Shown here: positions 1 to 64,000 of the stretch, piece by piece
How positions within the stretch are numbered: position 1 is the first letter of the stretch
Layout of the letters: each line of letters begins with the position of its first letter
From: Melioribacteraceae bacterium
GTDB lineage: Bacteria; Bacteroidota; Ignavibacteria; Ignavibacteriales; Melioribacteraceae
NCBI GenBank assembly: GCA_016927595.1
Contig: JAFGMI010000042.1
Coordinates: 1 to 64,000 of the forward strand
DNA length: 64,000 nt
Reading direction: 5' to 3'
Position numbers and translations under genes: made by a program
Notes under the pieces: model-generated
What the model was told of the DNA's origin: nothing
Database searches by the model: none
What the model saw: only the letters and a program-made list of their open reading frames with translations

Positions 1-76
1 AGATATTTAACAAGTAATTATAATTATATTTATAATAACTGGAAATTAGTTATATAATTTTATAAACTTTCCTCGA

Positions 77-2329
77 TTACATGAACAGATTCATTAATAC
101 TTTTTCGGGAGTCAGAGGAGCTGAGTAATCCATAACCAGATTTTTTTTATATGCTTTCATTGCATTCCGAATTGCAAAATAAACCCCTATACCATACATT
201 AATGGTGGCTCACCGATTGCCTTCGAATTAAAAGGACCAAATTTATTGATTGATTCTTCCAGGAAGTTAACTTCAATATTCTGCGGTGTAAAATATATAT
301 CGGGGACTTTATAAGTCGACAAGCTATTTGAAAGCAGTCTGCCTTCCTGCGAATATATAATTTCTTCCATGGTCATCCAGCCGATCCCCTGAAGCAGACC
401 GCCTTCTACCTGACCGATATCGACTTTTGGATGAAGGCTCTTTCCGAAATCATGTACTATTTTAACAGTATCGAGTTTGTAACGTCCGAGTATACAATCG
501 AGCTCTACTACAATCAGAGCAGTACCATATACATGATATGCAAACGGTCTTCCTTTGTTAATAGTCCTGTCAAAGTATATTTCCGGTGTTGCATAGAATG
601 AATGCGATGAAAGATTAATTCTTTTCATATATGATTTTTGGACAAGTTTTGTCCATGTAAGTTCAGTTTTTTTACCGTTGACAAAAACGAATTCATCTGC
701 AAATTCTATCTCACTCTTATCCTCAGTAACCAGTTCTTCTGCGGCTGATTTTTTTAACCTTTCAAGAATATTACTGCAGGATAACAGCACCGCATTGCCA
801 TTTAAATCAGCACCGCTGCTTGCTGCAGTAGCAGAGGAATTGGCAATTCGTGTAGTGTTGGTCGATTCAATTTTAATACGGTCAGAACTAACAGAAAATT
901 TTTCGGCTACTATAGTCTTTATTTTTGTATTAACTCCTTGTCCCATCTCAACCGCAGCAGTACTAACTCCAATACTACCATCTGTGTAAATGTGAACAAG
1001 CGCACTGGCTTGATTCAGAAATGAGCTGGTAAAAGATATACCGAAACATACCGGCATAATTGAAAAACCCTTTTTAACCAGCTTATTTTTTTGATTGAAT
1101 TCGTCAACATTTTTCTTAATCTGAATAAAGTCATATAATCTTTCTGCTTCTTCCCAGCATTTCAAAGCATTTGAATTTTCACATGTTTGTCCGTAGTGAA
1201 ATAACTCCCCGTCTTTAATCAGATTACTCTTTTGAATTGTCTGATAAGAAATACCCGACTTTTCAGCTGCATCGTGAAGTGCCGATTCAACTACAAACAT
1301 CGCCTGCGGACCACCAAATCCTCTGAATGCAGTATTTGGAACAAGATTAGTCTTACATGATATACCTGTCGCACGTACATTAGGAATAAAATAACTGTTA
1401 GTAACGTGGAACAGAGTTCTTTCTAGAACTGCCGGGGACAAATCGGCGCATGCTCCGGCATTTTGGTAGTAAATAACTTCAAAAGCAATAATTTTGCCAT
1501 TTTTCTTTAAACCAATTTTATAATCAGATGAATAAGGATGTCGTTTTCCGGTAACCCGTATATCCTGATATCTGGGTAAAACAAGTTTTACAGGCTTTCT
1601 TGTTATGTGTGCTCCCAAAGCGGATAATACTGCCCAGTGTGTTGCCTGATCTTCTTTCCCACCAAATGCTCCTCCTAATCGGAGAACATCAACTTCGATA
1701 TTACTCATCGGTATACCAAGTACTCTGGAAATTGCCCTCTGAACAGCTGTAGGATGCTGTGTCGACGACAACACAAGTAATTTATCTTCTTCCTTCGGAT
1801 ACGCAACAGCGCACTGTGTTTCCAGATAAAGATGTTCCTGCCCGCCAGTTTCCACCCTTCCTTCATAAACAAAATCGCATTCTCCCCATGCTTTATCAAT
1901 ATCACCTGATTCAAAAATTGTCGGTTGTTGAATCAGACTACCATTTTTGCAGGCTTCACGGGCATCGGTAATAACAGGAAGTTTTTTGTATTCAACATCA
2001 ATATACGCTGCAGCTTTTCTGGCGTTTGTAATAGAATCAGCAAGGACTATTGCTAACGGTTCCCCGATATATTTGACTTCGTCTACTGCAAGCAGTGTTT
2101 CATCCTGAATTATTCCCCCAATCTGATTTTCACCGGGAATGTCCTTGCTTGTAAGGACAGCAATCACCCCGTTCATTTTTTCTGCTCTGTTCGTATTAAT
2201 CGAAACTAAACCTGCGTGGGCAAATGCAGAATCCAGAACGGCGCAGTGAAGTGTCTCAGCAGGCAGTGAAATATCATCAATAAATATAGATTCACCTCTT
2301 ACATGCTTGTTTACGTCCGGATTATTCAT
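77..2329 (-). CDS. xdhB: Xanthine dehydrogenase, molybdopterin-binding subunit
   Basis: This is the molybdenum subunit of a xanthine dehydrogenase-type hydroxylase, oxidising a purine ring carbon with water-derived oxygen. At 750 aa it has the usual length. It shows the Moco loops GGAFGGKED (about 218-227) and AFRGFGGPQ (334-342), and GEPPLMYGIG near the C-terminus with the probable catalytic base Glu707. Glu226 and Arg336 align with the two purine-contacting residues known from bovine enzyme (Glu802, Arg880), so a purine substrate is likely. Its ATG lies inside an ATGA overlap with the stop of xdhA, implying translational coupling. It is the last gene of the left-hand operon in this window. 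The fused FeS-FAD partner plus separate Mo subunit follow the Rhodobacter XdhAB layout rather than the three-subunit E. coli layout. Only 76 AT-rich bases follow before the window edge. Confidence 0.93.
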   Translation of the reverse strand: MNNPDVNKHVRGESIFIDDISLPAETLHCAVLDSAFAHAGLVSINTNRAEKMNGVIAVLTSKDIPGENQIGGIIQDETLLAVDEVKYIGEPLAIVLADSITNARKAAAYIDVEYKKLPVITDAREACKNGSLIQQPTIFESGDIDKAWGECDFVYEGRVETGGQEHLYLETQCAVAYPKEEDKLLVLSSTQHPTAVQRAISRVLGIPMSNIEVDVLRLGGAFGGKEDQATHWAVLSALGAHITRKPVKLVLPRYQDIRVTGKRHPYSSDYKIGLKKNGKIIAFEVIYYQNAGACADLSPAVLERTLFHVTNSYFIPNVRATGISCKTNLVPNTAFRGFGGPQAMFVVESALHDAAEKSGISYQTIQKSNLIKDGELFHYGQTCENSNALKCWEEAERLYDFIQIKKNVDEFNQKNKLVKKGFSIMPVCFGISFTSSFLNQASALVHIYTDGSIGVSTAAVEMGQGVNTKIKTIVAEKFSVSSDRIKIESTNTTRIANSSATAASSGADLNGNAVLLSCSNILERLKKSAAEELVTEDKSEIEFADEFVFVNGKKTELTWTKLVQKSYMKRINLSSHSFYATPEIYFDRTINKGRPFAYHVYGTALIVVELDCILGRYKLDTVKIVHDFGKSLHPKVDIGQVEGGLLQGIGWMTMEEIIYSQEGRLLSNSLSTYKVPDIYFTPQNIEVNFLEESINKFGPFNSKAIGEPPLMYGIGVYFAIRNAMKAYKKNLVMDYSAPLTPEKVLMNLFM

Positions 2330-3747
2330 GTTATAACCTCCGCGGTGAATACTTCCGGGAACAATACATTAAAATGTTTTTTAATTATCTGTTTTACCAG
2401 CAATGATTTGTATTCTTTTGAACCTCTGATGTCTGAGATAGGAGCTAACTCGTTCTGTGAATCATCAACAACATATTGCAAGAGACCAGGTTCAATTTTT
2501 CTGCCAAGAATATCTTTTGATAATTTTGCCATATATAATGGTACCGGAGCAACACCTCCGAATGATAGATGTGCTTCTTTTACAATTTCATCCTCAATAG
2601 TCATACTCATTGCAGAATTAACTGTTGCAATATCCAGATGCTGACGCTTTGATACTTTTTCAAAATTGAAATAAAAATTCTCTGACGGTTTATTAATTAT
2701 TATTTTTGAGATGTACTCATCATCGCTTTTATCGAGGGATTTATATCCTTTATAGAAATCCTTCAAATTTATTTCGCGCTGCCTTTTATTGTTAACGAGA
2801 ATCAGCTTTGCATTAATGCCGAGTAGGAATATACTCAAGTCGCCAATCGGTGAGGCATTTACAATATTTCCTGCAATCGAAGCTGCATTACGAATCGGTA
2901 AAGATGCTATTAAATGCATATATTCATGCAACCCGGGAAAGTACAAACCGATTATATCACTTCTATTAAACTGTTCGAAGCTCACATTAGCCCCGATATG
3001 TATTTCGGTCTCTGTTTCCGTTATCTCACTGGCAATTGAGTCAGAAACATATTCATTCTCACTGTCGGTTAAATCATCGGGATGTTGTACAAATAAATCT
3101 GTCCCCCCACAAATTATTCTCTTCCCTTCATTTAAACGAATTGTTTTAACTACATCGGTTGATATTTCCATCAATTTATTCTGTATCCCGCGGAAGTATT
3201 CCGGTACAATTTTCAGCCCTACTAGATTATCGATTCGTGATAATTTATGGCTCCAGTTAGCGTTTACACTATCGATTAAATTATTTACTGATCTCCTGAT
3301 GGACATGTACCCCGTGCAGCGACATATATTCCCAGCGATGGCATCAACAGCCGTGTTGTAATTATACTGTTCTTCACTTAACAGATAACAGGTTAAAGCC
3401 GTTATAAATCCCGGAGTGCAGAAACCACACTGGCTGGCAGCCTCATCGATAAATGCCTGCTGAATAGGTGTGAATTCAGATTGATTCAACCCTTCTATCG
3501 TTACAATATGTTTAGCATTCACATTGCCTATAGGATAAATACAGGAGTTTATTAATTTGTATATGATCTTGTTTTCATTTATTTCACCTTTAATTACCGC
3601 ACAGGCACCGCAATCTCCCTCCCTGCAGACTTCCTTAGTCCCCGTAAGCTTTTTATGCTTCCTGATAAAATCGAGCAGTGTAAGAGCAGGGTTTTCGAAA
3701 CACTCAACAATTTCATCATTTAAAACAAATTTGATCTGTGCTTCCAT
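2326..3747 (-). CDS. xdhA: Xanthine dehydrogenase, fused 2Fe-2S/FAD subunit
   Basis: This is the electron-transfer subunit partnering the downstream molybdenum subunit. The N-terminal 160 residues hold two [2Fe-2S] clusters: the plant-ferredoxin type with CREGDCGAC (about 41-49), and the helical one with CGFCTPGFI and CRCTGY. The remainder is the CO-dehydrogenase-type FAD domain with CGGTD (about 214) and SIAGNIVNASPIGD (about 291). A length of 473 aa matches the fused XdhA family. The downstream gene starts within its stop codon (ATGA). It is separated by 53 nt from the preceding threonine-synthase-like gene and probably shares its transcript. A second, unfused FAD plus FeS pair for another Mo hydroxylase lies at 10458-11773. 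Confidence 0.92.
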   Translation of the reverse strand: MEAQIKFVLNDEIVECFENPALTLLDFIRKHKKLTGTKEVCREGDCGACAVIKGEINENKIIYKLINSCIYPIGNVNAKHIVTIEGLNQSEFTPIQQAFIDEAASQCGFCTPGFITALTCYLLSEEQYNYNTAVDAIAGNICRCTGYMSIRRSVNNLIDSVNANWSHKLSRIDNLVGLKIVPEYFRGIQNKLMEISTDVVKTIRLNEGKRIICGGTDLFVQHPDDLTDSENEYVSDSIASEITETETEIHIGANVSFEQFNRSDIIGLYFPGLHEYMHLIASLPIRNAASIAGNIVNASPIGDLSIFLLGINAKLILVNNKRQREINLKDFYKGYKSLDKSDDEYISKIIINKPSENFYFNFEKVSKRQHLDIATVNSAMSMTIEDEIVKEAHLSFGGVAPVPLYMAKLSKDILGRKIEPGLLQYVVDDSQNELAPISDIRGSKEYKSLLVKQIIKKHFNVLFPEVFTAEVIT

Positions 3748-3800
3748 TCAATACCCGGTTATTATGTGGTTTGATATCTGAAATTAAAAAGTTAATCCGC

Positions 3801-5039
3801 TCATTTCAACATCAACTGGGATCTGATCTCATCATAGTTATATATTTCAGGCACTATATTCCAGTCGCTTAAAGCTTTTGTATCTTTTAGTCCATTTCCG
3901 GTAATGCATAGCATGGCATTTTTGTAATAAGATTCAAAACCCTGATTGCGAATACTGAGATATGCAGCAAATACCGAAGCAGCGGAAGGTTCACAAAATA
4001 TTCCATGATGAGCAGCCAAATATTTTTGAGCTTCCAGTATTTCATTATCACTAACAGATAAGGCAATCCCCGCTGTCTTTCTTACCGAATCAACTGCCAT
4101 ATAAAGATTCCGCGGAGCTGCGGCGTCAATGCTGTCAGCTATTGTATCAGTTTTGTTAAATATAAATTTATCCGACTCCATAAAACGTACGAGTGCATTG
4201 CTTCCTTTTGCCTGAACAGCAATTAAGTGCGGTATCTTCCCGATAAATCCTAATTCCAGCAAGTCATAAAATCCTTTATAAAGTCCCGATATTATAACAC
4301 CGTCACCTGCAGGGACGAATAAAGAATCAGGTATTTCCCCGGAACACGAAATAAAAATATCGTAGGCTGCAGTTTTCTTTCCTTCTATTGTCAGCGGATT
4401 ATATGCTGTATTGCGGTTATACCATTTTTTCGCTGATGCAACTTCATTACAAAGATCAAATGCGTCATCATATGTTCCGTCTATAATATATATTTTTGAA
4501 CCATAGGATTGGATTTGCACGCGCTTCGAGATTGGTATACGGGAAGGTACAAAAACATGACTTCTCAGACCCAATATAGCGCTTATACCAGCCAGTGATG
4601 ATCCTGCATTCCCCGTGGAAGATGTACATACATCAGGGATATCCAATTCTCTTGCTTTTAGGCAGGCGAGTATTGATGCGCGGTCCTTTAATGATAAAGT
4701 AGGATTCAGTGTATCGTCGAAAATCTTAATAGTATCTCCAGCATGATTAATATTATAAATACGAGGATTCAGATTAATCCTGATATCATCATCGATGTGC
4801 TTAACGGGTAGTAAATCTTTGTAGCCGGAGAAATTCCCTGCATTCAGTCTCAAAAATTTATTCCTGTCCAGATTTGAATCCAACTCATCGTAGTCATAAA
4901 AAATATTCATTACTCCTTTAAGAGGTTGATTTCTTTCGGCTAAACCACATTCCGGACATAAATATAAAAAGTTTTCTTCAATCAGTTCTTTACCGAACTC
5001 TTTTCCGCAGCAGGAACATTTATATTTATAATCTGTCAT
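3801..5039 (-). CDS. Threonine synthase-like PLP enzyme with zinc ribbon
   Basis: This is a fold-type II pyridoxal-phosphate enzyme. Residues about 8-34 form a zinc ribbon with two CxxC pairs (CSCCGKEF and CPECGLAE), as in many threonine synthases. The PLP lysine lies in NPTLSLKDRAS (about 112-122), the cofactor-phosphate/substrate loop is STGNAGSS (about 140-147), and a C-terminal ITGNGLKD resembles threonine synthase. Family membership is clear, but the substrate is not. Its place 5 nt after ygeW and before xdhA, with no homoserine or threonine genes nearby, argues for a catabolic role in the purine island, for example ammonia elimination from a diamino acid. A true threonine synthase moved into the cluster is the alternative. 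Confidence 0.82.
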   Translation of the reverse strand: MTDYKYKCSCCGKEFGKELIEENFLYLCPECGLAERNQPLKGVMNIFYDYDELDSNLDRNKFLRLNAGNFSGYKDLLPVKHIDDDIRINLNPRIYNINHAGDTIKIFDDTLNPTLSLKDRASILACLKARELDIPDVCTSSTGNAGSSLAGISAILGLRSHVFVPSRIPISKRVQIQSYGSKIYIIDGTYDDAFDLCNEVASAKKWYNRNTAYNPLTIEGKKTAAYDIFISCSGEIPDSLFVPAGDGVIISGLYKGFYDLLELGFIGKIPHLIAVQAKGSNALVRFMESDKFIFNKTDTIADSIDAAAPRNLYMAVDSVRKTAGIALSVSDNEILEAQKYLAAHHGIFCEPSAASVFAAYLSIRNQGFESYYKNAMLCITGNGLKDTKALSDWNIVPEIYNYDEIRSQLMLK

Positions 5040-5044
5040 GATTT

Positions 5045-6070
5045 TTACATTGTTAATGACATAATTGCTTTCGCAGTATGAAGCCTGTTTTCAGCTTCAT
5101 CATATACGATGGAGATATTTTCATCATCAATAATTTCGTCTGTGACCTCATGTCCTCTGTCTGCAGGCAGAGCGTGCATAAGTTTAACATGCTTATCGGC
5201 GAGTTTTATTTTTCTTTCGTCGCAGATCCAGTTGTGATATTTCTCCAGATTAGTTTTCATTTCTTTTTTACAGTCGGTTTCATTCCTCAAATATTCATCA
5301 ATATCATAGTATCCGAACCCGCCCCAATTTTTCGGAATAACTATATTTGCACCCTCAAAAGCTTCATCCATATTCTCTGTAAAATTAATACTTCCACTAC
5401 CTACTTCAGCATTTTTATATGCCTTTTCAACAATATTTTTTGATAATGGAAATTCTTTCGGATGAGCAACCGTAACATCGATTCCGTAGCGGGGGAAAAG
5501 CAAAATCTGAGTCTGCGGAACCGACAACGGTTTGGAATGCGTATCGGCGTATGCCCAGGAAATAGTTACTTTAAGTCCTTTTGTATTTCGGTCAAAATGT
5601 TCAAATATAGTCATTAAATCAGCCAGCCCCTGAAAAGGATGATATATATCGTCCTGTAGAGACATTACCGGTTTACTTGAATGTTTTGCCATCGTCGATA
5701 AATAATCGGAACCTATACCGTAAAAACAATTCCTGCAGGCAATACCATGTCCCATCCTCGATAAAATTACAGCCGTATCTTTCGCTGATTCACCATGAGA
5801 TAACTGCATTTTATCAGCAGTAAGATCGTGAGCATGACCTCCAAGCTGGGTCATTCCCGCTTCCATCGAGTTCCTGGTGCGGGTAGACTGTTCAAAGAAC
5901 ATCATAAAAAGTGTTTTATATGGAAGATGAAGATGCGGTATTTCGTTATAAAACTTTTGCTTTAACTCCAGCGCGCGTTCAAATACAATATCCAGTTGAG
6001 TTTTATTCCAGTCTTCGCAGGTAAGAAAGTGTTTTCCTTTTAATGATTCATACATATTATATTCCCACAT
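5045..6070 (-). CDS. ygeW: Knotted carbamoyltransferase YgeW
   Basis: The protein belongs to the aspartate/ornithine carbamoyltransferase superfamily, of the YgeW knotted type. It carries the carbamoyl-phosphate motif STRTR (62-66) inside FFEQSTRTRNSMEAG, the HPFQGLADLMT segment (about 143-153), and HALPADRGHEV near residue 300 in place of the HCLP of ornithine enzymes. In purine catabolism it is proposed to work backwards, phosphorolysing a ureido or oxamate-like carbamoyl intermediate to carbamoyl phosphate; the true substrate is unresolved. The ATG overlaps the stop of ygeY by one base (TAATG). A second in-frame ATG at 6055 gives a start at MYESLKGKHF and is also possible. The usual partner for harvesting ATP, carbamate kinase, is not in the window. 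Confidence 0.92.
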   Translation of the reverse strand: MWEYNMYESLKGKHFLTCEDWNKTQLDIVFERALELKQKFYNEIPHLHLPYKTLFMMFFEQSTRTRNSMEAGMTQLGGHAHDLTADKMQLSHGESAKDTAVILSRMGHGIACRNCFYGIGSDYLSTMAKHSSKPVMSLQDDIYHPFQGLADLMTIFEHFDRNTKGLKVTISWAYADTHSKPLSVPQTQILLFPRYGIDVTVAHPKEFPLSKNIVEKAYKNAEVGSGSINFTENMDEAFEGANIVIPKNWGGFGYYDIDEYLRNETDCKKEMKTNLEKYHNWICDERKIKLADKHVKLMHALPADRGHEVTDEIIDDENISIVYDEAENRLHTAKAIMSLTM

Positions 6071-7260
6071 TAATAGTTTGCAAAATAAGCAGCATAAAAT
6101 GCCGATGCCCTGACAAGATGGTCGACAGGAACTTTTTCATTTGGTGCATGCGCATATGTTTCATCGCCCGGGCCGAAACCTATTACTGGTATATTATGCA
6201 AGCCATTTATAGCGATTCCGTTAGTCGAAAAAATCCATTTATCAATCAGAGGCTGCGCATTAAATAATTCCTTATATACTGCAACGCCTTTTTTAATAAT
6301 TTCATGCTGGTCATCAACAACCCATGTTGGATAATATTTTCTCATGCCGTATTTCTTACCTGTAAAAGTGGTTTCTTCAAAATATAGAGTTTCAACCTCT
6401 GCCTTTTCGCTTTTGCTTTTAATAATCTCATTGATTTGATCCAGAGCAACTCGTTCATCTTCACCGTGAGTGAGTCTTCTATCGATATGTATTTGTGCAA
6501 AATCGGAAACCGCACATAATGAAGGAGTTTCGGATTTAATCTCCGTCACAGTAATCGTTCCCTTACCTAAAAAAGGGTCATCTTTTAATACAGTATTTAA
6601 TTTTTCTATTTCCAGTGCAACTCGTGAAGCCATGTAAATTGCATTTACTCCTCTCTCGGGAGCTGATCCGTGTGAAGATACACCGTGAAATTTTACGCGC
6701 ATTTCCATTCTTCCTCTTTGACCGCGCAATATTCTGAGATTTGTCGGTTCAGTTACAATAACGCATTCGGGCTTTAATCCCTCCTCTTCAAGAATATACT
6801 TCCAGCACAAACCGTCGCAGTCCTCTTCCATTATTGAACCTGTAAAGTATACTGTCAGATCTTCGCAAAGTCCCAATTCCTTAATTATTCTTCCGGCAGT
6901 TATAAATGCTGCAACGCCTCCTTTCTGATCAACACTCCCTCTACCCTGAACAAAGCCGTCCTTTATTTCACCGCTTAGAGGATCAAAGTCCCAGTTATCA
7001 ATATTCCCCACATCAACTGTATCTACATGTCCGTCTATTGCAACTATTCGCTTACCATTACCTATTCTGCCTATAACATTACCCAGCCCATCTATCAGCA
7101 CATCATCAAATCCCGCTTTCTCCATCATGGATTTTATCTCGAGCACGACATTTTCCTCTCTACCGCTTAATGATTTTATACGAATCAGCTTTGATAAATG
7201 TTCTGCTGTATAGGATTCATATTTCTTTGCAGTTATATTAATTTCTTCATATAGATTCAT
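6070..7260 (-). CDS. ygeY: YgeY family M20 metallo-hydrolase
   Basis: This is an M20-family zinc amidohydrolase/peptidase, consistently linked with ygeW and ssnA in purine-degrading clusters, where it probably hydrolyses an amide or ureido intermediate. Metal and catalytic motifs are visible: GHVDTVDVG (about 76-84), GRGSVDQKGG (about 108-117), the acidic pair in GSIMEEDCDG (about 145), and a late HAPNEKVPVDH that supplies the last metal histidine. I chose the ATG at 7260 because an AGGGG ribosome-binding site sits 8 nt upstream; the upstream GTG at 7269 has no such spacing. The protein is 396 aa, normal for the family. It is the first gene of a leftward operon, divergent from ygfK. Confidence 0.92.
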   Translation of the reverse strand: MNLYEEINITAKKYESYTAEHLSKLIRIKSLSGREENVVLEIKSMMEKAGFDDVLIDGLGNVIGRIGNGKRIVAIDGHVDTVDVGNIDNWDFDPLSGEIKDGFVQGRGSVDQKGGVAAFITAGRIIKELGLCEDLTVYFTGSIMEEDCDGLCWKYILEEEGLKPECVIVTEPTNLRILRGQRGRMEMRVKFHGVSSHGSAPERGVNAIYMASRVALEIEKLNTVLKDDPFLGKGTITVTEIKSETPSLCAVSDFAQIHIDRRLTHGEDERVALDQINEIIKSKSEKAEVETLYFEETTFTGKKYGMRKYYPTWVVDDQHEIIKKGVAVYKELFNAQPLIDKWIFSTNGIAINGLHNIPVIGFGPGDETYAHAPNEKVPVDHLVRASAFYAAYFANY

Positions 7261-7313
7261 AATTGTCACCCCTGATTATAAAATGGTTGGTAAAGGACTT
7301 TGTGAGAAGTTTT

Positions 7314-7342
7314 TTGAGGCATCTTATTCGATCTTATTTAAT
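7314..7342 (+). promoter_or_regulatory. Possible sigma70-type promoter for ygfK
   Basis: TTGAGG (7314-7319) and TTTAAT (7337-7342) are separated by 17 nt on the plus strand, about 68 nt before the preferred ygfK start. The surrounding 150 nt is a divergent, very AT-rich intergenic region, so chance matches are easy. No convincing counterpart was found for ygeY. Confidence 0.3.
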
Positions 7343-7409
7343 GTTTTAAAAATACAAAAAAAATATTTTTATTAATACTGTGATATGTTTAATTAAGGAT
7401 AATAACATC

Positions 7410-10400
7410 ATGTCCGATAAAATGTACCCGATTCCAGCAGACAGACTATTCACAAGAATTATTAATGAATATACGACTACTAAAACAATTTTCGGAATTC
7501 ACGAAAAAGATTTTTACAAACCTGCGAATAACAATTATAGTCCGTCATCGTACATGACAGATAATATTATTGGTCCCGCTTCCGGTCCACATACACAAAT
7601 GTCTCAAAACATTATATGCTCATATTTAACCGGTGGAAGATATATTGAATTAAAAACCGTGCAGATTCTTGATCAGCTGGCTATCGAAAAACCATGCATT
7701 GATGCTACTGATGAATGCTATAACACCGAATGGTCGCAGGAATTAAGGCTTGATGAATCTTATGAAGAATACGTGAAAGCCTGGGTGTTCATTCATTTCC
7801 TGAAAAATCTTCTGGGTCTTTCAGGCAGCAAAAGTGGTTTTGTATTCAATATGAGCGTCGGTTATAATCTCGAAGGGATAAAATCCGAATCGATTGATAA
7901 TTTCATAAATGGGATGATGAACACTGATGCAGAAAATGTATTCAATAGTATAATTAACAAACTTGATCTATTGTGCAGTATTGAATTCAATAAAAATATA
8001 TTAAAAAATATTAATCCTGATTTCGACTATAAAAATAGTCTGGCTGAGATACCAACATCTATTACTGACTCTGTGACTCTGTCCACAATGCATGGATGCC
8101 CTCCCGACGAAATTGAGGCTATAGCTTCTCATTTAATGAGTAAGAAAAAATTAAATACGTATATAAAACTGAATCCTACTCTTCTTGGTATCGATTTCGT
8201 CAATAAAATAATCTCGGATCTCGCATATAATTATATATCAGTCGGTAAGGATGTATTCGATAAAGATTTAACTATGGATGAGGCTATCCCGATGGTGTCA
8301 CGTTTAAGCAGAATCGGTGAGGTGAACGAAAGGGAGTTCGGAATTAAATTGTCGAATACACTGCCAGTAAAAAACGCAAAACCGAAATTAGCTGCCGGTG
8401 AAATGTATATGTCCGGTCGTTCATTATTCCCCTTAACAATAAATCTTACAAAGGAAATTTGCGAGCGTAGCGACTATAATTTAAATATATCTTTCTCTGG
8501 CGGAGCCAATTCACTTAATATTAAAGACCTCATGCTGTGCGGCTTCCGATCGGTTACGATGGCAACGGAATTGCTGAAACCAGGTGGTTTTTTAAGACTG
8601 AAGCAGATAGCTGAACTATCGGATATGGTAAAACATCCGGTCTCATTAGAAAGAGAAAAAATAATAGAACTTGCAAAATTGTCCACTACAACCGATTATT
8701 ATAAAAAAGATACGCGCACTATTGAAAGCATAAAGATACCCAAAAGTCTGCCGCTGCTGGATTGTTACATCGCCCCCTGCCAGACAGCATGCCCCATACA
8801 TCAGGATGTTCCTGAGTATATTGCGAGGCTGAAACAGGGTGATTACAAGGAAGCGCTAAAAATTATAATAGATAAAAATCCGCTCCCGCATATTACAGGT
8901 TATATATGTGATCATCAGTGTATGGCACACTGTACACGCTGGGATTATGAAACACCCGTACTGATAAGGGATCTCAAAAAGATTGCAGCACTTAAAGGTT
9001 ACGATGATTTAGTAAAAGAATATGAATTTCCTACTCCGAACGAAGATGCTTCGAAAATTGCAATTATAGGAGCAGGACCAGCCGGTCTGTCAGCTGCATA
9101 TTTTTTAGCCCGAGCCGGATTGGACGTTACAATATTTGAAAAAGAGAACTCCGCTGGTGGTGTTGTCAAAAATATTATACCCCGTTTCCGGCTGCCTGAA
9201 GAGGCGATAATCAGGGATATCAGGTTTATCGAAAAACACGGCGTCAGGTTTGTTTTCGGTTTTGACCCCGATGTATCTATTGAAGCATTACAAGCTGAAG
9301 GTTATCATTACATAGTTCTTGCTATCGGAGCCGAAATACCGAATACAATCAACTTTCTGAAACATGAAGGCAGTATCATCAACGCTTTAGATTTTCTGAG
9401 AAGATACCACTTTATTAATGAAGAGATTGATTTGGGAAGTAATGTAGCAGTTATAGGCGGCGGTAATTCCGCCATGGATAGTGCAAGAGCGGCAATGAGA
9501 TGCGCTAAAGTAGAAAATGTATATCTTATATACCGCAGAACTAAAGATTATATGCCCGCGGATAAAGAAGAATTTTTTGCTGCATTAAAAGACGGCGTCC
9601 ATTTTGAAGAATTATTACAGCCGGTTAGTTTCATAAACGGTGAATTAAAATGTCAGTGTATGAAGCTTGATGAGATTGATGATGACGGCAGACGCAAAGC
9701 CAAACCGATTGATGATGAATATACTTATTTCCAAATTGATACGATTATATCGGCTGTAGGCGAACATACAGATTATGAGCTGCTCGCAAGCAATAATATA
9801 AAAAGAATTAATAAGAAGACATTTATGAATGAACAGACTCTCGAAACAACCATGGAAAATATTTTTGTTTGTGGAGATGCCGGCAACGGTCCGGCAACAG
9901 TTGTAGAAGCTATAGCTGATGCACGAAAAGTAACGGATGAAATAATAAGGAGAGCGGGAACAAACGTTAAACAATATAATATAGAACTGGATAATTTAGA
10001 TTCTCAGGTAATCAGCGACAAAGGGTATATAAAGCAGTCCAGCGTTGATGATGTTAGTGAGGAAGCCGGCAGATGCCTTCTGTGTTCGTTCGAATGCAAT
10101 AAGTGCGTTGATGTCTGTCCTAACAGGGCTAATGTTGCGGTTAAGATAAATACTTCCGGATTAAAGGATAAATATCAAATACTTCACCTGGATGATTTAT
10201 GCAATGAATGCGGTAATTGCGAAACATTCTGTCCCTACCAGGGGAAACCGTACAGAGACAAACTCACTTACTTTTCCTCAGAAAATGAGTATTTAAAAAG
10301 TATTAATCCCGGCTTTTATTTTATTGATGATGAGAATATAAAATTAAGAATTAATGGTGAGGAACATTTTTTTGCTATTGGATCAGATTCTCTTAACGAT

Positions 10401-10466
10401 AATAAGTTTATCTCAAGAAAAGTTATAAATCAGATCATTCAAAATTTCAGATACTTGTTAAGGTGA
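7410..10466 (+). CDS. ygfK: YgfK-type iron-sulfur flavoprotein oxidoreductase
   Basis: This large redox protein is the signature of the purine/selenate island, once called a putative selenate reductase subunit and now tied to anaerobic purine breakdown. Residues 1-430 form the YgfK-specific front half, resembling a dihydroorotate-dehydrogenase barrel. About 450-830 is a GltD/NfnB-like module: cysteines in CYIAPCQTACPIHQD and CDHQCMAHC, an FAD motif IIGAGPAGLSAA (about 550), an NAD(P) motif IGGGNSAMDSARAA (about 680) and GDAGNGPATVVEA. About 888-945 carries two 4Fe-4S motifs, CLLCSFECNKCVDVCP and CNECGNCETFCP. ATG 7410 follows AAGGA by 10 nt; the upstream GTG at 7380 is less likely. It is the only rightward gene of the island, and its 3' end overlaps the convergent FeS gene by 9 bp. 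It probably links NAD(P)H or ferredoxin electrons to purine reduction. Confidence 0.93.
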   Translation: MSDKMYPIPADRLFTRIINEYTTTKTIFGIHEKDFYKPANNNYSPSSYMTDNIIGPASGPHTQMSQNIICSYLTGGRYIELKTVQILDQLAIEKPCIDATDECYNTEWSQELRLDESYEEYVKAWVFIHFLKNLLGLSGSKSGFVFNMSVGYNLEGIKSESIDNFINGMMNTDAENVFNSIINKLDLLCSIEFNKNILKNINPDFDYKNSLAEIPTSITDSVTLSTMHGCPPDEIEAIASHLMSKKKLNTYIKLNPTLLGIDFVNKIISDLAYNYISVGKDVFDKDLTMDEAIPMVSRLSRIGEVNEREFGIKLSNTLPVKNAKPKLAAGEMYMSGRSLFPLTINLTKEICERSDYNLNISFSGGANSLNIKDLMLCGFRSVTMATELLKPGGFLRLKQIAELSDMVKHPVSLEREKIIELAKLSTTTDYYKKDTRTIESIKIPKSLPLLDCYIAPCQTACPIHQDVPEYIARLKQGDYKEALKIIIDKNPLPHITGYICDHQCMAHCTRWDYETPVLIRDLKKIAALKGYDDLVKEYEFPTPNEDASKIAIIGAGPAGLSAAYFLARAGLDVTIFEKENSAGGVVKNIIPRFRLPEEAIIRDIRFIEKHGVRFVFGFDPDVSIEALQAEGYHYIVLAIGAEIPNTINFLKHEGSIINALDFLRRYHFINEEIDLGSNVAVIGGGNSAMDSARAAMRCAKVENVYLIYRRTKDYMPADKEEFFAALKDGVHFEELLQPVSFINGELKCQCMKLDEIDDDGRRKAKPIDDEYTYFQIDTIISAVGEHTDYELLASNNIKRINKKTFMNEQTLETTMENIFVCGDAGNGPATVVEAIADARKVTDEIIRRAGTNVKQYNIELDNLDSQVISDKGYIKQSSVDDVSEEAGRCLLCSFECNKCVDVCPNRANVAVKINTSGLKDKYQILHLDDLCNECGNCETFCPYQGKPYRDKLTYFSSENEYLKSINPGFYFIDDENIKLRINGEEHFFAIGSDSLNDNKFISRKVINQIIQNFRYLLR

Positions 10467-10913
10467 TTTGATTGCTTCTATGATCTGTTTATATCCTGTA
10501 CACCGGCATAAATTACCCGCAATGGCTTCTTGAATTTCAACTTCGGTGGGATTCGGATTTTTAAGTAACAGTGCATAAGCCGACATAATCATGCCGGGAG
10601 TACAAAATCCGCATTGGACTGCACCTTTTTCCATAAAAGACTTCTGCAGTTTATTCAGTTCACCGTTTTTCTCCAATCCCTCTATGGTAGTAATTTCCGA
10701 ACCTTCGCATTGTCCGATCACTATTAAACAGGAATTTACTGCATTACCGTTAATTACTACAGTACAGGCACCGCATTCCCCTATTGAACAACCTTCTTTA
10801 GTCCCTGTTAAATTTAATATTTCCCTGAGTACATCTAATAAACGCATAGAAGGTTGAACATCTATTCCGACTTTATCTCCATTAATTGTAAGATTAATTC
10901 TTCTTATCATCAT
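10458..10913 (-). CDS. Molybdenum hydroxylase 2Fe-2S subunit
   Basis: This 151-aa subunit carries two [2Fe-2S] clusters for the adjacent molybdenum hydroxylase. The motifs are CSIGECGACTV with a following cysteine in NAVNSCLI, then CGFCTPGMI and CRCTGY. It passes electrons from the Mo centre to the FAD subunit encoded just upstream. I start it at the ATG at 10913, which overlaps the TGA of the FAD gene (ATGA); the longer reading frame from 10988 would run through the end of that gene with an unrelated N-terminus. The stop lies inside the convergent end of ygfK. It corresponds to the FeS part that E. coli XdhD carries as an N-terminal fusion, so here the enzyme is split into three genes. Confidence 0.92.
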   Translation of the reverse strand: MMIRRINLTINGDKVGIDVQPSMRLLDVLREILNLTGTKEGCSIGECGACTVVINGNAVNSCLIVIGQCEGSEITTIEGLEKNGELNKLQKSFMEKGAVQCGFCTPGMIMSAYALLLKNPNPTEVEIQEAIAGNLCRCTGYKQIIEAIKSP

Positions 10914-11773
10914 CGTCTCAGGCAATTGTCTTCTAACAAAGAATATATTAGTCGCTGCAAAACAGGTAATTTGTATTCTGAAGACCATCTTAAGCCGGTT
11001 GACTCAAGCACAGCCTTTCCGCATCTGATTGAGATATCAATCAGTAAATCCCTGTCAATTTTTTTTCCGTCTGCATAATTTTCAATCTCATAAAATCTTT
11101 TACCGATGGGTGTTACCGCACCGCTGGCAATCTTGAAGTCTGTAAATTTGTTGTTTTTAATTTCAAAAAGGATAGCTAGTGTAATCCGGCTTATTGCTAC
11201 TCCCCTGCGTCTGCCAAGTTTATAAAATACATCGTTAAGACTTTCCCGGGGTTTATGAATAACTATTTCTGTTACAATTTCTTCATTTGTTAAACTTGTT
11301 CTATAGGGAGATATTAAAAAGTCCTCAAGATTTATCATTCTTTCGTGATGAATAGAATTTATTTTAATTCCGGCATTATAAACCAGAAGAGGCGGAACAC
11401 TATCGGCGCAAGGTGCATTGTTTATAAAGTTGCCCCCGATTGTAGCTCTGTTTCGGATCTGTCTGCTGCCGATTTTAGAAACTGCTTTTACGAGTAAGGG
11501 CAAATGTCTCTGCAATATTTCATCCGATTCAATCTCCGAAAAGGTTGTTGCAGCTCCAATAATAATTTTATCTTTCTCTTCACTGATTCTTTTAAGTTCC
11601 TTTATCCTTGAAATATCAACAAGTTTGTTAAAATCCCGGAATCTATTTGAATTGATATGGATGCCTGGAATAATATCAGTCCCTCCTGCAATTACATGGG
11701 AATTTCCATCCTCAAGCAACTCAAGAGCTTCATCAAGCTTCCAGGTGCTAAATAATTCAATATCCCTTTTCAA
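10910..11773 (-). CDS. ygfM: Molybdenum hydroxylase FAD-binding subunit (YgfM-like)
   Basis: This is the FAD subunit of a three-part molybdenum hydroxylase, resembling E. coli YgfM. The two FAD-binding signatures are AGGTDIIPG (about 29-37) and ATIGGNFINNAPCADS (about 107-122), followed by the CO-dehydrogenase flavoprotein C-terminal domain. It is 287 aa, normal for a stand-alone subunit. It overlaps the Mo subunit gene upstream and the FeS gene downstream by 4 bp each (both ATGA), so all three subunits are probably made in equal amounts. In gut purine degraders this subunit travels with XdhD and YgfK. Confidence 0.9.
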   Translation of the reverse strand: MKRDIELFSTWKLDEALELLEDGNSHVIAGGTDIIPGIHINSNRFRDFNKLVDISRIKELKRISEEKDKIIIGAATTFSEIESDEILQRHLPLLVKAVSKIGSRQIRNRATIGGNFINNAPCADSVPPLLVYNAGIKINSIHHERMINLEDFLISPYRTSLTNEEIVTEIVIHKPRESLNDVFYKLGRRRGVAISRITLAILFEIKNNKFTDFKIASGAVTPIGKRFYEIENYADGKKIDRDLLIDISIRCGKAVLESTGLRWSSEYKLPVLQRLIYSLLEDNCLRR

Positions 11774-14157
11774 TTCGTACTACCTCTACTTAAATCATTT
11801 GGCGACAATTTCCTGCTCAACAATATTTCTTCCGGATTAAGCGGCAGATTAAAATACCTTAATCCTGTCGCATTTTTCACGGCGTTAGCAATCGCAGCAG
11901 CGGTTAATTCCAATGTTGGTTCACCAAGCGACTTTGCACCCCATGCGCCATAAATATCTTCCCCTTCAAGGAATATGCTTTCAATCTCACCAATATCTTT
12001 ACTGGTAGGTATCAAAATCTGGTCAAAATTGTTCTCTCTTATATTACCATTATAAGTAGTGATCCCCTCCCATAACGCGTACCCTGCCCCTTGTGTTACA
12101 CCGCCGAAAACCTGTCCCTTTGCTCCCATTAAATTTATAATTTTCCCCGGATCATGAACCGCAACTATTCTGTCTACAAAAATTTCACCCGTTAGTAAAT
12201 TTGCTGACACCTCTGCGACCTGACATCCATAAACATATGTAAAATATGCTGCTCCCTGACCCTTTTCTTCATCCCAATGTACCGATGGTCCCTTAAACCA
12301 ACCTATTGCTGACATATTCAAACCTTTCGAATACGCTAAAGAGCACAATTCGCTAAAGCTGATTGAGCGGGATTGTTCGTAAACCCGATTATTTTTGAAA
12401 AGTAACTGATCCTTACTCTTTATATTCCAATAAGTTAGAAGCATTTCTTCAAATCTTTTTTTAATAATTTCCGCTGCATTCTTCACTGCACTCCCCCCCA
12501 TAATTGTGGACCGGGATGCAACTGTCGGACCACTGTCGGCGATAATACCAGTATCCTGTTCCAGGTAGTAAATATGCTCCGGAGAAATTCCAAGTACCTC
12601 TGCCGCAATAATAGAGAATGTGGTTCTTAATCCTTGTCCGTTTTCAGCTAATCCTGAAATCAAATATGCTGATCCATCCTTTTGCACTGATAAATAAGCG
12701 GCAGCTGCATCAATTCCTTCTGCTCCCAGGGAGCATCCTCTTAGACTAACAGCTAATCCTATTCCTTTCTTAATAATATCTCTGTTATCCAGCATCTCAT
12801 CCTTCTTAAGGATAAATCCAGATCCACGGAACTTTTGACTTGTCTGGAATTTTGTATTTGCAGATCTGGAGCACTCCTTATGCCTTTCCGTAAAATTTGT
12901 CTCTCTTTCAGCTCTTTCCAGAACGCTTAGAAGATTTACATCATGATCCCTTAGTTTATGTCCCGATGCTGTAATTGAACCCGGCTTAACTCCATTAATC
13001 TTTCTGATCTCATAAGGAGAAACTCCGATGATTTCAGCAATTTCATCCATAAGTGATTCCTGAGCAAAAATAGGTTGCGGAGATCCGAACCCTCTCATGG
13101 CTCCGGTATAAGGATTATTTGTATAAACTGCTCTTACATCGGTGTGTACATTTTCTATTTCATAAGGACCTGTCGCCTGAACAACTGTCCTCCAGGTTAC
13201 AAACGGGCTCATCGATGCATACGCTCCGCCGTCTGCAAGTATATCAATCTTCATCGCCTTTATTATACCGTCGTCATTGAATCCAACCTTATATTTCATA
13301 ATATACGGATGACGCTTATACGACTCAACAACCGATTCTTCCCTTGTATACCTTACTTTAACAGGTCTTCTGGTTTTAATAGCTGCAATTGCTGCACGTG
13401 CAGATATTATATTCATTAAATCATCTTTTCCACCGAATGCACCACCGAGTTCCGCTTGTACTACACGGACTTTAGTGAGTGGAAAGTTCAGGACTTCAGC
13501 TACTATTCGTCTTGTGGTATGGGGATTTTGTATACTCCCGATTATTCTTACTCCTCCCCTCCCTTCTATCGGTACTGCGGTTACTGCTTCTGGTTCAAGA
13601 TATGCATGTTCGATAAGTGGCGTAGTGTACTTTTGTTCTATAACATGTTTCGATTCGTGAAAACCTTTTTCAACATCTCCTTTTCTTAAAGGGTAATGAA
13701 CGATTAAATTACTTTTCTTATCCGGATGAATAAACGTTGCATCCGGATCTAGTGCCTTTTCAGGATCAGTAATTAATGGTAATTCTTCCAGTTCAGTTTT
13801 TACTTTTGCAGTTAATAATTTCAACTGACTTTCATCAGCACCTACAAGCATGCAAATTACATCACCGGGTGTAACAATTTTTTCGTAACAGAAAACCGGC
13901 TGATCAGCTGTTACAACACCAACTTTTCTGCTTCCCCTGATATCATTTATATCACAAACTGTAACTTCCGGATAGTCTAGTAATCCGGAATAATCAATGC
14001 TATGTATTAAAGCATGAGAAACATCAGTTCTTACCATAACCCCGAATAACATACCCGGGAATTTGTAATCATCCGCAAATTTTGCCTGACCTGTTACTTT
14101 TGCGTAAGCATCCTGTCTTACAACTGATCTGCCAACTATATTGAAATCCCCGGACAT
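11770..14157 (-). CDS. xdhD: Molybdenum hydroxylase Mo subunit, XdhD-like
   Basis: This is a 795-aa molybdopterin subunit of the xanthine dehydrogenase/aldehyde oxidase family. It has Moco loops LGGAFGGKDD (about 237-246) and GAMRGFGSPQ (352-361) and a catalytic-base motif SLGEPTLE with Glu746. Unlike the xanthine dehydrogenase at 77-2329, the position equal to bovine Glu802 is Asp245 while Arg355 is kept, so the substrate pocket differs. The name xdhD rests on synteny with ygfM, ssnA, hyuA and ygfK; E. coli XdhD is a larger fusion that includes FeS clusters, which here are a separate gene. The start abuts the stop of ssnA with no gap (TAAATG). A hydroxypurine, run in the oxidising or reducing direction, is the likely substrate. 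Confidence 0.88.
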   Translation of the reverse strand: MSGDFNIVGRSVVRQDAYAKVTGQAKFADDYKFPGMLFGVMVRTDVSHALIHSIDYSGLLDYPEVTVCDINDIRGSRKVGVVTADQPVFCYEKIVTPGDVICMLVGADESQLKLLTAKVKTELEELPLITDPEKALDPDATFIHPDKKSNLIVHYPLRKGDVEKGFHESKHVIEQKYTTPLIEHAYLEPEAVTAVPIEGRGGVRIIGSIQNPHTTRRIVAEVLNFPLTKVRVVQAELGGAFGGKDDLMNIISARAAIAAIKTRRPVKVRYTREESVVESYKRHPYIMKYKVGFNDDGIIKAMKIDILADGGAYASMSPFVTWRTVVQATGPYEIENVHTDVRAVYTNNPYTGAMRGFGSPQPIFAQESLMDEIAEIIGVSPYEIRKINGVKPGSITASGHKLRDHDVNLLSVLERAERETNFTERHKECSRSANTKFQTSQKFRGSGFILKKDEMLDNRDIIKKGIGLAVSLRGCSLGAEGIDAAAAYLSVQKDGSAYLISGLAENGQGLRTTFSIIAAEVLGISPEHIYYLEQDTGIIADSGPTVASRSTIMGGSAVKNAAEIIKKRFEEMLLTYWNIKSKDQLLFKNNRVYEQSRSISFSELCSLAYSKGLNMSAIGWFKGPSVHWDEEKGQGAAYFTYVYGCQVAEVSANLLTGEIFVDRIVAVHDPGKIINLMGAKGQVFGGVTQGAGYALWEGITTYNGNIRENNFDQILIPTSKDIGEIESIFLEGEDIYGAWGAKSLGEPTLELTAAAIANAVKNATGLRYFNLPLNPEEILLSRKLSPNDLSRGSTN

Positions 14158-15477
14158 TTATTGCAATTCATTAAATTTCTGGAAGAGTCTTTTACCTTGT
14201 ATATATATTTTATCCCTTAAATCCGATGTGTCAAAAGGAAGAATGAAATCCTTCATAATGAATACTCCTTTTGAAACCACACTCCTGATTTGCGATTCAA
14301 GTATACCATAGATGTAGTGACCGAAGAAATTATCAACATTAAAGGGTGTGGGAGGAACATAATCCCAGATTATAAAATCCGCATTTTCTCCCTCATTAAG
14401 CTTTGAGAATCCTGGGAAAAATTGTGATATAAATTCAATCTGGTTATGGTACGAAGAACTATACTTTTTGAAGGTCTGCTCAAATGACAAACCTGAACTC
14501 CGCATCATCAGAAATAATGATTTTTGAGATGATGCAATATTGGCATGCATGCCGTCAGTGCCGATAAGAATGGGTATATCGGCATTCGCCCTGAAATCCG
14601 GCAGACCGACCGAATTATTTAAATTAGAATGCAGATTATATGCGATTGCAGCTCCTGACTTTTCTATGATCTTCAGCTCATTATCTGACAAATGTATACC
14701 GTGAGCCAGAATGCTCTTTGAATTTAAAAGTCCGAATTGCTGAAGCCGTTGTACCGGACTTAAGCCAGACATTTTTAATGTTATGAGGACATCGCTTTCA
14801 TCTTCGCAAAGATGAATGTGAATGCCCGTACCAATTTCATCAATTATTTTTTTCGCACTTTTTAACGTGTCATCATGAATCGTGAATGAAGCGTGCAGAC
14901 CGAGAAGTATTTTACTATTCTCATCCAAAGATTTTGAATATATTTTTTGTTCATTTAACGAGTCAGATTTAATCGATTCACCATCCCTATCAGAAGTTTC
15001 GAAACACAATACGTTCCTTATTGAATATTTTTTAAGAACACTGTTTATTAGTTCAAGGCTGCCATTCACAAATGATGGTGAAGAGTGATGATCAATAACG
15101 TATAATACGCCGTTCCTTATCGATTCCAATGCGCCTAATTCTACGGAAGCTTCGAGAATATCCCTGTCAATAATTTTGTCAATTTTCCACCATAAATTTT
15201 CAAGGATCTGCTGAAAATTCGCTGTCGGTTTTTTTATGGATAAACCTTTTGCCAGCCTTGAGTAAAAATGTTCATGAAAGTTGACATGAGGAATGGTAAC
15301 AACCCGTCTTTGAAGGTCAATTTCTGACCCGACAGGATCTGAATACTGATTATAGTTTTTCGGTTTAATTTCTGAAATAATCCCATCATCTACCACATAA
15401 TCACAATAAACAGGTATTACTGCGCCATTAGACACTCGGCAAAGATTAGCATTTAATATTTTGAAGCTGTGGCTCAT
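14158..15477 (-). CDS. ssnA: SsnA family aminohydrolase
   Basis: This amidohydrolase-superfamily deaminase belongs to the SsnA group, a fixed partner of ygfK and xdhD. The metal-binding HxH is in NFHEHFYSRLAKG (about 102-114), the family-typical NLWWKIDKIID follows, a second histidine cluster appears in IHIHLCEDE (about 223), and the late metal Asp lies in LIGTDGMHANI (about 304). At 439 aa it is near the usual 440. It probably hydrolyses an amidine or imidazole C-N bond in a ring-opened purine product. It lies 6 nt after hyuA. The N-terminal beta-sandwich (1-65) and late repeat of that fold (from about 360) are typical of cytosine deaminase-like enzymes. Confidence 0.9.
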   Translation of the reverse strand: MSHSFKILNANLCRVSNGAVIPVYCDYVVDDGIISEIKPKNYNQYSDPVGSEIDLQRRVVTIPHVNFHEHFYSRLAKGLSIKKPTANFQQILENLWWKIDKIIDRDILEASVELGALESIRNGVLYVIDHHSSPSFVNGSLELINSVLKKYSIRNVLCFETSDRDGESIKSDSLNEQKIYSKSLDENSKILLGLHASFTIHDDTLKSAKKIIDEIGTGIHIHLCEDESDVLITLKMSGLSPVQRLQQFGLLNSKSILAHGIHLSDNELKIIEKSGAAIAYNLHSNLNNSVGLPDFRANADIPILIGTDGMHANIASSQKSLFLMMRSSGLSFEQTFKKYSSSYHNQIEFISQFFPGFSKLNEGENADFIIWDYVPPTPFNVDNFFGHYIYGILESQIRSVVSKGVFIMKDFILPFDTSDLRDKIYIQGKRLFQKFNELQ

Positions 15478-15483
15478 CAGAAA

Positions 15484-16944
15484 TCAATTTTTAATTTCAA
15501 GCAGTTTACCCAAAGAATAATCATTGGTTAAAAATTTTTCCGTATTATTTGAAATCAAATTCCCTCTTAAATAAACCTTTTCTACGTTGCAACCCAATTT
15601 CACTCCTTCAAACGGCGTATATTTGCCTTTACACAGCATTTCACTTGATGTTATTTGATAAGTTTTCCATGGATTCACTAGACAAAAATCAGCATCAAAA
15701 CCTTTCATGAGTCTGCCTTTGCTTTTCAGATTAAATAATGTTGACTGATTAGCTGACAATATTTTTATAGCTTCCTCCAGAGATATTCTTTTTTTCAAAA
15801 AACCTTCACTAAGTATGAAAGCTACTCTATGCTGAACCCCTGGTATACCTCCGTAAACTTCCCAGAAATTCTCAGTTTTTTTTTCAATGTCAGGGTCACA
15901 ACCGGCATGATCTGTTGTCACGAAATCAATTGTACCACTTCTTAAGCCATCCCATAACGATTCTCTGTCGCTTTCAAATTTTACCGGTGGTGCGGTTTTA
16001 AGATATTTTGAAATTTCAGTATTCCCAAAATCTTCCTGGGTAAAATGGAGATAATGCGGACATGTTTCACAAGTAATTCTGGTTTCATGCTTTTTAGCCA
16101 GAGAAATCAATTCCATAGCACGCGAAGAACTTAAATGCACTATATGAAATCTGCATCCGGTTTCCTCTGCAATTTTTATTATTTCCTGAACAGCTCTAAC
16201 TTCCGCATCGGTATCTCTCGCCTCGCAATATGCATTCCAGTTATTCATGTTTTTGTGTTTCAATAGGTCGCTTCTTGTTTTCACCAGATACTTATCCTCA
16301 GCATGAACAGCAATAATTTTTCCGGTCTTTGATAAAAACTTTGCGGTTTTTTTAAGCTGATCGAAAGTCAGATCTTTGAATTCGTTCATACCTGATATCA
16401 AGTATGTTTTGAAGCCAGCTACACCTTTATCAATAAGTTCCTGCATAAACAACCGAGGCGGGTTATCTCCTGTAAAATCGTCTCCCCGTACTCCTCCCCA
16501 TAATGCATAATCAACTATGCTCTTATTCTTAATAGCCATTAATTTTTCGGAATAATTTTTTGCCGATGTTACAGGCGGTACTGATGTACACGGCATATCA
16601 AAAACAGTGGTAGTACCTCCTGCTGCAGAAGCTCTGCTGCCATGCTCAAAATCATCTCTGAATTCATAACCCGGTGTGTCGAAATGTACATGTGTATCAA
16701 TTCCTCCGGGAATCAGTAAACTGAAATTTCCATCTGTAACACCGATGGATCTTCCCGGAACATTAAAATTTGCTTTATCTTTAAAATGCCTGAGCTTTTC
16801 AACAGTATCGATTTCAGACCAGCAAACCGGATTATTAGATTTTTTAATTATTGTTTCAATTCTCGAATTAAATTCTATATCCGCAAGAAACAAGTAATTA
16901 TCCCGGGATGAGATAAATACATTATTTATTCTGCTCGTTTGCAT
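15484..16944 (-). CDS. hyuA: Dihydropyrimidinase/hydantoinase-type amidohydrolase HyuA
   Basis: This is a cyclic-amidohydrolase (hydantoinase, allantoinase, dihydropyrimidinase family) opening hydantoin-like rings. It shows the binuclear zinc motif GGIDTHVHFDTPG (HVH at 85-87), the carbamylated lysine in GFKTYLIS (about 178), histidines in VHAED and FHIVHLSSS, and the aspartate in FVTTDHAGCDPD. It is 486 aa, within the family range. It follows the upstream PLP gene by only 3 nt and precedes ssnA by 6 nt. In this setting it most likely cleaves the imidazole- or hydantoin-ring product of purine degradation. Motifs alone cannot separate allantoinase from hydantoinase activity. Confidence 0.9.
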   Translation of the reverse strand: MQTSRINNVFISSRDNYLFLADIEFNSRIETIIKKSNNPVCWSEIDTVEKLRHFKDKANFNVPGRSIGVTDGNFSLLIPGGIDTHVHFDTPGYEFRDDFEHGSRASAAGGTTTVFDMPCTSVPPVTSAKNYSEKLMAIKNKSIVDYALWGGVRGDDFTGDNPPRLFMQELIDKGVAGFKTYLISGMNEFKDLTFDQLKKTAKFLSKTGKIIAVHAEDKYLVKTRSDLLKHKNMNNWNAYCEARDTDAEVRAVQEIIKIAEETGCRFHIVHLSSSRAMELISLAKKHETRITCETCPHYLHFTQEDFGNTEISKYLKTAPPVKFESDRESLWDGLRSGTIDFVTTDHAGCDPDIEKKTENFWEVYGGIPGVQHRVAFILSEGFLKKRISLEEAIKILSANQSTLFNLKSKGRLMKGFDADFCLVNPWKTYQITSSEMLCKGKYTPFEGVKLGCNVEKVYLRGNLISNNTEKFLTNDYSLGKLLEIKN

Positions 16945-16947
16945 ATA

Positions 16948-18414
16948 CTATATTTTAACATCTGCTCTTGTATTAAAATTTTCGATTAGTTTATCCCATA
17001 GCGAAACAACAGAAAATCTCTCATGCCAGTATTCATCGCTGTTCCATTGTGCGTTCAATTCTGAAACATCCTTCCCCTGCTGCTCAACCCATGTAAAATA
17101 TTTCAGGTTGTGTATTGACTTTTTATCGTAGTATGTTAATTCCTTGAAGTAATCGAAGGACTGTTTCTTCAGTACCGATACATAATCAATTTCAGCTTGT
17201 TGCAAAGTGTACTCCCCGTAAGCTGAGTTCATTTCATTTAAACGGGAAATGTAAAGATCCGAGGAGTCAGTGAAAACAGTAAAAATGATATCCTCTTCAC
17301 CCATCTCATAATATTTCGCCAGTTTTATGGCGCTGAGAAGATTGCTTATACTTGATATACCGATATCCGGAAGTTTTTTTATAACAGAATCATCAACCCC
17401 AAGTGATACGAGAAATTCATGCCCTTCCATTTCATTGAATAATCTTAATATTCGCATCGGATCTTCATCATCTATGGCGCAAACCGCATCGGTATTCTTC
17501 ACATTGTGAATCCATGGAATGTGCTTGTCTCCGATTCCTTCAATTCTGTGCCCTCCGAAACCGTTCAAAAGGAGTGTGGGACATTGTAATGCTTCGGATG
17601 CAAGAATCTTTATATGAGGATAAATTTTTCTCAGGTAATCACCGGCAGCAATTGTGCCTGCGGAGCCTGTAGCACTGACAAACGCAGATAATTTCTGATT
17701 ATTACTTTTAACTTTATTAAACAGCTTCTCGATTGTGTAGCCTGTAATTTCATAATGCCATATACTGTTGCCGAACTGATCGAACTGATTAAATATCATA
17801 TATTCATCACTTTCAGCCTCAAGTTCATGACATTTATCGTAAATTTCTTTTACGTTGCTCTCACATCCCGGAGTTGCATATATTTCAGCCCCTCTCTCTC
17901 TCAGCCACTCAAATCTTTCTTTGCTCATCTCTTCAGGAAGTATTGCAACTGAGTGAACGGATAATAATCTCGAGTTGAATACTCCTCCTCTGCAGTAATT
18001 ACCCGTAGAAGGCCAAACGGCTTTATGATATTCAGGGTTGAACCTGCCGGTTATAAGATAAGGGACCAGGCAGCCATAAGTTGCTCCGACTTTGTGTGCA
18101 CCGGTCGGAAAATTCTTCCCAATCAAACCAATTATTCTGGCTTTGACTCCTGTAATTTGTTTCGGTATTTCCAGAAAGTTAATTCCGTTAAACAATCCTG
18201 ATTCCGGTTCATTACACCAATTTATTCTGAAAAGATTCAATGGATGCAAATCCTGTGCATCAATCTTACGTATTGCACCTTTAAGTTTATCAGGTATTGA
18301 TTCGGGGTGTTTAAGTTGTGCGAAAGTAGGTAATATAATCTTGTTATCGCGGCAGCGTTCGATTGTTCTTTTTAGAAAATCTTCATTTTCAACTTCCCAG
18401 CTCCATTTTTCCAT
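16948..18414 (-). CDS. Fold-type II PLP-dependent lyase-like enzyme
   Basis: The protein (488 aa) has fold-type II PLP features: the cofactor lysine in PTGAHKVGATYG (about 102-113), an asparagine loop PSTGNYCRGG (about 135-144), and a glycine-rich phosphate loop ATGSAGTIAAG (about 250-260). It is about 90 residues longer than the E. coli diaminopropionate ammonia-lyase YgeX and does not share YgeX signatures that I can recognise, yet it takes that position at the head of the hyuA-ssnA-Mo hydroxylase operon. I infer an ammonia-eliminating role on the final amino acid intermediate; a cysteine-synthase-like activity is possible. The start at 18414 is favoured by a GGTG just upstream; in-frame GTG codons at 18423 and 18420 are alternatives. 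Confidence 0.78.
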   Translation of the reverse strand: MEKWSWEVENEDFLKRTIERCRDNKIILPTFAQLKHPESIPDKLKGAIRKIDAQDLHPLNLFRINWCNEPESGLFNGINFLEIPKQITGVKARIIGLIGKNFPTGAHKVGATYGCLVPYLITGRFNPEYHKAVWPSTGNYCRGGVFNSRLLSVHSVAILPEEMSKERFEWLRERGAEIYATPGCESNVKEIYDKCHELEAESDEYMIFNQFDQFGNSIWHYEITGYTIEKLFNKVKSNNQKLSAFVSATGSAGTIAAGDYLRKIYPHIKILASEALQCPTLLLNGFGGHRIEGIGDKHIPWIHNVKNTDAVCAIDDEDPMRILRLFNEMEGHEFLVSLGVDDSVIKKLPDIGISSISNLLSAIKLAKYYEMGEEDIIFTVFTDSSDLYISRLNEMNSAYGEYTLQQAEIDYVSVLKKQSFDYFKELTYYDKKSIHNLKYFTWVEQQGKDVSELNAQWNSDEYWHERFSVVSLWDKLIENFNTRADVKI

Positions 18415-18457
18415 ATTCACCACTTAATTTAATATTCAAAGAGCTAAATGAGACAAT

Positions 18458-18486
18458 AGTATACGAATTTAAGACATGTTTTTCAA
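18458..18486 (-). promoter_or_regulatory. Sigma70-type promoter of the hyuA-ssnA-Mo hydroxylase operon
   Basis: On the minus strand TTGAAA (18486-18481) and TATACT (18463-18458) are spaced by exactly 17 nt. Transcription would begin near 18451, leaving a leader of about 37 nt before the preferred ATG at 18414. Matching element pairs upstream of 44519, 50769 and 51026 support it. Confidence 0.6.
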
Positions 18487-18512
18487 TAGTGCAAAATTAT
18501 AAGATAATTTTA

Positions 18513-18538
18513 TGCCACCGCTGATTTCAACGGTGACA
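18513..18538 (-). terminator. Hairpin after pgi
   Basis: TGCCACCG and CGGTGACA (18513-18520, 18531-18538) form an 8-bp stem with one mismatch and a 10-nt loop. It lies 15 nt past the pgi stop on the minus strand and just before the next operon's promoter. The T-rich tail is weak (TAAAATTATCTT), so termination is plausible rather than certain. Confidence 0.4.
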
Positions 18539-18552
18539 TATCGAATTGTGAA

Positions 18553-20253
18553 TTATAAAATACTCGAAAGGACATCTTCGGTGTTTTTAGTAATATGCAG
18601 TTTCAATACATGCCTGTTATTATTCTTTAAAGCTTCCATATCCCCGATGGATTGAGCATCTATTAAAACATCAAAAGAGATGGATGATTTATCGGTTCCG
18701 GCGGCATCAGGAATGCCAAGATTGGTATTTTTATTCTCCGTTATTTGAATGAATAATCCTTTCCCTCCGTCGCCTTTGTGTAATTGTCCTGTTGAATGGA
18801 GAAACCTCGGTCCGTAACCAAGCGTAGTGGGACATTTATACTTCATCTGCAATTTGGTTCTGATTGACTGAAGTTTATCCCAAATATCTTTACCCGGATT
18901 AAGATATGCTTGGAGTGAAATGTAACTTCCCTGCTGGATGTGGTCCCCGATAAATCCTGAGATCAGTTCACTGAGATTATTTCCCTTTGAATAGCCGGAT
19001 ACATTAACGTCATTAATTTTTATATAAGGCTCAGTAATATCAAGTGAACCCGTTTCAATATATTCTTGCGTTTTTTGTCTTGCAATAATTTTTGCCGACT
19101 CAACATTCGGTTGATCAAACGGTTGAATACCTGTAACCCATCCCGAAACTGCCGTCGCAAATTCCCATACAAAAAACTCTCTGCCTAATTCGTAAACATC
19201 ATCTATTGTTATTTGAACTGCGGGGTGTTCTCCTTCTCTAAGAAGAGTAAATTTTTCATTTTGTGAATAATCATCCTTAAGTTTGATGTATACAAAGAAT
19301 CTGTCTTTACTGTAGTAAACAGGTTCTACAACTTCTTCCAGATCAACCGGAACTATCCCTTTACCTGATTTACCGGTACTTTCGGCAATAAGCTGTTCCA
19401 GCCAGGCGCCGAAATACTTTAATTGGGGAGAGGTAATGAATGTAATCTTATCAATACCCTTTACCGCCAGAACACCCATAGTAGTCCCCAGCAATGAACC
19501 GGGATTTGAGAAGATATCATCTTTACTTTCCGATTTGCATTGCTCAGCTGCTTTAACAGCTCTTTCAAGAAGATTATCGATTTTAACTCCGACCAGGGCT
19601 GCCGGGACTAAACCAAATAATGAAAGTGCTGAAAATCTCCCGCCTATATCGGGATTATTAATAAATACTTTTCTGAAATTAAGCTTCTTTGCGGTTTCTT
19701 CGAGTCCGCTCCCGGGATCGGTGATTGCAATAAAGTGTTTGCTTGTATTTTCTTTCAAGACTTTCTGTGCATAATTGTAAAAATACTTCATGAACGACAT
19801 CGTTTCAACCGTACCGCCAGATTTAGTAGATACAATGTATAAAGTATCTTCAGGATTGAGTCTCTCTGAAATTGATTTTACAGCCTCGGGATGAGTACTG
19901 TCGAGAACCGATAAGTCAAGATAGCCCTCCCTTACCCCAAACGTAAGTCTGAAAACTTCAGGGGCTAAGCTGGAGCCGCCCATTCCCATCAACAGAGCAT
20001 TTTTGAATCCTTCATTTTTTAATTCTTCTGCAAAAGTGTTTATTTCATCAATACTCTTTTGCATTTCGTAAGGACTATCGAGCCAGCCAAGCCTGTTGCT
20101 TATTTCATCTGGTTTATCACTCCATACCTTATAATCCTTCTGCCAAATTCTTGTGATAATGTTTTGATCAATTAATTCGTTCAGCTTTTCAATTACATCA
20201 CTTTCGTGATTTAATAAGTACGGCATATATTCTTCTTCTCTGTAATGATCCAT
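18553..20253 (-). CDS. pgi: Glucose-6-phosphate isomerase (isomerase half of the Tal-Pgi type)
   Basis: This cytosolic sugar isomerase interconverts glucose-6-phosphate and fructose-6-phosphate. It shows MGMGGSSLAPEVF (about 90), STKSGGTVETM (about 148), and the PGI signature DIGGRFSALSLFGL (about 218-231). The C-terminal GPRFLHSTGQLHKGD is typical of the isomerase portion of bifunctional transaldolase-PGI proteins. Here only about 566 aa are present and no transaldolase domain is fused. I start at ATG 20253, preceded by GGAG 7 nt upstream; a TTG at 20268 would place that ribosome site inside the gene. It is the third gene after zwf and pgl, with a 111-nt gap from pgl, in an operon for oxidative glucose-6-phosphate use. 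Confidence 0.9.
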   Translation of the reverse strand: MDHYREEEYMPYLLNHESDVIEKLNELIDQNIITRIWQKDYKVWSDKPDEISNRLGWLDSPYEMQKSIDEINTFAEELKNEGFKNALLMGMGGSSLAPEVFRLTFGVREGYLDLSVLDSTHPEAVKSISERLNPEDTLYIVSTKSGGTVETMSFMKYFYNYAQKVLKENTSKHFIAITDPGSGLEETAKKLNFRKVFINNPDIGGRFSALSLFGLVPAALVGVKIDNLLERAVKAAEQCKSESKDDIFSNPGSLLGTTMGVLAVKGIDKITFITSPQLKYFGAWLEQLIAESTGKSGKGIVPVDLEEVVEPVYYSKDRFFVYIKLKDDYSQNEKFTLLREGEHPAVQITIDDVYELGREFFVWEFATAVSGWVTGIQPFDQPNVESAKIIARQKTQEYIETGSLDITEPYIKINDVNVSGYSKGNNLSELISGFIGDHIQQGSYISLQAYLNPGKDIWDKLQSIRTKLQMKYKCPTTLGYGPRFLHSTGQLHKGDGGKGLFIQITENKNTNLGIPDAAGTDKSSISFDVLIDAQSIGDMEALKNNNRHVLKLHITKNTEDVLSSIL

Positions 20254-20364
20254 TTGAATCTCCAACAAATAATAATATTTCGAAAATGAAAATATATAAA
20301 TTAAAGATTATTCGCCCGGGACATTGCTGATAACGAACCAACAATTAAACAACGGAACAGAAAC

Positions 20365-21084
20365 TCATAATTTACTGGCTGCACCTGAGTCCAGAAACCA
20401 GATAATATCCCCATAAATAGGTCTGACAAGCGCCGCCGGATATTTTAAGGCGGTTTCCTCATTCGCAATTATCTCTTTAATAATTCTTGATTTCTGCTCC
20501 CCCGTCACTAAAAAAATAATATTTGCAGCATTATTAATTATTCTGCCTGTAATTGATATTCTTCTCTGCTTTGATTCAGGATGAAATGTTGTTACACAAT
20601 TTTTATCCGAATAAAATAAATTGATGCAGTCTGGGAAGATTGATGCGGTATGTCCGTCCTCTCCGAGTCCCAAAAATATTATGTCAAATTGTGGCACAGA
20701 GTTAAATGAGCGTATCTCAGAATTCATCAGTTCTGCGTATCTTAAAGCTTCTTCTTCGGGATTGTCTTCACCTTTTATCCTGAAAATGTTTTCTTCAGGC
20801 ATGGACAACTTATCAATCAAATACTTTTTCGTTATTCCGTAGTTGCTTTCAACATGATCCGGAGGTACGCATCGTTCATCTCCCCACCATAACCTGATAT
20901 TATTCCAATCTATTCTATCAGCAAAAGACTCAACAATTTCAGTAAAAAATATTTTTGGAGTATTTCCACCCGATAAGCAAATATTCAGAGGTTTTGAACT
21001 GTTAACCGTAAAATTAAAGAAATATTCTGCAGCCGCTAACATCAATTCATCTGTACTATACCTGGTTACTATTTTCTGATTCAT
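20365..21084 (-). CDS. pgl: 6-phosphogluconolactonase
   Basis: This enzyme hydrolyses 6-phosphogluconolactone, the product of the enzyme encoded 12 nt upstream. The 239-aa DevB-type protein (NagB-like fold) shows LSGGNTPKIFF (about 39-49), LWWGDERCVPPDHVESNYG (about 84-102) and LGLGEDGHTASIFP (about 154-167), all conserved in the family. It runs from ATG 21084. Gene order zwf-pgl-pgi is straightforward; no 6-phosphogluconate dehydrogenase is in the window. Confidence 0.93.
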   Translation of the reverse strand: MNQKIVTRYSTDELMLAAAEYFFNFTVNSSKPLNICLSGGNTPKIFFTEIVESFADRIDWNNIRLWWGDERCVPPDHVESNYGITKKYLIDKLSMPEENIFRIKGEDNPEEEALRYAELMNSEIRSFNSVPQFDIIFLGLGEDGHTASIFPDCINLFYSDKNCVTTFHPESKQRRISITGRIINNAANIIFLVTGEQKSRIIKEIIANEETALKYPAALVRPIYGDIIWFLDSGAASKL

Positions 21085-21096
21085 TTTTATTATCCC

Positions 21097-22635
21097 TTAT
21101 AGTTCGCAATATGAAGTTTCGTCTGTCAAATTACTACAAGGGCATTGCCAGGTTATTCCCTCTTCCTCTATCAGGTCGTTTGCAGTTTCCGGACCCCAGG
21201 TGCCTGCAGGATATCCATATAGCGGGATACTTTGATCTTCATTCCATGTCTTTTGTACAGGCGCGATGAATTGCCATAATTGTTCCACAGCATCACCTCT
21301 CGTATACAATGTCGAATCGCCTAGCAAAGCGTCGAGCAGCAGTCGTTCATAAGCCTCGGGAACATAAGTATTCCTCAAATCCGCGTAGTGAAAATCCATT
21401 TTTACATTTTGGACATTAAATCCTTGTCCGGGGACTTTCATGGCAAATTTCAATAATATCCCTTCATCCGGCTGAATTCTCAGAATTAGCTGATTACAAG
21501 CTTCATTCGGCTTTTGATATGCTCCGAAAAGCCAATGCGGTGTTTTATTAAAATGAATAACAATTTCAGTTACCCTCGTAGGCAGTCTTTTTCCGCTTCT
21601 GATATAAAAAGGCACACCTCCCCATCGCCAATTGTCAATATAAAATTTTATTGCTACAAACGTTTCGGTACGGGATTTTTTATCTACTCCATTCTCTTCC
21701 CTGTATGCTTTTACTTTTTCACCACCGATACTTGAACTAGTGTATTGTCCCCTTATAACATTCTTCTTTATATCCCGCTCGCTAAATTCCCTGAGTGATT
21801 GAAAAACTTTTAGAGTTTCATTCCTGATTGAATTCGATTCAAAGGAAGAGGGAGGTTCCATTGCCACCAGGCCCACCATCTGCATCAGATGGTTTTGAAC
21901 CATATCTCTAAGGGTACCCGAACCGTCGAAATAACCACCCCTGCTTTCTACGCCTATACTTTCAGCTGAAGTAACCTCAACTCTGTTGACATACTTGCTG
22001 TTCCACAATGGTTCGAATATACCGTTTGAGAACCTGGTAACTAATACATTCTGGACAGTTTCTTTACCCAGATAGTGATCAATTCTATAAATATCATCCT
22101 CGTTAAAATACTCTAGCAGATCTTTATTAAGTTTTTTTGCAGACTTAATGTCATAGCCGAACGGCTTTTCAATAACTATACGCCTGAACCCTTCCGATGA
22201 TTTATTTAATGAATATCTGCTAAGATTCTTCGGGATTACATGATAAAGACTTGGCGGTGTCGATAGATAAAAAACGATGTTACCCCTTGTATTATTTTCT
22301 TTGTTTAATTTTATTATCCTCTCCTCAAGTTTTTTATACTCATTTTCATCCGATGTATTTATACTTTGATAATATAATCGGTTTAGAAAACCTGAAATAT
22401 CGTTGTCGGCTTTATGATTTTTACTGAATTCCTCAATTGCATCTGCCATTTGACTCCGGAATTCATCGTCACTCATTTCTGTTCTGCTGACACCCAGAAC
22501 GCAGAATTTATCAGGAAGCAAATTCTGTAAATAAATGCTGTAAAGGGCAGGAATAAGTTTTCTTTTTGTTAAATCACCAGAAGCACCAAAAATTACGAGC
22601 ATTTGATCACCGGGTTTTTCAATTTTATCTTTCAT
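21097..22635 (-). CDS. zwf: Glucose-6-phosphate 1-dehydrogenase
   Basis: The first enzyme of the oxidative pentose phosphate pathway, converting glucose-6-phosphate to its lactone with NAD(P)+. The N-terminal nucleotide site is IFGASGDLTKRKLIPALY (about 15-32), and the substrate/catalytic signature RIDHYLGKE lies near residue 185, with EKPFGYD before it. It is 512 aa, standard for bacteria. The ATG at 22635 is preceded by GAGGAG about 15 nt upstream, a rather long spacing. A perfect 7-bp dyad at 22693-22710 lies upstream and may be a regulatory site. Confidence 0.95.
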   Translation of the reverse strand: MKDKIEKPGDQMLVIFGASGDLTKRKLIPALYSIYLQNLLPDKFCVLGVSRTEMSDDEFRSQMADAIEEFSKNHKADNDISGFLNRLYYQSINTSDENEYKKLEERIIKLNKENNTRGNIVFYLSTPPSLYHVIPKNLSRYSLNKSSEGFRRIVIEKPFGYDIKSAKKLNKDLLEYFNEDDIYRIDHYLGKETVQNVLVTRFSNGIFEPLWNSKYVNRVEVTSAESIGVESRGGYFDGSGTLRDMVQNHLMQMVGLVAMEPPSSFESNSIRNETLKVFQSLREFSERDIKKNVIRGQYTSSSIGGEKVKAYREENGVDKKSRTETFVAIKFYIDNWRWGGVPFYIRSGKRLPTRVTEIVIHFNKTPHWLFGAYQKPNEACNQLILRIQPDEGILLKFAMKVPGQGFNVQNVKMDFHYADLRNTYVPEAYERLLLDALLGDSTLYTRGDAVEQLWQFIAPVQKTWNEDQSIPLYGYPAGTWGPETANDLIEEEGITWQCPCSNLTDETSYCEL

Positions 22636-22692
22636 GATAGTTGTAAAATTCTCCTCATTAATAGTTTCTTAGTAAATACCGGATATTATTAT

Positions 22693-22710
22693 TTGGTAAT
22701 AATTTACCAA
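22693..22710. promoter_or_regulatory. Perfect dyad upstream of zwf
   Basis: TTGGTAA and TTACCAA form a perfect 7-bp inverted repeat around TAAT, 58 nt before zwf. On the minus strand its first half (TTGGTA) could also serve as a -35 element, with TAATAT 16 nt later. It looks like an operator over a promoter rather than a terminator, since no T-run follows. Confidence 0.4.
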
Positions 22711-22723
22711 CATCCTGATAATC

Positions 22724-23842
22724 TTACTTTTTAATAACAATAGCGTTGTAAACCCGTCTTTCTCCTGCCAAATCAGATGGTCTATTAATAATATCCGAAC
22801 CGACGCACATTGCCGATGATCCACCCCCGTCAAGGTTAAGCGCATCATAACAACCTAAATCTGACATGAATTTTGCAAGTTCAAGTATTGTTAAACCTTT
22901 ACTGTATGCAGGTTGTCTTCCGTCGGCAACCATAATGTAAAGTTTTGTTTTGTTTTCGTTATACCCAATAGCAGTCCTGGGATTTTCCGCAAGAAAATTC
23001 GGACTTAAATTCTTCCCTATTTCCGTATCTGAATCCGGCACATCTTTTCCGTAAAATAGTAATGGTAATCCACCTGTAAGAGACCTAACATCATCATTCA
23101 GTTTGTCGAAATCAAAGTACACACTTAATGTGTCGTTTAATGTATACCCGGTGTATGGTACAAGTTCTAGAAGAGATTGACCTTTGTTCAACTGTATGCT
23201 GTCGGACAGTGTAATATCATGCTGCACAATAAACACTTCATCCCGATTAGGTTCAATTATACCGTCATAATTAAGTAAAAAATATTTTCTCGATTTAAGA
23301 AGTTTAATGTATCCAGTCCAGTGATGAGTAAACATTCGTGTTGTGTTAGCAGTATCGAAACTATTTACGGCGCTAAGTATCCAATCATTTTTTTTATTTA
23401 TGACACCTTTAAATCTGAACATTCCTATTAAAGGAACATTATTTTCGCTGAAAGCTATCTGAGTACGACCAATATTTACAGCTTTAACAACTTCTCCGTT
23501 TATAATTATTGAGCTTTGAGCCTGAACCGGATTATTACCGAAGAAATCAGCATTAATTCCGGCCAGTATTCTATCCCCGTTATTATTTCTTCTACCGATC
23601 ATTTCGGAAACCCGTTCGCCGCCTGAATTCAGTCTGTCATGTGAGATAACAATATCTATGCTTATATCAGTACTGGTTAAGTCTATTTCAAGCATGTTTA
23701 TAACTACTGGTTTGGCAGTATCTGCTATATGGAACAGAACACACTCATCCGAAATAATTTTAGTATAAAGTGTATCATACCCGAAGATCTGTAATGCCGA
23801 AATGAATATTAAAATTAAAATGCAGTTAAGTTTATACTTCAT
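22724..23842 (-). CDS. Exported phosphodiester glycosidase-like (NAGPA domain) protein
   Basis: A 372-aa exported protein with a hydrophobic signal at residues 5-21. The C-terminal two thirds match the NAGPA/phosphodiester glycosidase fold: INADFFGNNPVQAQSS (about 96-111), AENPRTAIGYN (about 285-295), the ADGRQPAYSKGLT segment (about 306-318) and LNLDGGGSSAM (about 339-349), which carries the conserved aspartate. Such proteins cleave sugar-phosphodiester or related periplasmic bonds; the substrate here is unknown. It is the last gene of the envelope operon, 13 nt after the beta-lactamase-like gene, which suggests a role in envelope glycan metabolism. Confidence 0.85.
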   Translation of the reverse strand: MKYKLNCILILIFISALQIFGYDTLYTKIISDECVLFHIADTAKPVVINMLEIDLTSTDISIDIVISHDRLNSGGERVSEMIGRRNNNGDRILAGINADFFGNNPVQAQSSIIINGEVVKAVNIGRTQIAFSENNVPLIGMFRFKGVINKKNDWILSAVNSFDTANTTRMFTHHWTGYIKLLKSRKYFLLNYDGIIEPNRDEVFIVQHDITLSDSIQLNKGQSLLELVPYTGYTLNDTLSVYFDFDKLNDDVRSLTGGLPLLFYGKDVPDSDTEIGKNLSPNFLAENPRTAIGYNENKTKLYIMVADGRQPAYSKGLTILELAKFMSDLGCYDALNLDGGGSSAMCVGSDIINRPSDLAGERRVYNAIVIKK

Positions 23843-23855
23843 AACTCCTTAAATC

Positions 23856-24749
23856 TTATTGTGATACAACGTAATCATAAATTTCTTTTGATATTTCCTG
23901 CTGAAGTTTCTTGCCTTTTTCGTCATCTGCAACACCGCTTGAAAGCAATACTAAAATATAACTATGCCCGTTGGGTAAATAGATTATTGCCGAATCGTGT
24001 TTAACGCCTGTAATAGAACCGGTTTTATGCGCAACAATAGTATTTTCCGGAAGAAGCTCCGGTATTATATCATTGAACTTCTGTTCTGAAAGAACTGTGA
24101 TCATCTGGTCACATGCTCCCGGATTAATAATATTTTTTTCCGCGATGGCTTTCAGTATTACAGCAAGATCATATGCTGTTGTAGTATTGTTCTTACCCAG
24201 CCTGTAAGCTTTAATATCTTCAACACCCCGTAAAACCTGGATATCATTGGCTCCTATTTGTTTCATAGTCTGCATAATATTATCGGCACCGACAATGTCA
24301 ATTAGAATATTTGTTGCAAGGTTGCTGCTTACTGTTATCATTTCATAAACCAGTTGATAAATCGACTGTTTCTTATCCAGGGACTGATATAAACTGTCGC
24401 CGCTGTCTTCCCCGATATCCATCGAGTAAATACTGCCGTCAATAATGCTCCTGAACTCGTTCTTTACCAGAATTGAATCCTGCAAATTAAACTTACCTTC
24501 AACTGCCTGCTTAAAAACTTCGATCATTACGGGTGTCTTCATTGTACTAGCTGCATGCATATTAACTTTTTCATTAATCATTAATTCTTCACCGGTCTTG
24601 AGATCAATAAAGGCTATGGCATAATTTCCGTTGTTATCAGGAATTTTTGCAAGTATATTCAGTTTCAACTGATTAATATCCATATTATCTCCGCATGAAT
24701 TTGATATGACCATTGGCAGTAAAATAAAAAGTCTCAATAAGTATTTCAC
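23856..24749 (-). CDS. Class A beta-lactamase-fold serine hydrolase, lipoprotein
   Basis: A 297-aa serine hydrolase of the penicillin-binding/beta-lactamase fold. A lipobox-like VISNSC at about 15-20 suggests lipidation. The catalytic SxxK is STMK (about 67-70) and the third motif is HKTGS (about 240-244); the second motif appears as SSN (about 137-139) in place of SDN. Class A enzymes normally have a Glu166 loop, which I cannot place with certainty, so it may be a beta-lactamase or a related peptidoglycan/ester hydrolase. It lies 2 nt after the NYN gene in an envelope operon and not next to any lactamase regulator, which argues against dedicated antibiotic resistance. Confidence 0.82.
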   Translation of the reverse strand: MKYLLRLFILLPMVISNSCGDNMDINQLKLNILAKIPDNNGNYAIAFIDLKTGEELMINEKVNMHAASTMKTPVMIEVFKQAVEGKFNLQDSILVKNEFRSIIDGSIYSMDIGEDSGDSLYQSLDKKQSIYQLVYEMITVSSNLATNILIDIVGADNIMQTMKQIGANDIQVLRGVEDIKAYRLGKNNTTTAYDLAVILKAIAEKNIINPGACDQMITVLSEQKFNDIIPELLPENTIVAHKTGSITGVKHDSAIIYLPNGHSYILVLLSSGVADDEKGKKLQQEISKEIYDYVVSQ

Positions 24750-24751
24750 TA

Positions 24752-25198
24752 TTATACTCCGAATATTCTTTTAATTTCTTCCTTATCAATAGATTGTATC
24801 CTTTTTTCCTCTTCGCTCCCATTCTCATTATTTGTAAGACTCGCAGCAAAAATTTCACTTCTGATTGTTTTGCAACTGTTGACCCTCGCGAACTCAATAA
24901 TATTATTGTCGGATGAAATTACACAAATTGTCTTTGGATTTTTTGCAACCATTATCTCATTTTTAATTTCTTCATCCGCTGTTCTGCTACCAGAATACTG
25001 AAGTTTAACGTTGCTGGTTTTAACCGGATCTGAATCATAACCATCGAAGTGAACCATTACAGAATATTTCTTTCCTGAAAAATACCTGTCGAGAATTAAT
25101 GCAAGCGATGATCTGCTGTCGTTCACAGAATTCAATGCAGACAAATTTTTAGATTTACCTATCAGGTTATTCCCGTCAATTATATAATGTTTAATCAT
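24752..25198 (-). CDS. NYN-domain (YacP/Rae1-like) RNase
   Basis: A 148-aa PIN-like NYN-domain protein. The first acidic site is IIDGNNLIG (about 6-14), a second lies in VHFDGYDSDP (about 49-58), the family ADEEI motif sits near residue 74, and ISSDNNIIEFAR follows near 94. These acidic residues normally bind the divalent metals of an endoribonuclease; Rae1 in Bacillus cleaves ribosome-bound mRNA. It is cytosolic, sits 2 nt downstream of lptD, and is the only non-envelope gene of its operon. The activity is inferred from the fold. Confidence 0.83.
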   Translation of the reverse strand: MIKHYIIDGNNLIGKSKNLSALNSVNDSRSSLALILDRYFSGKKYSVMVHFDGYDSDPVKTSNVKLQYSGSRTADEEIKNEIMVAKNPKTICVISSDNNIIEFARVNSCKTIRSEIFAASLTNNENGSEEEKRIQSIDKEEIKRIFGV

Positions 25199-25200
25199 AA

Positions 25201-27825
25201 TTAATAACCTGAATAAATATCCTTGGTTTTAGTTACCTTCAAATCTCTTAGCTCGGGTGCTTTGAGCCTGATCTCGAATCTGAAACCTTTCCATACGCCG
25301 ATAGGATTCCAAACGAAGTTCATCTCCCAGCAGTGTAAATCCCTGTAAACGGTAATCTGCGGCGCGTTTAATTTCTTTTGTTCAAGATCATAACTGCCCC
25401 TGAATGTAAGCTTCCAGTTCTGGCTGAGACTCAGACTGAGGTTTATCCCGGCATTAGCGGTTATAACCGGATTGTCAGGATTAAACTTGTTTAAATTGTA
25501 AGTTAAATTTAACCCTAAATTCCAGGGGATTGTGAAATCAGAAATTTTTCTTCCCTCCCCGGTATAGCTGTCGTTTTCATCAATATCATACTCATCTTGA
25601 GCGTCACTATTATTTTGAAGGTTTTGTTTACTTCCGTCTCTTTTTTCACCCGATATTTTATCACCTGAAAGGTTAGTTGATATATTAAAATTAAGGTTGG
25701 TCATTCGAAGAAAACCTTTGCCTTCACTCAACAGGAATTTATTAACCTCCAGGACGGAATTACCCCGGACTGCGTAATCATAAAACGAGTAACTCGACGA
25801 TCCGTTAAACGTTAGCAGGTCACCGATTTGTGTCCTGAAACTCAGTCGAAGGTCATCGAGATTAAGACTGTCTGCCGCAAAGTTATATCCTGTTGAAGCA
25901 TTAAGGTTAAGAAGCTGGATTTTTTTCTCTTCAGATGTGGTATCTGTCCTATCCTTTTCAGTTTTAATTTCAAATAGATTCCCTACCGATAAATTAATAC
26001 TCTGTCTTTCACCGCTTGATACTCCCGAAAAAATCCCTTCGGAAAATTTATCATAGCTTTCGTACCTGCCTGACTGGGGATTAAATACCTTATCGTAGTA
26101 GCCCCACTTATCGTCACTGAAATCTGGCTGATACTGATAGCTGATGGAAGGAGTAATTGTATGACGGAAAGCTTTTATTCCCAGCATCTCGGGCTGCAAC
26201 GTTCCATATAACTTTGTCGATGTGGAAAGCCTGAAATCAAAAGTTCTTACAAAGCTGATCTCTTTAATATCCTTTTCTTCCATATCATAAGTTGTTGTGC
26301 CATCATTAAGAGCACGTTCAATGTATTCTCGCTTTGTTCTTTTATCGTACCACTTTTCGACATAATTGATGCTTGGTGAAAAACTAAAGTAGCCTATTTT
26401 AGGTGATGCATTTACGGTAACGTTATGCTGTATACCACCTCTTATTTCCTTGTTGTAACCGGACTCGGTTACCGAATCCACAGTAGTAGTAAACGCTGTT
26501 TTGGTTCTCCGGTTCCTGAATTCACCGCGGTAACTCAAACCTATATATTCATACCATCTCTGGTCTTTGCGCGATACGCCTTCGCGCTTAAAAGGATATT
26601 TCTGAGACATATTAAAACTCATACTCGGAAGTATTTCAGTTATGTTCCCGTTAGAAAGATTCTGGTTCCTGCTGTAGCCCAGCGTTAAACTTGTACCTGA
26701 TTCCTCCCATCGCTTTGAAAATGTAGCGTTCGATGTAATATTCTGAGTGATATAATCATTGTAATTTCTTCTGTTATTCTGGAGGAATTCAGTAGACATG
26801 AACTGCAGATTGGCATTTAGCGAAGTGGTTGGATTAATATCCTGACTGTGCCTTATGCCGAGGCTCCAGTTTAACTGTTCGCTAAAACCAGGATCTCCTG
26901 GTTCACCTCCCTCGAGCAGGTTTGATATTTCAGCATTTACATTTCCGCTGAATTCATAACGCTTTTTATATCGGTACCGGGTTCTGTATCTCGTACCCCC
27001 TTTAGTATAAAAATCACCGCCAATCATCAAGTCCATGTAATCACTTATAGCCCAGAAGTATCCCATATTTCTGAATGTATGACCAAGTCTGTTGTCAAAA
27101 CCGTAAGTCGGGACAATTATACCCGATCGTCTGCCAGATTGATTCGGGAAAACGGCAAATGGCAGAGGCAGCGGGACAGGCACTCCGCCTATATACATGA
27201 ATATCCATCGTGCAATGATTTTATCATTTTGAATAACCTTCATCGATGAGGCTGTAAAATGAGTATGAGGAGTATCGCTGTCGCATGTTGTGTAAATACC
27301 ATCCTCTATAAAGTATGTTTTACGGTCAACCTTTTTAACCTGCTCGCCGCGGTAAGTTTTATCGTTGTCTACATTTTTAGCCAGTGAGATATAACCCTGC
27401 TGCGTTTTGAAATTATACCTGATTGAAGTGCCTTCGTAAACCTGTCCTTCTTCAGTTAAAACCGGTGTATCTGTTAACTTTGATGAGGAAGTATCGTATT
27501 TGCCCTGTGCTTCAAGTGTGTTGGTTTCAAAGTCAACAGCAATATCCGAACTATTTAAATCCGATTTTTTATATTTCAACTCACCTTTACCGTACAAATA
27601 CATTCGCTTATTTTTCACATCAAACCTCAGCGAATCGCTTGAATTGGCAAATATTACGTCATCAACATCAAACCTTCTTTTTTTTTCTAGCGTGTCGATT
27701 AATGATGAATTTTTTGTTGCGGTTAATAACGAATCATCAAGCGGATTTTTGAATTCAAGTGAATCCGGTGTCTGTGCGAAATATATTACCGGTAAAAGAA
27801 ATACTATTAAATGATTTAGTTTCAT
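25201..27825 (-). CDS. lptD: LPS-assembly outer membrane protein LptD
   Basis: This outer membrane barrel inserts lipopolysaccharide into the outer leaflet. It has a signal peptide (MKLNHLIVFLLPVIYF), an OstA/LptA-like jellyroll at about 55-220 (SDIAVDFETNTLEAQGK, EEGQVYEGTSIRYNF), then RWIFMYIGGVPVPLPLPFAV and SGRRSGIIVPTYG, conserved in LptD-like proteins, and a long aromatic-rich strand-turn barrel. I place the start at 27825 because the signal peptide begins there; the frame stays open 30 codons upstream but with no signal-like sequence. The mature protein is about 870 aa. It follows a LEA-like lipoprotein gene and an oxidoreductase gene, fitting LPS biogenesis. Confidence 0.9.
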   Translation of the reverse strand: MKLNHLIVFLLPVIYFAQTPDSLEFKNPLDDSLLTATKNSSLIDTLEKKRRFDVDDVIFANSSDSLRFDVKNKRMYLYGKGELKYKKSDLNSSDIAVDFETNTLEAQGKYDTSSSKLTDTPVLTEEGQVYEGTSIRYNFKTQQGYISLAKNVDNDKTYRGEQVKKVDRKTYFIEDGIYTTCDSDTPHTHFTASSMKVIQNDKIIARWIFMYIGGVPVPLPLPFAVFPNQSGRRSGIIVPTYGFDNRLGHTFRNMGYFWAISDYMDLMIGGDFYTKGGTRYRTRYRYKKRYEFSGNVNAEISNLLEGGEPGDPGFSEQLNWSLGIRHSQDINPTTSLNANLQFMSTEFLQNNRRNYNDYITQNITSNATFSKRWEESGTSLTLGYSRNQNLSNGNITEILPSMSFNMSQKYPFKREGVSRKDQRWYEYIGLSYRGEFRNRRTKTAFTTTVDSVTESGYNKEIRGGIQHNVTVNASPKIGYFSFSPSINYVEKWYDKRTKREYIERALNDGTTTYDMEEKDIKEISFVRTFDFRLSTSTKLYGTLQPEMLGIKAFRHTITPSISYQYQPDFSDDKWGYYDKVFNPQSGRYESYDKFSEGIFSGVSSGERQSINLSVGNLFEIKTEKDRTDTTSEEKKIQLLNLNASTGYNFAADSLNLDDLRLSFRTQIGDLLTFNGSSSYSFYDYAVRGNSVLEVNKFLLSEGKGFLRMTNLNFNISTNLSGDKISGEKRDGSKQNLQNNSDAQDEYDIDENDSYTGEGRKISDFTIPWNLGLNLTYNLNKFNPDNPVITANAGINLSLSLSQNWKLTFRGSYDLEQKKLNAPQITVYRDLHCWEMNFVWNPIGVWKGFRFEIRLKAPELRDLKVTKTKDIYSGY

Positions 27826-27892
27826 TATCCGCTTGAAATGGCGCAAAAATTTTATTTCTAAAGTGGAATATAAATTTTGTTCCTGACTGATA

Positions 27893-28492
27893 CTAATTAA
27901 AGGATTTGCTAACAATTGTTACAGGATCGGGATACTTAATATCACCCAATGGTGTGCCGATAACAGGCTGCGCTACTATTTTTATGTTGGACTCAACTCC
28001 CCCTGATCTGCTTAGTACGAGTGCAAGGTTTATAATTTCCTCCAGACCTTTATTAGTTATAATTCTAAATAAATCCACTTCGGCAAACAAAGTAATTATT
28101 TTATTCTCGCCTATACCTGGAACAACAACAGGTTCTTTTATATTGCCGCTGACAGCTTTTTTTTCATTAATATACAAATCCCATTGAAATGATTTTAAGG
28201 TAATATCGGTTGAAGGATATCCGCCAATTCCGTCATTCGGATTTGACGCAGCAACATTAATATTGAACCTTACGGGAAATTGCCCGGATGCAAAAAGTGA
28301 AGTTAATTTCAGAATATCTAACGAATTAAAATCAGCGAGTTTTGTTTTCCCTGACACAGGAATATTATTTACTGTCACATCCTTAACTGAATCCAGTTTA
28401 AATTTCAGTCGTGAGATATTTGTAAGCGTCTGGATTACTGAACATCCGCCAATTACTATTACAAAAAAAACAACTGATAAAAATGCTCTCAA
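27893..28492 (-). CDS. LEA14/WHy-like lipoprotein
   Basis: A 199-aa lipoprotein with a signal and lipobox GGCS (Cys17). The body resembles late-embryogenesis-abundant type 2 (WHy) domains: NINVAASNPNDGIGGYPSTD (about 98-117) has the typical 'N-P-N' turn, followed by alternating strands. It is tethered to a membrane, and its function is unknown in bacteria. It overlaps the upstream oxidoreductase gene by 4 bp (ATGA) and lies 67 nt before lptD. Confidence 0.7.
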   Translation of the reverse strand: MRAFLSVVFFVIVIGGCSVIQTLTNISRLKFKLDSVKDVTVNNIPVSGKTKLADFNSLDILKLTSLFASGQFPVRFNINVAASNPNDGIGGYPSTDITLKSFQWDLYINEKKAVSGNIKEPVVVPGIGENKIITLFAEVDLFRIITNKGLEEIINLALVLSRSGGVESNIKIVAQPVIGTPLGDIKYPDPVTIVSKSFN

Positions 28493-29478
28493 CTTTTTTG
28501 AGACTCCTCTATTTTACTTTTAATGGCGTCGGCTACCACCAATGCTTTTAATCCGTCCTCACCCGTTACCACAGGTTCTTTATCTTCAAGCACGGCGTCA
28601 ATAAAAAGCTGAAGCTCATATTTCAGAGCGTTTATATCTTTTTGCTGCGGCTGTTCATATACCACAGCTTTTTTATTTGCGCCTATTCCCATCTCCCCGA
28701 AAGTTATAAAATGTTCCAGGTTGCTATCATCCGGTGAAACCAATCTGAATACTTCCGACACACCTGTCGTAAAATCGAGTGATATATAAGTATCCCTCTG
28801 AAACATCCTCATCTTACGCATTTTTTTCTGAGAGATTCTGCTTGCGGTTACGTTCGCTACAGCACCGTTCTCGAATTCGAGTCTGGCATTAGCGATATCA
28901 ATATTGTCGGAAACAACAGCCACACCGCTTGCTTTAATGTCTTTCACATCACTTTTAACCAGGCTTAATATAATATCAATATCGTGAATCATCAGATCAT
29001 GAATCACCGCCACATCGATGCCTCTGGGATTAAATTGTGCAAGCCTGTCGGTCTGTATGAATCGTGGTTCAAGTTTATATTTCTCAAGCGAAATGAGAGC
29101 CGGATTAAAACGTTCAATATGTCCGACCTGAAATTTCAACTTACTTTCACGTGCAATTTTAACAAGTTCTTCTGCTTCCTTTATTTCAGCAGTGATAGGT
29201 TTTTCAACGAACACATGTTTATGATGATGAAACGAACTTTTTACCAGTCCGTAATGTGCACTAGTTGAGGCTACAATTGATACTGCATCAACTTTTTTAA
29301 GAAGACTTTCCACCTTATCGAACACAGATACATGATGGTCATTTCCCACCTTCTGAGCCTTTGGCAAGTCAACATCAAATACACCAACTACTTCGCAATT
29401 GCTTATTTCATTTAATAATTTTGTATGAAGATTCCCAAGATGCCCGGTGCCAATTACACCGATTTGCAGTTTATTCAT
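28489..29478 (-). CDS. Gfo/Idh/MocA family NAD(P)-dependent oxidoreductase
   Basis: A 329-aa sugar dehydrogenase-like protein. The Rossmann motif is GVIGTGHLGNLHTKLL (about 8-23), the conserved EKPITAEIKEAEEL is at about 94-107, and GHIERFNPALIS at about 124-135. The GHIERFNP form is common in dehydrogenases acting on UDP-N-acetylglucosamine for 2,3-diamino lipid A (GnnA-like). With lptD in the same operon, a lipid A or LPS sugar role is a reasonable inference, but no GnnB-type aminotransferase is adjacent. It overlaps both neighbours by 4 bp. Confidence 0.85.
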   Translation of the reverse strand: MNKLQIGVIGTGHLGNLHTKLLNEISNCEVVGVFDVDLPKAQKVGNDHHVSVFDKVESLLKKVDAVSIVASTSAHYGLVKSSFHHHKHVFVEKPITAEIKEAEELVKIARESKLKFQVGHIERFNPALISLEKYKLEPRFIQTDRLAQFNPRGIDVAVIHDLMIHDIDIILSLVKSDVKDIKASGVAVVSDNIDIANARLEFENGAVANVTASRISQKKMRKMRMFQRDTYISLDFTTGVSEVFRLVSPDDSNLEHFITFGEMGIGANKKAVVYEQPQQKDINALKYELQLFIDAVLEDKEPVVTGEDGLKALVVADAIKSKIEESQKS

Positions 29479-30689
29479 TTTTGTTCGCTCATAATTTTCT
29501 TAAATCCTATTATTTCATCATAGCCGCCTTTTTCAGCAGTATTATAGAATACGAAAATGTAATAATTATTTTCAGTGTTCCAATCATTCCCTTCAAGAAT
29601 ATTCCAATTAATATTCTCAACCCTGCCATCACTTTCTATACCCGTCACATACTGATAATCGTAAATTCCTCTTTTCAATTCTACAACAGTGTAGTATAGT
29701 GTCTCGTCTGCCAATAACATTTTATTACCCGGATATACCTCCCAGTTGCTGAATCCACCGACCAGAAAAACATCTCCCGAAATTTTCTCCGGGACACGCA
29801 GCTCGAATGTAACATCCATATAATCCGCATATTCATCCTGAGGATTGGTTAGTTTAAAACCACCGTTAAAATCATTTCCTCCCGGGGAATATAATCTGGA
29901 AACATCAACTCCCTCAAACCGAGCAAATGTTGAAGGTCCTCTGTATTTATTTCTGTCCCTTAGATCAGTTTGCCTGTATTCATTACCCGGGCTTACATTT
30001 TTAACAGTATATCTATAATTATTTCCTATCCATTCATAATATTTATCAGTGCCTGTAAAATCTTTTTCGATAATTACAGGGTATCCAAATTTATGATTTT
30101 CTATAATCTCCACACTCCCGAGTCTGAATTCCTCAAGACTATCCGGTAAAGTGAATCTTGTAGTAATATCAAAAACCTGTCCAAGAATGCTCGGGTCGAC
30201 TGTTCTGCCTTCCAGTCTCACTCTTTTCAGGGATACATCAATTCGCATTTTCGGGTCGATATAATAAAATTTCCCCGAAGCAAAGACATTGCTTGTATCC
30301 TGAATATCGGTAATATAATAACGCCATTTACCAGAGTAAGGGAATTTCACATTATTATTCGGAAATACTCCTTCGTATCTGTAATCAGCTCCTTCAACAA
30401 CAGGAGGCAGCCGGTCAAACCAAAGATTATATTCTGTATTGTATCCGTTATTTACGAGGAAAATATTTTCTTCCGGCACCCAGTTCCGATCGCAGAACCT
30501 GAATAAAATAATTAAATCCGGGACGATGTCTGCCTTGACATCAAATTCAATTTTCAGCTTTTCTCCGACGGTAATAACCGGGGGTGAGGTATCATCCCCA
30601 AATTTTATTGCCCTTAGTGATTTGATTACCAAAGCCTGCGCAAATAACGCATTACTTAAAACAAGAAACAAAATCAGTCTGATAGCCAT
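29475..30689 (-). CDS. Type IX secretion plug-like (DUF5103) protein
   Basis: A 404-aa exported protein with a signal peptide (residues 1-18, ending LFAQA). The layout fits DUF5103/T9SS plug proteins: an N-terminal beta domain with IILFRFCDRNWVPEENIF (about 60-77), a RYEGVFPNNNVKFPYSGKW stretch (about 104-122) and YITD, a middle domain, and a C-terminal sandwich ending in GFKKI. Plug proteins close the SprA translocon channel in gliding Bacteroidota. No other secretion gene is in the window, so whether the organism has a functional type IX system cannot be told. The start overlaps the stop of the 88-aa gene (TAATG). Confidence 0.72.
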   Translation of the reverse strand: MAIRLILFLVLSNALFAQALVIKSLRAIKFGDDTSPPVITVGEKLKIEFDVKADIVPDLIILFRFCDRNWVPEENIFLVNNGYNTEYNLWFDRLPPVVEGADYRYEGVFPNNNVKFPYSGKWRYYITDIQDTSNVFASGKFYYIDPKMRIDVSLKRVRLEGRTVDPSILGQVFDITTRFTLPDSLEEFRLGSVEIIENHKFGYPVIIEKDFTGTDKYYEWIGNNYRYTVKNVSPGNEYRQTDLRDRNKYRGPSTFARFEGVDVSRLYSPGGNDFNGGFKLTNPQDEYADYMDVTFELRVPEKISGDVFLVGGFSNWEVYPGNKMLLADETLYYTVVELKRGIYDYQYVTGIESDGRVENINWNILEGNDWNTENNYYIFVFYNTAEKGGYDEIIGFKKIMSEQK

Positions 30690-30955
30690 TAAAATATCTC
30701 AACACATTTAATTGAAGCGAAAGGTATATATATTTTGTAGGAATGTCCTTCTCTCTCGGAATCCAGTAACAGAGCATCATCAAAGGCATCAATAAGTTTT
30801 CCTGTTTTGAATACGATCTCGTAAAATGTAGGTTGTTCATCCTTCTTTTGCCCGTATACAACCCCGTAATTTTCATTCATAGTAATATTAATTGCATGTC
30901 CAATAAAAAGCGACCAGTCAATTTTATTGGTAGTTGTTTTTTCAAGTTCTCCCAT
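30689..30955 (-). CDS. Small conserved-looking protein, unknown function
   Basis: An 88-aa cytosolic protein that I do not recognise. It is acidic and aromatic, without signal or membrane segments, and looks like a small beta-rich domain (ITMNENYGVVYGQ, FYEIVFKTGKL, YKIYIPFASIKCVEI). It is kept as a real gene because its stop overlaps the next start (TAATG), its ATG has GAGGGGC just upstream, and it begins the envelope operon. Confidence 0.6.
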   Translation of the reverse strand: MGELEKTTTNKIDWSLFIGHAINITMNENYGVVYGQKKDEQPTFYEIVFKTGKLIDAFDDALLLDSEREGHSYKIYIPFASIKCVEIF

Positions 30956-31151
30956 TTAGCCCCTCACAGATTTTATATTTGGATAATGCTCAATACGAAT
31001 AAATTAAGCCTGATCAATATAACTAATCATGAGATACTTTTCTTACAAATAGAGTAAAATCATTGAAAAAGAAAGACAGAATCATATTTTTTAATTTATA
31101 GATTCTTAATATATAAGGTAAGTCAAAAGTTTGTGAATAAAAATCAGGAGC

Positions 31152-31173
31152 GCGCGGTTTTTTTGAACCGCGC
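31152..31173 (-). terminator. Hairpin after the DUF4097 gene
   Basis: GCGCGGTT and AACCGCGC form a perfect 8-bp stem (31152-31159, 31166-31173) with a TTTTTG loop, 5 nt past the DUF4097 stop on the minus strand. The T-run comes 7-8 nt after the stem (ATTTTTATT), so it is likely but not a classical terminator. Confidence 0.55.
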
Positions 31174-31178
31174 TTATA

Positions 31179-32093
31179 CTATTGTCTGCGTACTCTAATG
31201 TCACCACCTGTAGTCCTGCATTCTACCTTAGCGCCTCCGCCGTTCAGCTGTCCCTCAAATTTAGAAGAGCTGACACTGATGGTTCTTGTATTTGGCATGT
31301 CCACATCCACGTCCCCACCTGACGTTTTTAAATACAAATCTGCCGTGAAGTCATTTTCTACAAAAAGCAGAATATCTCCGCCTGAGGTTTTGAGAATAAC
31401 GCCTTTGTTTTGACCGGCTAATTTTACGCCAATGTCACCGCCGCTTGTGCTTGCATATACCCTCCCATTAGACACCTCCATAGAAATATCACCGCCGGAT
31501 GTTTTTGCTTCTGCATTACCAGTAACTTTCTTTGTAAAAATATCGCCCCCGGAGGTGCTCATGTAGAGTTCTCCTTCCACATGCTGTACATCGATATCAC
31601 CTCCCGAGGTTTTTAAGGTATAGTCGCCTTTGCATGTATACACATCTATATCACCGCCGGATGTTTTTAAATCTGCATTACCAGTAAGATCGATCAGACC
31701 TATATCACCGCCGGCTGTATAGATGAATGCTTCGAATTTCCTGGGGACTTTTATCTCAAAAATCAGGTCCACACCGCTCCACCAGTTGAACCACGATGAA
31801 CCTTCTCTCTCAGCAGTTATATAAATTCCCTCTGAAGTCTGATCAAAATTAAATTCGAATTTATCTTCAGCTTTACGATTACCAGATATTTTTACTAATA
31901 CCTGATCATTGTCCCATGTATTCACTTTAACATCCCCGGCATCCGTCTCAAGCTTAACAAATTGACCTTCGGTAACATTAAAAGTCCTTTCCTGCAGAGT
32001 CTTCAGGGATTGTGATAATGCTGTCTGATTCAGGACAAGTAAACAACATGCAATAATAAATAACTTCGTCCACAGCTTAATAACTTTATTCAT
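31179..32093 (-). CDS. Exported DUF4097 beta-solenoid protein
   Basis: A 304-aa exported protein (signal peptide to about residue 28, ALSQS). From residue 126 it is made of rungs beginning TAGGD or TSGGD[IV], with starts at about 126, 144, 162, 180, 198, 216, 236 and 257, and a final TTGGDIRVRR at the C-terminus. The first five intervals are exactly 18 residues, as expected for a stacked beta-solenoid of the DUF4097 type. Function is unknown. The ATG has a strong AGGGAGG site 8 nt upstream. It is transcribed alone, divergent from crcB. Confidence 0.85.
   Translation of the reverse strand: MNKVIKLWTKLFIIACCLLVLNQTALSQSLKTLQERTFNVTEGQFVKLETDAGDVKVNTWDNDQVLVKISGNRKAEDKFEFNFDQTSEGIYITAEREGSSWFNWWSGVDLIFEIKVPRKFEAFIYTAGGDIGLIDLTGNADLKTSGGDIDVYTCKGDYTLKTSGGDIDVQHVEGELYMSTSGGDIFTKKVTGNAEAKTSGGDISMEVSNGRVYASTSGGDIGVKLAGQNKGVILKTSGGDILLFVENDFTADLYLKTSGGDVDVDMPNTRTISVSSSKFEGQLNGGGAKVECRTTGGDIRVRRQ
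31298..31718 (-). repeat. 54-bp-period repeats encoding TSGGD rungs
   Basis: Within the DUF4097 gene, the plus-strand text shows repeated 'tcaccgcc(g/c)gatgtttt' blocks at 54-bp spacing, for example near 31490, 31604 and 31658. They encode the TSGGD rungs. The DNA is nearly identical at the motif and free to vary between, typical of repeat expansion by duplication. Confidence 0.75.
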
Positions 32094-32237
32094 ATTCGCC
32101 TCCCTAACTGTTTTTATTTATTTAGACTCATGTACCTTCAGAATTGTTACATAATCTGATTAAATAATTAGATTAAATTTTTCACTGAAAGGTTGTATTT
32201 TAACGAAGTATTAAATTAACAGTAATGAAGAACGGAT

Positions 32238-32603
32238 ATGAATTATCTTATTGTTGGAATCGGTGCAGGATTAGGAGGTGCTTTACGGTACTATTTCTCA
32301 TCGGTCAGTTACAAGTATTTTCCTTTTTATTTCCCCAGCGGTACGTTGATAGTAAATCTGATCGGCAGTGTTATTCTGGGAATTCTGATTTTTGCTTTTG
32401 ATGAAAAGGAAATACTAAATCAGAATCTAAAATTACTTATAGGCGTTGGGTTTTGCGGCGGATTGACAACATTTTCAACGTTCTCTCTTGAAACGTTCAA
32501 TTTAATTAAAGAAACTGAATATCTCTTGGCTGGATATAACATTATATTCAATATTTTCCTTACGATTATCGGTATTTATATATCTTACATATTAACCAGG
32601 TGA
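32238..32603 (+). CDS. crcB: CrcB/Fluc fluoride channel
   Basis: A 121-aa inner membrane protein with four hydrophobic helices. The family motifs are GAGLGGALRYY (about 8-18), GTLIVNLIGSVILG (about 35-48) with the pore asparagine, and GFCGGLTTFSTFSLE (about 71-85) with the polar-track phenylalanines. Fluc channels export fluoride as dimers. It is followed after 3 nt by a DUF190 gene, a frequent partner. No fluoride riboswitch is visible in the 144-nt leader. Confidence 0.94.
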   Translation: MNYLIVGIGAGLGGALRYYFSSVSYKYFPFYFPSGTLIVNLIGSVILGILIFAFDEKEILNQNLKLLIGVGFCGGLTTFSTFSLETFNLIKETEYLLAGYNIIFNIFLTIIGIYISYILTR

Positions 32604-32606
32604 TAA

Positions 32607-32966
32607 ATGAAAATCACAAATGAAGCTAAACTATTAAGAATTTTTATCGGTGAAACTGATAAGGTTGGTCATGTTTCATTATATGAACGAATTATTATCG
32701 AGGCGAGAAAAGCCGGGCTGGCAGGAGCAACAGCGTATAAAGGTATAATGGGATACGGTGGAAATTCCAGGATTCACTCTGCAAAAATACTCCGACTGTC
32801 GGAGGACCTGCCGATTGTAATAGAAATAGTCGATTCAAAAGAGAAAATCGATGCCTTCCTACCTGCTATAGATCAATTATTTGAAGCTTCTTCTTCAGGA
32901 GGTTTGATAACTCTCGAACGGGCTGAGATTATAAAATATTTTACGAATAAAAATGATAAGGCATGA
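32607..32966 (+). CDS. DUF190 protein
   Basis: A 119-aa cytosolic PII-like-fold protein of the DUF190 family. It has LRIFIGETDK (about 10-19), the family-typical LAGATAYKGIMGYG (about 38-51) and an ELP-like tail LPIVIEIVDSKEKI (about 72-85). DUF190 genes often accompany crcB, and its fold suggests nucleotide or ion sensing, though the role is not established. It overlaps the PAP2 gene by 4 bp (ATGA). Confidence 0.9.
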   Translation: MKITNEAKLLRIFIGETDKVGHVSLYERIIIEARKAGLAGATAYKGIMGYGGNSRIHSAKILRLSEDLPIVIEIVDSKEKIDAFLPAIDQLFEASSSGGLITLERAEIIKYFTNKNDKA

Positions 32967-33733
32967 TAGAACGAATCAGACTGACGTTTATCATTTTATT
33001 CTTATTCTCAGTTACCTATTATCCCCAGGACAGATACAACATCAGCAGACTAGGTGACGATGCTGTAAGTTATATCAAACAACCCGTCAACTGGACAACA
33101 AAGGACGTGCTGAATCTGGCTTTAATTCTCGGCAGTACCTGGAGTCTAATGTATATCGATGACGATATCCGTGAAATGATAAATACCGGTAACAGTTTCA
33201 GGGCGCTTGAAATTGGTCGATATTGGGGTGAACCTTCGTTATCATTACTACTCGGAGCATCATTATTACTGCATGGTGTCTCAAACAACAACGAGGCTAA
33301 CAGGAAGTTCGGATTCGAAATTCTACAGTCTATGATTTATTCAGGTGCTTTAACGCATTCACTTAAATTTATTATCGGAAGATCTCGACCATTTACCGGA
33401 GGCGGACCATTTTCATTTTCACCTTTTCAATCATTCAATGACGAAAACTGGTCATTGCCGTCAGGACATGCTACAGCTGCTTTTTCTCTGTCTACGATTA
33501 TCTCCCAGAACGTATCCTCAGATTTTTTAAAATACTTTGTATTTATCCCCGCTCTGGTTACTGCTTATTCAAGAGTTGATTACGACGTCCATTGGACATC
33601 GGATGTATTCCTGGGAGCAGCCATCGGTTACTTCAGTGCTAAGTTCATTTCAAAACTGCATAAAGATAATTTAAACAAAACCGATACTCGGGCAGCATCA
33701 ACTCCACTGGTTTCACTTCAGATTCAGTTTTAA
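32963..33733 (+). CDS. PAP2 family phosphatase
   Basis: A 256-aa membrane-associated phosphatase with an N-terminal signal/anchor. It shows the three catalytic stretches of the PAP2 family: KFIIGRSRP (about 134-142), PSGHATAAFS (about 169-178) and SRVDYDVHWTSD (about 208-219). It would remove phosphate from a lipid such as undecaprenyl pyrophosphate or phosphatidic acid at the outer face of the inner membrane, or in the periplasm. It is the third gene of the crcB operon by overlap; a functional link to fluoride is not obvious. Confidence 0.9.
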   Translation: MIERIRLTFIILFLFSVTYYPQDRYNISRLGDDAVSYIKQPVNWTTKDVLNLALILGSTWSLMYIDDDIREMINTGNSFRALEIGRYWGEPSLSLLLGASLLLHGVSNNNEANRKFGFEILQSMIYSGALTHSLKFIIGRSRPFTGGGPFSFSPFQSFNDENWSLPSGHATAAFSLSTIISQNVSSDFLKYFVFIPALVTAYSRVDYDVHWTSDVFLGAAIGYFSAKFISKLHKDNLNKTDTRAASTPLVSLQIQF

Positions 33734-34060
33734 ATCCCAACATCTTCCCGGAATCCCAGTACAATATGTCAATATTTAATAACTGCAGATTCATGATTGA
33801 AATAAAATGATAATGGATGGTATTAAAAGAACCGGGGATTTTTTTAATAGCAATAAGAACATAACACTGATTTTTTCCTGAATACCTAAATAACAATAAA
33901 AGAATCTTTATTCGGGAAAAAGAAAGTAATTTATCAGAACGCGCTATGAAGCAGTTTCGGAAGTGATTTCTGAACTCCTTATAGCATCAGTATTATCCAT
34001 ATATATAGGATGCTTTATTATACTTCGGGAGAATTCTTATTACAAATTATCAAAATGAAT
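33734..34060. other. Intergenic region without a recognised feature
   Basis: This stretch separates the convergent PAP2 and lipase-like genes. It is AT-rich and no convincing gene is present. An imperfect inverted repeat (AGCATC at 33983, GATGCT at 34009, 20-nt loop, then TTTATT) might act as a weak terminator, but the loop is long. Confidence 0.4.
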
Positions 34061-35287
34061 TTACTTTACCGCAAGTTCTACTTTTGAAAGCGAACCAGAT
34101 CTGAATGTATTAAACCAATTAATTGTGTATTCAATTGACGGTAAAAGACTCGTAATATGGTCTCCTCCGGGAATCGGTATCAAGTCGACAAACGATGCGC
34201 CGTTAGCGAGCAAAGCATCCCTTGCAGCAGTAGCATTATCAAATGGAACAAATGTATCAGCATCACCGTGGATAATTGCTATTGGTGCCTGAGGCGTCCA
34301 ATCCAGCACACTGTTTTCAAGCAATGCGTTTATTAAATACTCCGTATAACCATTTTTAAGACCTGTTAAAAAACTATCCTTGAAAAGTATATCGAGTTGC
34401 ACAGGAAGCTGAGCATCTATTTCCCATGTGTTGTTAGTTCCGTCAAACAATTGCGGCAACAGATCATCGTAAGGTTCATTAAATATCTCGCTTAATTTAT
34501 TCCATCCGTAAACTTCGTTATAAGCCATTATGAGGAATGAAATAAAAGAAGGTCTTTCATAAACCGGTCCCGATATTATCTGGAGCGCTGTACCGAGAAG
34601 AGAATGTGGTCCCGCCATCGGTGCGGAGGCTGTTACCGAAAATTCATCCGAGTATTTAGCCTCTATTTCCTTATGTGCTGCCATTGTAACGTATCCGCCC
34701 TGAGAATAGCCGGCAAGAAATAACTGATCGTTCAGTTCTATCGAATTGTCTTCACAATAATTTCTTGTTGCACGCAGCATGTCGATTGCGCTGGAAGCCG
34801 ATGTCTCTTCATGAAGGTATGGATGAAACAGTTCCGAGATACCAAATCCCAGGTAATCAGGCTGACTTGCAACATAACCGAGAGATGCCGCGATAATACC
34901 TTCCATAGCATACATGATATTTTGTGATCCGACGTGTGTTGAATTAGTTTGTGTACCATGATGCAGACTGATTAGCGGGAAATTTCCTGAGGTTCTCGGT
35001 ATTACTATAGCCCCGGATGCATCTACAAGATTGCCTTGCCAGTCAATAGTTCTGTAAACTATACTCACAATTTCAACATCATATAGAGGTTGAAAATCAG
35101 AACTTGCATTTTGATCATAAAAGAACAACAGTGATTTAATAGTAAATGCGTTCAAAATAGCATTTGAGTTTACAGAAACGATATCACCTCTATTCTTTTC
35201 CTCTTCAACAGGATCGGTTCCAACATCGCCACAACCTGAATAAAAAAGTACCGATGCTGTAAAGAAAAGAATTAAAAACTTTTTCAT
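34061..35287 (-). CDS. Secreted alpha/beta-hydrolase (secretory lipase-like) lipoprotein
   Basis: A 408-aa lipoprotein (lipobox YSGC, Cys19) with an alpha/beta-hydrolase fold. The nucleophile elbow is AGYSQGGYVTMA (about 192-203), the acid lies in IHGDADTFVPF (about 343-353), and the histidine in PGGDHITSLLP (about 378-388). The ISLHHGTQ oxyanion segment (about 105-112) also fits. It resembles secretory lipases or other large esterases; the substrate is unknown. Mature protein would be anchored to a membrane facing the periplasm or outside. It stands alone, divergent from the VOC gene. Confidence 0.85.
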   Translation of the reverse strand: MKKFLILFFTASVLFYSGCGDVGTDPVEEEKNRGDIVSVNSNAILNAFTIKSLLFFYDQNASSDFQPLYDVEIVSIVYRTIDWQGNLVDASGAIVIPRTSGNFPLISLHHGTQTNSTHVGSQNIMYAMEGIIAASLGYVASQPDYLGFGISELFHPYLHEETSASSAIDMLRATRNYCEDNSIELNDQLFLAGYSQGGYVTMAAHKEIEAKYSDEFSVTASAPMAGPHSLLGTALQIISGPVYERPSFISFLIMAYNEVYGWNKLSEIFNEPYDDLLPQLFDGTNNTWEIDAQLPVQLDILFKDSFLTGLKNGYTEYLINALLENSVLDWTPQAPIAIIHGDADTFVPFDNATAARDALLANGASFVDLIPIPGGDHITSLLPSIEYTINWFNTFRSGSLSKVELAVK

Positions 35288-35380
35288 AAATTTATTCCCG
35301 GGTTTCTAGATGATTAACCACAGCGATAATTATTTAGTTCAAAAAATAGGATTATTTTTAAAATATTAGTGAAAAATTTT

Positions 35381-35782
35381 ATGCCATTAATTAAAGTAAG
35401 AAAACTTCACACCATTCTATTGGTAAATGATTTGCAGAAATCAAAAGCATTTTACAAGCTTCTGTTTAATTTAAACCCCGTTGTTGATACCGAGAATATA
35501 GTTGAGTTCGAGATCGGGACTAATTTAATACTCGGATTACAGACAATAGATCTGCCGTCGAAAATATTTGACTACGATGTTTTTGCAAAATACCCGAATA
35601 CCTCCGCAGGTATACATGAAATTTATATTGAATGTGAAAACGCCGAAGAGATGCATGAAAAGGCTAAACAATACGGCTGTATTGAACTTTCACCATTCCA
35701 AAAGAGGGAGTGGGGACATTATACAGGTTATTCGATTAATCATGACGGACACATTCTTGCATTTGCATGGATAGCGGAATAA
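35381..35782 (+). CDS. VOC/glyoxalase-family protein
   Basis: A 133-aa single-copy VOC-fold protein: HTILLVNDLQKSKAFYKLLF (about 8-27) starts the first beta-alpha-beta unit, and GIHEIYIECENAEEMHEKAK plus YSINHDGHILAFAW begin and end the second. It has the metal-site-like His near the N-terminus and a C-terminal Asp-Gly-His. Function could be isomerase, dioxygenase or resistance protein; family members vary too widely to say. An in-frame GTG at 35369 would add four residues; neither start has a clear ribosome site. Confidence 0.8.
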   Translation: MPLIKVRKLHTILLVNDLQKSKAFYKLLFNLNPVVDTENIVEFEIGTNLILGLQTIDLPSKIFDYDVFAKYPNTSAGIHEIYIECENAEEMHEKAKQYGCIELSPFQKREWGHYTGYSINHDGHILAFAWIAE

Positions 35783-35808
35783 ACCCGACCACCGAGGGAG
35801 GTCGGGTT
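35782..35808. terminator. Bidirectional terminator between VOC gene and pntB
   Basis: AACCCGACC (35782-35790) and GGTCGGGTT (35800-35808) form a perfect 9-bp stem with a 9-nt loop, lying between the converging stops at 35782 and 35816. On the minus strand the stem is followed by TTTATT, on the plus strand by AAAAATTTT. Confidence 0.8.
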
Positions 35809-35815
35809 AAAAATT

Positions 35816-37207
35816 TTACAATCCTTTAATCTCGTTAACGAGTTTTGTTATAGCATCCTTGGCATCACCGAAATACATCAACGTATTATCACCATAGAAC
35901 AATTCATTGTCGATTCCGGCATATCCTACGTTCAGCGATCTTTTATTTACAACTACTGTTTTCGAGTAATCAACATTTAAAATGGGCATCCCGTAAATCG
36001 GAGAATTCTTATCGTGACGGGCTGCTGGATTAACCACATCGTTAGCACCTACTATAAATGCAACATCAACATTATTGAAATCATCGTTTATATCTTCAAG
36101 AGCGTAGAGTTTATCGTACGAAACCTGTGCTTCTGCAAGCAATACGTTCATATGTCCGGGCATTCTGCCGGCTACAGGATGAATAGCAAACCTGACGTTT
36201 ATACCCTTTTTCTCAAGTACATTTGCTAATTCGCGAACAGCATGCTGAGCCTGAGCAACTGCCATACCGTAACCCGGGACGATTACTACATTTTGTGCTG
36301 AGTCAAACAGCATTGCAGCTTCTTCCGGGTCTACAGATTTAACGGGCTTCTGCGCCTTATCGCCTCCGGCAGCAGCACCGGTACCTCCGGCAGTCTCCCA
36401 GCCTCCTAGAACCACATTCATAAGAGACCTGTTCATACCCTTACACATTATTATAGTCAGAATAATACCGGATGCACCGACAAGAGCGCCTGCAATGATA
36501 AGCATATTGTTATTCAGAACAAATCCTGTCATTGATGCAGCAATACCTGAATACGAGTTCAGCAAGGATATTGCGACGGGCATATCGGCACCGCCAATCG
36601 GAAGAACTAGCAGAACGCCAAGCACCAGTGAAATACCCGCTATAAGGAACAGCATATCGATTTGTGCCGGATCGATAACGAAAAATACGCCAGCTGCAAC
36701 GGACACCAGAAACAAAAGTACATTTATCGGATTCTGCAACGGATACTTCACTACTTTTCCCGTAACTATTTCCTGCAGCTTTCCGAAAGCTATAAGTGAA
36801 CCGGTAAAAGTAACGGAGCCGATAATGATCGAAAGTACTACAGTAACCGAAGTCGGAATATCGAGAGCAGAGTGTACATCGGAAAGATGATAAAATTCTG
36901 CAAACGCAACCAGTGCCGACGCACCGCCTCCGAAGCCGTTCAGTAATCCCACCATTTGCGGCATTCCGGTCATCGGAACCTTCAGAGCCATTACTGATCC
37001 TATAGCAGAACCTACAACAATTCCGATAATGATATATTCAAAAGTCAAAACTCTTTGATCGAGTAATGTAACTACGACAGCCAAAAACATTCCCAAAGAA
37101 GAGAGCATGTTACCCTGTCGTGCAGTTTTAGGAGACCCCAGTTTTTTAATACCGAAAATGAATAATACCGAGGCTATCAGATATATTAGATATGAAACTA
37201 TTTGCAT
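35816..37207 (-). CDS. pntB: NAD(P) transhydrogenase subunit beta
   Basis: The membrane/NADP(H)-binding subunit of the proton-pumping transhydrogenase, which uses the proton gradient to make NADPH from NADH. Residues 1-265 contain about nine membrane helices (for example LGMFLAVVVTLL, GFGGGASALVAFAEF, GASGIILTIIMC). The C-terminal NADP domain has VIVPGYGMAVAQAQH (about 309-323), HPVAGRMPGHMNVLLAEA (about 344-361), and the late AFIVGANDVVNPAA. It is 463 aa, normal. It lies 9 nt after pntA2 and ends at a bidirectional terminator. Confidence 0.95.
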   Translation of the reverse strand: MQIVSYLIYLIASVLFIFGIKKLGSPKTARQGNMLSSLGMFLAVVVTLLDQRVLTFEYIIIGIVVGSAIGSVMALKVPMTGMPQMVGLLNGFGGGASALVAFAEFYHLSDVHSALDIPTSVTVVLSIIIGSVTFTGSLIAFGKLQEIVTGKVVKYPLQNPINVLLFLVSVAAGVFFVIDPAQIDMLFLIAGISLVLGVLLVLPIGGADMPVAISLLNSYSGIAASMTGFVLNNNMLIIAGALVGASGIILTIIMCKGMNRSLMNVVLGGWETAGGTGAAAGGDKAQKPVKSVDPEEAAMLFDSAQNVVIVPGYGMAVAQAQHAVRELANVLEKKGINVRFAIHPVAGRMPGHMNVLLAEAQVSYDKLYALEDINDDFNNVDVAFIVGANDVVNPAARHDKNSPIYGMPILNVDYSKTVVVNKRSLNVGYAGIDNELFYGDNTLMYFGDAKDAITKLVNEIKGL

Positions 37208-37216
37208 AATACTCTC

Positions 37217-37501
37217 TTATTTCTTTTTGAACATTTTTAACATTCTGTCTGTAACAAGGTATCCGCCAACCACGTTTATGGTCGCGAATATCAAAGCTGC
37301 AAGCCCGAGAATAGTACTCAAGGTGAACTCTTCAGCCCCGGCACTTAATAATGCACCGACAATCGTAATACCTGAAATTGCATTGGATCCGGACATCAAA
37401 GGCGTATGCAAAGTCGGCGGTACCTTCGTAATAAGTTCGAAACCCACGAAGATTGCCAGTACAAATACATATACTAACATTAATAGATCAAGTATTTCCA
37501 T
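37217..37501 (-). CDS. pntA2: NAD(P) transhydrogenase subunit alpha part 2
   Basis: A 94-aa membrane subunit with three hydrophobic helices (LMLVYVFVLAIFVGFELI, ISGITIVGALL, ILGLAALIFATINVVGGYLV) and the family motifs VPPTLHTPLMSGSNAISG and GGYLVTDRML. In three-subunit transhydrogenases this piece is split from the NAD-binding part encoded at 38007-39155. Usually the two alpha genes are adjacent; here a broken four-helix-bundle gene lies between them. Confidence 0.93.
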   Translation of the reverse strand: MEILDLLMLVYVFVLAIFVGFELITKVPPTLHTPLMSGSNAISGITIVGALLSAGAEEFTLSTILGLAALIFATINVVGGYLVTDRMLKMFKKK

Positions 37502-37538
37502 TTGTGTAACCTTTTATTAATTAATTAAAACCTTTCTT

Positions 37539-37902
37539 TTATCGTTCAAGTAGTAAAATGTCAGAATTCAGTAATGAATGTATGTAACCTTCCATGATTC
37601 CACTCACTTCTTCAAGCAGTGAAGATGTTTTCTGCGTATCGGCTACGAAATAGTAATTAAGCAGTGCTCGCATTCTTCGATTAAACCTTGTGAGATGTTA
37701 TATAATCCATCTTTATCCTTCTTCGATTTCTTTTTTAATCCCTCAGCTATATTTTCTGCGATTAAGATGGATGCTCTTCTTATCCGTGATGTCATCCGAA
37801 CAATTCCTCTTTTTTCGTGGGTTCGGTTAATTTACAGATATCCGGGACAAATCCATGAGCTTTCTGCCAGACCAGCAAATCTTGAAATTTCTTTGAAGAC
37901 AT
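37539..37902 (-). pseudogene. Broken four-helix-bundle (23S rRNA IVP-like) gene
   Basis: Reading the minus strand in three frames reconstructs a full-length four-helix-bundle protein of the 23S rRNA intervening-sequence type. Frame one from ATG 37902 gives FQDLLVWQKAHGFVPD and TKKEELFG before a TGA at 37794. The next frame gives MTSRIRRASILIAENIAEGL, the family hallmark, up to ISQGLIEECEH. The third frame (from about 37661) gives LLNYYFVADTQ and LLEEVSGIMEGYIHSLL to a TAA at 37541. Each break is explained by loss of one base, near 37795 and 37662. The gene is therefore inactive unless these are sequencing errors. It lies between pntA1 and pntA2. Confidence 0.85.
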
Positions 37903-38006
37903 ATCAATCTCACCATCAAGTATTAATAAGAACAAAACAAACTAAATTATTTTATCCTGACCTTACTACATTAATACTATCTACTTCACTACTTACAACT
38001 ATCTGC

Positions 38007-39155
38007 TCACTGATTTAATAATTCTTTCACTCTCTCATTAACCACTTCACCATTATAAGAAATCACACTTCCCTTTACAATTTCATCTTCAAAATTATAC
38101 TCAACTTTACCTTCTTTGCTTATATGATCGAGCAGTGCCATAATATTCTTCGCATATACTTCACTTGCATTTGTAGGAACCAGACTTGGCAGATTAGGCT
38201 CCCCAATAATAGTAACATTATGCTTTACTACTGTTTCACCTTTTACGCTTATTTCGCAGTTGCCCCCGAATTCAACCGCCATATCAAGAACTACAGATCC
38301 TGGCTTCATACCTTTTACCATTTCTTCAGTAACAAGTACGGGAGCTTTTCTTCCTGGGACAAGAGCCGTTGTAATGACAATATCGGCTTCAGTTACATGC
38401 TTAAAAATCAGTTCTTTCTGTTTCTTCAGGAATTCTTCGGATGCTTCTTTCGCGTAGCCGCCTTCATCCTGCATATTTTCATCAGTCTCAACTTCTATAA
38501 AACGTCCGCCGAGACTCAGTACCTCCTCTTTTACTGAAGGGCGTATATCGGAGACCTCAACAATTGCACCGAGACGTCTGGCTGTCCCGAGAGCCTGTAA
38601 ACCGGCTACACCGGCACCCATAATAACAACACGCGCAGGTTGGATTGTCCCGGCAGCAGTCATCATAAGAGGGAATATTTTCCCAAGATGGTTGGCACAG
38701 ATTATAACTGATTTGTACCCTGCAATGTTTGCCTGCGAACTTAATGCATCCATCTTCTGGGCAAGCGTGGTTCTGGGGATCATTTCCATCGAAATAAGAT
38801 TTACTTTTTTTGCTGCCAGTGCTTTCGCAGTATCGGTATAATGAAGAACATATGTAAATGCGATAAGCAGCTGACCATCTCTCAACAACTCAGTTTCATT
38901 TTTGTTCAGTTGAGGATGTTCAACCGGTCGTTGAACCTTAATAACAATATCGGCTGAAGAATACAATTCTTCAACTTTATCAATAATTTTTGCTCCGGCG
39001 TCTTCATACTGATCATTTGTAAATCCGGCTTTTAAGCCGGCATCTTTCTCTACATTTACCTGGAAGCCTTTTTTGATCAGTTTTGAAGCGACATCTGGGA
39101 CAATAGATACTCTGTTTTCTCCGGGCATCACTTCCTTTGGAACGGCTATTACCAA
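38007..39155 (-). CDS. pntA1: NAD(P) transhydrogenase subunit alpha part 1
   Basis: The NAD(H)-binding subunit of the proton-translocating transhydrogenase, 382 aa, of the alanine dehydrogenase/PNT fold. It begins VIAVPKEVMPGENRVS, contains the family segment MIPRTTLAQKMDALSSQANI (about 127-146), and a Rossmann motif VIMGAGVAGLQALGTARRLG (about 172-191). The start codon is TTG at 39155: AGGAG lies 7 nt upstream and no ATG or GTG fits the alignment start. The gap of about 500 nt to pntA2 holds the broken four-helix-bundle gene, so the operon is likely still co-transcribed across it. Confidence 0.94.
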   Translation of the reverse strand: MVIAVPKEVMPGENRVSIVPDVASKLIKKGFQVNVEKDAGLKAGFTNDQYEDAGAKIIDKVEELYSSADIVIKVQRPVEHPQLNKNETELLRDGQLLIAFTYVLHYTDTAKALAAKKVNLISMEMIPRTTLAQKMDALSSQANIAGYKSVIICANHLGKIFPLMMTAAGTIQPARVVIMGAGVAGLQALGTARRLGAIVEVSDIRPSVKEEVLSLGGRFIEVETDENMQDEGGYAKEASEEFLKKQKELIFKHVTEADIVITTALVPGRKAPVLVTEEMVKGMKPGSVVLDMAVEFGGNCEISVKGETVVKHNVTIIGEPNLPSLVPTNASEVYAKNIMALLDHISKEGKVEYNFEDEIVKGSVISYNGEVVNERVKELLNQ

Positions 39156-39456
39156 AATATCACTCCTTTTTTTGAGGTATTTAATATGAAAAGTTTAGTG
39201 TCAAAAATTAAGCCTCTTTGTCCTAAAACGAAAGTAAAAACATTAATTTCTGTTCCTTTGTCTTTCAGCAACTCTTGCTTTCACACTATGATCTGAATGA
39301 AAAAATAAAGAATTATACCCGGATAAAAAAATCTTTTGATAGGAATTCCAGATTCTATAGTTTTGGAAATTTAAAAATTCATTTATTATTTCGATAATTA
39401 TTGGATTATAACTTTTTCTTGCATACAACCTCAAAAACGTATACGGAGATTTATTT
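39156..39456. other. Divergent regulatory region between pnt and nfn operons
   Basis: This 301-nt AT-rich stretch must hold the promoters of both transhydrogenase operons. A perfect TTGACA lies on the minus strand about 50 nt before pntA1, but no well-spaced -10 follows. A plus-strand TTGGAT near 39400 is also only partial. No gene, hairpin or dyad stands out. Confidence 0.5.
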
Positions 39457-40317
39457 ATGACTAGAATACTCCATAAAAAACGGCTCGCAAAAGATGTTTT
39501 TCTGATGAAACTGGAAGCCCCTCTTATAGCCGAAGAACGCCTTGCTGGACAGTTTATAATTCTACAAACAGATGACGATTATGGTGAGCGAATTCCATTA
39601 ACAATAGCAGATGCAGACAAAGACGAAGGATCAATTACAATTATCTTTCAGGTTGTCGGTAAGTCGACACAGGACTTGTCTCAGTTTAACGAAGGTGATG
39701 TTATTCCCACGGTGGTAGGTCCGCTGGGTAAGCCCACACACATAGATAATTTCGGGACGGTGGTATGTGTAGGCGGTGGAATTGGCGTTGCCCCTCTCCA
39801 TCCTATAGCACAGGCACTTAAAGAAGCCGGCAACGAGGTAATAATTATTATAGGCGCAAGAAATAAAGACCTTCTCATTCTTGAGGAAAAAATGAAGAAT
39901 ATCGCTGATGAATTTATTGTCTGTACAGATGACGGATCTTACGGGCGGAAGGCTCTGGTAACCGAACCACTGAAAGAAATTTGCGAACGTAATCCAAAAC
40001 CTGATATGGCTATTGCAATCGGACCGCCGGTGATGATGAAATTCTGTTCGGAAACAACTCGTCCTTATGATGTTCATACCCTCGTTTCACTCAATACTAT
40101 TATGGTCGACGGAACCGGTATGTGCGGCGGTTGCCGTGTTAATGTCGGTAACGAAGTTAAATTTGTTTGTGTAGACGGACCTGAGTTCGACGGACACCTG
40201 GTTGATTTCGACAATATGATTTCCCGGCTGAATTCATACAGGGATATTGAACGGCACGCACACCGGTGTAACCTCGAAATACAGTTTGATGAGAAAAAAT
40301 CGGAGATTGAAAAGTGA
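39457..40317 (+). CDS. nfnA: NfnA, small subunit of bifurcating ferredoxin:NADP oxidoreductase
   Basis: The FAD/NAD-binding subunit of NfnAB (also annotated sulfide dehydrogenase beta), which couples NADH and reduced ferredoxin to NADPH formation. In 286 aa it has the ferredoxin-reductase barrel with RIPLTIAD (about 48-55), nucleotide motif VCVGGGIGVAPLHPIAQAL (about 106-124), and a C-terminal [2Fe-2S] site MCGGCRVNVGNEVKFVCVDG (about 226-245). The ATG follows GGAG by about 9 nt. The next gene starts with GTG inside its stop (GTGA). Confidence 0.93.
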   Translation: MTRILHKKRLAKDVFLMKLEAPLIAEERLAGQFIILQTDDDYGERIPLTIADADKDEGSITIIFQVVGKSTQDLSQFNEGDVIPTVVGPLGKPTHIDNFGTVVCVGGGIGVAPLHPIAQALKEAGNEVIIIIGARNKDLLILEEKMKNIADEFIVCTDDGSYGRKALVTEPLKEICERNPKPDMAIAIGPPVMMKFCSETTRPYDVHTLVSLNTIMVDGTGMCGGCRVNVGNEVKFVCVDGPEFDGHLVDFDNMISRLNSYRDIERHAHRCNLEIQFDEKKSEIEK

Positions 40318-41807
40318 GTATATTAAATAATGAACAGATAGAATTAAAAGCAAAGGAGTATCTCGAAGAACTTCTTGCAAAAGAAGAACCGATAAAACCG
40401 CGCGACAGGATGAAAATTCCTCCGCAAACAATGCCTCACCAGGATGAATTTGCACGAAGACATAATCTTGATGAAGTTGCGCTTGGGCTTACCATGGAGC
40501 AGGCAAGAATTGAGGCTATGCGCTGCCTCCAATGCGTCAAAAAAACCTGCGTTGCAGACTGCCCGGTTCAGATTGATATACCCCGTTTCATCGGTTATGT
40601 TGCAGAGGGTGATATGCAGGGCGCAGCTGACGAAATTAAAAAGGTAAGTTTACTCCCTTCAATTTGTGGAAGAGTCTGCCCTCAGGAAACTCAGTGCCAG
40701 CAAAATTGTGCAGTCGGCAAAGGACTTAAGGATGTAGATAAAGCCGTTACGATTGGCAGGCTGGAAAGATTTGTTGCCGACTGGGAAAGAGCAACTGGCA
40801 ACATCAGAATACCGGAAGTTAAACCTGATACTGGAAAGAAGGTTGCTGTGGTAGGCTCCGGACCGGCGGGTCTTGTTGTAGCTGCTGATGTGAGACGTGA
40901 AGGTCATCGGGTGACAATTTTCGAGGCTTTTCACAAACTCGGCGGCGTTATGCGCTACGGTATACCTGAATTCCGTCTGCCTAATGATATTATCGACCAG
41001 GAAATCGATACGCTTGCAAAAATGGGTGTCGAATTCAGAACAAATTACGTGGTGGGTAGAACGAGAAAATTAATGGATCTGATTAATAAAGACGGCTACG
41101 ACGCGGTATTTATAGGTACAGGTGCGGGACTTCCTATGTTTATGGGCATTGACGGAGAAAATCTGGTCGGGGTTTTCTCTGCAAACGAATATCTCACACG
41201 TGCGAATTTAATGCGGGCTTTTGATCGCGAACATGCTGACACTCCGATTTATAATTCTAAAAATGTTGCAGTACTAGGCGGAGGTAACGTCGCTATGGAC
41301 GCTGCAAGAATGGCGGTTCGTCTGGGAGCTGAAAAAGTATATGTCGTGTACCGCAGAACTGAAAAGGAAATGCCTGCACGTGTTGAAGAAGTTGCTCATG
41401 CTAAAGAGGAAGGCATTGAGTTCCGTTTCCTGCAGAATGCAAAAAGAATTATCGGTGATGGTAATGGAAGAGTCAAAGCTCTCGAATGCCTGCGATATGA
41501 ACTCGGTGAGCCGGATGAATCAGGAAGGCGCAGACCTGTAGTTATCCCGGACTCTGAATTCATCCTCAACGTGGATACAGTACTTGTTTCAATCGGAAAT
41601 GGCAGCAATCCATTAATCAGTCAAACGACTCCGGAACTGAATGTAAACAAATGGGGAAATATAATTGTTGATGAAAAACAGAAAACTTCCGTTGACAGAA
41701 TTTATGCCGGTGGTGATATCGTGCTTGGTGCTGCAACTGTGATTCTCGCAATGGGCGAAGGGCGTAAAGCAGCAGCTGCAATAAATGACCTTCTCGCTTC
41801 AAACTGA
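40314..41807 (+). CDS. nfnB: NfnB, large subunit (GltD-like) of bifurcating oxidoreductase
   Basis: The partner flavoprotein of NfnA, 497 aa. An N-terminal 4Fe-4S region (CLQCVKKTCVADCP, about 75-88, and CGRVCPQETQCQQNC, about 119-133) precedes an FAD site VVGSGPAGLVVAADVRREGH (about 179-198), an NADP site VLGGGNVAMDAARMAVRLGA (about 321-340), and AGGDIVLGAATVILAMGEG at the end. It closely resembles the central module of YgfK encoded at 7410-10466. GTG start in a GTGA overlap suggests coupled translation. A lone glutamate synthase small subunit is excluded by the NfnA partner. Confidence 0.93.
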   Translation: MSILNNEQIELKAKEYLEELLAKEEPIKPRDRMKIPPQTMPHQDEFARRHNLDEVALGLTMEQARIEAMRCLQCVKKTCVADCPVQIDIPRFIGYVAEGDMQGAADEIKKVSLLPSICGRVCPQETQCQQNCAVGKGLKDVDKAVTIGRLERFVADWERATGNIRIPEVKPDTGKKVAVVGSGPAGLVVAADVRREGHRVTIFEAFHKLGGVMRYGIPEFRLPNDIIDQEIDTLAKMGVEFRTNYVVGRTRKLMDLINKDGYDAVFIGTGAGLPMFMGIDGENLVGVFSANEYLTRANLMRAFDREHADTPIYNSKNVAVLGGGNVAMDAARMAVRLGAEKVYVVYRRTEKEMPARVEEVAHAKEEGIEFRFLQNAKRIIGDGNGRVKALECLRYELGEPDESGRRRPVVIPDSEFILNVDTVLVSIGNGSNPLISQTTPELNVNKWGNIIVDEKQKTSVDRIYAGGDIVLGAATVILAMGEGRKAAAAINDLLASN

Positions 41808-41831
41808 TTCCCTGGTACTATTTTATTACAC

Positions 41832-41858
41832 AATCGTCCGTTAATATAACGGACGATT
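41832..41858. repeat. Perfect 12-bp inverted repeat after nfnB
   Basis: AATCGTCCGTTA and TAACGGACGATT flank a 3-nt ATA loop with no mismatch. It lies 25 nt past the nfnB stop. There is no T-run after it, so it may be a Rho-independent-like end protector, a weak terminator or a protein site rather than a classical terminator. Confidence 0.6.
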
Positions 41859-42017
41859 ACACTTCTAACCCGTTCCTATCTCTTACTAATCAGCTTGTGA
41901 TACTTATTCATTATCGGGCAAAATAAACTAAACTATTTTGATTAAAAACCGATAATAACACCTGTATTAGTTCGATAAATATAAATATTATACTACTAAT
42001 TGAGGAACATTCCATCT

Positions 42018-44312
42018 ATGACACTTCCAGAACTAATCTACGTTGATCCGGAAAATTGCACTAACTGTTATCAGTGCATTTCTGTCTGCCCGGTAAAGTA
42101 TTGTAATGATGCATCCGGAGACCATGTTTCTATTAATTCAGATTTATGTATAGGCTGCGGAGAATGTCTTACAGCTTGTACGCATAATGCAAGAATAATT
42201 ATAGACGATTTTGACCGATGGTTGAATGACATTAAGAACGATAAGAATATGATAGCGATAGTTGCACCAGCAGTAGCCTCGAATTTTCCAAACAAGTATC
42301 TTAAACTTAACGGCTGGCTCCATTCGGTGGGAATCAGAGCTGTTTTTGATGTTAGTTTCGGAGCTGAGTTAACTATTAAAAGTTATCTTGAGCACATAAA
42401 AAATAACAATCCTGAATGTGTAATTGCTCAACCCTGTCCTGCTATTGTTACTTATATAGAGATATACAAACCCGAGTTGCTCCCGTACCTTGCCCCTGCC
42501 GACAGCCCGATGATGCATACAATAAAAATGGTAAAGCATTTCTATCCGGAGTATAAAAACAGCAAGATTATGATAATTTCTCCCTGTATCGCTAAGAAAA
42601 GAGAGTTCGACGAAGTTGGCATCGGTGATTATAATGTAACAATGACAAGAATCGACGAATACCTTTCTGCTAAACGTATAAATCTAAATAATTTCAAAGA
42701 AATCGATTATAGTAACCCCCCGGCTGAGAGGGCTGTTCTTTTTTCAACACCCGGCGGATTGATGAGAACTGCTGAACGCGAACATGAAGGTATAACAAAT
42801 CTTACAAGGAAGATTGAAGGTCCCGAAACAATATATCATTACCTGGATAATCTGGAGAAAGATATTAAGGCAAAGAAGGCTCCTTTGCTTATAGACTGCC
42901 TGAATTGTGAGCAAGGCTGCAACGGCGGAACCGGGACGAAAAGAGATAAATCGATAGACGAAGTTGAGTATTATATCGAAAAAAGAAATCAGGAAATGCA
43001 GGAAAAATATCTTTCCAGATTTTTTAAAAAGCCTTCGAAAAGGAAAGTTAAAAAAACGGTTGATAAATACTGGGAAACCGGATTGTATTCAAGAAAATAC
43101 AAAAATTTGTCCGATAACCTCAAGATAAGCGTTAAAAAACCTTCTGAGAGTGAACTTGAAAAAATTTACAATAAGATGTTGAAATTTGAAAAAAGTGATT
43201 TTAGAAACTGTGCTGCATGCGGTTACGATACATGTGAAAAAATGGCAACGGCAATTTACAATGGTTTGAATAAAGTTGAAAATTGTCATTTATATCTGGA
43301 CAAAATCGATGAATATATAAATCAGAATACCGATCTTGTTACGGAATTAGCCGAAGGTAATCTTGAAATTGAATTCAGTGCAGAAGGTAATAACCAGGCA
43401 GCTAAACTTTTTGCCGACTTAAATATAACTGTTGCATCAATTAAGGGAATGATAGCTAACATTAAAAACATATCAGAATATATCACAGATATGACCCAGC
43501 ACATATATAATAAATCAGAACATATGGCGAAAAGCGCTGATGAACAAAGCAGGAAATCGATCCAAGTAAATGATTCAATCGAACTGATGATGAGTTCAAT
43601 AAAAAGTTCGAACAATTCAGTTAAAGAGGTTTCCAGCGTTATACTGAATGGTAAAGTCGAGGCTAAAAACGGCGTCAATAAAGTCATTGCATCCATGGAA
43701 GGGATGGAAAAAATATCAAGTTCTTCATATAAAACCGGAAAAATAATTACATCCCTTGCACAAAAAACAGATCAAATTGGTGAAATTGCGAACGTAATCG
43801 ACGAAATAGCAGATCAGACTAATCTTTTAGCCCTGAATGCTGCCATCGAAGCGGCACGTGCCGGTGAACAAGGCAGAGGTTTCGCGGTTGTTGCTGATGA
43901 AGTGAGAAAACTTGCTGAACGTACAACCAAGGCAACAAAGGAAATTGCCGAGACTATTAAGTCAATACAGATTGAAGCCAAAGAAGCTGATGAATCGATG
44001 CAGGAATCTAATACTGCGGTTGAAAATGGGAAAACATTAACCGAAGAACTTGAAAACGTTCTGAAATTAGTCTATAATTCATATGAAGTAGTATCGGATC
44101 AAATCAAAATTCTTGTAGATGCTTCTGAACAGCAGAATAGTTTTACCGGGGATATAACTTCAAATATCAATGAAATAACGGAACTGATAAATGAGTCGTC
44201 ATCGGGTATAGTTCAGATCGTAAATACAACAGATGATCTTAAAAAACTTACCGAGGATTTGAGAATAAATGTGAATAAATTTCATCTCGAAGAAAATTCA
44301 GTCCGGAGATAA
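42018..44312 (+). CDS. [FeFe]-hydrogenase-like sensor fused to chemotaxis signalling domain
   Basis: A soluble 764-aa fusion. Residues about 14-58 carry two ferredoxin clusters ([23 protein letters not shown]). Residues about 80-320 form the [FeFe]-hydrogenase H-cluster domain with QPCPAIV (about 139-145), [12 protein letters not shown] (about 189-200) and [11 protein letters not shown] (about 294-304), so H-cluster ligands are kept but the usual proton-relay cysteine of TSCCP is a proline. A four-cysteine FeS motif ([11 protein letters not shown]...C, about 398-423) follows, then a linker and a methyl-accepting helical bundle with the conserved tip [19 protein letters not shown]. No membrane segment is present. 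I infer an intracellular hydrogen or redox sensor feeding a CheA pathway. The ATG at 42018 has GAGGA upstream; the TTG at 42000 is possible. Confidence 0.88.
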
Positions 44313-44349
44313 ATCTGTTATACGATTTTTCCCAAACTTGAAATAAGTA

Positions 44350-44387
44350 AAGCCCAAATCGATATTAGTTTGGGCTTTTTATTTTTC
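44350..44387 (+). terminator. Rho-independent terminator of the hydrogenase-MCP gene
   Basis: AAGCCCAAA (44350-44358) pairs with TTTGGGCTT (44369-44377), 9 bp with a 10-nt loop, followed immediately by TTTATTTTT. This is a classical intrinsic terminator 38 nt after the stop. Confidence 0.9.
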
Positions 44388-44455
44388 TCCCTCCATTTAT
44401 GAAATCTCAAACGTTAATGCGATTGCAAGAAAATAGAACTCTTTAATTAATTAAG

Positions 44456-44484
44456 TTGAATATAAATAGCTATTGCCTTATCAT
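44456..44484 (+). promoter_or_regulatory. Sigma70-type promoter of the 44519-47027 pair
   Basis: TTGAAT (44456-44461) and TATCAT (44479-44484) are exactly 17 nt apart. Transcription would start near 44491, about 28 nt before the ATG at 44519. Confidence 0.5.
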
Positions 44485-44518
44485 TCAAATAGTTAATACT
44501 TTCATTAATTAAGTGCCA

Positions 44519-45763
44519 ATGGTGAATAAAATAAAATATTTTTTACTGCTAGTTATATTTTGCGCAAGCGCTGAAGTTCGAATCGAGGCTCAGCAGGGAT
44601 CAAGCTTATTTAAAGTAATTTCTTCGGACCTGGTTATTCAGCGCGAACCCGTTTTCAGGGAATTACAGCATATGCTCGAGAATGAAGGGAGTAATGAAAT
44701 CAAGGGAGTGGAATTGTCAGGTCTCTATGAAAAGCTTGATGATCTGAAACTCACCATAACAAAAATCGAATTACCGGTAGAGATGTCATACAATTCATCA
44801 GATAAAAAGATTGTCCTGAACATTGCGGATTTTTTCGAAACGGAACTGGAAATCCCTGATTTAAAATTTAATCTGCGCAATGCACTCCAGGATTTCAAAA
44901 TAAGTCTGGAGACACATCTTATCGAAAATTTTGAAATGGTTAGAATGAAAATTGATAACAAGTACTTGACGGACATACTTTTTTTCCTTGCATTTAATAG
45001 GCTACATGGGAGTGGTAATTCCGAGCTGACTTTCATCCCCTCGTTAAAGTACGATCTTGCACTGGCTGATTTACTGAGCGAAAAATTAACGGAGATGATA
45101 AAAGCCAGATTGAATTTTAACCCGGATAATATTGCTATTTCTACTTATCTTGAAACCGAAACTGATAATTTCAACCGTGTCATGAGAGCGGAATATAACA
45201 GTCTGAAGGATATTGTTATTACGGCTGTTACAGATTTAAAAGAGACCTTAAGAGGAAAGGTGACTGACATAAGTAAAGGACTACGCGGTATTACAGGTTT
45301 CTCCGCAACAAAAGGTTCCGGAGTATTCAACAGCGGACTTATGTATACCTTCAGAATTGCTGAGGACTATCGTTTTACCTTGTACAGCAATATTAATTTT
45401 AACCAGGCTGAAGATTCAGCGCTCTATTCCCTTTTCGGATTTCGATTGGGATACAGTTCGGATTACTGGCAGCTGGATTTCCTCGGTTCATTGTATTTCG
45501 GCAACGAACATATTAACGCCGGGAATTCAATGGAAGTGGGAGCCGCAGTAAATCATCTGTTTAAAAATACAGCAACAATCGGTCTCGCCGGGTTTTATAC
45601 ATATAACGCTAATGAAAAGCTCGGTAAGAAGTATACCGTAGGTATAATGTTCGGCTTTTCGAATACAAGCCCTTCAATAATTATTGGAATCAGCGGTTCT
45701 TCATTCAATAGTGATAAAATTCCATTGATACAGCTTAACTATCCGATCAGCGTTAATTTATAG
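44519..45763 (+). CDS. Exported protein, probable outer membrane, unknown function
   Basis: I do not recognise this 414-aa protein. It has a signal peptide (about 1-23, ending RIEAQ). The first 260 residues are charged and probably helical, the last 160 consist of alternating strands rich in aromatic residues and glycine (SGLMYTFRIAEDYRFTLYSN, LFGFRLGYSSDYWQLDFLG, VGIMFGFSN) and end in a strand, as for a small beta-barrel. It precedes a second unknown exported gene by 7 nt, so the two probably work together. The in-frame GTG at 44513 is an alternative start. Confidence 0.7.
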   Translation: MVNKIKYFLLLVIFCASAEVRIEAQQGSSLFKVISSDLVIQREPVFRELQHMLENEGSNEIKGVELSGLYEKLDDLKLTITKIELPVEMSYNSSDKKIVLNIADFFETELEIPDLKFNLRNALQDFKISLETHLIENFEMVRMKIDNKYLTDILFFLAFNRLHGSGNSELTFIPSLKYDLALADLLSEKLTEMIKARLNFNPDNIAISTYLETETDNFNRVMRAEYNSLKDIVITAVTDLKETLRGKVTDISKGLRGITGFSATKGSGVFNSGLMYTFRIAEDYRFTLYSNINFNQAEDSALYSLFGFRLGYSSDYWQLDFLGSLYFGNEHINAGNSMEVGAAVNHLFKNTATIGLAGFYTYNANEKLGKKYTVGIMFGFSNTSPSIIIGISGSSFNSDKIPLIQLNYPISVNL

Positions 45764-45770
45764 GTGGCAC

Positions 45771-47027
45771 ATGAGGATTTTTATCATATTAGCTCTATGC
45801 GTTACATCATTGGCAGCTCAACAGAATTACAATGCTTTGAATTATTACGCTGTAGATAACAGTGTTGACGGACAGCCGCAAACCGATAATCCGAACCTGA
45901 TTCGTTTCTTCCCGGTTTATTCACTGAAGGACAGTGTTAAGGAAGTTGAAATTACAATCTATTACGGCGATAAAATATTTACTTCTCTGACCGACAAAAT
46001 GAGCGGCGGTAAATACTGGCAGGCGCTTCTCCCGCAATTTAAATTAGGTGAAGCCATTCAGAGAATAGAAGCAAAAATGAAATTCGGTATTGACGAATTG
46101 TATAAACAAGAGTTGATTGCGTTAAGGAGAATGAGAAGTAAGATATGGTTATTCAACAAAGAAATCCGCGATAAACTTAATAGTATTCTTGTATGGGTTG
46201 ACCCTGATTATAAACAATATATAACCGCTTCCATTGTCGAAAAATTTTATTCATCCGATGATTTAAATGCATATAATGCAGCGCAGGATATCTCATTTAT
46301 TAAAAGATTTATTTCGGATACGAATTGGTATATATACAAGGCAGATTCGGTTAAAGAAAAAGCTGAAGTGATGTTAACCTTGTTGGTGGAAGATAAGCAG
46401 GTGAGCGAAACTATCCGGAACTATACCAGCAGATATAAAATTATCAAATCGGAAGACAGTATCAAGGCACATATTTACGAAAATATTATCGGATATTATT
46501 CTGACACTACTTTCTCCGGTCCGGCAATCAGAAAATCGGATTTGTTGATTGATGACTCCATACAATACGCAACAATATTGTACAGGTATTACAAGAATAA
46601 TTTACGTTACAGGAAAGCTTTGGATCCGGCAGAACGGCTGGGTATTTTCCGGCTGCGCTACATTCCATTCCCCATTACCGGCACTCCCGCGAAAAGCAAG
46701 GTTAGTCTGCTTTCACCCGGTTCGATAAATTCGCCCGTCGTTTTTGAGATTGGTCTGAACTTCGGGGATGAGGTTGTTTCAGGTGATGCGACTTTGAAAC
46801 CGACTCTTTCAATCAACCGGCTGGGAGTGGCAATGATTATCACGGAAAAGCTTTTCAAATCCGATGCTCAGATTCTCGGCGTGGCACTGACCTATGACTT
46901 CAACTCATACGCAAGTATAGCTGTCGGCAGGAATTTAGCTCAATCAAAGAGTTATCCTTACTACAGCCTGGGGATAAATAAAAAAGCATTCAGTGAATTG
47001 CTAAACGGTATAGCAAGTATCTTTTAA
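45771..47027 (+). CDS. Exported protein of unknown function
   Basis: A 418-aa exported protein with a signal peptide (residues 1-17, ending SLAAQ). I recognise no family. Residues 30-110 look like a beta domain (VEITIYYGDKIFTS), 120-300 are charged and mostly helical with a tyrosine-rich stretch, and the C-terminal 100 residues turn to strands (VVFEIGLNFGDEV, GVALTYDFNSYASIAVG, YYSLGINKK). It follows the preceding gene by 7 nt with TAGGTGG as ribosome site and converges on the GH13 gene with a 16-nt gap. Confidence 0.7.
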   Translation: MRIFIILALCVTSLAAQQNYNALNYYAVDNSVDGQPQTDNPNLIRFFPVYSLKDSVKEVEITIYYGDKIFTSLTDKMSGGKYWQALLPQFKLGEAIQRIEAKMKFGIDELYKQELIALRRMRSKIWLFNKEIRDKLNSILVWVDPDYKQYITASIVEKFYSSDDLNAYNAAQDISFIKRFISDTNWYIYKADSVKEKAEVMLTLLVEDKQVSETIRNYTSRYKIIKSEDSIKAHIYENIIGYYSDTTFSGPAIRKSDLLIDDSIQYATILYRYYKNNLRYRKALDPAERLGIFRLRYIPFPITGTPAKSKVSLLSPGSINSPVVFEIGLNFGDEVVSGDATLKPTLSINRLGVAMIITEKLFKSDAQILGVALTYDFNSYASIAVGRNLAQSKSYPYYSLGINKKAFSELLNGIASIF

Positions 47028-47043
47028 TAATGATTCAACAGAT

Positions 47044-50000
47044 CTATTTTTCTTTATTTATAAGTATCTGCCTTAATATATCCAAATCGTAACCGCTGCG
47101 TTCTGAATTGTCTTTAAGATAGTCACCTATCATATTTGCTTTTTTAATAAAATCCTCAATGAGTTCAGAGTTTAATTCGTCCAGATTAATATCCCTGTTA
47201 GGTTTTAAATTATACACCTTTTTCCCGAATTCAGCCGCATCGAATTTATATTCGTTTGTATAATTCATAAAATTGAGAAGTGCTATACTCAAGAGCCAGT
47301 CCACCAGTTCCTCGAACCGTTCCTTGCTGTAATACCAGATGCCTTCATAATGATTAACTAAAAGAAACGAATGAACATCTTCATCCATCAGCAGTTGCTC
47401 AATCAGTTCCTGTTTAAATATCGAAATAAAGTTTTGGATATCACTTTCTGATTTTATATTGAAAATATTGACCGGTCCTTTTTCAACGTCAAATAATTTA
47501 TCGGTATAATTAAGCAAAACCTTCAGCAGCGATAATTCCCTTTCTACCCCTATATCTCCCCTTCCGAGTCTTTTAAGAATTTTGTTCACAGGATATATGA
47601 GCAGGAGTTCATCAATAATGCTCATTCTATTTTCGTCTTCATCATAAATTTTATGAAGCTCGGTAATAACCATATATAAGAGCATCACGAGTATATTCTC
47701 GTTATAATTTGATTCCTCGCTTATTACGATGGATTTATTGAGACTCGTATATTCGTGATGTGTCGCAGGGGAAAAATTGAGAATCAACGCAAGATTAATT
47801 TTTTTTATCTGCTTTAACTGACCGGCAAATCCTTCGATGACAACCTCATCTTTGTGGTTCCTGCCTAACACCCTTTTTATTTCATTGTGAAGTAAGTAAT
47901 ACTTTTCAGTCACTTCTTTAATTTCTTCTTCAACATCGGCTTCCTCGTTAATATCAGTTATAAGTCTGTCTACCAGGTCGTTCAGATACGATTGGCGGAA
48001 TATATTCTCAAACAATTCATGCACATGAGACAGTTTCAGTTTCCTCATCGATATATCTATATCTTCAGCACCCTGCCCGTGAAGCTTGTTGTAAAGCTTG
48101 TCGTAGTCACCTTTATCATCGTAAAGTTCTTTAAAGCCGGTAAACACCTTGTGTTTGAAGCCTTCCAGGTTAACATAGTAACCGCCCGTAACCATTTCCG
48201 TACCTTTAAGCAGGTACTCGAGTCCCGAAATCATGTCCCTGCATTTATAAAAATACCCGTCATCGCCCTTAATGCCCAGTGCTTCAATCAGCGTTATTGA
48301 TTTCGCCGATTTTTCGTTTCTGGAATTCGGTACAAGCTTCGGTGTCGAAACATTTATTTTACCGTAAGCTCTGTCGTATTTATTATTATAAATTACAAGA
48401 GCTTTTTCATCCTTAAACGAGTTTGTAAAAGCGAATACATTCTCGTTGATATTGCCGTACTCATCTATACAGTCATAAAACCAGAAGTCGGTTACTTCGG
48501 CAAAGAGATAGCGCTTTTTAGTTAGCGGGAATATTTCACGCTCATGACGTTTAACGAGCCAGTCCTTAGGCAATTCATTATAGTAGGCTCGCTTATATTC
48601 CATTCCGTACTTTTCCGTATATCCCTCGATCTGTCCGTGCGCAAACATAGGCAGACCCGGAAGCGTAACCATCAAAGTCAACACACCGAAGTACTTATCA
48701 TCGGTACCGAACTGTTTTATCGCTGTTTCTTCATCAGGATTACTCATGAAATTTACATAACGTTTGAGTATTTCCGGTTCGAACTCTAGTGTGTTGGTTA
48801 TAAGATCGCGGTACTTTTCGTTCTCTTCCTTCATCATCATGTGCATGAACGCGCTGTTGTAAACGCGGTGCATCCCAAGAGTGCGCACAAAGTAGCCCTC
48901 CATAAGCCAGAACGCTTCAGCAAGTAATAGTGTTTCTGGCATTTCACGGTTAATTCGGTCGACAACCTCGCGCCAGAACTCCTCCGGGAATAACTGATCA
49001 AATTGTTCGCGTGTCATCGCATTATCCGCCCTTGAAGGTATGTCGCCCCCTTTTCCCGGCTGAGGATACCAGAGACGTGAGAAATGTCTTTTAGTTAAAG
49101 TCATTGCCGCGTCGAAACGGATGATGGAAAACTTGCGTGCGACTTCGAATATCTTGCTGATTACGGCTTCCCGCACTTCGTTTTTAAGCATGTCGAGCTG
49201 AGCGGTATCGTTCCAGGGCATGTTTGTGCCATCATTGCCGTGATAAATATATCTTACATCGTTGTATCGTTTATCAACACGCTGGAAAACTACCGCAGCG
49301 TCGTGGTGACTGAAGTATCCGTCCTCAATTCTGATTTCGACATGAGGATCCTGCGATAAATTCTCCCCCGAAAAACTGTAATTTGGAAATGGCGGATGAG
49401 GAAGTTGAATAAAATAATCGGGATGGTTGATCACCCAATTCGAAAATATACCGGTGTGATTCGGCACCATATCGCTTGCAAGCCGGATGCCCCGCTTCTT
49501 AGCACGTCTGTTCAGGTTATCGTATGCCACATCGCCGCCGAGATCGTTAGCCACAGTATAATCATAAAGTGAGTAAGCAGAAGCGACTGCGTCCGTATTG
49601 CCCATTATATGTTTAATCCTTTTAGATGCGCTGCTACGTTCCCAAAGTCCAATTAACCATAGTCCTGTAAAATTCCATTTAGCCAATAAATCGAGCTCCT
49701 CGTCAGGGACCTGGTCGAGATGATTAATTTCTCTTCCGTACTTTTTTGAAAGCTGGTTGAGCCACACATAAGCGTTCTTGGCAATAAGCACTACACGAGG
49801 CATCCAGTGAATATCGGGTGTGAACTGTTCCGGTTCGTCGTAATCCTGCTCCGCTTCCTCGGCATATTTATAAAGCGATTTTCCTATCACGAAATCATCC
49901 GCTCCAGCTATCCTGCCTTTATATACAGGCACAGGAACCGGTGGTCTGCCTCCCCCTGCTCCGAAGCTTTCGAACTTTATATCCTCCTTCATCAGATCCT

Positions 50001-50769
50001 TACTAAGCAGCAATCTGCCGGTAAAATTATCCTTTAATATTATTCCCCATTTCTTCCGTATGAATTCGAGCTGATCCCAGAGGTTATCGGGATTACTGAG
50101 AATGGGTGTGCGCAGGAGTGCGAATATATCCTGGTTGTCCGGTCCGAATGATTTTTGGGTTTTAAAAAATGCGTCGAGTTCTGTAATGGTACTGTCGTAT
50201 AATTTCTTATCGCTGAAATAGTTGTCATCGAACAATTCTTTCAGCCTGTTCCCTGCAGGATTAATATTCGCGAAATGCAGCAGTATAATCTCTTCCAATG
50301 TGATTTCAATGTTCGATTTTTTCCCCTGAATTGAATTAAGGTAATCGAACGCACTTGATTTGCCTTTGTATACTTCAACAGGCGGAAACAGTTCTATAAA
50401 ATCGAAAAGCAGCTTGCGGAGTTTATCTTCACCCAGTTTTGCTTCAACATGTTTAACCGCTGAAGAAAACACACCGGGATTCTCACGCTCCTCATATTCG
50501 CGCAGTACGAAATGATAGATCTCATCGAGCAAAGCCGCACCGTTTACCTCTCCGTATCTGACATGATTTTCAACAGGTCTGACAGCATTAAGCTTGTTAA
50601 CGAATTTACGTACCGCCGTAAAATCCGCGAGTACTACGTTGCCAGTGATTGAAAACAATTCATCATCAACGCCGTATTTTTCCCTCAAAGATTTAGTAAT
50701 GTGGAATTCGTATTTAATTCCGGAACCGCCCCCGGTTTGAGAATCTGCAGATTCTAATCTTATAAACAT
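47044..50769 (-). CDS. Giant GH13 alpha-amylase-family protein
   Basis: A 1241-aa glycoside hydrolase family 13 protein without a signal peptide. The catalytic barrel spans about 340-800: region I SDMVPNHTG (about 433-441), nucleophile Asp553 in IIRFDAAMTL, acid/base Glu618 in LLLAEAFWLM, and a third acid Asp679 in MSNPDEETA, where most family members have NHD. Extra domains of about 320 residues in front and 400 residues behind are unusual; the tail is helical. It may act on glycogen, trehalose or maltosyl units inside the cell. The start at 50769 follows AGGG by about 5 nt; GTG 50775 is weaker. A promoter and a 10-bp dyad lie upstream. Confidence 0.85.
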   Translation of the reverse strand: MFIRLESADSQTGGGSGIKYEFHITKSLREKYGVDDELFSITGNVVLADFTAVRKFVNKLNAVRPVENHVRYGEVNGAALLDEIYHFVLREYEERENPGVFSSAVKHVEAKLGEDKLRKLLFDFIELFPPVEVYKGKSSAFDYLNSIQGKKSNIEITLEEIILLHFANINPAGNRLKELFDDNYFSDKKLYDSTITELDAFFKTQKSFGPDNQDIFALLRTPILSNPDNLWDQLEFIRKKWGIILKDNFTGRLLLSKDLMKEDIKFESFGAGGGRPPVPVPVYKGRIAGADDFVIGKSLYKYAEEAEQDYDEPEQFTPDIHWMPRVVLIAKNAYVWLNQLSKKYGREINHLDQVPDEELDLLAKWNFTGLWLIGLWERSSASKRIKHIMGNTDAVASAYSLYDYTVANDLGGDVAYDNLNRRAKKRGIRLASDMVPNHTGIFSNWVINHPDYFIQLPHPPFPNYSFSGENLSQDPHVEIRIEDGYFSHHDAAVVFQRVDKRYNDVRYIYHGNDGTNMPWNDTAQLDMLKNEVREAVISKIFEVARKFSIIRFDAAMTLTKRHFSRLWYPQPGKGGDIPSRADNAMTREQFDQLFPEEFWREVVDRINREMPETLLLAEAFWLMEGYFVRTLGMHRVYNSAFMHMMMKEENEKYRDLITNTLEFEPEILKRYVNFMSNPDEETAIKQFGTDDKYFGVLTLMVTLPGLPMFAHGQIEGYTEKYGMEYKRAYYNELPKDWLVKRHEREIFPLTKKRYLFAEVTDFWFYDCIDEYGNINENVFAFTNSFKDEKALVIYNNKYDRAYGKINVSTPKLVPNSRNEKSAKSITLIEALGIKGDDGYFYKCRDMISGLEYLLKGTEMVTGGYYVNLEGFKHKVFTGFKELYDDKGDYDKLYNKLHGQGAEDIDISMRKLKLSHVHELFENIFRQSYLNDLVDRLITDINEEADVEEEIKEVTEKYYLLHNEIKRVLGRNHKDEVVIEGFAGQLKQIKKINLALILNFSPATHHEYTSLNKSIVISEESNYNENILVMLLYMVITELHKIYDEDENRMSIIDELLLIYPVNKILKRLGRGDIGVERELSLLKVLLNYTDKLFDVEKGPVNIFNIKSESDIQNFISIFKQELIEQLLMDEDVHSFLLVNHYEGIWYYSKERFEELVDWLLSIALLNFMNYTNEYKFDAAEFGKKVYNLKPNRDINLDELNSELIEDFIKKANMIGDYLKDNSERSGYDLDILRQILINKEK

Positions 50770-50790
50770 CAACACCCTCTGGTAATGTGT

Positions 50791-50800
50791 GCAAATTTGC
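50791..50800. promoter_or_regulatory. Palindromic operator candidate at the GH13 start site
   Basis: GCAAATTTGC is a perfect palindrome, with weaker symmetry out to 50785-50806. It begins about 9 nt downstream of the GH13 -10 box, over the expected transcription start. This placement fits a repressor site, possibly for a sugar regulator. Confidence 0.45.
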
Positions 50801-50808
50801 GCATACTT

Positions 50809-50837
50809 ATTTTATCTAAAATGAGTGATTATTCCAA
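50809..50837 (-). promoter_or_regulatory. Sigma70-type promoter of the GH13 gene
   Basis: On the minus strand TTGGAA (50837-50832) and TAAAAT (50814-50809) are exactly 17 nt apart. The leader to ATG 50769 would be about 32 nt. Confidence 0.5.
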
Positions 50838-50971
50838 ATGAAAGGACATGCTCTTTGAAAAATTCATATCAATAAATTTATTTAAGATTAACCGGTGATT
50901 GGTTATGAAATTCTTTTTGCAGACAGCAATTTAATTCCTTTATCAAACATCCATTTGTGTTCCTAATTAAA

Positions 50972-51000
50972 TTGAATTTAGAACCATATAAAGCTATATT
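50972..51000 (+). promoter_or_regulatory. Sigma70-type promoter of the mutS operon
   Basis: TTGAAT (50972-50977) and TATATT (50995-51000) are exactly 17 nt apart; transcription would start near 51007, about 19 nt before mutS. Confidence 0.55.
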
Positions 51001-51025
51001 TTTAGTTTGAATTTAAGGGCTTTGT

Positions 51026-53635
51026 ATGTCGGAAACACCTTTAATGACCCAGTATTACAAGATCAAGGAAAAACATCCCGATACTATTCTTCTGTTCAGG
51101 GTAGGGGATTTTTTCGAGACTTTTGAAGAGGACGCCAGAACGGCTTCGAAGGTGCTGGGCATTACACTGACCAAGCGCGCCAACGGCAAAGCTCAGAACG
51201 TGGCGCTTGCCGGTTTCCCCCATCACGCTATCGACAGCTATCTGCCTAAACTTGTGCGTGCGGGTTTCCGTGTGGCTGTGTGTGAGCAGGTTGAGAACCC
51301 TAAATTCGCCAAAGGTATTGTAAAGCGGGAGGTTGTTGAAGTGGTTACTCCCGGTGTCGCGATGTCCGACCGGCTGCTCGACCATAAAAAGAACAATTAT
51401 GTGCTCTCGGTTTACCTGCACGACGCTGTTGCGGGAATATCTTTTTCCGATGTATCAACGGGCGAGTTTTTCTGCTACGAAATTCCCGAGAAACAGTTCA
51501 AAGCCCAGCTCGAACACATTTCCCCTGCTGAAGTGCTGGTTTCAAAACGGCAGAAAAATGTTCTCGAACCAGTTATTAATTCACTCGGTAGTAATATCCG
51601 TATTACTAAAATAGACGACTGGATATTCAGCGCCGAATTCGCAAAGGATATTCTGCTCGAACAGCTGCAGACGAAAACATTGAAAGGTTTCGGCATCGAT
51701 AAGCTCGAGGACGGCATTATTGCAGCAGGTGCCGTACTACACTACCTTAAAGAGACACAGAAAGCAAACCTAACACACATTAATAAAATTTCGAACTACA
51801 ATCCTTCCGAATACATGATGCTGGATCTCTCGACAAAAAGAAATCTCGAGATTACTTACACTATTCAGGAAGGAACGCGCGAGGGATCGCTTATATCAAT
51901 TCTCGATAAGACTGAAACCGCAATGGGCGGAAGACTGCTGAAAAAATGGATTTCAGCGCCGCTCCGTAAACTTGAACCGATACAGCAGCGCCAGGAATGC
52001 GTTGAACAGTTTGTAAAGAATACAAACCTGCGTAAAAATATAGTTAAGGAATTAAACGAGATAGGCGACCTTGAAAGACTTATTTCAAAAGTATGCACAG
52101 GACGCGCTAATCCCCGCGAACTTATTAGCATTAAAAATTCTCTTAAAAAAATTCCACTTGTAAAACAACTTTTAGATCAGGCAGAAAGCAGGACTCTGAG
52201 TACTATAAACAGTAGCTTCCATGAGCTAAACGATCTTGTAGAGAAGCTTGAATTTGCTATTACAGATGATCCTCCGCTGAGCATTACTGAGGGCGGAATA
52301 ATCCGTGAAGGTTACAGCCCGGAGCTGGATGAACTGCGCGATCTTTCGAAGAACGCGAAGAACTGGATCGCTGGTCTGCAGAAATCAGAACGTGAAAGAA
52401 CCGGAATCTCATCACTTAAAGTCGGGTTCAACAAAGTTTTCGGTTATTATATTGAAGTAAGCAACGCTCATAAAAACAAAGTGCCCGAGAATTACGTACG
52501 TAAACAGACACTCGTTAATAATGAACGATTCATTACTCCCGAGCTGAAGGAGTACGAAGATAGAATACTGAATGCACAGGAGAATATTTACAACCTCGAG
52601 TATGAGCTGTTCAATCAGGTGCGCTCGATGGTCGCTGCTGAAACGGTAAAAATACAGGAAAATGCACGGCTGATTGCAATGACCGATTGTTTCCAGTCGT
52701 TTGCACAGGCAGCGGTAAATTATAATTACATTAAGCCCGAAATTAATGAATCGGAAAAACTTGAGATAATTCAGGGCAGACACCCCGTAGTTGAACAGAT
52801 ATTACCTCCCGGTGAAAAGTTCACACCTAACGACTGCTTGCTTTCAAATGACGAGGATCAGATAATAATACTGACGGGACCAAATATGGCGGGCAAATCG
52901 GTTTACCTGCGTCAGGTCGGATTGATAGTCTTACTTGCGCAAATAGGATCGTTCGTACCTGCTGAAAAAACCTCAATAGGAATTGTCGACAGAATATTTA
53001 CACGTGTAGGCGCGAGCGACAATATAGCTGCCGGTGAGAGTACTTTTTTAGTAGAGATGCAGGAAGCTGCTAATATTCTGAATAATGCTACTAATAAAAG
53101 TCTCATACTTCTCGATGAGATCGGTAGAGGCACAAGCACGTTCGACGGTATATCTATCGCATGGGCTATTACTGAATTCCTGCACGAGAACCCGGACCTG
53201 TCTGCTAAAACACTATTTGCAACTCATTACCACGAGCTTAACGAAATGTCGACCATTTTTCCACGGATAAAAAATTATAAAGTCGAAGTCAGGGAATACG
53301 GTGACAAGGTAATATTTTTGCATAAGGTAACTCCCGGCGGCGCCGATCACAGTTACGGTATACAGGTAGCGCAGATGGCGGGTCTGCCGCTTTTTGTTAC
53401 GAGTCGTGCTAAAGAGGTTCTGGAGAACCTTGAAGGCAAAGAACTTACTCCGTACGAAATCAAAAAAGCCAAACTTGCTAAGCTGAAGAAAGAGGATGAA
53501 TACCAGATCAACATGTTCGAGTTCAAGGATGACGAACTGCGTAAGGAAATCTCCGATATACAAATAGACAATCTAACTCCGGTTGAAGCACTTAACAGAC
53601 TCAATGAACTAAAGAAAAAACTGAAAGAAAAATAA
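51026..53635 (+). CDS. mutS: DNA mismatch repair protein MutS
   Basis: The mismatch-recognition ATPase, 869 aa. The N-terminal mismatch wedge has the FLFRVGDFFETFEEDA-type motif (about 20-36, with conserved Phe-x-Glu as FFETF). The C-terminal ATPase has Walker A GPNMAGKSVYLRQ (about 619-631), Walker B LLDEIGRGTSTFDG (about 694-707) and FATHYHEL (about 731-738), then a C-terminal tail of about 70 residues for tetramer formation. The ATG follows AAGGG by 6 nt. It heads an operon with DUF1684, DAHP synthase and tyrA at gaps of 15, 14 and 4 nt. Confidence 0.97.
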   Translation: MSETPLMTQYYKIKEKHPDTILLFRVGDFFETFEEDARTASKVLGITLTKRANGKAQNVALAGFPHHAIDSYLPKLVRAGFRVAVCEQVENPKFAKGIVKREVVEVVTPGVAMSDRLLDHKKNNYVLSVYLHDAVAGISFSDVSTGEFFCYEIPEKQFKAQLEHISPAEVLVSKRQKNVLEPVINSLGSNIRITKIDDWIFSAEFAKDILLEQLQTKTLKGFGIDKLEDGIIAAGAVLHYLKETQKANLTHINKISNYNPSEYMMLDLSTKRNLEITYTIQEGTREGSLISILDKTETAMGGRLLKKWISAPLRKLEPIQQRQECVEQFVKNTNLRKNIVKELNEIGDLERLISKVCTGRANPRELISIKNSLKKIPLVKQLLDQAESRTLSTINSSFHELNDLVEKLEFAITDDPPLSITEGGIIREGYSPELDELRDLSKNAKNWIAGLQKSERERTGISSLKVGFNKVFGYYIEVSNAHKNKVPENYVRKQTLVNNERFITPELKEYEDRILNAQENIYNLEYELFNQVRSMVAAETVKIQENARLIAMTDCFQSFAQAAVNYNYIKPEINESEKLEIIQGRHPVVEQILPPGEKFTPNDCLLSNDEDQIIILTGPNMAGKSVYLRQVGLIVLLAQIGSFVPAEKTSIGIVDRIFTRVGASDNIAAGESTFLVEMQEAANILNNATNKSLILLDEIGRGTSTFDGISIAWAITEFLHENPDLSAKTLFATHYHELNEMSTIFPRIKNYKVEVREYGDKVIFLHKVTPGGADHSYGIQVAQMAGLPLFVTSRAKEVLENLEGKELTPYEIKKAKLAKLKKEDEYQINMFEFKDDELRKEISDIQIDNLTPVEALNRLNELKKKLKEK

Positions 53636-53650
53636 TTACCGGAATTCAAT

Positions 53651-54259
53651 ATGAGATCACTGACATTATTAATTCTCACGGTTTTACTAGTTTCGTGTTC
53701 AAATGAATATCCACCAGAAGAACTTAAATACATCAATGAAATAGAAGCATACAGGGCAAAGAAGAATGAATACATGCTGAACAACCCCGACTCTCCTTTC
53801 AACTATAAAGTTAAAGTTGAATTTCATAATCTTAATTACTTCGATGTCGATCCCGCATTCAGATTTCACAGCAAGCTTTATGAATACGAAAAGAAAGATA
53901 CGATTACTATTTTCGGGACGAAGGGAGAATCGAGAGAAACGGTGAGGTACGGCTACATTACTTTCGTATACAACAACAACTCCTACAGCGTAAACGTTTA
54001 TGAAGGTTCAACTAAGTCGGGTGAAAAATACTACAGCATATGGTTTACCGACAGAACAACCAGTGAGGAATCTTACGGAGTAGGACGTTATCTTGATTTT
54101 GAATTAAACTCTGATACGGAGTATATTTACGATATTGATTTTAACCTTGCGTATAATCCTTACTGCGCGTACAGCAAAGATTATTCATGCGCAATTCCAA
54201 CAAAAGAAGATTATTTAGACCTTGCGGTTAAAGCTGGCGAAAAAAAGTTTCATGATTAA
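53651..54259 (+). CDS. DUF1684 lipoprotein
   Basis: A 202-aa lipoprotein of the DUF1684 family, with lipobox LVSC (Cys16). Conserved segments include KKNEYMLNNPDSPF (about 37-50), WFTDRTTSEESYGVGRYLDF (about 131-150) and DFNLAYNPYCAYSKDYSCAIP (about 162-182), with family-typical cysteines, ending in AGEKKF. It folds as a beta-barrel-like domain of unknown function and faces the periplasm. The gap to mutS is 15 nt. Confidence 0.88.
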   Translation: MRSLTLLILTVLLVSCSNEYPPEELKYINEIEAYRAKKNEYMLNNPDSPFNYKVKVEFHNLNYFDVDPAFRFHSKLYEYEKKDTITIFGTKGESRETVRYGYITFVYNNNSYSVNVYEGSTKSGEKYYSIWFTDRTTSEESYGVGRYLDFELNSDTEYIYDIDFNLAYNPYCAYSKDYSCAIPTKEDYLDLAVKAGEKKFHD

Positions 54260-54273
54260 TACAGGGAGTTATT

Positions 54274-55287
54274 GTGGTAGTAATATTAAAAAACAATGCG
54301 ACTGAGGAACAGATTGAGAATATTAAGAACCATCTGGCTCAATATGGTTTCCAGATACACGAATCCCGGGGTGTGCAGAAAACCATACTCGGAGCAATAG
54401 GCGTTCAGCCCGATTTCGACACAAGAAAAATAAGAATACTCGATGGAGTTGCTGAGGTTTACAGGGTAACCGCACCGTTCAAACAGGCGAGCCGTGATTT
54501 TAAAAGTGATGACACGATAATCAAGATCAAAGATGTTGAGATCGGCGGAAATAAACTTGCGATGATGGCGGGACCGTGTTCGATTGAGAGCGAGGAGCAG
54601 ATTTTTAAACTTGCTGATATTGTCGCGGAATCAGGCGCAAAAATATTGCGAGGCGGCGCGTTCAAACCGCGCACTTCCCCCTATTCTTTTCAGGGTCTGG
54701 GAGAAGAAGGATTAAAACTTATGAGAGCTGCAGCTGATGCTAATAACCTGCTGATGATAACTGAAGTTATGCAGATAAGTCAAATAGAAGTCATCGAAAA
54801 ATACACCGACATATTCCAGCTCGGGGCACGCAACATGCAGAACTTCGCATTGCTTAAGGAACTGGGGAATACTCGGACACCAGTGATGATAAAACGCGGT
54901 TTGTCGGCAACAATAGAGGAATGGCTCATGTCGGCAGAATACGTACTGGCAAACGGTAACCCTAATGTGATTCTGTGTGAGCGAGGTATAAGAACATTCG
55001 AAACGTACACACGCAACACGTTCGATCTTTCAGCCATACCCGTAGTGCATAAGCGAAGTCACCTGCCAGTGATTGCCGACCCATCGCACGCGACGGGATT
55101 AAGAGACCAGGTAGCGCCGATGGCACGCGCCGCCGTAGCTGCCGGTGCGGATGGTTTGATGATAGAAATACATCACGATCCGGAAAATGCGTTGTCGGAC
55201 GGTCCGCAGGCTCTTTTGCCCGATACGTTTTTGGATCTGGTGAATGAACTGAGAGCAATTGCACACGCTATTCACAGGGATATTTAA
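54274..55287 (+). CDS. aroF: 3-deoxy-7-phosphoheptulonate synthase
   Basis: The first step of the shikimate pathway, condensing phosphoenolpyruvate and erythrose-4-phosphate. It is of the type with an N-terminal ferredoxin-like regulatory domain (about 1-70) and a TIM barrel from about 85, 337 aa in total. Motifs include MMAGPCSIES (about 97-106), GGAFKPRTSPYSFQGLGEEG (about 127-146) and PVIADPSHATG (about 266-276). The start is GTG at 54274, preceded by AGGGAG. It is followed after 4 nt by tyrA, an obvious tyrosine-pathway pair. Confidence 0.95.
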   Translation: MVVILKNNATEEQIENIKNHLAQYGFQIHESRGVQKTILGAIGVQPDFDTRKIRILDGVAEVYRVTAPFKQASRDFKSDDTIIKIKDVEIGGNKLAMMAGPCSIESEEQIFKLADIVAESGAKILRGGAFKPRTSPYSFQGLGEEGLKLMRAAADANNLLMITEVMQISQIEVIEKYTDIFQLGARNMQNFALLKELGNTRTPVMIKRGLSATIEEWLMSAEYVLANGNPNVILCERGIRTFETYTRNTFDLSAIPVVHKRSHLPVIADPSHATGLRDQVAPMARAAVAAGADGLMIEIHHDPENALSDGPQALLPDTFLDLVNELRAIAHAIHRDI

Positions 55288-55291
55288 ATAA

Positions 55292-56371
55292 ATGAAAAGT
55301 GTTTCAATAATAGGCCTTGGACTGATCGGAGGTTCAATCGCCAAAGCTCTAAGGAATGTTAAAGATAACTTTCACATTTCTGCTTACGATATAGAAGAAG
55401 TTCTGAGCCTTGCGTTCAGCGATGGAGTTATCGATAATAAATTGTACGCTGTTGAAGATGCGCTTGCGAGTGACGTTATATTTATCTGCCTGCCGATTGG
55501 TGAAGCACTGAAAACTTTTAATAAAATCGCACCAAACCTTAAATCCGGTCAGATACTTACTGATGTATGCAGCGTTAAATCGGTGTTTGCCGACTTATGG
55601 GTTCAGTCAGACAGTGAAGGTATATACATAGGTGGGCACCCGATGACGGGGAAAGAAAAGAGCGGCTACCAGAATTCCGATCCGCTGCTGTTTGAAAACT
55701 CAATATACATTCTTACGGAAAATCTTGACCGGCAGCATCATCTGCAATCTTTCCGGGAATTGATTGAAAGTCTCGGAGCAAATATTTTATATATCCCACC
55801 CAAGCAGCATGATGTGATTGCAGCGAGTGTAAGTCACTTGCCACAACTTGTTTCTGTTGCTCTTGTCAATACTTCATCTTTGAAAACAAACAGTTACAAT
55901 TTTCTTGATCTTGCAGCAGGTGGTTTTCGTGATATGACCAGAATTGCCTCCAGCGATTTTGAAATTTGGGAGTCAATTATAAAAGAAAACCGGGACGAGA
56001 TACTTTCTGCGATTGAAAAATTCTCATTCGAAATCGAAAAGCTCAAGAAATTCATATACAAGGATCGAATGAGTGAGTTGAGACATTATTTCAATGATGC
56101 AAGAAAGCACCGAGATGAAATACCCAAAAACACGAAGGGTTTTTTAAGTCCGCTATTCGACCTGTATATATTCGTTAAAGATGAACCGGGTGTAATAAGC
56201 AAAATATCAACAGCTTTATACCGACACAATATCAATATAAAGGATATCGAACTTCTTAAAATTAGAGAAGGTGCCGGAGGTACTTTCAGGATTTCATTTG
56301 AAAGCAAAGCTGATGCTGCACAGGCGCAGATAATTCTTGAAGAAACCGGATTCAGAACCAGTCTCAGTTAA
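55292..56371 (+). CDS. tyrA: Prephenate dehydrogenase with ACT domain
   Basis: Converts prephenate to 4-hydroxyphenylpyruvate with NAD(P)+, a tyrosine-specific step. At 359 aa it has the N-terminal dinucleotide motif IGLGLIGGSIAKAL (about 5-18), the catalytic histidine region GGHPMTGKEKSGY (about 113-125), a second conserved histidine in VSHLPQLVS (about 178-186), and a C-terminal ACT domain (YIFVKDEPGVISKISTALYR, about 291-310) for tyrosine feedback. It converges on the COG2509 gene, with 12 nt between the stops. Confidence 0.94.
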   Translation: MKSVSIIGLGLIGGSIAKALRNVKDNFHISAYDIEEVLSLAFSDGVIDNKLYAVEDALASDVIFICLPIGEALKTFNKIAPNLKSGQILTDVCSVKSVFADLWVQSDSEGIYIGGHPMTGKEKSGYQNSDPLLFENSIYILTENLDRQHHLQSFRELIESLGANILYIPPKQHDVIAASVSHLPQLVSVALVNTSSLKTNSYNFLDLAAGGFRDMTRIASSDFEIWESIIKENRDEILSAIEKFSFEIEKLKKFIYKDRMSELRHYFNDARKHRDEIPKNTKGFLSPLFDLYIFVKDEPGVISKISTALYRHNINIKDIELLKIREGAGGTFRISFESKADAAQAQIILEETGFRTSLS

Positions 56372-56383
56372 CAATTACTGCAA

Positions 56384-57943
56384 TTAATTTTTATTCAGAT
56401 ATTTATATGCAGCTTCGGCGCATCTCTCACCGTCAATGGCAGCCGATATTATTCCGCCGGCGTAACCGGCACCTTCTCCTGCCGGGAACAATCCTTTAAT
56501 TTCAATATGCATCAGCGATTCAGGATCACGGGGAATTCTTACCGGCGAACTGGTTCTGGTTTCTGCAGCCAGAATCTGAGCTTCTTCAGTCAGATATCCA
56601 TGCATTTGTTTACCAAAATGCTTAAGCGAAATCCCCAATCCCCTGGCGATCTGTTTGGGCAGAATCTCATGGAGAGGAGCAATGACCGTTCCGGGGACAT
56701 ATGAAGTATCAGGAAGCGAACGCGAATCCCGCCGATTAACAAAATCGGTTACTCTCTGTGCCGGTGCTCTTTGAGAGCAACCACCTTCTTCAAAAGCTAT
56801 ACGTTCCAGGTGCTTCTGATACTCCAGCCCGGCAAGCGGACCATGTTTTTTATACTTCTGCCAGTCGTTTTCATTAATCGTAACAACAAGTCCAGCATTG
56901 GCAAATTTAGAATTGCGTTTTGATACCGACATACCATTAAGCACCAATTCACCCGGAGCGGTTGATGCCGGAACAATTATGCCTCCCGGACACATGCAGA
57001 AAGAGTAAACTCCTCTGTCGTCTACCCGGCAACTGATATTATAACTCGACGCGGGCAGGTTAGGGTGCCTTGTTGCCGAATGGTATTGAATTTCATCGAT
57101 CAAAATCTGAGGATGCTCGATGCGGACTCCCATAGCGAAAGACTTAGCTTCTATCTTTATACCTTTTCTTTCCAGCAGATAATATATATCCCTTGCTGAA
57201 TGTCCCGTTGCCAGTATAACTCCGTCGGCATGCAATTCTTTCTGGTCATTTATTATTACGCCTCTGACTCTATCATTTCCGATTAACAAGTCGGTAAGTC
57301 TGGATTCAAATAAATACTCACCGCCAGACTCCAATATTGTATTTCTGATTGCCTCAACAATTTTAGGAAGTTTGTTCGAACCGATGTGCGGATGTGCATC
57401 TGTAAGAATATCATCTGCAGCACCGTGTTGGTAAAGTAAATTAAGAATTCTTTTTACATCTCCCCTTTTTGTCGATCGAGTATATAATTTTCCGTCGCTG
57501 TAAGTACCTGCGCCGCCTTCGCCGAAACAGTAGTTCGAATCGGGATTAACAATATGATCTCTCATTATTGCTTTTATATCCCTTCTGCGTGATCGTACAT
57601 CCTTCCCTCTTTCAACTATAACGGGTTTGATATTCAGCTCAATAAGTTTAATTGCCGCAAACATGCCGGACGGACCCCCGCCAACGACCACAACCTGTTT
57701 ATTATTGGTTAAAGATTTTAACTTAATCGGCTTAAATTTATCTGTTACAGGTTCGTTTATATATACCGCAGCTTTGATTCTGTAAACAACTTCCTTTTTC
57801 CTGGCATCTAAAGATTTTTTCGAAATTACAACTGTGTAAAGTTCATCAGGATTAAGGTGAAGTTTTTTACCCGCTGCTTTATTAATATAATCGCTATCGT
57901 TAATATGATCGGGTGAAACGGTGAGTTCAATTTCTTTTATCAA
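56384..57943 (-). CDS. FAD-dependent dehydrogenase of the COG2509 family
   Basis: A 519-aa flavoprotein of a widespread uncharacterised family. After an 85-residue N-terminal RNA-binding-like domain comes the FAD site VVVGGGPSGMFAAIKLIE (about 85-102), then NYCFGEGGAGTYSDGKLYTR (about 138-157), and the signature PAEGAGYAGGIISAA-like GEGAGYAGGIISAAIDG (about 491-507). A cysteine pair around CMCPGG and VVASG-type segments is typical. It probably oxidises or reduces a small molecule in the cytosol; the substrate is unknown. It is separated from the SDR gene by 55 nt. Confidence 0.88.
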   Translation of the reverse strand: MIKEIELTVSPDHINDSDYINKAAGKKLHLNPDELYTVVISKKSLDARKKEVVYRIKAAVYINEPVTDKFKPIKLKSLTNNKQVVVVGGGPSGMFAAIKLIELNIKPVIVERGKDVRSRRRDIKAIMRDHIVNPDSNYCFGEGGAGTYSDGKLYTRSTKRGDVKRILNLLYQHGAADDILTDAHPHIGSNKLPKIVEAIRNTILESGGEYLFESRLTDLLIGNDRVRGVIINDQKELHADGVILATGHSARDIYYLLERKGIKIEAKSFAMGVRIEHPQILIDEIQYHSATRHPNLPASSYNISCRVDDRGVYSFCMCPGGIIVPASTAPGELVLNGMSVSKRNSKFANAGLVVTINENDWQKYKKHGPLAGLEYQKHLERIAFEEGGCSQRAPAQRVTDFVNRRDSRSLPDTSYVPGTVIAPLHEILPKQIARGLGISLKHFGKQMHGYLTEEAQILAAETRTSSPVRIPRDPESLMHIEIKGLFPAGEGAGYAGGIISAAIDGERCAEAAYKYLNKN

Positions 57944-57998
57944 TTCATTGTCCTCTGTTTATGAGGAAATTTTTTGAAACATTAAATATGCATTTAAA

Positions 57999-58790
57999 TC
58001 AATATGTCGATTTAGTCAGACCCCCGTCTACAACTATTGTCTGACCGGTAACATAAGCTGCAGGTTCTGAGCTCAAGAACACTATCATCGAGGCAATTTC
58101 ATCAGGGCGTGCGAGTCTCTTTAACGGTACATTTGCAGCCATTGATGCAAGTACATGTTCATGAGAATCCCCGCTTTCCTTAGCCCTTGCAACGGCAAGT
58201 TCGTACAGCCTGCTGGTTAATGTATAACCGGGAGCCACGTTGTTTACTGTTATATTATATTCTCCCAGATCACCACTTAATGACTTCGCCCATGCAGTTA
58301 CAGCACTTCGCAGAGAATTTGAAAGCAACAGATTATCGATCGGTTGTTTAACACTTATAGAAGTTATATTGATTATTCGTCCCCAGTTTTTTGCCTTCAT
58401 TCCAGGCAGCACTTCTCTTGTCATTCTTATTGCACTCATAAGCACCTGATCTACTGCATCTGTCCAGTCATTATCATTCAGTTCATCGAATTTGCCGGAA
58501 ACAGGTCCCCCACAGTTATTTACCAAAATATCTATATCTCCTAGTATACTGGATACAGCTTTCACTGCATTCTCTATATCCCCCGGTTTATTCAAATCAC
58601 ATACAACCCATTCGGGTTCTGTACCGGTGGATTTTTTCAATTCAACAGCGGTTGCATAAAGCTTGGTCTGGTCGCTGGATGCGATTGCAACCTTACAGCC
58701 TTCCTTTAAAAATAATTCTGCAGCAGCTCTTCCAATACCCCGGCTGGCTGCATTCACAAATACAACTTTATCGCTGATCTTTAAATCCAT
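57999..58790 (-). CDS. Short-chain dehydrogenase-like protein lacking catalytic Tyr/Lys
   Basis: A 263-aa SDR-fold protein. The nucleotide motif reads NAASRGIGRAAA (about 14-25) in place of TGxxxGIG, with NNCGGPVSG (about 92-100) in place of NNAG. At the active site ITSISVKQP is followed by SNSLRSAV where active SDRs have YxxxK, so both catalytic Tyr and Lys are replaced. This is a known minority SDR group often annotated 3-oxoacyl-ACP reductase; activity on fatty acids is doubtful. GAGG lies about 5 nt before ATG 58790, better than the ATG at 58808. The C-terminal VTGQTIVVDGGLT is typical. Confidence 0.85.
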   Translation of the reverse strand: MDLKISDKVVFVNAASRGIGRAAAELFLKEGCKVAIASSDQTKLYATAVELKKSTGTEPEWVVCDLNKPGDIENAVKAVSSILGDIDILVNNCGGPVSGKFDELNDNDWTDAVDQVLMSAIRMTREVLPGMKAKNWGRIINITSISVKQPIDNLLLSNSLRSAVTAWAKSLSGDLGEYNITVNNVAPGYTLTSRLYELAVARAKESGDSHEHVLASMAANVPLKRLARPDEIASMIVFLSSEPAAYVTGQTIVVDGGLTKSTY

Positions 58791-58856
58791 TATTCCCTCA
58801 TCTTTCATAAACAGATTATTGAAAATAATAAAATGTTTTTAAATGTAAATAATGGC

Positions 58857-58886
58857 AAAAAAAATGCTCCCGGAATACAGGAGCAT
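58857..58886 (-). terminator. Rho-independent terminator of ackA
   Basis: On the minus strand ATGCTCC (58886-58880) pairs with GGAGCAT (58870-58864), a 7-bp stem with a 9-nt loop, followed by a run of eight T (58864-58857). It lies 28 nt after the ackA stop. Confidence 0.9.
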
Positions 58887-58913
58887 CTTTCTGAAATTCA
58901 GTTCGAAAAATTA

Positions 58914-60122
58914 TCAGTTCTCTTTTTGACCTTTTACTATCTGTTCCGTGTCGAGAGCAATAACAAGTTCTTCATTCGTGGGTATTTTAAATATCTTCGC
59001 TCTTGAAGATGATTTTGAAAGAACGGCTTCACCTATTGCATTCTGATTCAGTTCATCATCCAATTCCAGACCAAGATATTCCATATTTTCGCAGACTTCT
59101 TTTCTCGTTAAAACAGAATTTTCACCAATACCTCCTGTAAAGACCAATGCGTCGAGTCCTCCGAGAGCTGCAATATATGAACCAACATATTTTTTTATTC
59201 TGTAATTATATGCCTTCAATGCGGTTCTGGCTCTTTTATTGGATTCTGCTGCAGCTTCTTCAATTTCCCTCATATCGCTGCTTATGCCGCTTAGCCCGAC
59301 CATACCGCTGTGTTTATTAAGCAGAGTGTTCATTTCGGAAAGCGAAAGTCCCTCTTTGCCCATGATATAAGTAACAAGCGCAGGATCAATATCTCCGCAT
59401 CTGGTACCCATTAACAGACCTTCAAGAGGCGTAAATCCCATAGATGTGTCTATCGATTTACCATGATCAATAGCCGCTATACTAGCACCGTTACCAAGAT
59501 GACATGTAATAATTTTCAGTTCTTCATAAGATTTACCCATCAGGTTTGCAGCTCTTTTTGAAACATAACGGTGAGACGTGCCGTGGAAGCCGTATCTTCG
59601 TATTTTATATCTTTTGTACAATTCATAAGGGAGTCCGTATAAGTAAGCGTGAGGCGGCATCTTTACGTGGAAAGATGTATCGAAAATTCCGCACTGAGGA
59701 GTTTTGGGAAGGTGAGCCTGAGCTGCCTGAATGCCTTTAATATTCGGGGGATTATGTAACGGAGCCAGTTCAATATTTTCTTTTAGCACACGCATCACAT
59801 CGTCTGTTATCAGCACTGAACCAGAGAATTCCTCACCCCCGTGTACAACTCTGTGCCCGACTGCATCAATTTCACTCTTGTCTTTTATGACACCGTGATT
59901 CGGGCTCAACAGAACGGCAATAACATATTCAATCGCAATAGTGTGATCTAAAATTTCTCCAACAATATTAATTTTTTCCCTGTCAAACGGTTTGTGAGTC
60001 AGAACGGCACTGCTCATTCCGATACGTTCCACTTGCCCTTTAGCAAGTGCTGTTCTGGAATCTGTATCGATGAATTGGTATTTAATTGATGAACTGCCGC
60101 AATTTAGAACTAAAACTTTCAT
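58914..60122 (-). CDS. ackA: Acetate kinase
   Basis: Interconverts acetate + ATP and acetyl phosphate + ADP; in fermenters it earns ATP while making acetate. At 402 aa, it carries the N-terminal signature VLNCGSSSIKYQF (about 5-17), GFHGTSHRYVS (about 176-186), CHLGNGASIAAIDHGKSIDTSMG (long, about 204-226) and TGGIGENSVLTR (about 331-342). It lies 12 nt after the 3-hydroxyacyl-CoA dehydrogenase gene and ends at a strong terminator. No phosphotransacetylase gene is in the window. Confidence 0.96.
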   Translation of the reverse strand: MKVLVLNCGSSSIKYQFIDTDSRTALAKGQVERIGMSSAVLTHKPFDREKINIVGEILDHTIAIEYVIAVLLSPNHGVIKDKSEIDAVGHRVVHGGEEFSGSVLITDDVMRVLKENIELAPLHNPPNIKGIQAAQAHLPKTPQCGIFDTSFHVKMPPHAYLYGLPYELYKRYKIRRYGFHGTSHRYVSKRAANLMGKSYEELKIITCHLGNGASIAAIDHGKSIDTSMGFTPLEGLLMGTRCGDIDPALVTYIMGKEGLSLSEMNTLLNKHSGMVGLSGISSDMREIEEAAAESNKRARTALKAYNYRIKKYVGSYIAALGGLDALVFTGGIGENSVLTRKEVCENMEYLGLELDDELNQNAIGEAVLSKSSSRAKIFKIPTNEELVIALDTEQIVKGQKEN

Positions 60123-60134
60123 TTTTTCTCCACA

Positions 60135-61079
60135 TTAAGAAATAATTTTTCCGTTTTCATCGTATTTATAGAATCCCTGACCGGATTTCTTTCCCAGTTT
60201 CCTGTCACGAACGAGTTTTCTTAAAATAGGACAAGGTCTGTATCTCGGCTCACCCAGGTCTCTCCACAAATGTGTCATCCAGCTCAGAACCTCATCAAGT
60301 CCCATCATGTCTGCCATTTCCAAAGGACCGATGTTCATATTGTACCCAAGTTTCATCGCAGTATCAATGTCTTTCGCCGATGCAACACCTTCAAGCAAAA
60401 TATGCATTGCTTCGTTCATGAAAGGCACAATTGTTCTGGTAGTAACGTAGCCTGGATACTCATAAACCTCAATTGGCGTTTTACCTATCTTAGCAGCAAA
60501 ACTTTTAATTTTATGAACTGTCTCATCGGAAGTTTCAAGCGCCCTTACCAGTTCAACTAATGGAATCTTAGGCACCGGATGCAGAAAATGCATGCCGATA
60601 ATTTTATCTTTTCTGCTGGTAATTTCAGCTATCTGTGTAAGGCTTAATGTGGAGGTGTTGGATATTAAAATTGTCTCAGGTTTAGCAATTTCATCAAGTT
60701 TTTTGAATATCATCCTTTTAAGTTGAAAACTTTCGTCAACTGCTTCAATAATAATATCGGCATATTTAATCTTGTCGAATTCAAGAGTCCATGTGATACG
60801 AGACAGTATTGATTTCATATCACTGCTGGTCATAGCCCATCTGCCAATTTCGATTTCCATATTTTTTTTAAGCTGCTCTTTTGCAGACTCAATATGCTCA
60901 TTGTTTTTTTCAAGTATCATGACTTCTATTCCAGATGAGGCGACCGACTGTGCAATGCCTCTGCCCATTACACCGGCTCCGATTATCGCTACTTGATCAA
61001 TTTTATCGGCGTCTTCCTGTCTCGCTACATCCCCAAGCAAGTCTTCCAGTTTTGTAGGTTGCTTATTATTTTCTGCCAT
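60135..61079 (-). CDS. 3-hydroxyacyl-CoA dehydrogenase
   Basis: A 314-aa NAD-dependent dehydrogenase of the 3-hydroxybutyryl-CoA dehydrogenase type. After a 25-residue charged tail comes the Rossmann motif AIIGAGVMGRGIAQSVA (about 28-44), then the catalytic histidine in GMHFLHPVPKIPLVELVR (about 157-174), and a C-terminal helical domain with YNMNIGPLEMADMMGLDEV. It oxidises a 3-hydroxyacyl-CoA or reduces acetoacetyl-CoA in beta-oxidation or fermentation. Its location before ackA suggests acyl-CoA turnover to acetate, but no thiolase or enoyl hydratase is nearby. Confidence 0.92.
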   Translation of the reverse strand: MAENNKQPTKLEDLLGDVARQEDADKIDQVAIIGAGVMGRGIAQSVASSGIEVMILEKNNEHIESAKEQLKKNMEIEIGRWAMTSSDMKSILSRITWTLEFDKIKYADIIIEAVDESFQLKRMIFKKLDEIAKPETILISNTSTLSLTQIAEITSRKDKIIGMHFLHPVPKIPLVELVRALETSDETVHKIKSFAAKIGKTPIEVYEYPGYVTTRTIVPFMNEAMHILLEGVASAKDIDTAMKLGYNMNIGPLEMADMMGLDEVLSWMTHLWRDLGEPRYRPCPILRKLVRDRKLGKKSGQGFYKYDENGKIIS

Positions 61080-61135
61080 TATTAATCCCGATTTTTAAAT
61101 TTAATTTAATAACTATTATCGCAATTCATGCCGGA

Positions 61136-61164
61136 TAATTAATATCAATTGCATAAATTGACAA
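61136..61164 (-). promoter_or_regulatory. Possible sigma70-type promoter for the dehydrogenase-ackA operon
   Basis: On the minus strand TTGTCA (61164-61159) and TAATTA (61141-61136) are 17 nt apart, about 57 nt upstream of the start codon at 61079. The AT-rich setting limits confidence. Confidence 0.35.
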
Positions 61165-61210
61165 ATTCCATACCATAAATTTAATGTTAAAAGTAAAGGA
61201 ATACCCGGGT

Positions 61211-62035
61211 TTAATAATCTTTTTTACTAAAAGTAATAATACTTAGTGAAAGATTGAGAATAAGAAAAAGAAGTGAAGTCCAGATAGGCTGATAATCGGA
61301 TATTCCCCTGCCTTGAACAAGATCAACGGTAATTTTTCCAAGTTCGGAAGTCTTGGGAAGAATATAATATACTGAATCGATCAGGAATTCGAGAATCTCA
61401 CTGTCGAAAAGCAGGTATATTTGTTCCCGGGCAACAAGCAGAGGTGAAAATATGAAAAAAATAAGATAGGTCAGCATCATAGCAAGAATTGAACTTCGCG
61501 TCAGTATTCCGATAAGAACAATCATTGCGTACAGAACCATAAAAGCAAATGTAATGGAAGGAATGGAATACAATAGACTCATTCCCCAATCCGAAAACTT
61601 TAATCCTATTAACAGCCAGATACCTGTAACCAGGTATGCAACGTTAAGCAGAACCATTATAGAACCGCCGGCAAATTTGCCCCAGATTATCTGACTTCGC
61701 GAAACAGGTTTGGAAAGAAGTAGGTCGATGTTACCTTTTTCAAGCATGTTAGGAATAAAGCTGGAAACAGAAAATATCGAAAGAAATAATCCGCCGCCGT
61801 ATAGTGGCACAATTATAAAGGTTTTAAAGAAAATAGTGAGTTCACTTACAAGATTATCAACCTGATTCTCTCCATTTACATTTACTACCGGCAGCATGTC
61901 TTCAATACTTACAGTTGCAAAGATCAGTGAAAATATCAGGAGCACCAGAGATGAGACACCGAAAAAAGTAAGAAATATTTTCCGGGATAACGCTTCTCTG
62001 AAAGTGTAATTGCATATTGTTAAAATATTTCTCAT
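61211..62035 (-). CDS. ABC-2 type permease
   Basis: A 274-aa integral membrane permease with about six helices (IFLTFFGVSSLVLLIFSLIF, TIFFKTFIIVPLYGGGLFL, VPNMLEKGN loop, IMVLLNVAYLVTGIWLL, ITFAFMVLYAMIVLIGIL, SLLFLILNLSLSIIT). The segment LLLSKPVSRSQIIWGKFAGG (about 107-126) is typical of ABC-2 permeases. It overlaps the ATPase gene by 4 bp (ATGA), so it is the third gene of the exporter operon. Substrate unknown. Confidence 0.88.
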   Translation of the reverse strand: MRNILTICNYTFREALSRKIFLTFFGVSSLVLLIFSLIFATVSIEDMLPVVNVNGENQVDNLVSELTIFFKTFIIVPLYGGGLFLSIFSVSSFIPNMLEKGNIDLLLSKPVSRSQIIWGKFAGGSIMVLLNVAYLVTGIWLLIGLKFSDWGMSLLYSIPSITFAFMVLYAMIVLIGILTRSSILAMMLTYLIFFIFSPLLVAREQIYLLFDSEILEFLIDSVYYILPKTSELGKITVDLVQGRGISDYQPIWTSLLFLILNLSLSIITFSKKDY

Positions 62036-62967
62036 GAGGCATTCTTCTCTTTATCATTTATCAGGTTGATAAACATTTCCTCGAGCGAATGTTTCTTCGG
62101 TACTATCGACTGGAAGTAATATCCGTTCTGGCGCAGTTCGTCTATAATGCGGTTCAGTTCTTCGTTGGTTGCAACTTTTATCGTATACTTGTTCCCATGC
62201 CTTTCGATTATCCCTGTTTCATTAATTGCATTTATACTTTCCATGACCAATGCTTTATCGAGTGTTATTTCGTATATCTCTTTTGTGGTGGTTAATTCCT
62301 GAACGCTCCCTCTCTGCACGAGATTTCCCTTATGCAGTATTGCAACTTCATCAGATATAAGTTCTACTTCCGAAAGAAGATGACTGTTCAGAAATATCGT
62401 CTTACCTTCATTTTTCAGGTTTACCAGTACATCCCTTATCTCTTTCCTGCCGATAGGATCAACACCGTCTGTGGGCTCGTCGAGGAATATCACATCGGGA
62501 TCATTAATCATGGACAGCGCGAGACCAAGGCGTTGCATCATGCCCTTCGAATACTTTTTAATTTTTACCCTTTTCCATTTTTCCATCTTTACCAGATGAA
62601 GCAGAAAATTAATCCTGCTGTTTAAATCAGATGGATAATAGCCGCTCAATTTTGAAAAATATATCAGTATCTGTTCCGCATTTAAATATCCGGGATACCG
62701 GTGATTTTCCGGCAGGTAGCCTATCCTCGCTTTAATAGTATAATTTTGGATGGGCTTTCCCAACATTTCAGCTGTACCGGACGTTGGGTGCGTGATTCCC
62801 AGTAATATTTTAATGAAGGTAGTTTTACCCGCACCATTGGGACCCAGCAGCCCGAATATTTTACCCTCCTCAACCTGCAAACTGAAATTATTAAGAGCCA
62901 GAACATCAGCTGTTCTTTTCCGGGCTTTGTAAACCTTGGTGAGATTATTTACATTAATTACATGCAT
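62032..62967 (-). CDS. ABC transporter ATP-binding protein
   Basis: A 311-aa ATPase that powers the two adjacent permeases. Walker A is GLLGPNGAGKTTFIKI (about 39-54), the signature is YSKGMMQRLGLA (in place of LSGGQ, about 139-150), Walker B is VIFLDEPTDGVDP (about 159-171), and the switch histidine is in FLNSHLLSEVE. The ABC-2 (drug/Na+/gliding-type) group fits, with a C-terminal regulatory tail of about 80 residues. It is 3 nt from the upstream permease gene. Confidence 0.94.
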   Translation of the reverse strand: MHVINVNNLTKVYKARKRTADVLALNNFSLQVEEGKIFGLLGPNGAGKTTFIKILLGITHPTSGTAEMLGKPIQNYTIKARIGYLPENHRYPGYLNAEQILIYFSKLSGYYPSDLNSRINFLLHLVKMEKWKRVKIKKYSKGMMQRLGLALSMINDPDVIFLDEPTDGVDPIGRKEIRDVLVNLKNEGKTIFLNSHLLSEVELISDEVAILHKGNLVQRGSVQELTTTKEIYEITLDKALVMESINAINETGIIERHGNKYTIKVATNEELNRIIDELRQNGYYFQSIVPKKHSLEEMFINLINDKEKNAS

Positions 62968-62970
62968 CGG

Positions 62971-64000
62971 TTAAAAGATTTTTCCCTTTTTGAATAATAA
63001 TATCGCATAATAGTTCACAACCACAGCGATAGTTGTTAGTATCCCAAGATGGAGGGCAATGCTTGCAATATCTCCGTCTCGCCAAAGAACCTGCAGAAAT
63101 GCTTCAATTGACCAGTAGGTCAGAGTAAACTTTGAAATAACCTGCATCCAGTCGGGTAAAAATGAAACTGGAAACCACGAACCTCCGATTGCGGACATCA
63201 CCATAATAATCAATGTTGCAATGCCATTTGCCTGCTGCAGACTGCTAGTGGTTGCAGTAATTATCATAGCAAAAGAAACTGCTGCGGCTGCAGATACAAG
63301 TATTACAATCATCAAATTCAGGAAGTTTGAAAAGATATCCACATCAAACAATACCCATGCGAAGAGAAAAAGCACTGAAAGTTGCAGCATACCGACAAAA
63401 ATAGAGAAAATGTATTTGCTCCATATAATTTCCGATCTTTTAACCGGCATGCATAAAAGACGCTTAAGTGATCCTTCCTGTTTTTCCTCAAACAATGATG
63501 TAGCTGCGCCTGTTAAAGAAAAGAGCAGAAACATCATCGCCCAACCTCCCACTATTCTGGTTACACCCGGATTTTTAACTTCCTGACCGACAAGTTGGAT
63601 ATTTTCTATCTTGATAAGATCATTAATAAAATTATTCTCCCCACTGCTGCCGAAGTTGAATACCGATACCGAGTCGCTTTGATTCAGGATAAGATCTTTC
63701 TCAACTTTGAAAGTCTCTGAGATTATATCGGCAAGTTCGTTCTGAAACTCCTTGTTCTTTTCAATTCCGATTTGATCATTTATCTGATTGTTCATTATTT
63801 GAGGAAATAATTCCGGAATTGATCCCATAATAACCTGCTGCAAACTCCCCTGGATTATACTGGACTCAATCTCGTTCTTCGGGTCGTAATAAATTTGCAC
63901 TTTGATCGATGTGGAAGTATCCGACATAAAATCCGAAGGTATAACCAGAGCGGTCGAGATTTTACCTTCTTTAATATGTCTCTTTGCAGTTTCAGTGTCG
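62971..64000 (-). CDS. ABC-2 type permease, 5' end beyond the window
   Basis: The C-terminal 343 codons of a permease whose start lies past the right edge. The frame stays open from 64000 through the ATG at 63927 (TETAKRHIKEGKISTALVIP, then DFMSDT), and the IP-x-DF segment belongs to the periplasmic loop of ABC-2 permeases, so 63927 is not the real start. The extracellular domain is followed by five to six helices (WAMMFLLFSLTGAATSLF, GMLQLSVLFLFAWVLF, FLNLMIVILVSAAAAVSF). LKRLLCMPVKRSEIIWSKYI is the conserved cytosolic loop. It is the first of the exporter genes in view. Confidence 0.88.
   Translation of the reverse strand, partial: DTETAKRHIKEGKISTALVIPSDFMSDTSTSIKVQIYYDPKNEIESSIIQGSLQQVIMGSIPELFPQIMNNQINDQIGIEKNKEFQNELADIISETFKVEKDLILNQSDSVSVFNFGSSGENNFINDLIKIENIQLVGQEVKNPGVTRIVGGWAMMFLLFSLTGAATSLFEEKQEGSLKRLLCMPVKRSEIIWSKYIFSIFVGMLQLSVLFLFAWVLFDVDIFSNFLNLMIVILVSAAAAVSFAMIITATTSSLQQANGIATLIIMVMSAIGGSWFPVSFLPDWMQVISKFTLTYWSIEAFLQVLWRDGDIASIALHLGILTTIAVVVNYYAILLFKKGKIF

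Follow-up and report, generated by a model that had tools for sequence, protein, structure and literature searches.

PLP488, a cysteine-synthase-related enzyme and candidate replacement of YgeX in a divergent reductive uric-acid cluster

A fold-type II PLP enzyme from a Melioribacteraceae bacterium is, on balance, probably a non-orthologous 2,3-diaminopropionate ammonia-lyase, which would stand in for YgeX in the last reaction of the reductive uric-acid pathway. PLP488 is our label for the family of this protein, which is encoded at 16948..18423 on the minus strand of the window, i.e. the analysed stretch of 64,000 nucleotides. The assignment suggests that the final step of uric-acid degradation has been reinvented from the cysteine-synthase family. 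The pathway was resolved only in 2025, and both pathway and function are already known. The PLP488 family in the terminal role appears to be new as far as the searched literature goes; no earlier description of the family in the uric-acid pathway was found in that literature, which omitted many journals.

The PLP488 gene and its cluster

The initial annotation placed a 488-aa protein at the head of an operon, and this proved correct. The minus-strand reading frame is followed by genes for a HyuA-like protein, SsnA and three XDH subunits, in this order and in a single direction, with few-base gaps or small overlaps; the HyuA-like start lies 3 bp past the PLP488 stop. This six-gene operon adjoins the genes of YgfK and YgeY. 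The features of the region are as follows.

77..2329, minus strand: xanthine dehydrogenase, Mo-binding subunit
2326..3747, minus strand: xanthine dehydrogenase, small subunit (FeS + FAD)
3801..5039, minus strand: TS-like, a second fold-type II PLP enzyme, threonine-synthase-like (412 aa, CxxC...CxxC N-terminus)
5045..6070, minus strand: carbamoyltransferase, YgeW-like but OTC-type (TIGR03316 169 bits, cut-off 500; PRK00779 225 bits)
6070..7269, minus strand: YgeY (511 bits, cut-off 321.5)
7380..10466, plus strand: YgfK (1244 bits, cut-off 835)
10458..10988, minus strand: molybdenum hydroxylase, 2Fe-2S subunit (called start overlaps the FAD-subunit gene)
10910..11773, minus strand: molybdenum hydroxylase, FAD subunit
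11770..14157, minus strand: molybdenum hydroxylase, Mo-binding subunit
14158..15477, minus strand: SsnA-like aminohydrolase (345 bits, cut-off 444)
15484..16944, minus strand: HyuA-like cyclic amidohydrolase (NCBIfam allantoinase AllB 370 bits, cut-off 358; 26% identity to E. coli HyuA)
16948..18423, minus strand: PLP488, fold-type II PLP enzyme of the CysK/CBS clade (491 aa from GTG at 18423; 488 aa from ATG at 18414)
18458..18540, minus strand: terminator-like hairpin behind the upstream gene (18540-18511), followed by a promoter-like site (18486-18458), from a consensus scan only

The hairpin and the promoter-like site, which are consensus matches only, indicate that PLP488 probably starts a transcript. 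A scan of genome contigs returned at least 587 relatives of PLP488, and the 80 that were kept are 57-75% identical by alignment. Such high conservation across several phyla means that PLP488 is no chance reading frame.

YgfK and YgeY exceed their cut-offs, whereas SsnA and the YgeW-like protein remain below theirs in the window (both models are exceeded in other PLP488 clusters). The cluster of the window is therefore a divergent version of the one for reductive uric-acid degradation, which probably serves uric acid digestion in many anaerobic bacteria. With the clusters of E. coli, C. difficile and C. sporogenes (PMC12507026, PMC12990295) it shares YgfK, YgeY, SsnA, a HyuA-type protein, a carbamoyltransferase and molybdenum hydroxylase genes. 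Unlike them, it lacks YgeX and contains PLP488 and TS-like; its carbamoyltransferase is of the OTC type, and its HyuA resembles allantoinase. The carbamoyltransferase scores far too low for the YgeW model, whereas a true YgeW is encoded in other PLP488 genomes; the window protein is possibly a second replacement within the pathway. The HyuA-like protein passes the AllB cut-off, and automatic annotation would label it an allantoinase inside a uric-acid cluster. The two molybdenum hydroxylase sets (77-3747 and 10458-14157) are distinct: one matches xanthine_xdhB (800 bits), the other is XdhA-like (457 bits).

Relationship of PLP488 to CysK, CBS and YgeX

The fold-type II assignment made in the initial annotation is borne out by the Pfam PALP match (52 bits, cut-off 35) and by an AlphaFold2 model with a pLDDT of 90. 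Its statement that no YgeX features can be recognised also holds. The YgeX models TIGR03528 and NF006058 remained below their cut-offs, with NF006058 (cut-off 276) coming closest at 10.3 bits (E = 0.18), and E. coli YgeX used as a query gave no match in the 64-kb window at 1e-5. The best NCBIfam matches were CysK/CysKM at about 100 bits, under a cut-off of about 350; the CysK equivalog TIGR01139 itself scored 100.3 bits against 351. No model of OrtB (2-amino-4-oxopentanoate thiolase), which we considered as another candidate identity, was among the NCBIfam matches of PLP488, the presence of OrtB in the library being unconfirmed.

When the model was compared with known structures, about 300 residues aligned with beta-cyanoalanine synthase, CysK and CBS (Z 30-34, with Z 34 for 3VC3); O-ureido-L-serine synthase (3x44, Z 31.8) was also among the neighbours. 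YgeX was missing from the structure lists, which alone was not taken as evidence against YgeX identity. In a tree of 28 rows, in which long branches are present, PLP488 grouped with CysK/CysM at a support of 100/99.9, and a common clade of PLP488 and YgeX was rejected (AU p = 0.010). Membership in the YgeX family is therefore ruled out by profile and tree evidence, with which the fold agrees. Both the sensitive profile search and the structure comparison, proposed earlier as checks of the YgeX question, thus place the enzyme in the CysK/CBS clade.

The residues that bind PLP and substrate in CysK are retained. In an alignment of 61 family members, CysK K42, N72, Q143, the G177-T181 loop and S273 fall on invariant or nearly invariant positions, namely K108, S136-N139, Q210, G250-T254 and S354 of PLP488; the set comprises the PLP lysine, the TSGN-type loop, the glutamine, the glycine-rich loop and the serine. 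PLP488 nevertheless differs from CysK, cystathionine beta-synthase and beta-cyanoalanine synthase in its identity of about 18-28% over the structural core, in additional helical parts outside that core (N-terminal, about residues 1-40, and C-terminal, about 400-488) and in its genomic setting. Moreover, the active-site loop A232-G233-F234 of CysK is replaced by D296-K297-H298 in 61/61 members.

With YgeX (TIGR03528; PDB 4D9G) PLP488 has in common the fold type, in some genomes the place between ygeW and ygeY and, presumably, the same step. It differs in its clade, in the absence of a passing profile match and in its length, which at 488-491 aa against 398 aa is about 90 residues greater, as originally noted. 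In E. coli YgeX, D120 and D189 are the catalytic aspartates. Neither is matched by Asp in PLP488, where D120 aligns to Thr137 and the D189 region to a CysK-type NQF motif, the alignment being weak there. The non-Asp residues at these positions count against the lyase reading.

Distribution of PLP488 and occupation of the ygeX slot

Among the matches listed, the hosts of PLP488 include Ignavibacteria, Bacteroidales, Calditrichota, Elusimicrobia, Omnitrophota and others. The gene was found in 24/296 genomes of the window's phylum and in 34/160 Elusimicrobiota genomes; the comparison of PLP488 and YgeX did not extend to Bacillota and Spirochaetota, two phyla in which YgeX clusters are frequent. 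YgeY accompanies PLP488 in 39 of 43 genomes, a count that ignores shared ancestry. In Elusimicrobiota, YgeY occurs in 28/33 genomes with PLP488 and in 4/46 without it (Fisher 3e-12, which ignores relatedness). All 11 genomes of the phylum sample in which YgfK exceeds its cut-off carry PLP488. YgeY is absent at E<=1e-60 from nine to ten PLP488 genomes, depending on sample overlap (G303 counted once, G304-G306 and five more Elusimicrobiota), and these genomes count against the lyase reading.

The YgeX profile gave no match in the window's own genome at E<=1e-10. A YgeX-family gene (300-509 bits) is present in 5 of the 43 PLP488 genomes, each time amid unrelated genes and off the cluster, and in the remaining ones the profile yields at most weak scores of 41-48 bits. 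At E<=1e-60, YgeX was found in none of the 160 Elusimicrobiota genomes, compared with 34 that have PLP488.

The gene order in E. coli is ygeW-ygeX-ygeY. In locus L122 (genome G074), ygeW (8000-9190; 634 bits, cut-off 500), PLP488 (9202-10647) and ygeY (10714-11919; 571 bits, cut-off 321.5) follow one another on one strand, and L123 has the same order; in L125, ygeW and PLP488 overlap by 4 bp. The position of YgeX, which the initial annotation ascribed to this protein, is thus occupied exactly by the family elsewhere (L122, L123), with YgeX absent or unlinked, but not in the window, where PLP488 is not between these genes and TS-like adjoins the YgeW-like gene. The lack of YgeX in the genome, the occupation of the ygeX slot elsewhere and the co-occurrence with YgeY, together with the CysK/CBS affiliation, make the suggested non-orthologous replacement likely.

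A published survey used Pfam PF00291 alone as its YgeX marker (PMC12507026). By this marker both PLP488 and TS-like would count as YgeX, and the replacement would be hidden. The same paper makes no mention of Bacteroidota or Ignavibacteria, and with PLP488 as a named family, uric-acid degraders could be recognised in phyla outside its survey.

Some loci depart from the usual arrangement. Carbamate kinase is added in the Elusimicrobiota loci L204 and L205, the latter also having HyuA and SsnA. In L063 and L065, PLP488 and TS-like stand alongside carbamate-kinase-like and radical-SAM-like genes, with YgeY elsewhere or absent. A congeneric genome (G059:C52:36642-38148; L105, L106) has a split PLP488: one fragment covers residues 1-259, the other 277-490, with about 90 bp between them, owing to either a broken gene or an assembly error.

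Proposed reaction and the second PLP enzyme

In the proposed mechanism, YgeW-type and YgeY enzymes would first strip two ureido groups, leaving 2,3-diaminopropionate as the substrate of PLP488. Its external aldimine would displace the Lys108 aldimine, and the carboxylate would be gripped by the S-T-G-N loop and Gln210. The beta-amino group may then be eliminated as ammonia, the leaving amine being protonated by the family-specific Asp296-Lys297-His298, and the resulting aminoacrylate would hydrolyse to pyruvate and a second ammonia. Because YgeW, HyuA and SsnA are divergent in the window, the substrate of PLP488 could differ here. Relatives in the CysK/CBS group mostly perform beta-replacement and act on L-amino acids. 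This habit counts against the lyase reading, as the intermediates of uric-acid degradation have been proposed to be of the D/R configuration (PMC12990295). The isomer preference of PLP488 and TS-like therefore bears on the stereochemistry of these intermediates.

The initial annotation considered a single PLP enzyme and overlooked TS-like. The nearest relative of TS-like, and not of PLP488, is threonine synthase (PDB 2ZSJ, 1UIM). The window protein has a four-Cys N-terminus, and the Arg of the threonine-synthase motif NPxRIEGQKT, presumably phosphate-binding, is changed to Thr. TS-like was found in 23/296 genomes of the phylum, all 23 among the 24 with PLP488, and in 30 of the 34 PLP488 genomes of Elusimicrobiota. 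In profile space it is nearer to YgeX than PLP488 is (hhalign 99% vs 81%). A protein with this similarity that accompanies PLP488 in nearly all genomes also counts against PLP488 as the lyase.

TS-like may assist, for example by handling the opposite isomer, or have a separate function. According to one reading, PLP488 and TS-like would jointly replace a YgeX of dual specificity: each might take one isomer of diaminopropionate (L or D), or one of them might be a racemase supplying its partner. E. coli YgeX is equally active on the D- and L-isomer (PMC12507026), which fits such a division, as do the nesting of TS-like within the PLP488 genomes of the phylum and the loss of the motif Arg. The two genes lie side by side in several Elusimicrobiota, in the same orientation and separated by about 25-70 bp, and across loci TS-like stands beside ygeY, ssnA, a YgeW-like gene or XDH genes. 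However, four genomes (G152, G353, G368, G435) have PLP488 and YgeY without YgeX and without TS-like at E<=1e-100, and in 26 Elusimicrobiota genomes TS-like occurs without PLP488, none of them with YgeY, so the TS-like family is not tied to the uric-acid pathway. Such a sharing of the reaction is consequently rather doubtful. We would put forward only tentatively, as a somewhat better prospect, that the PLP488 family and its TS-like partner form a two-enzyme module in place of the dual D/L-specific YgeX, giving anaerobic uric-acid degradation in Bacteroidota and Elusimicrobiota a stereochemically distinct end.

It is unlikely that PLP488 is instead a beta-replacement enzyme, which would salvage the C3 skeleton of diaminopropionate, or of a ureido intermediate (albizziin, for example), by converting it into cysteine or a different beta-substituted alanine, with TS-like as the lyase. 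Its CysK/CBS fold and clade and the structural proximity of O-ureido-L-serine synthase are consistent with this chemistry, but its gene neighbourhood and its occurrence together with YgeY speak for a catabolic role, the window's genome carries a CysK of its own, and TS-like is missing from some PLP488/YgeY genomes. Very improbable is a mere genetic linkage of PLP488, acting in a different amino-acid step, to the purine cluster, as the linkage and co-occurrence recur across phyla and some of the YgeY-less exceptions retain ssnA/XDH-like neighbours (L198), even though in others PLP488 lies amid unrelated genes (L062, L066).

TS-like as the sole replacement of YgeX was rejected as a lead, given the 0/26 YgeY among TS-like-only genomes and the PLP488/YgeY genomes without it. 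Since YgeY follows PLP488 and not TS-like, the terminal lyase is more likely to be PLP488. A fusion of PLP488 and TS-like in G425 (an open frame of 902 aa) was ruled out, because, by their coordinates, the two genes are read in different frames. In Elusimicrobiota with genomes of 1.2-1.7 Mb, a TS-like subgroup (L186-L193), marked by the motifs KDRGSA and S/T-GNASDS, is present where both YgeY and PLP488 are missing, and some of its genes adjoin that of an apparent sodium-pumping decarboxylase beta subunit.
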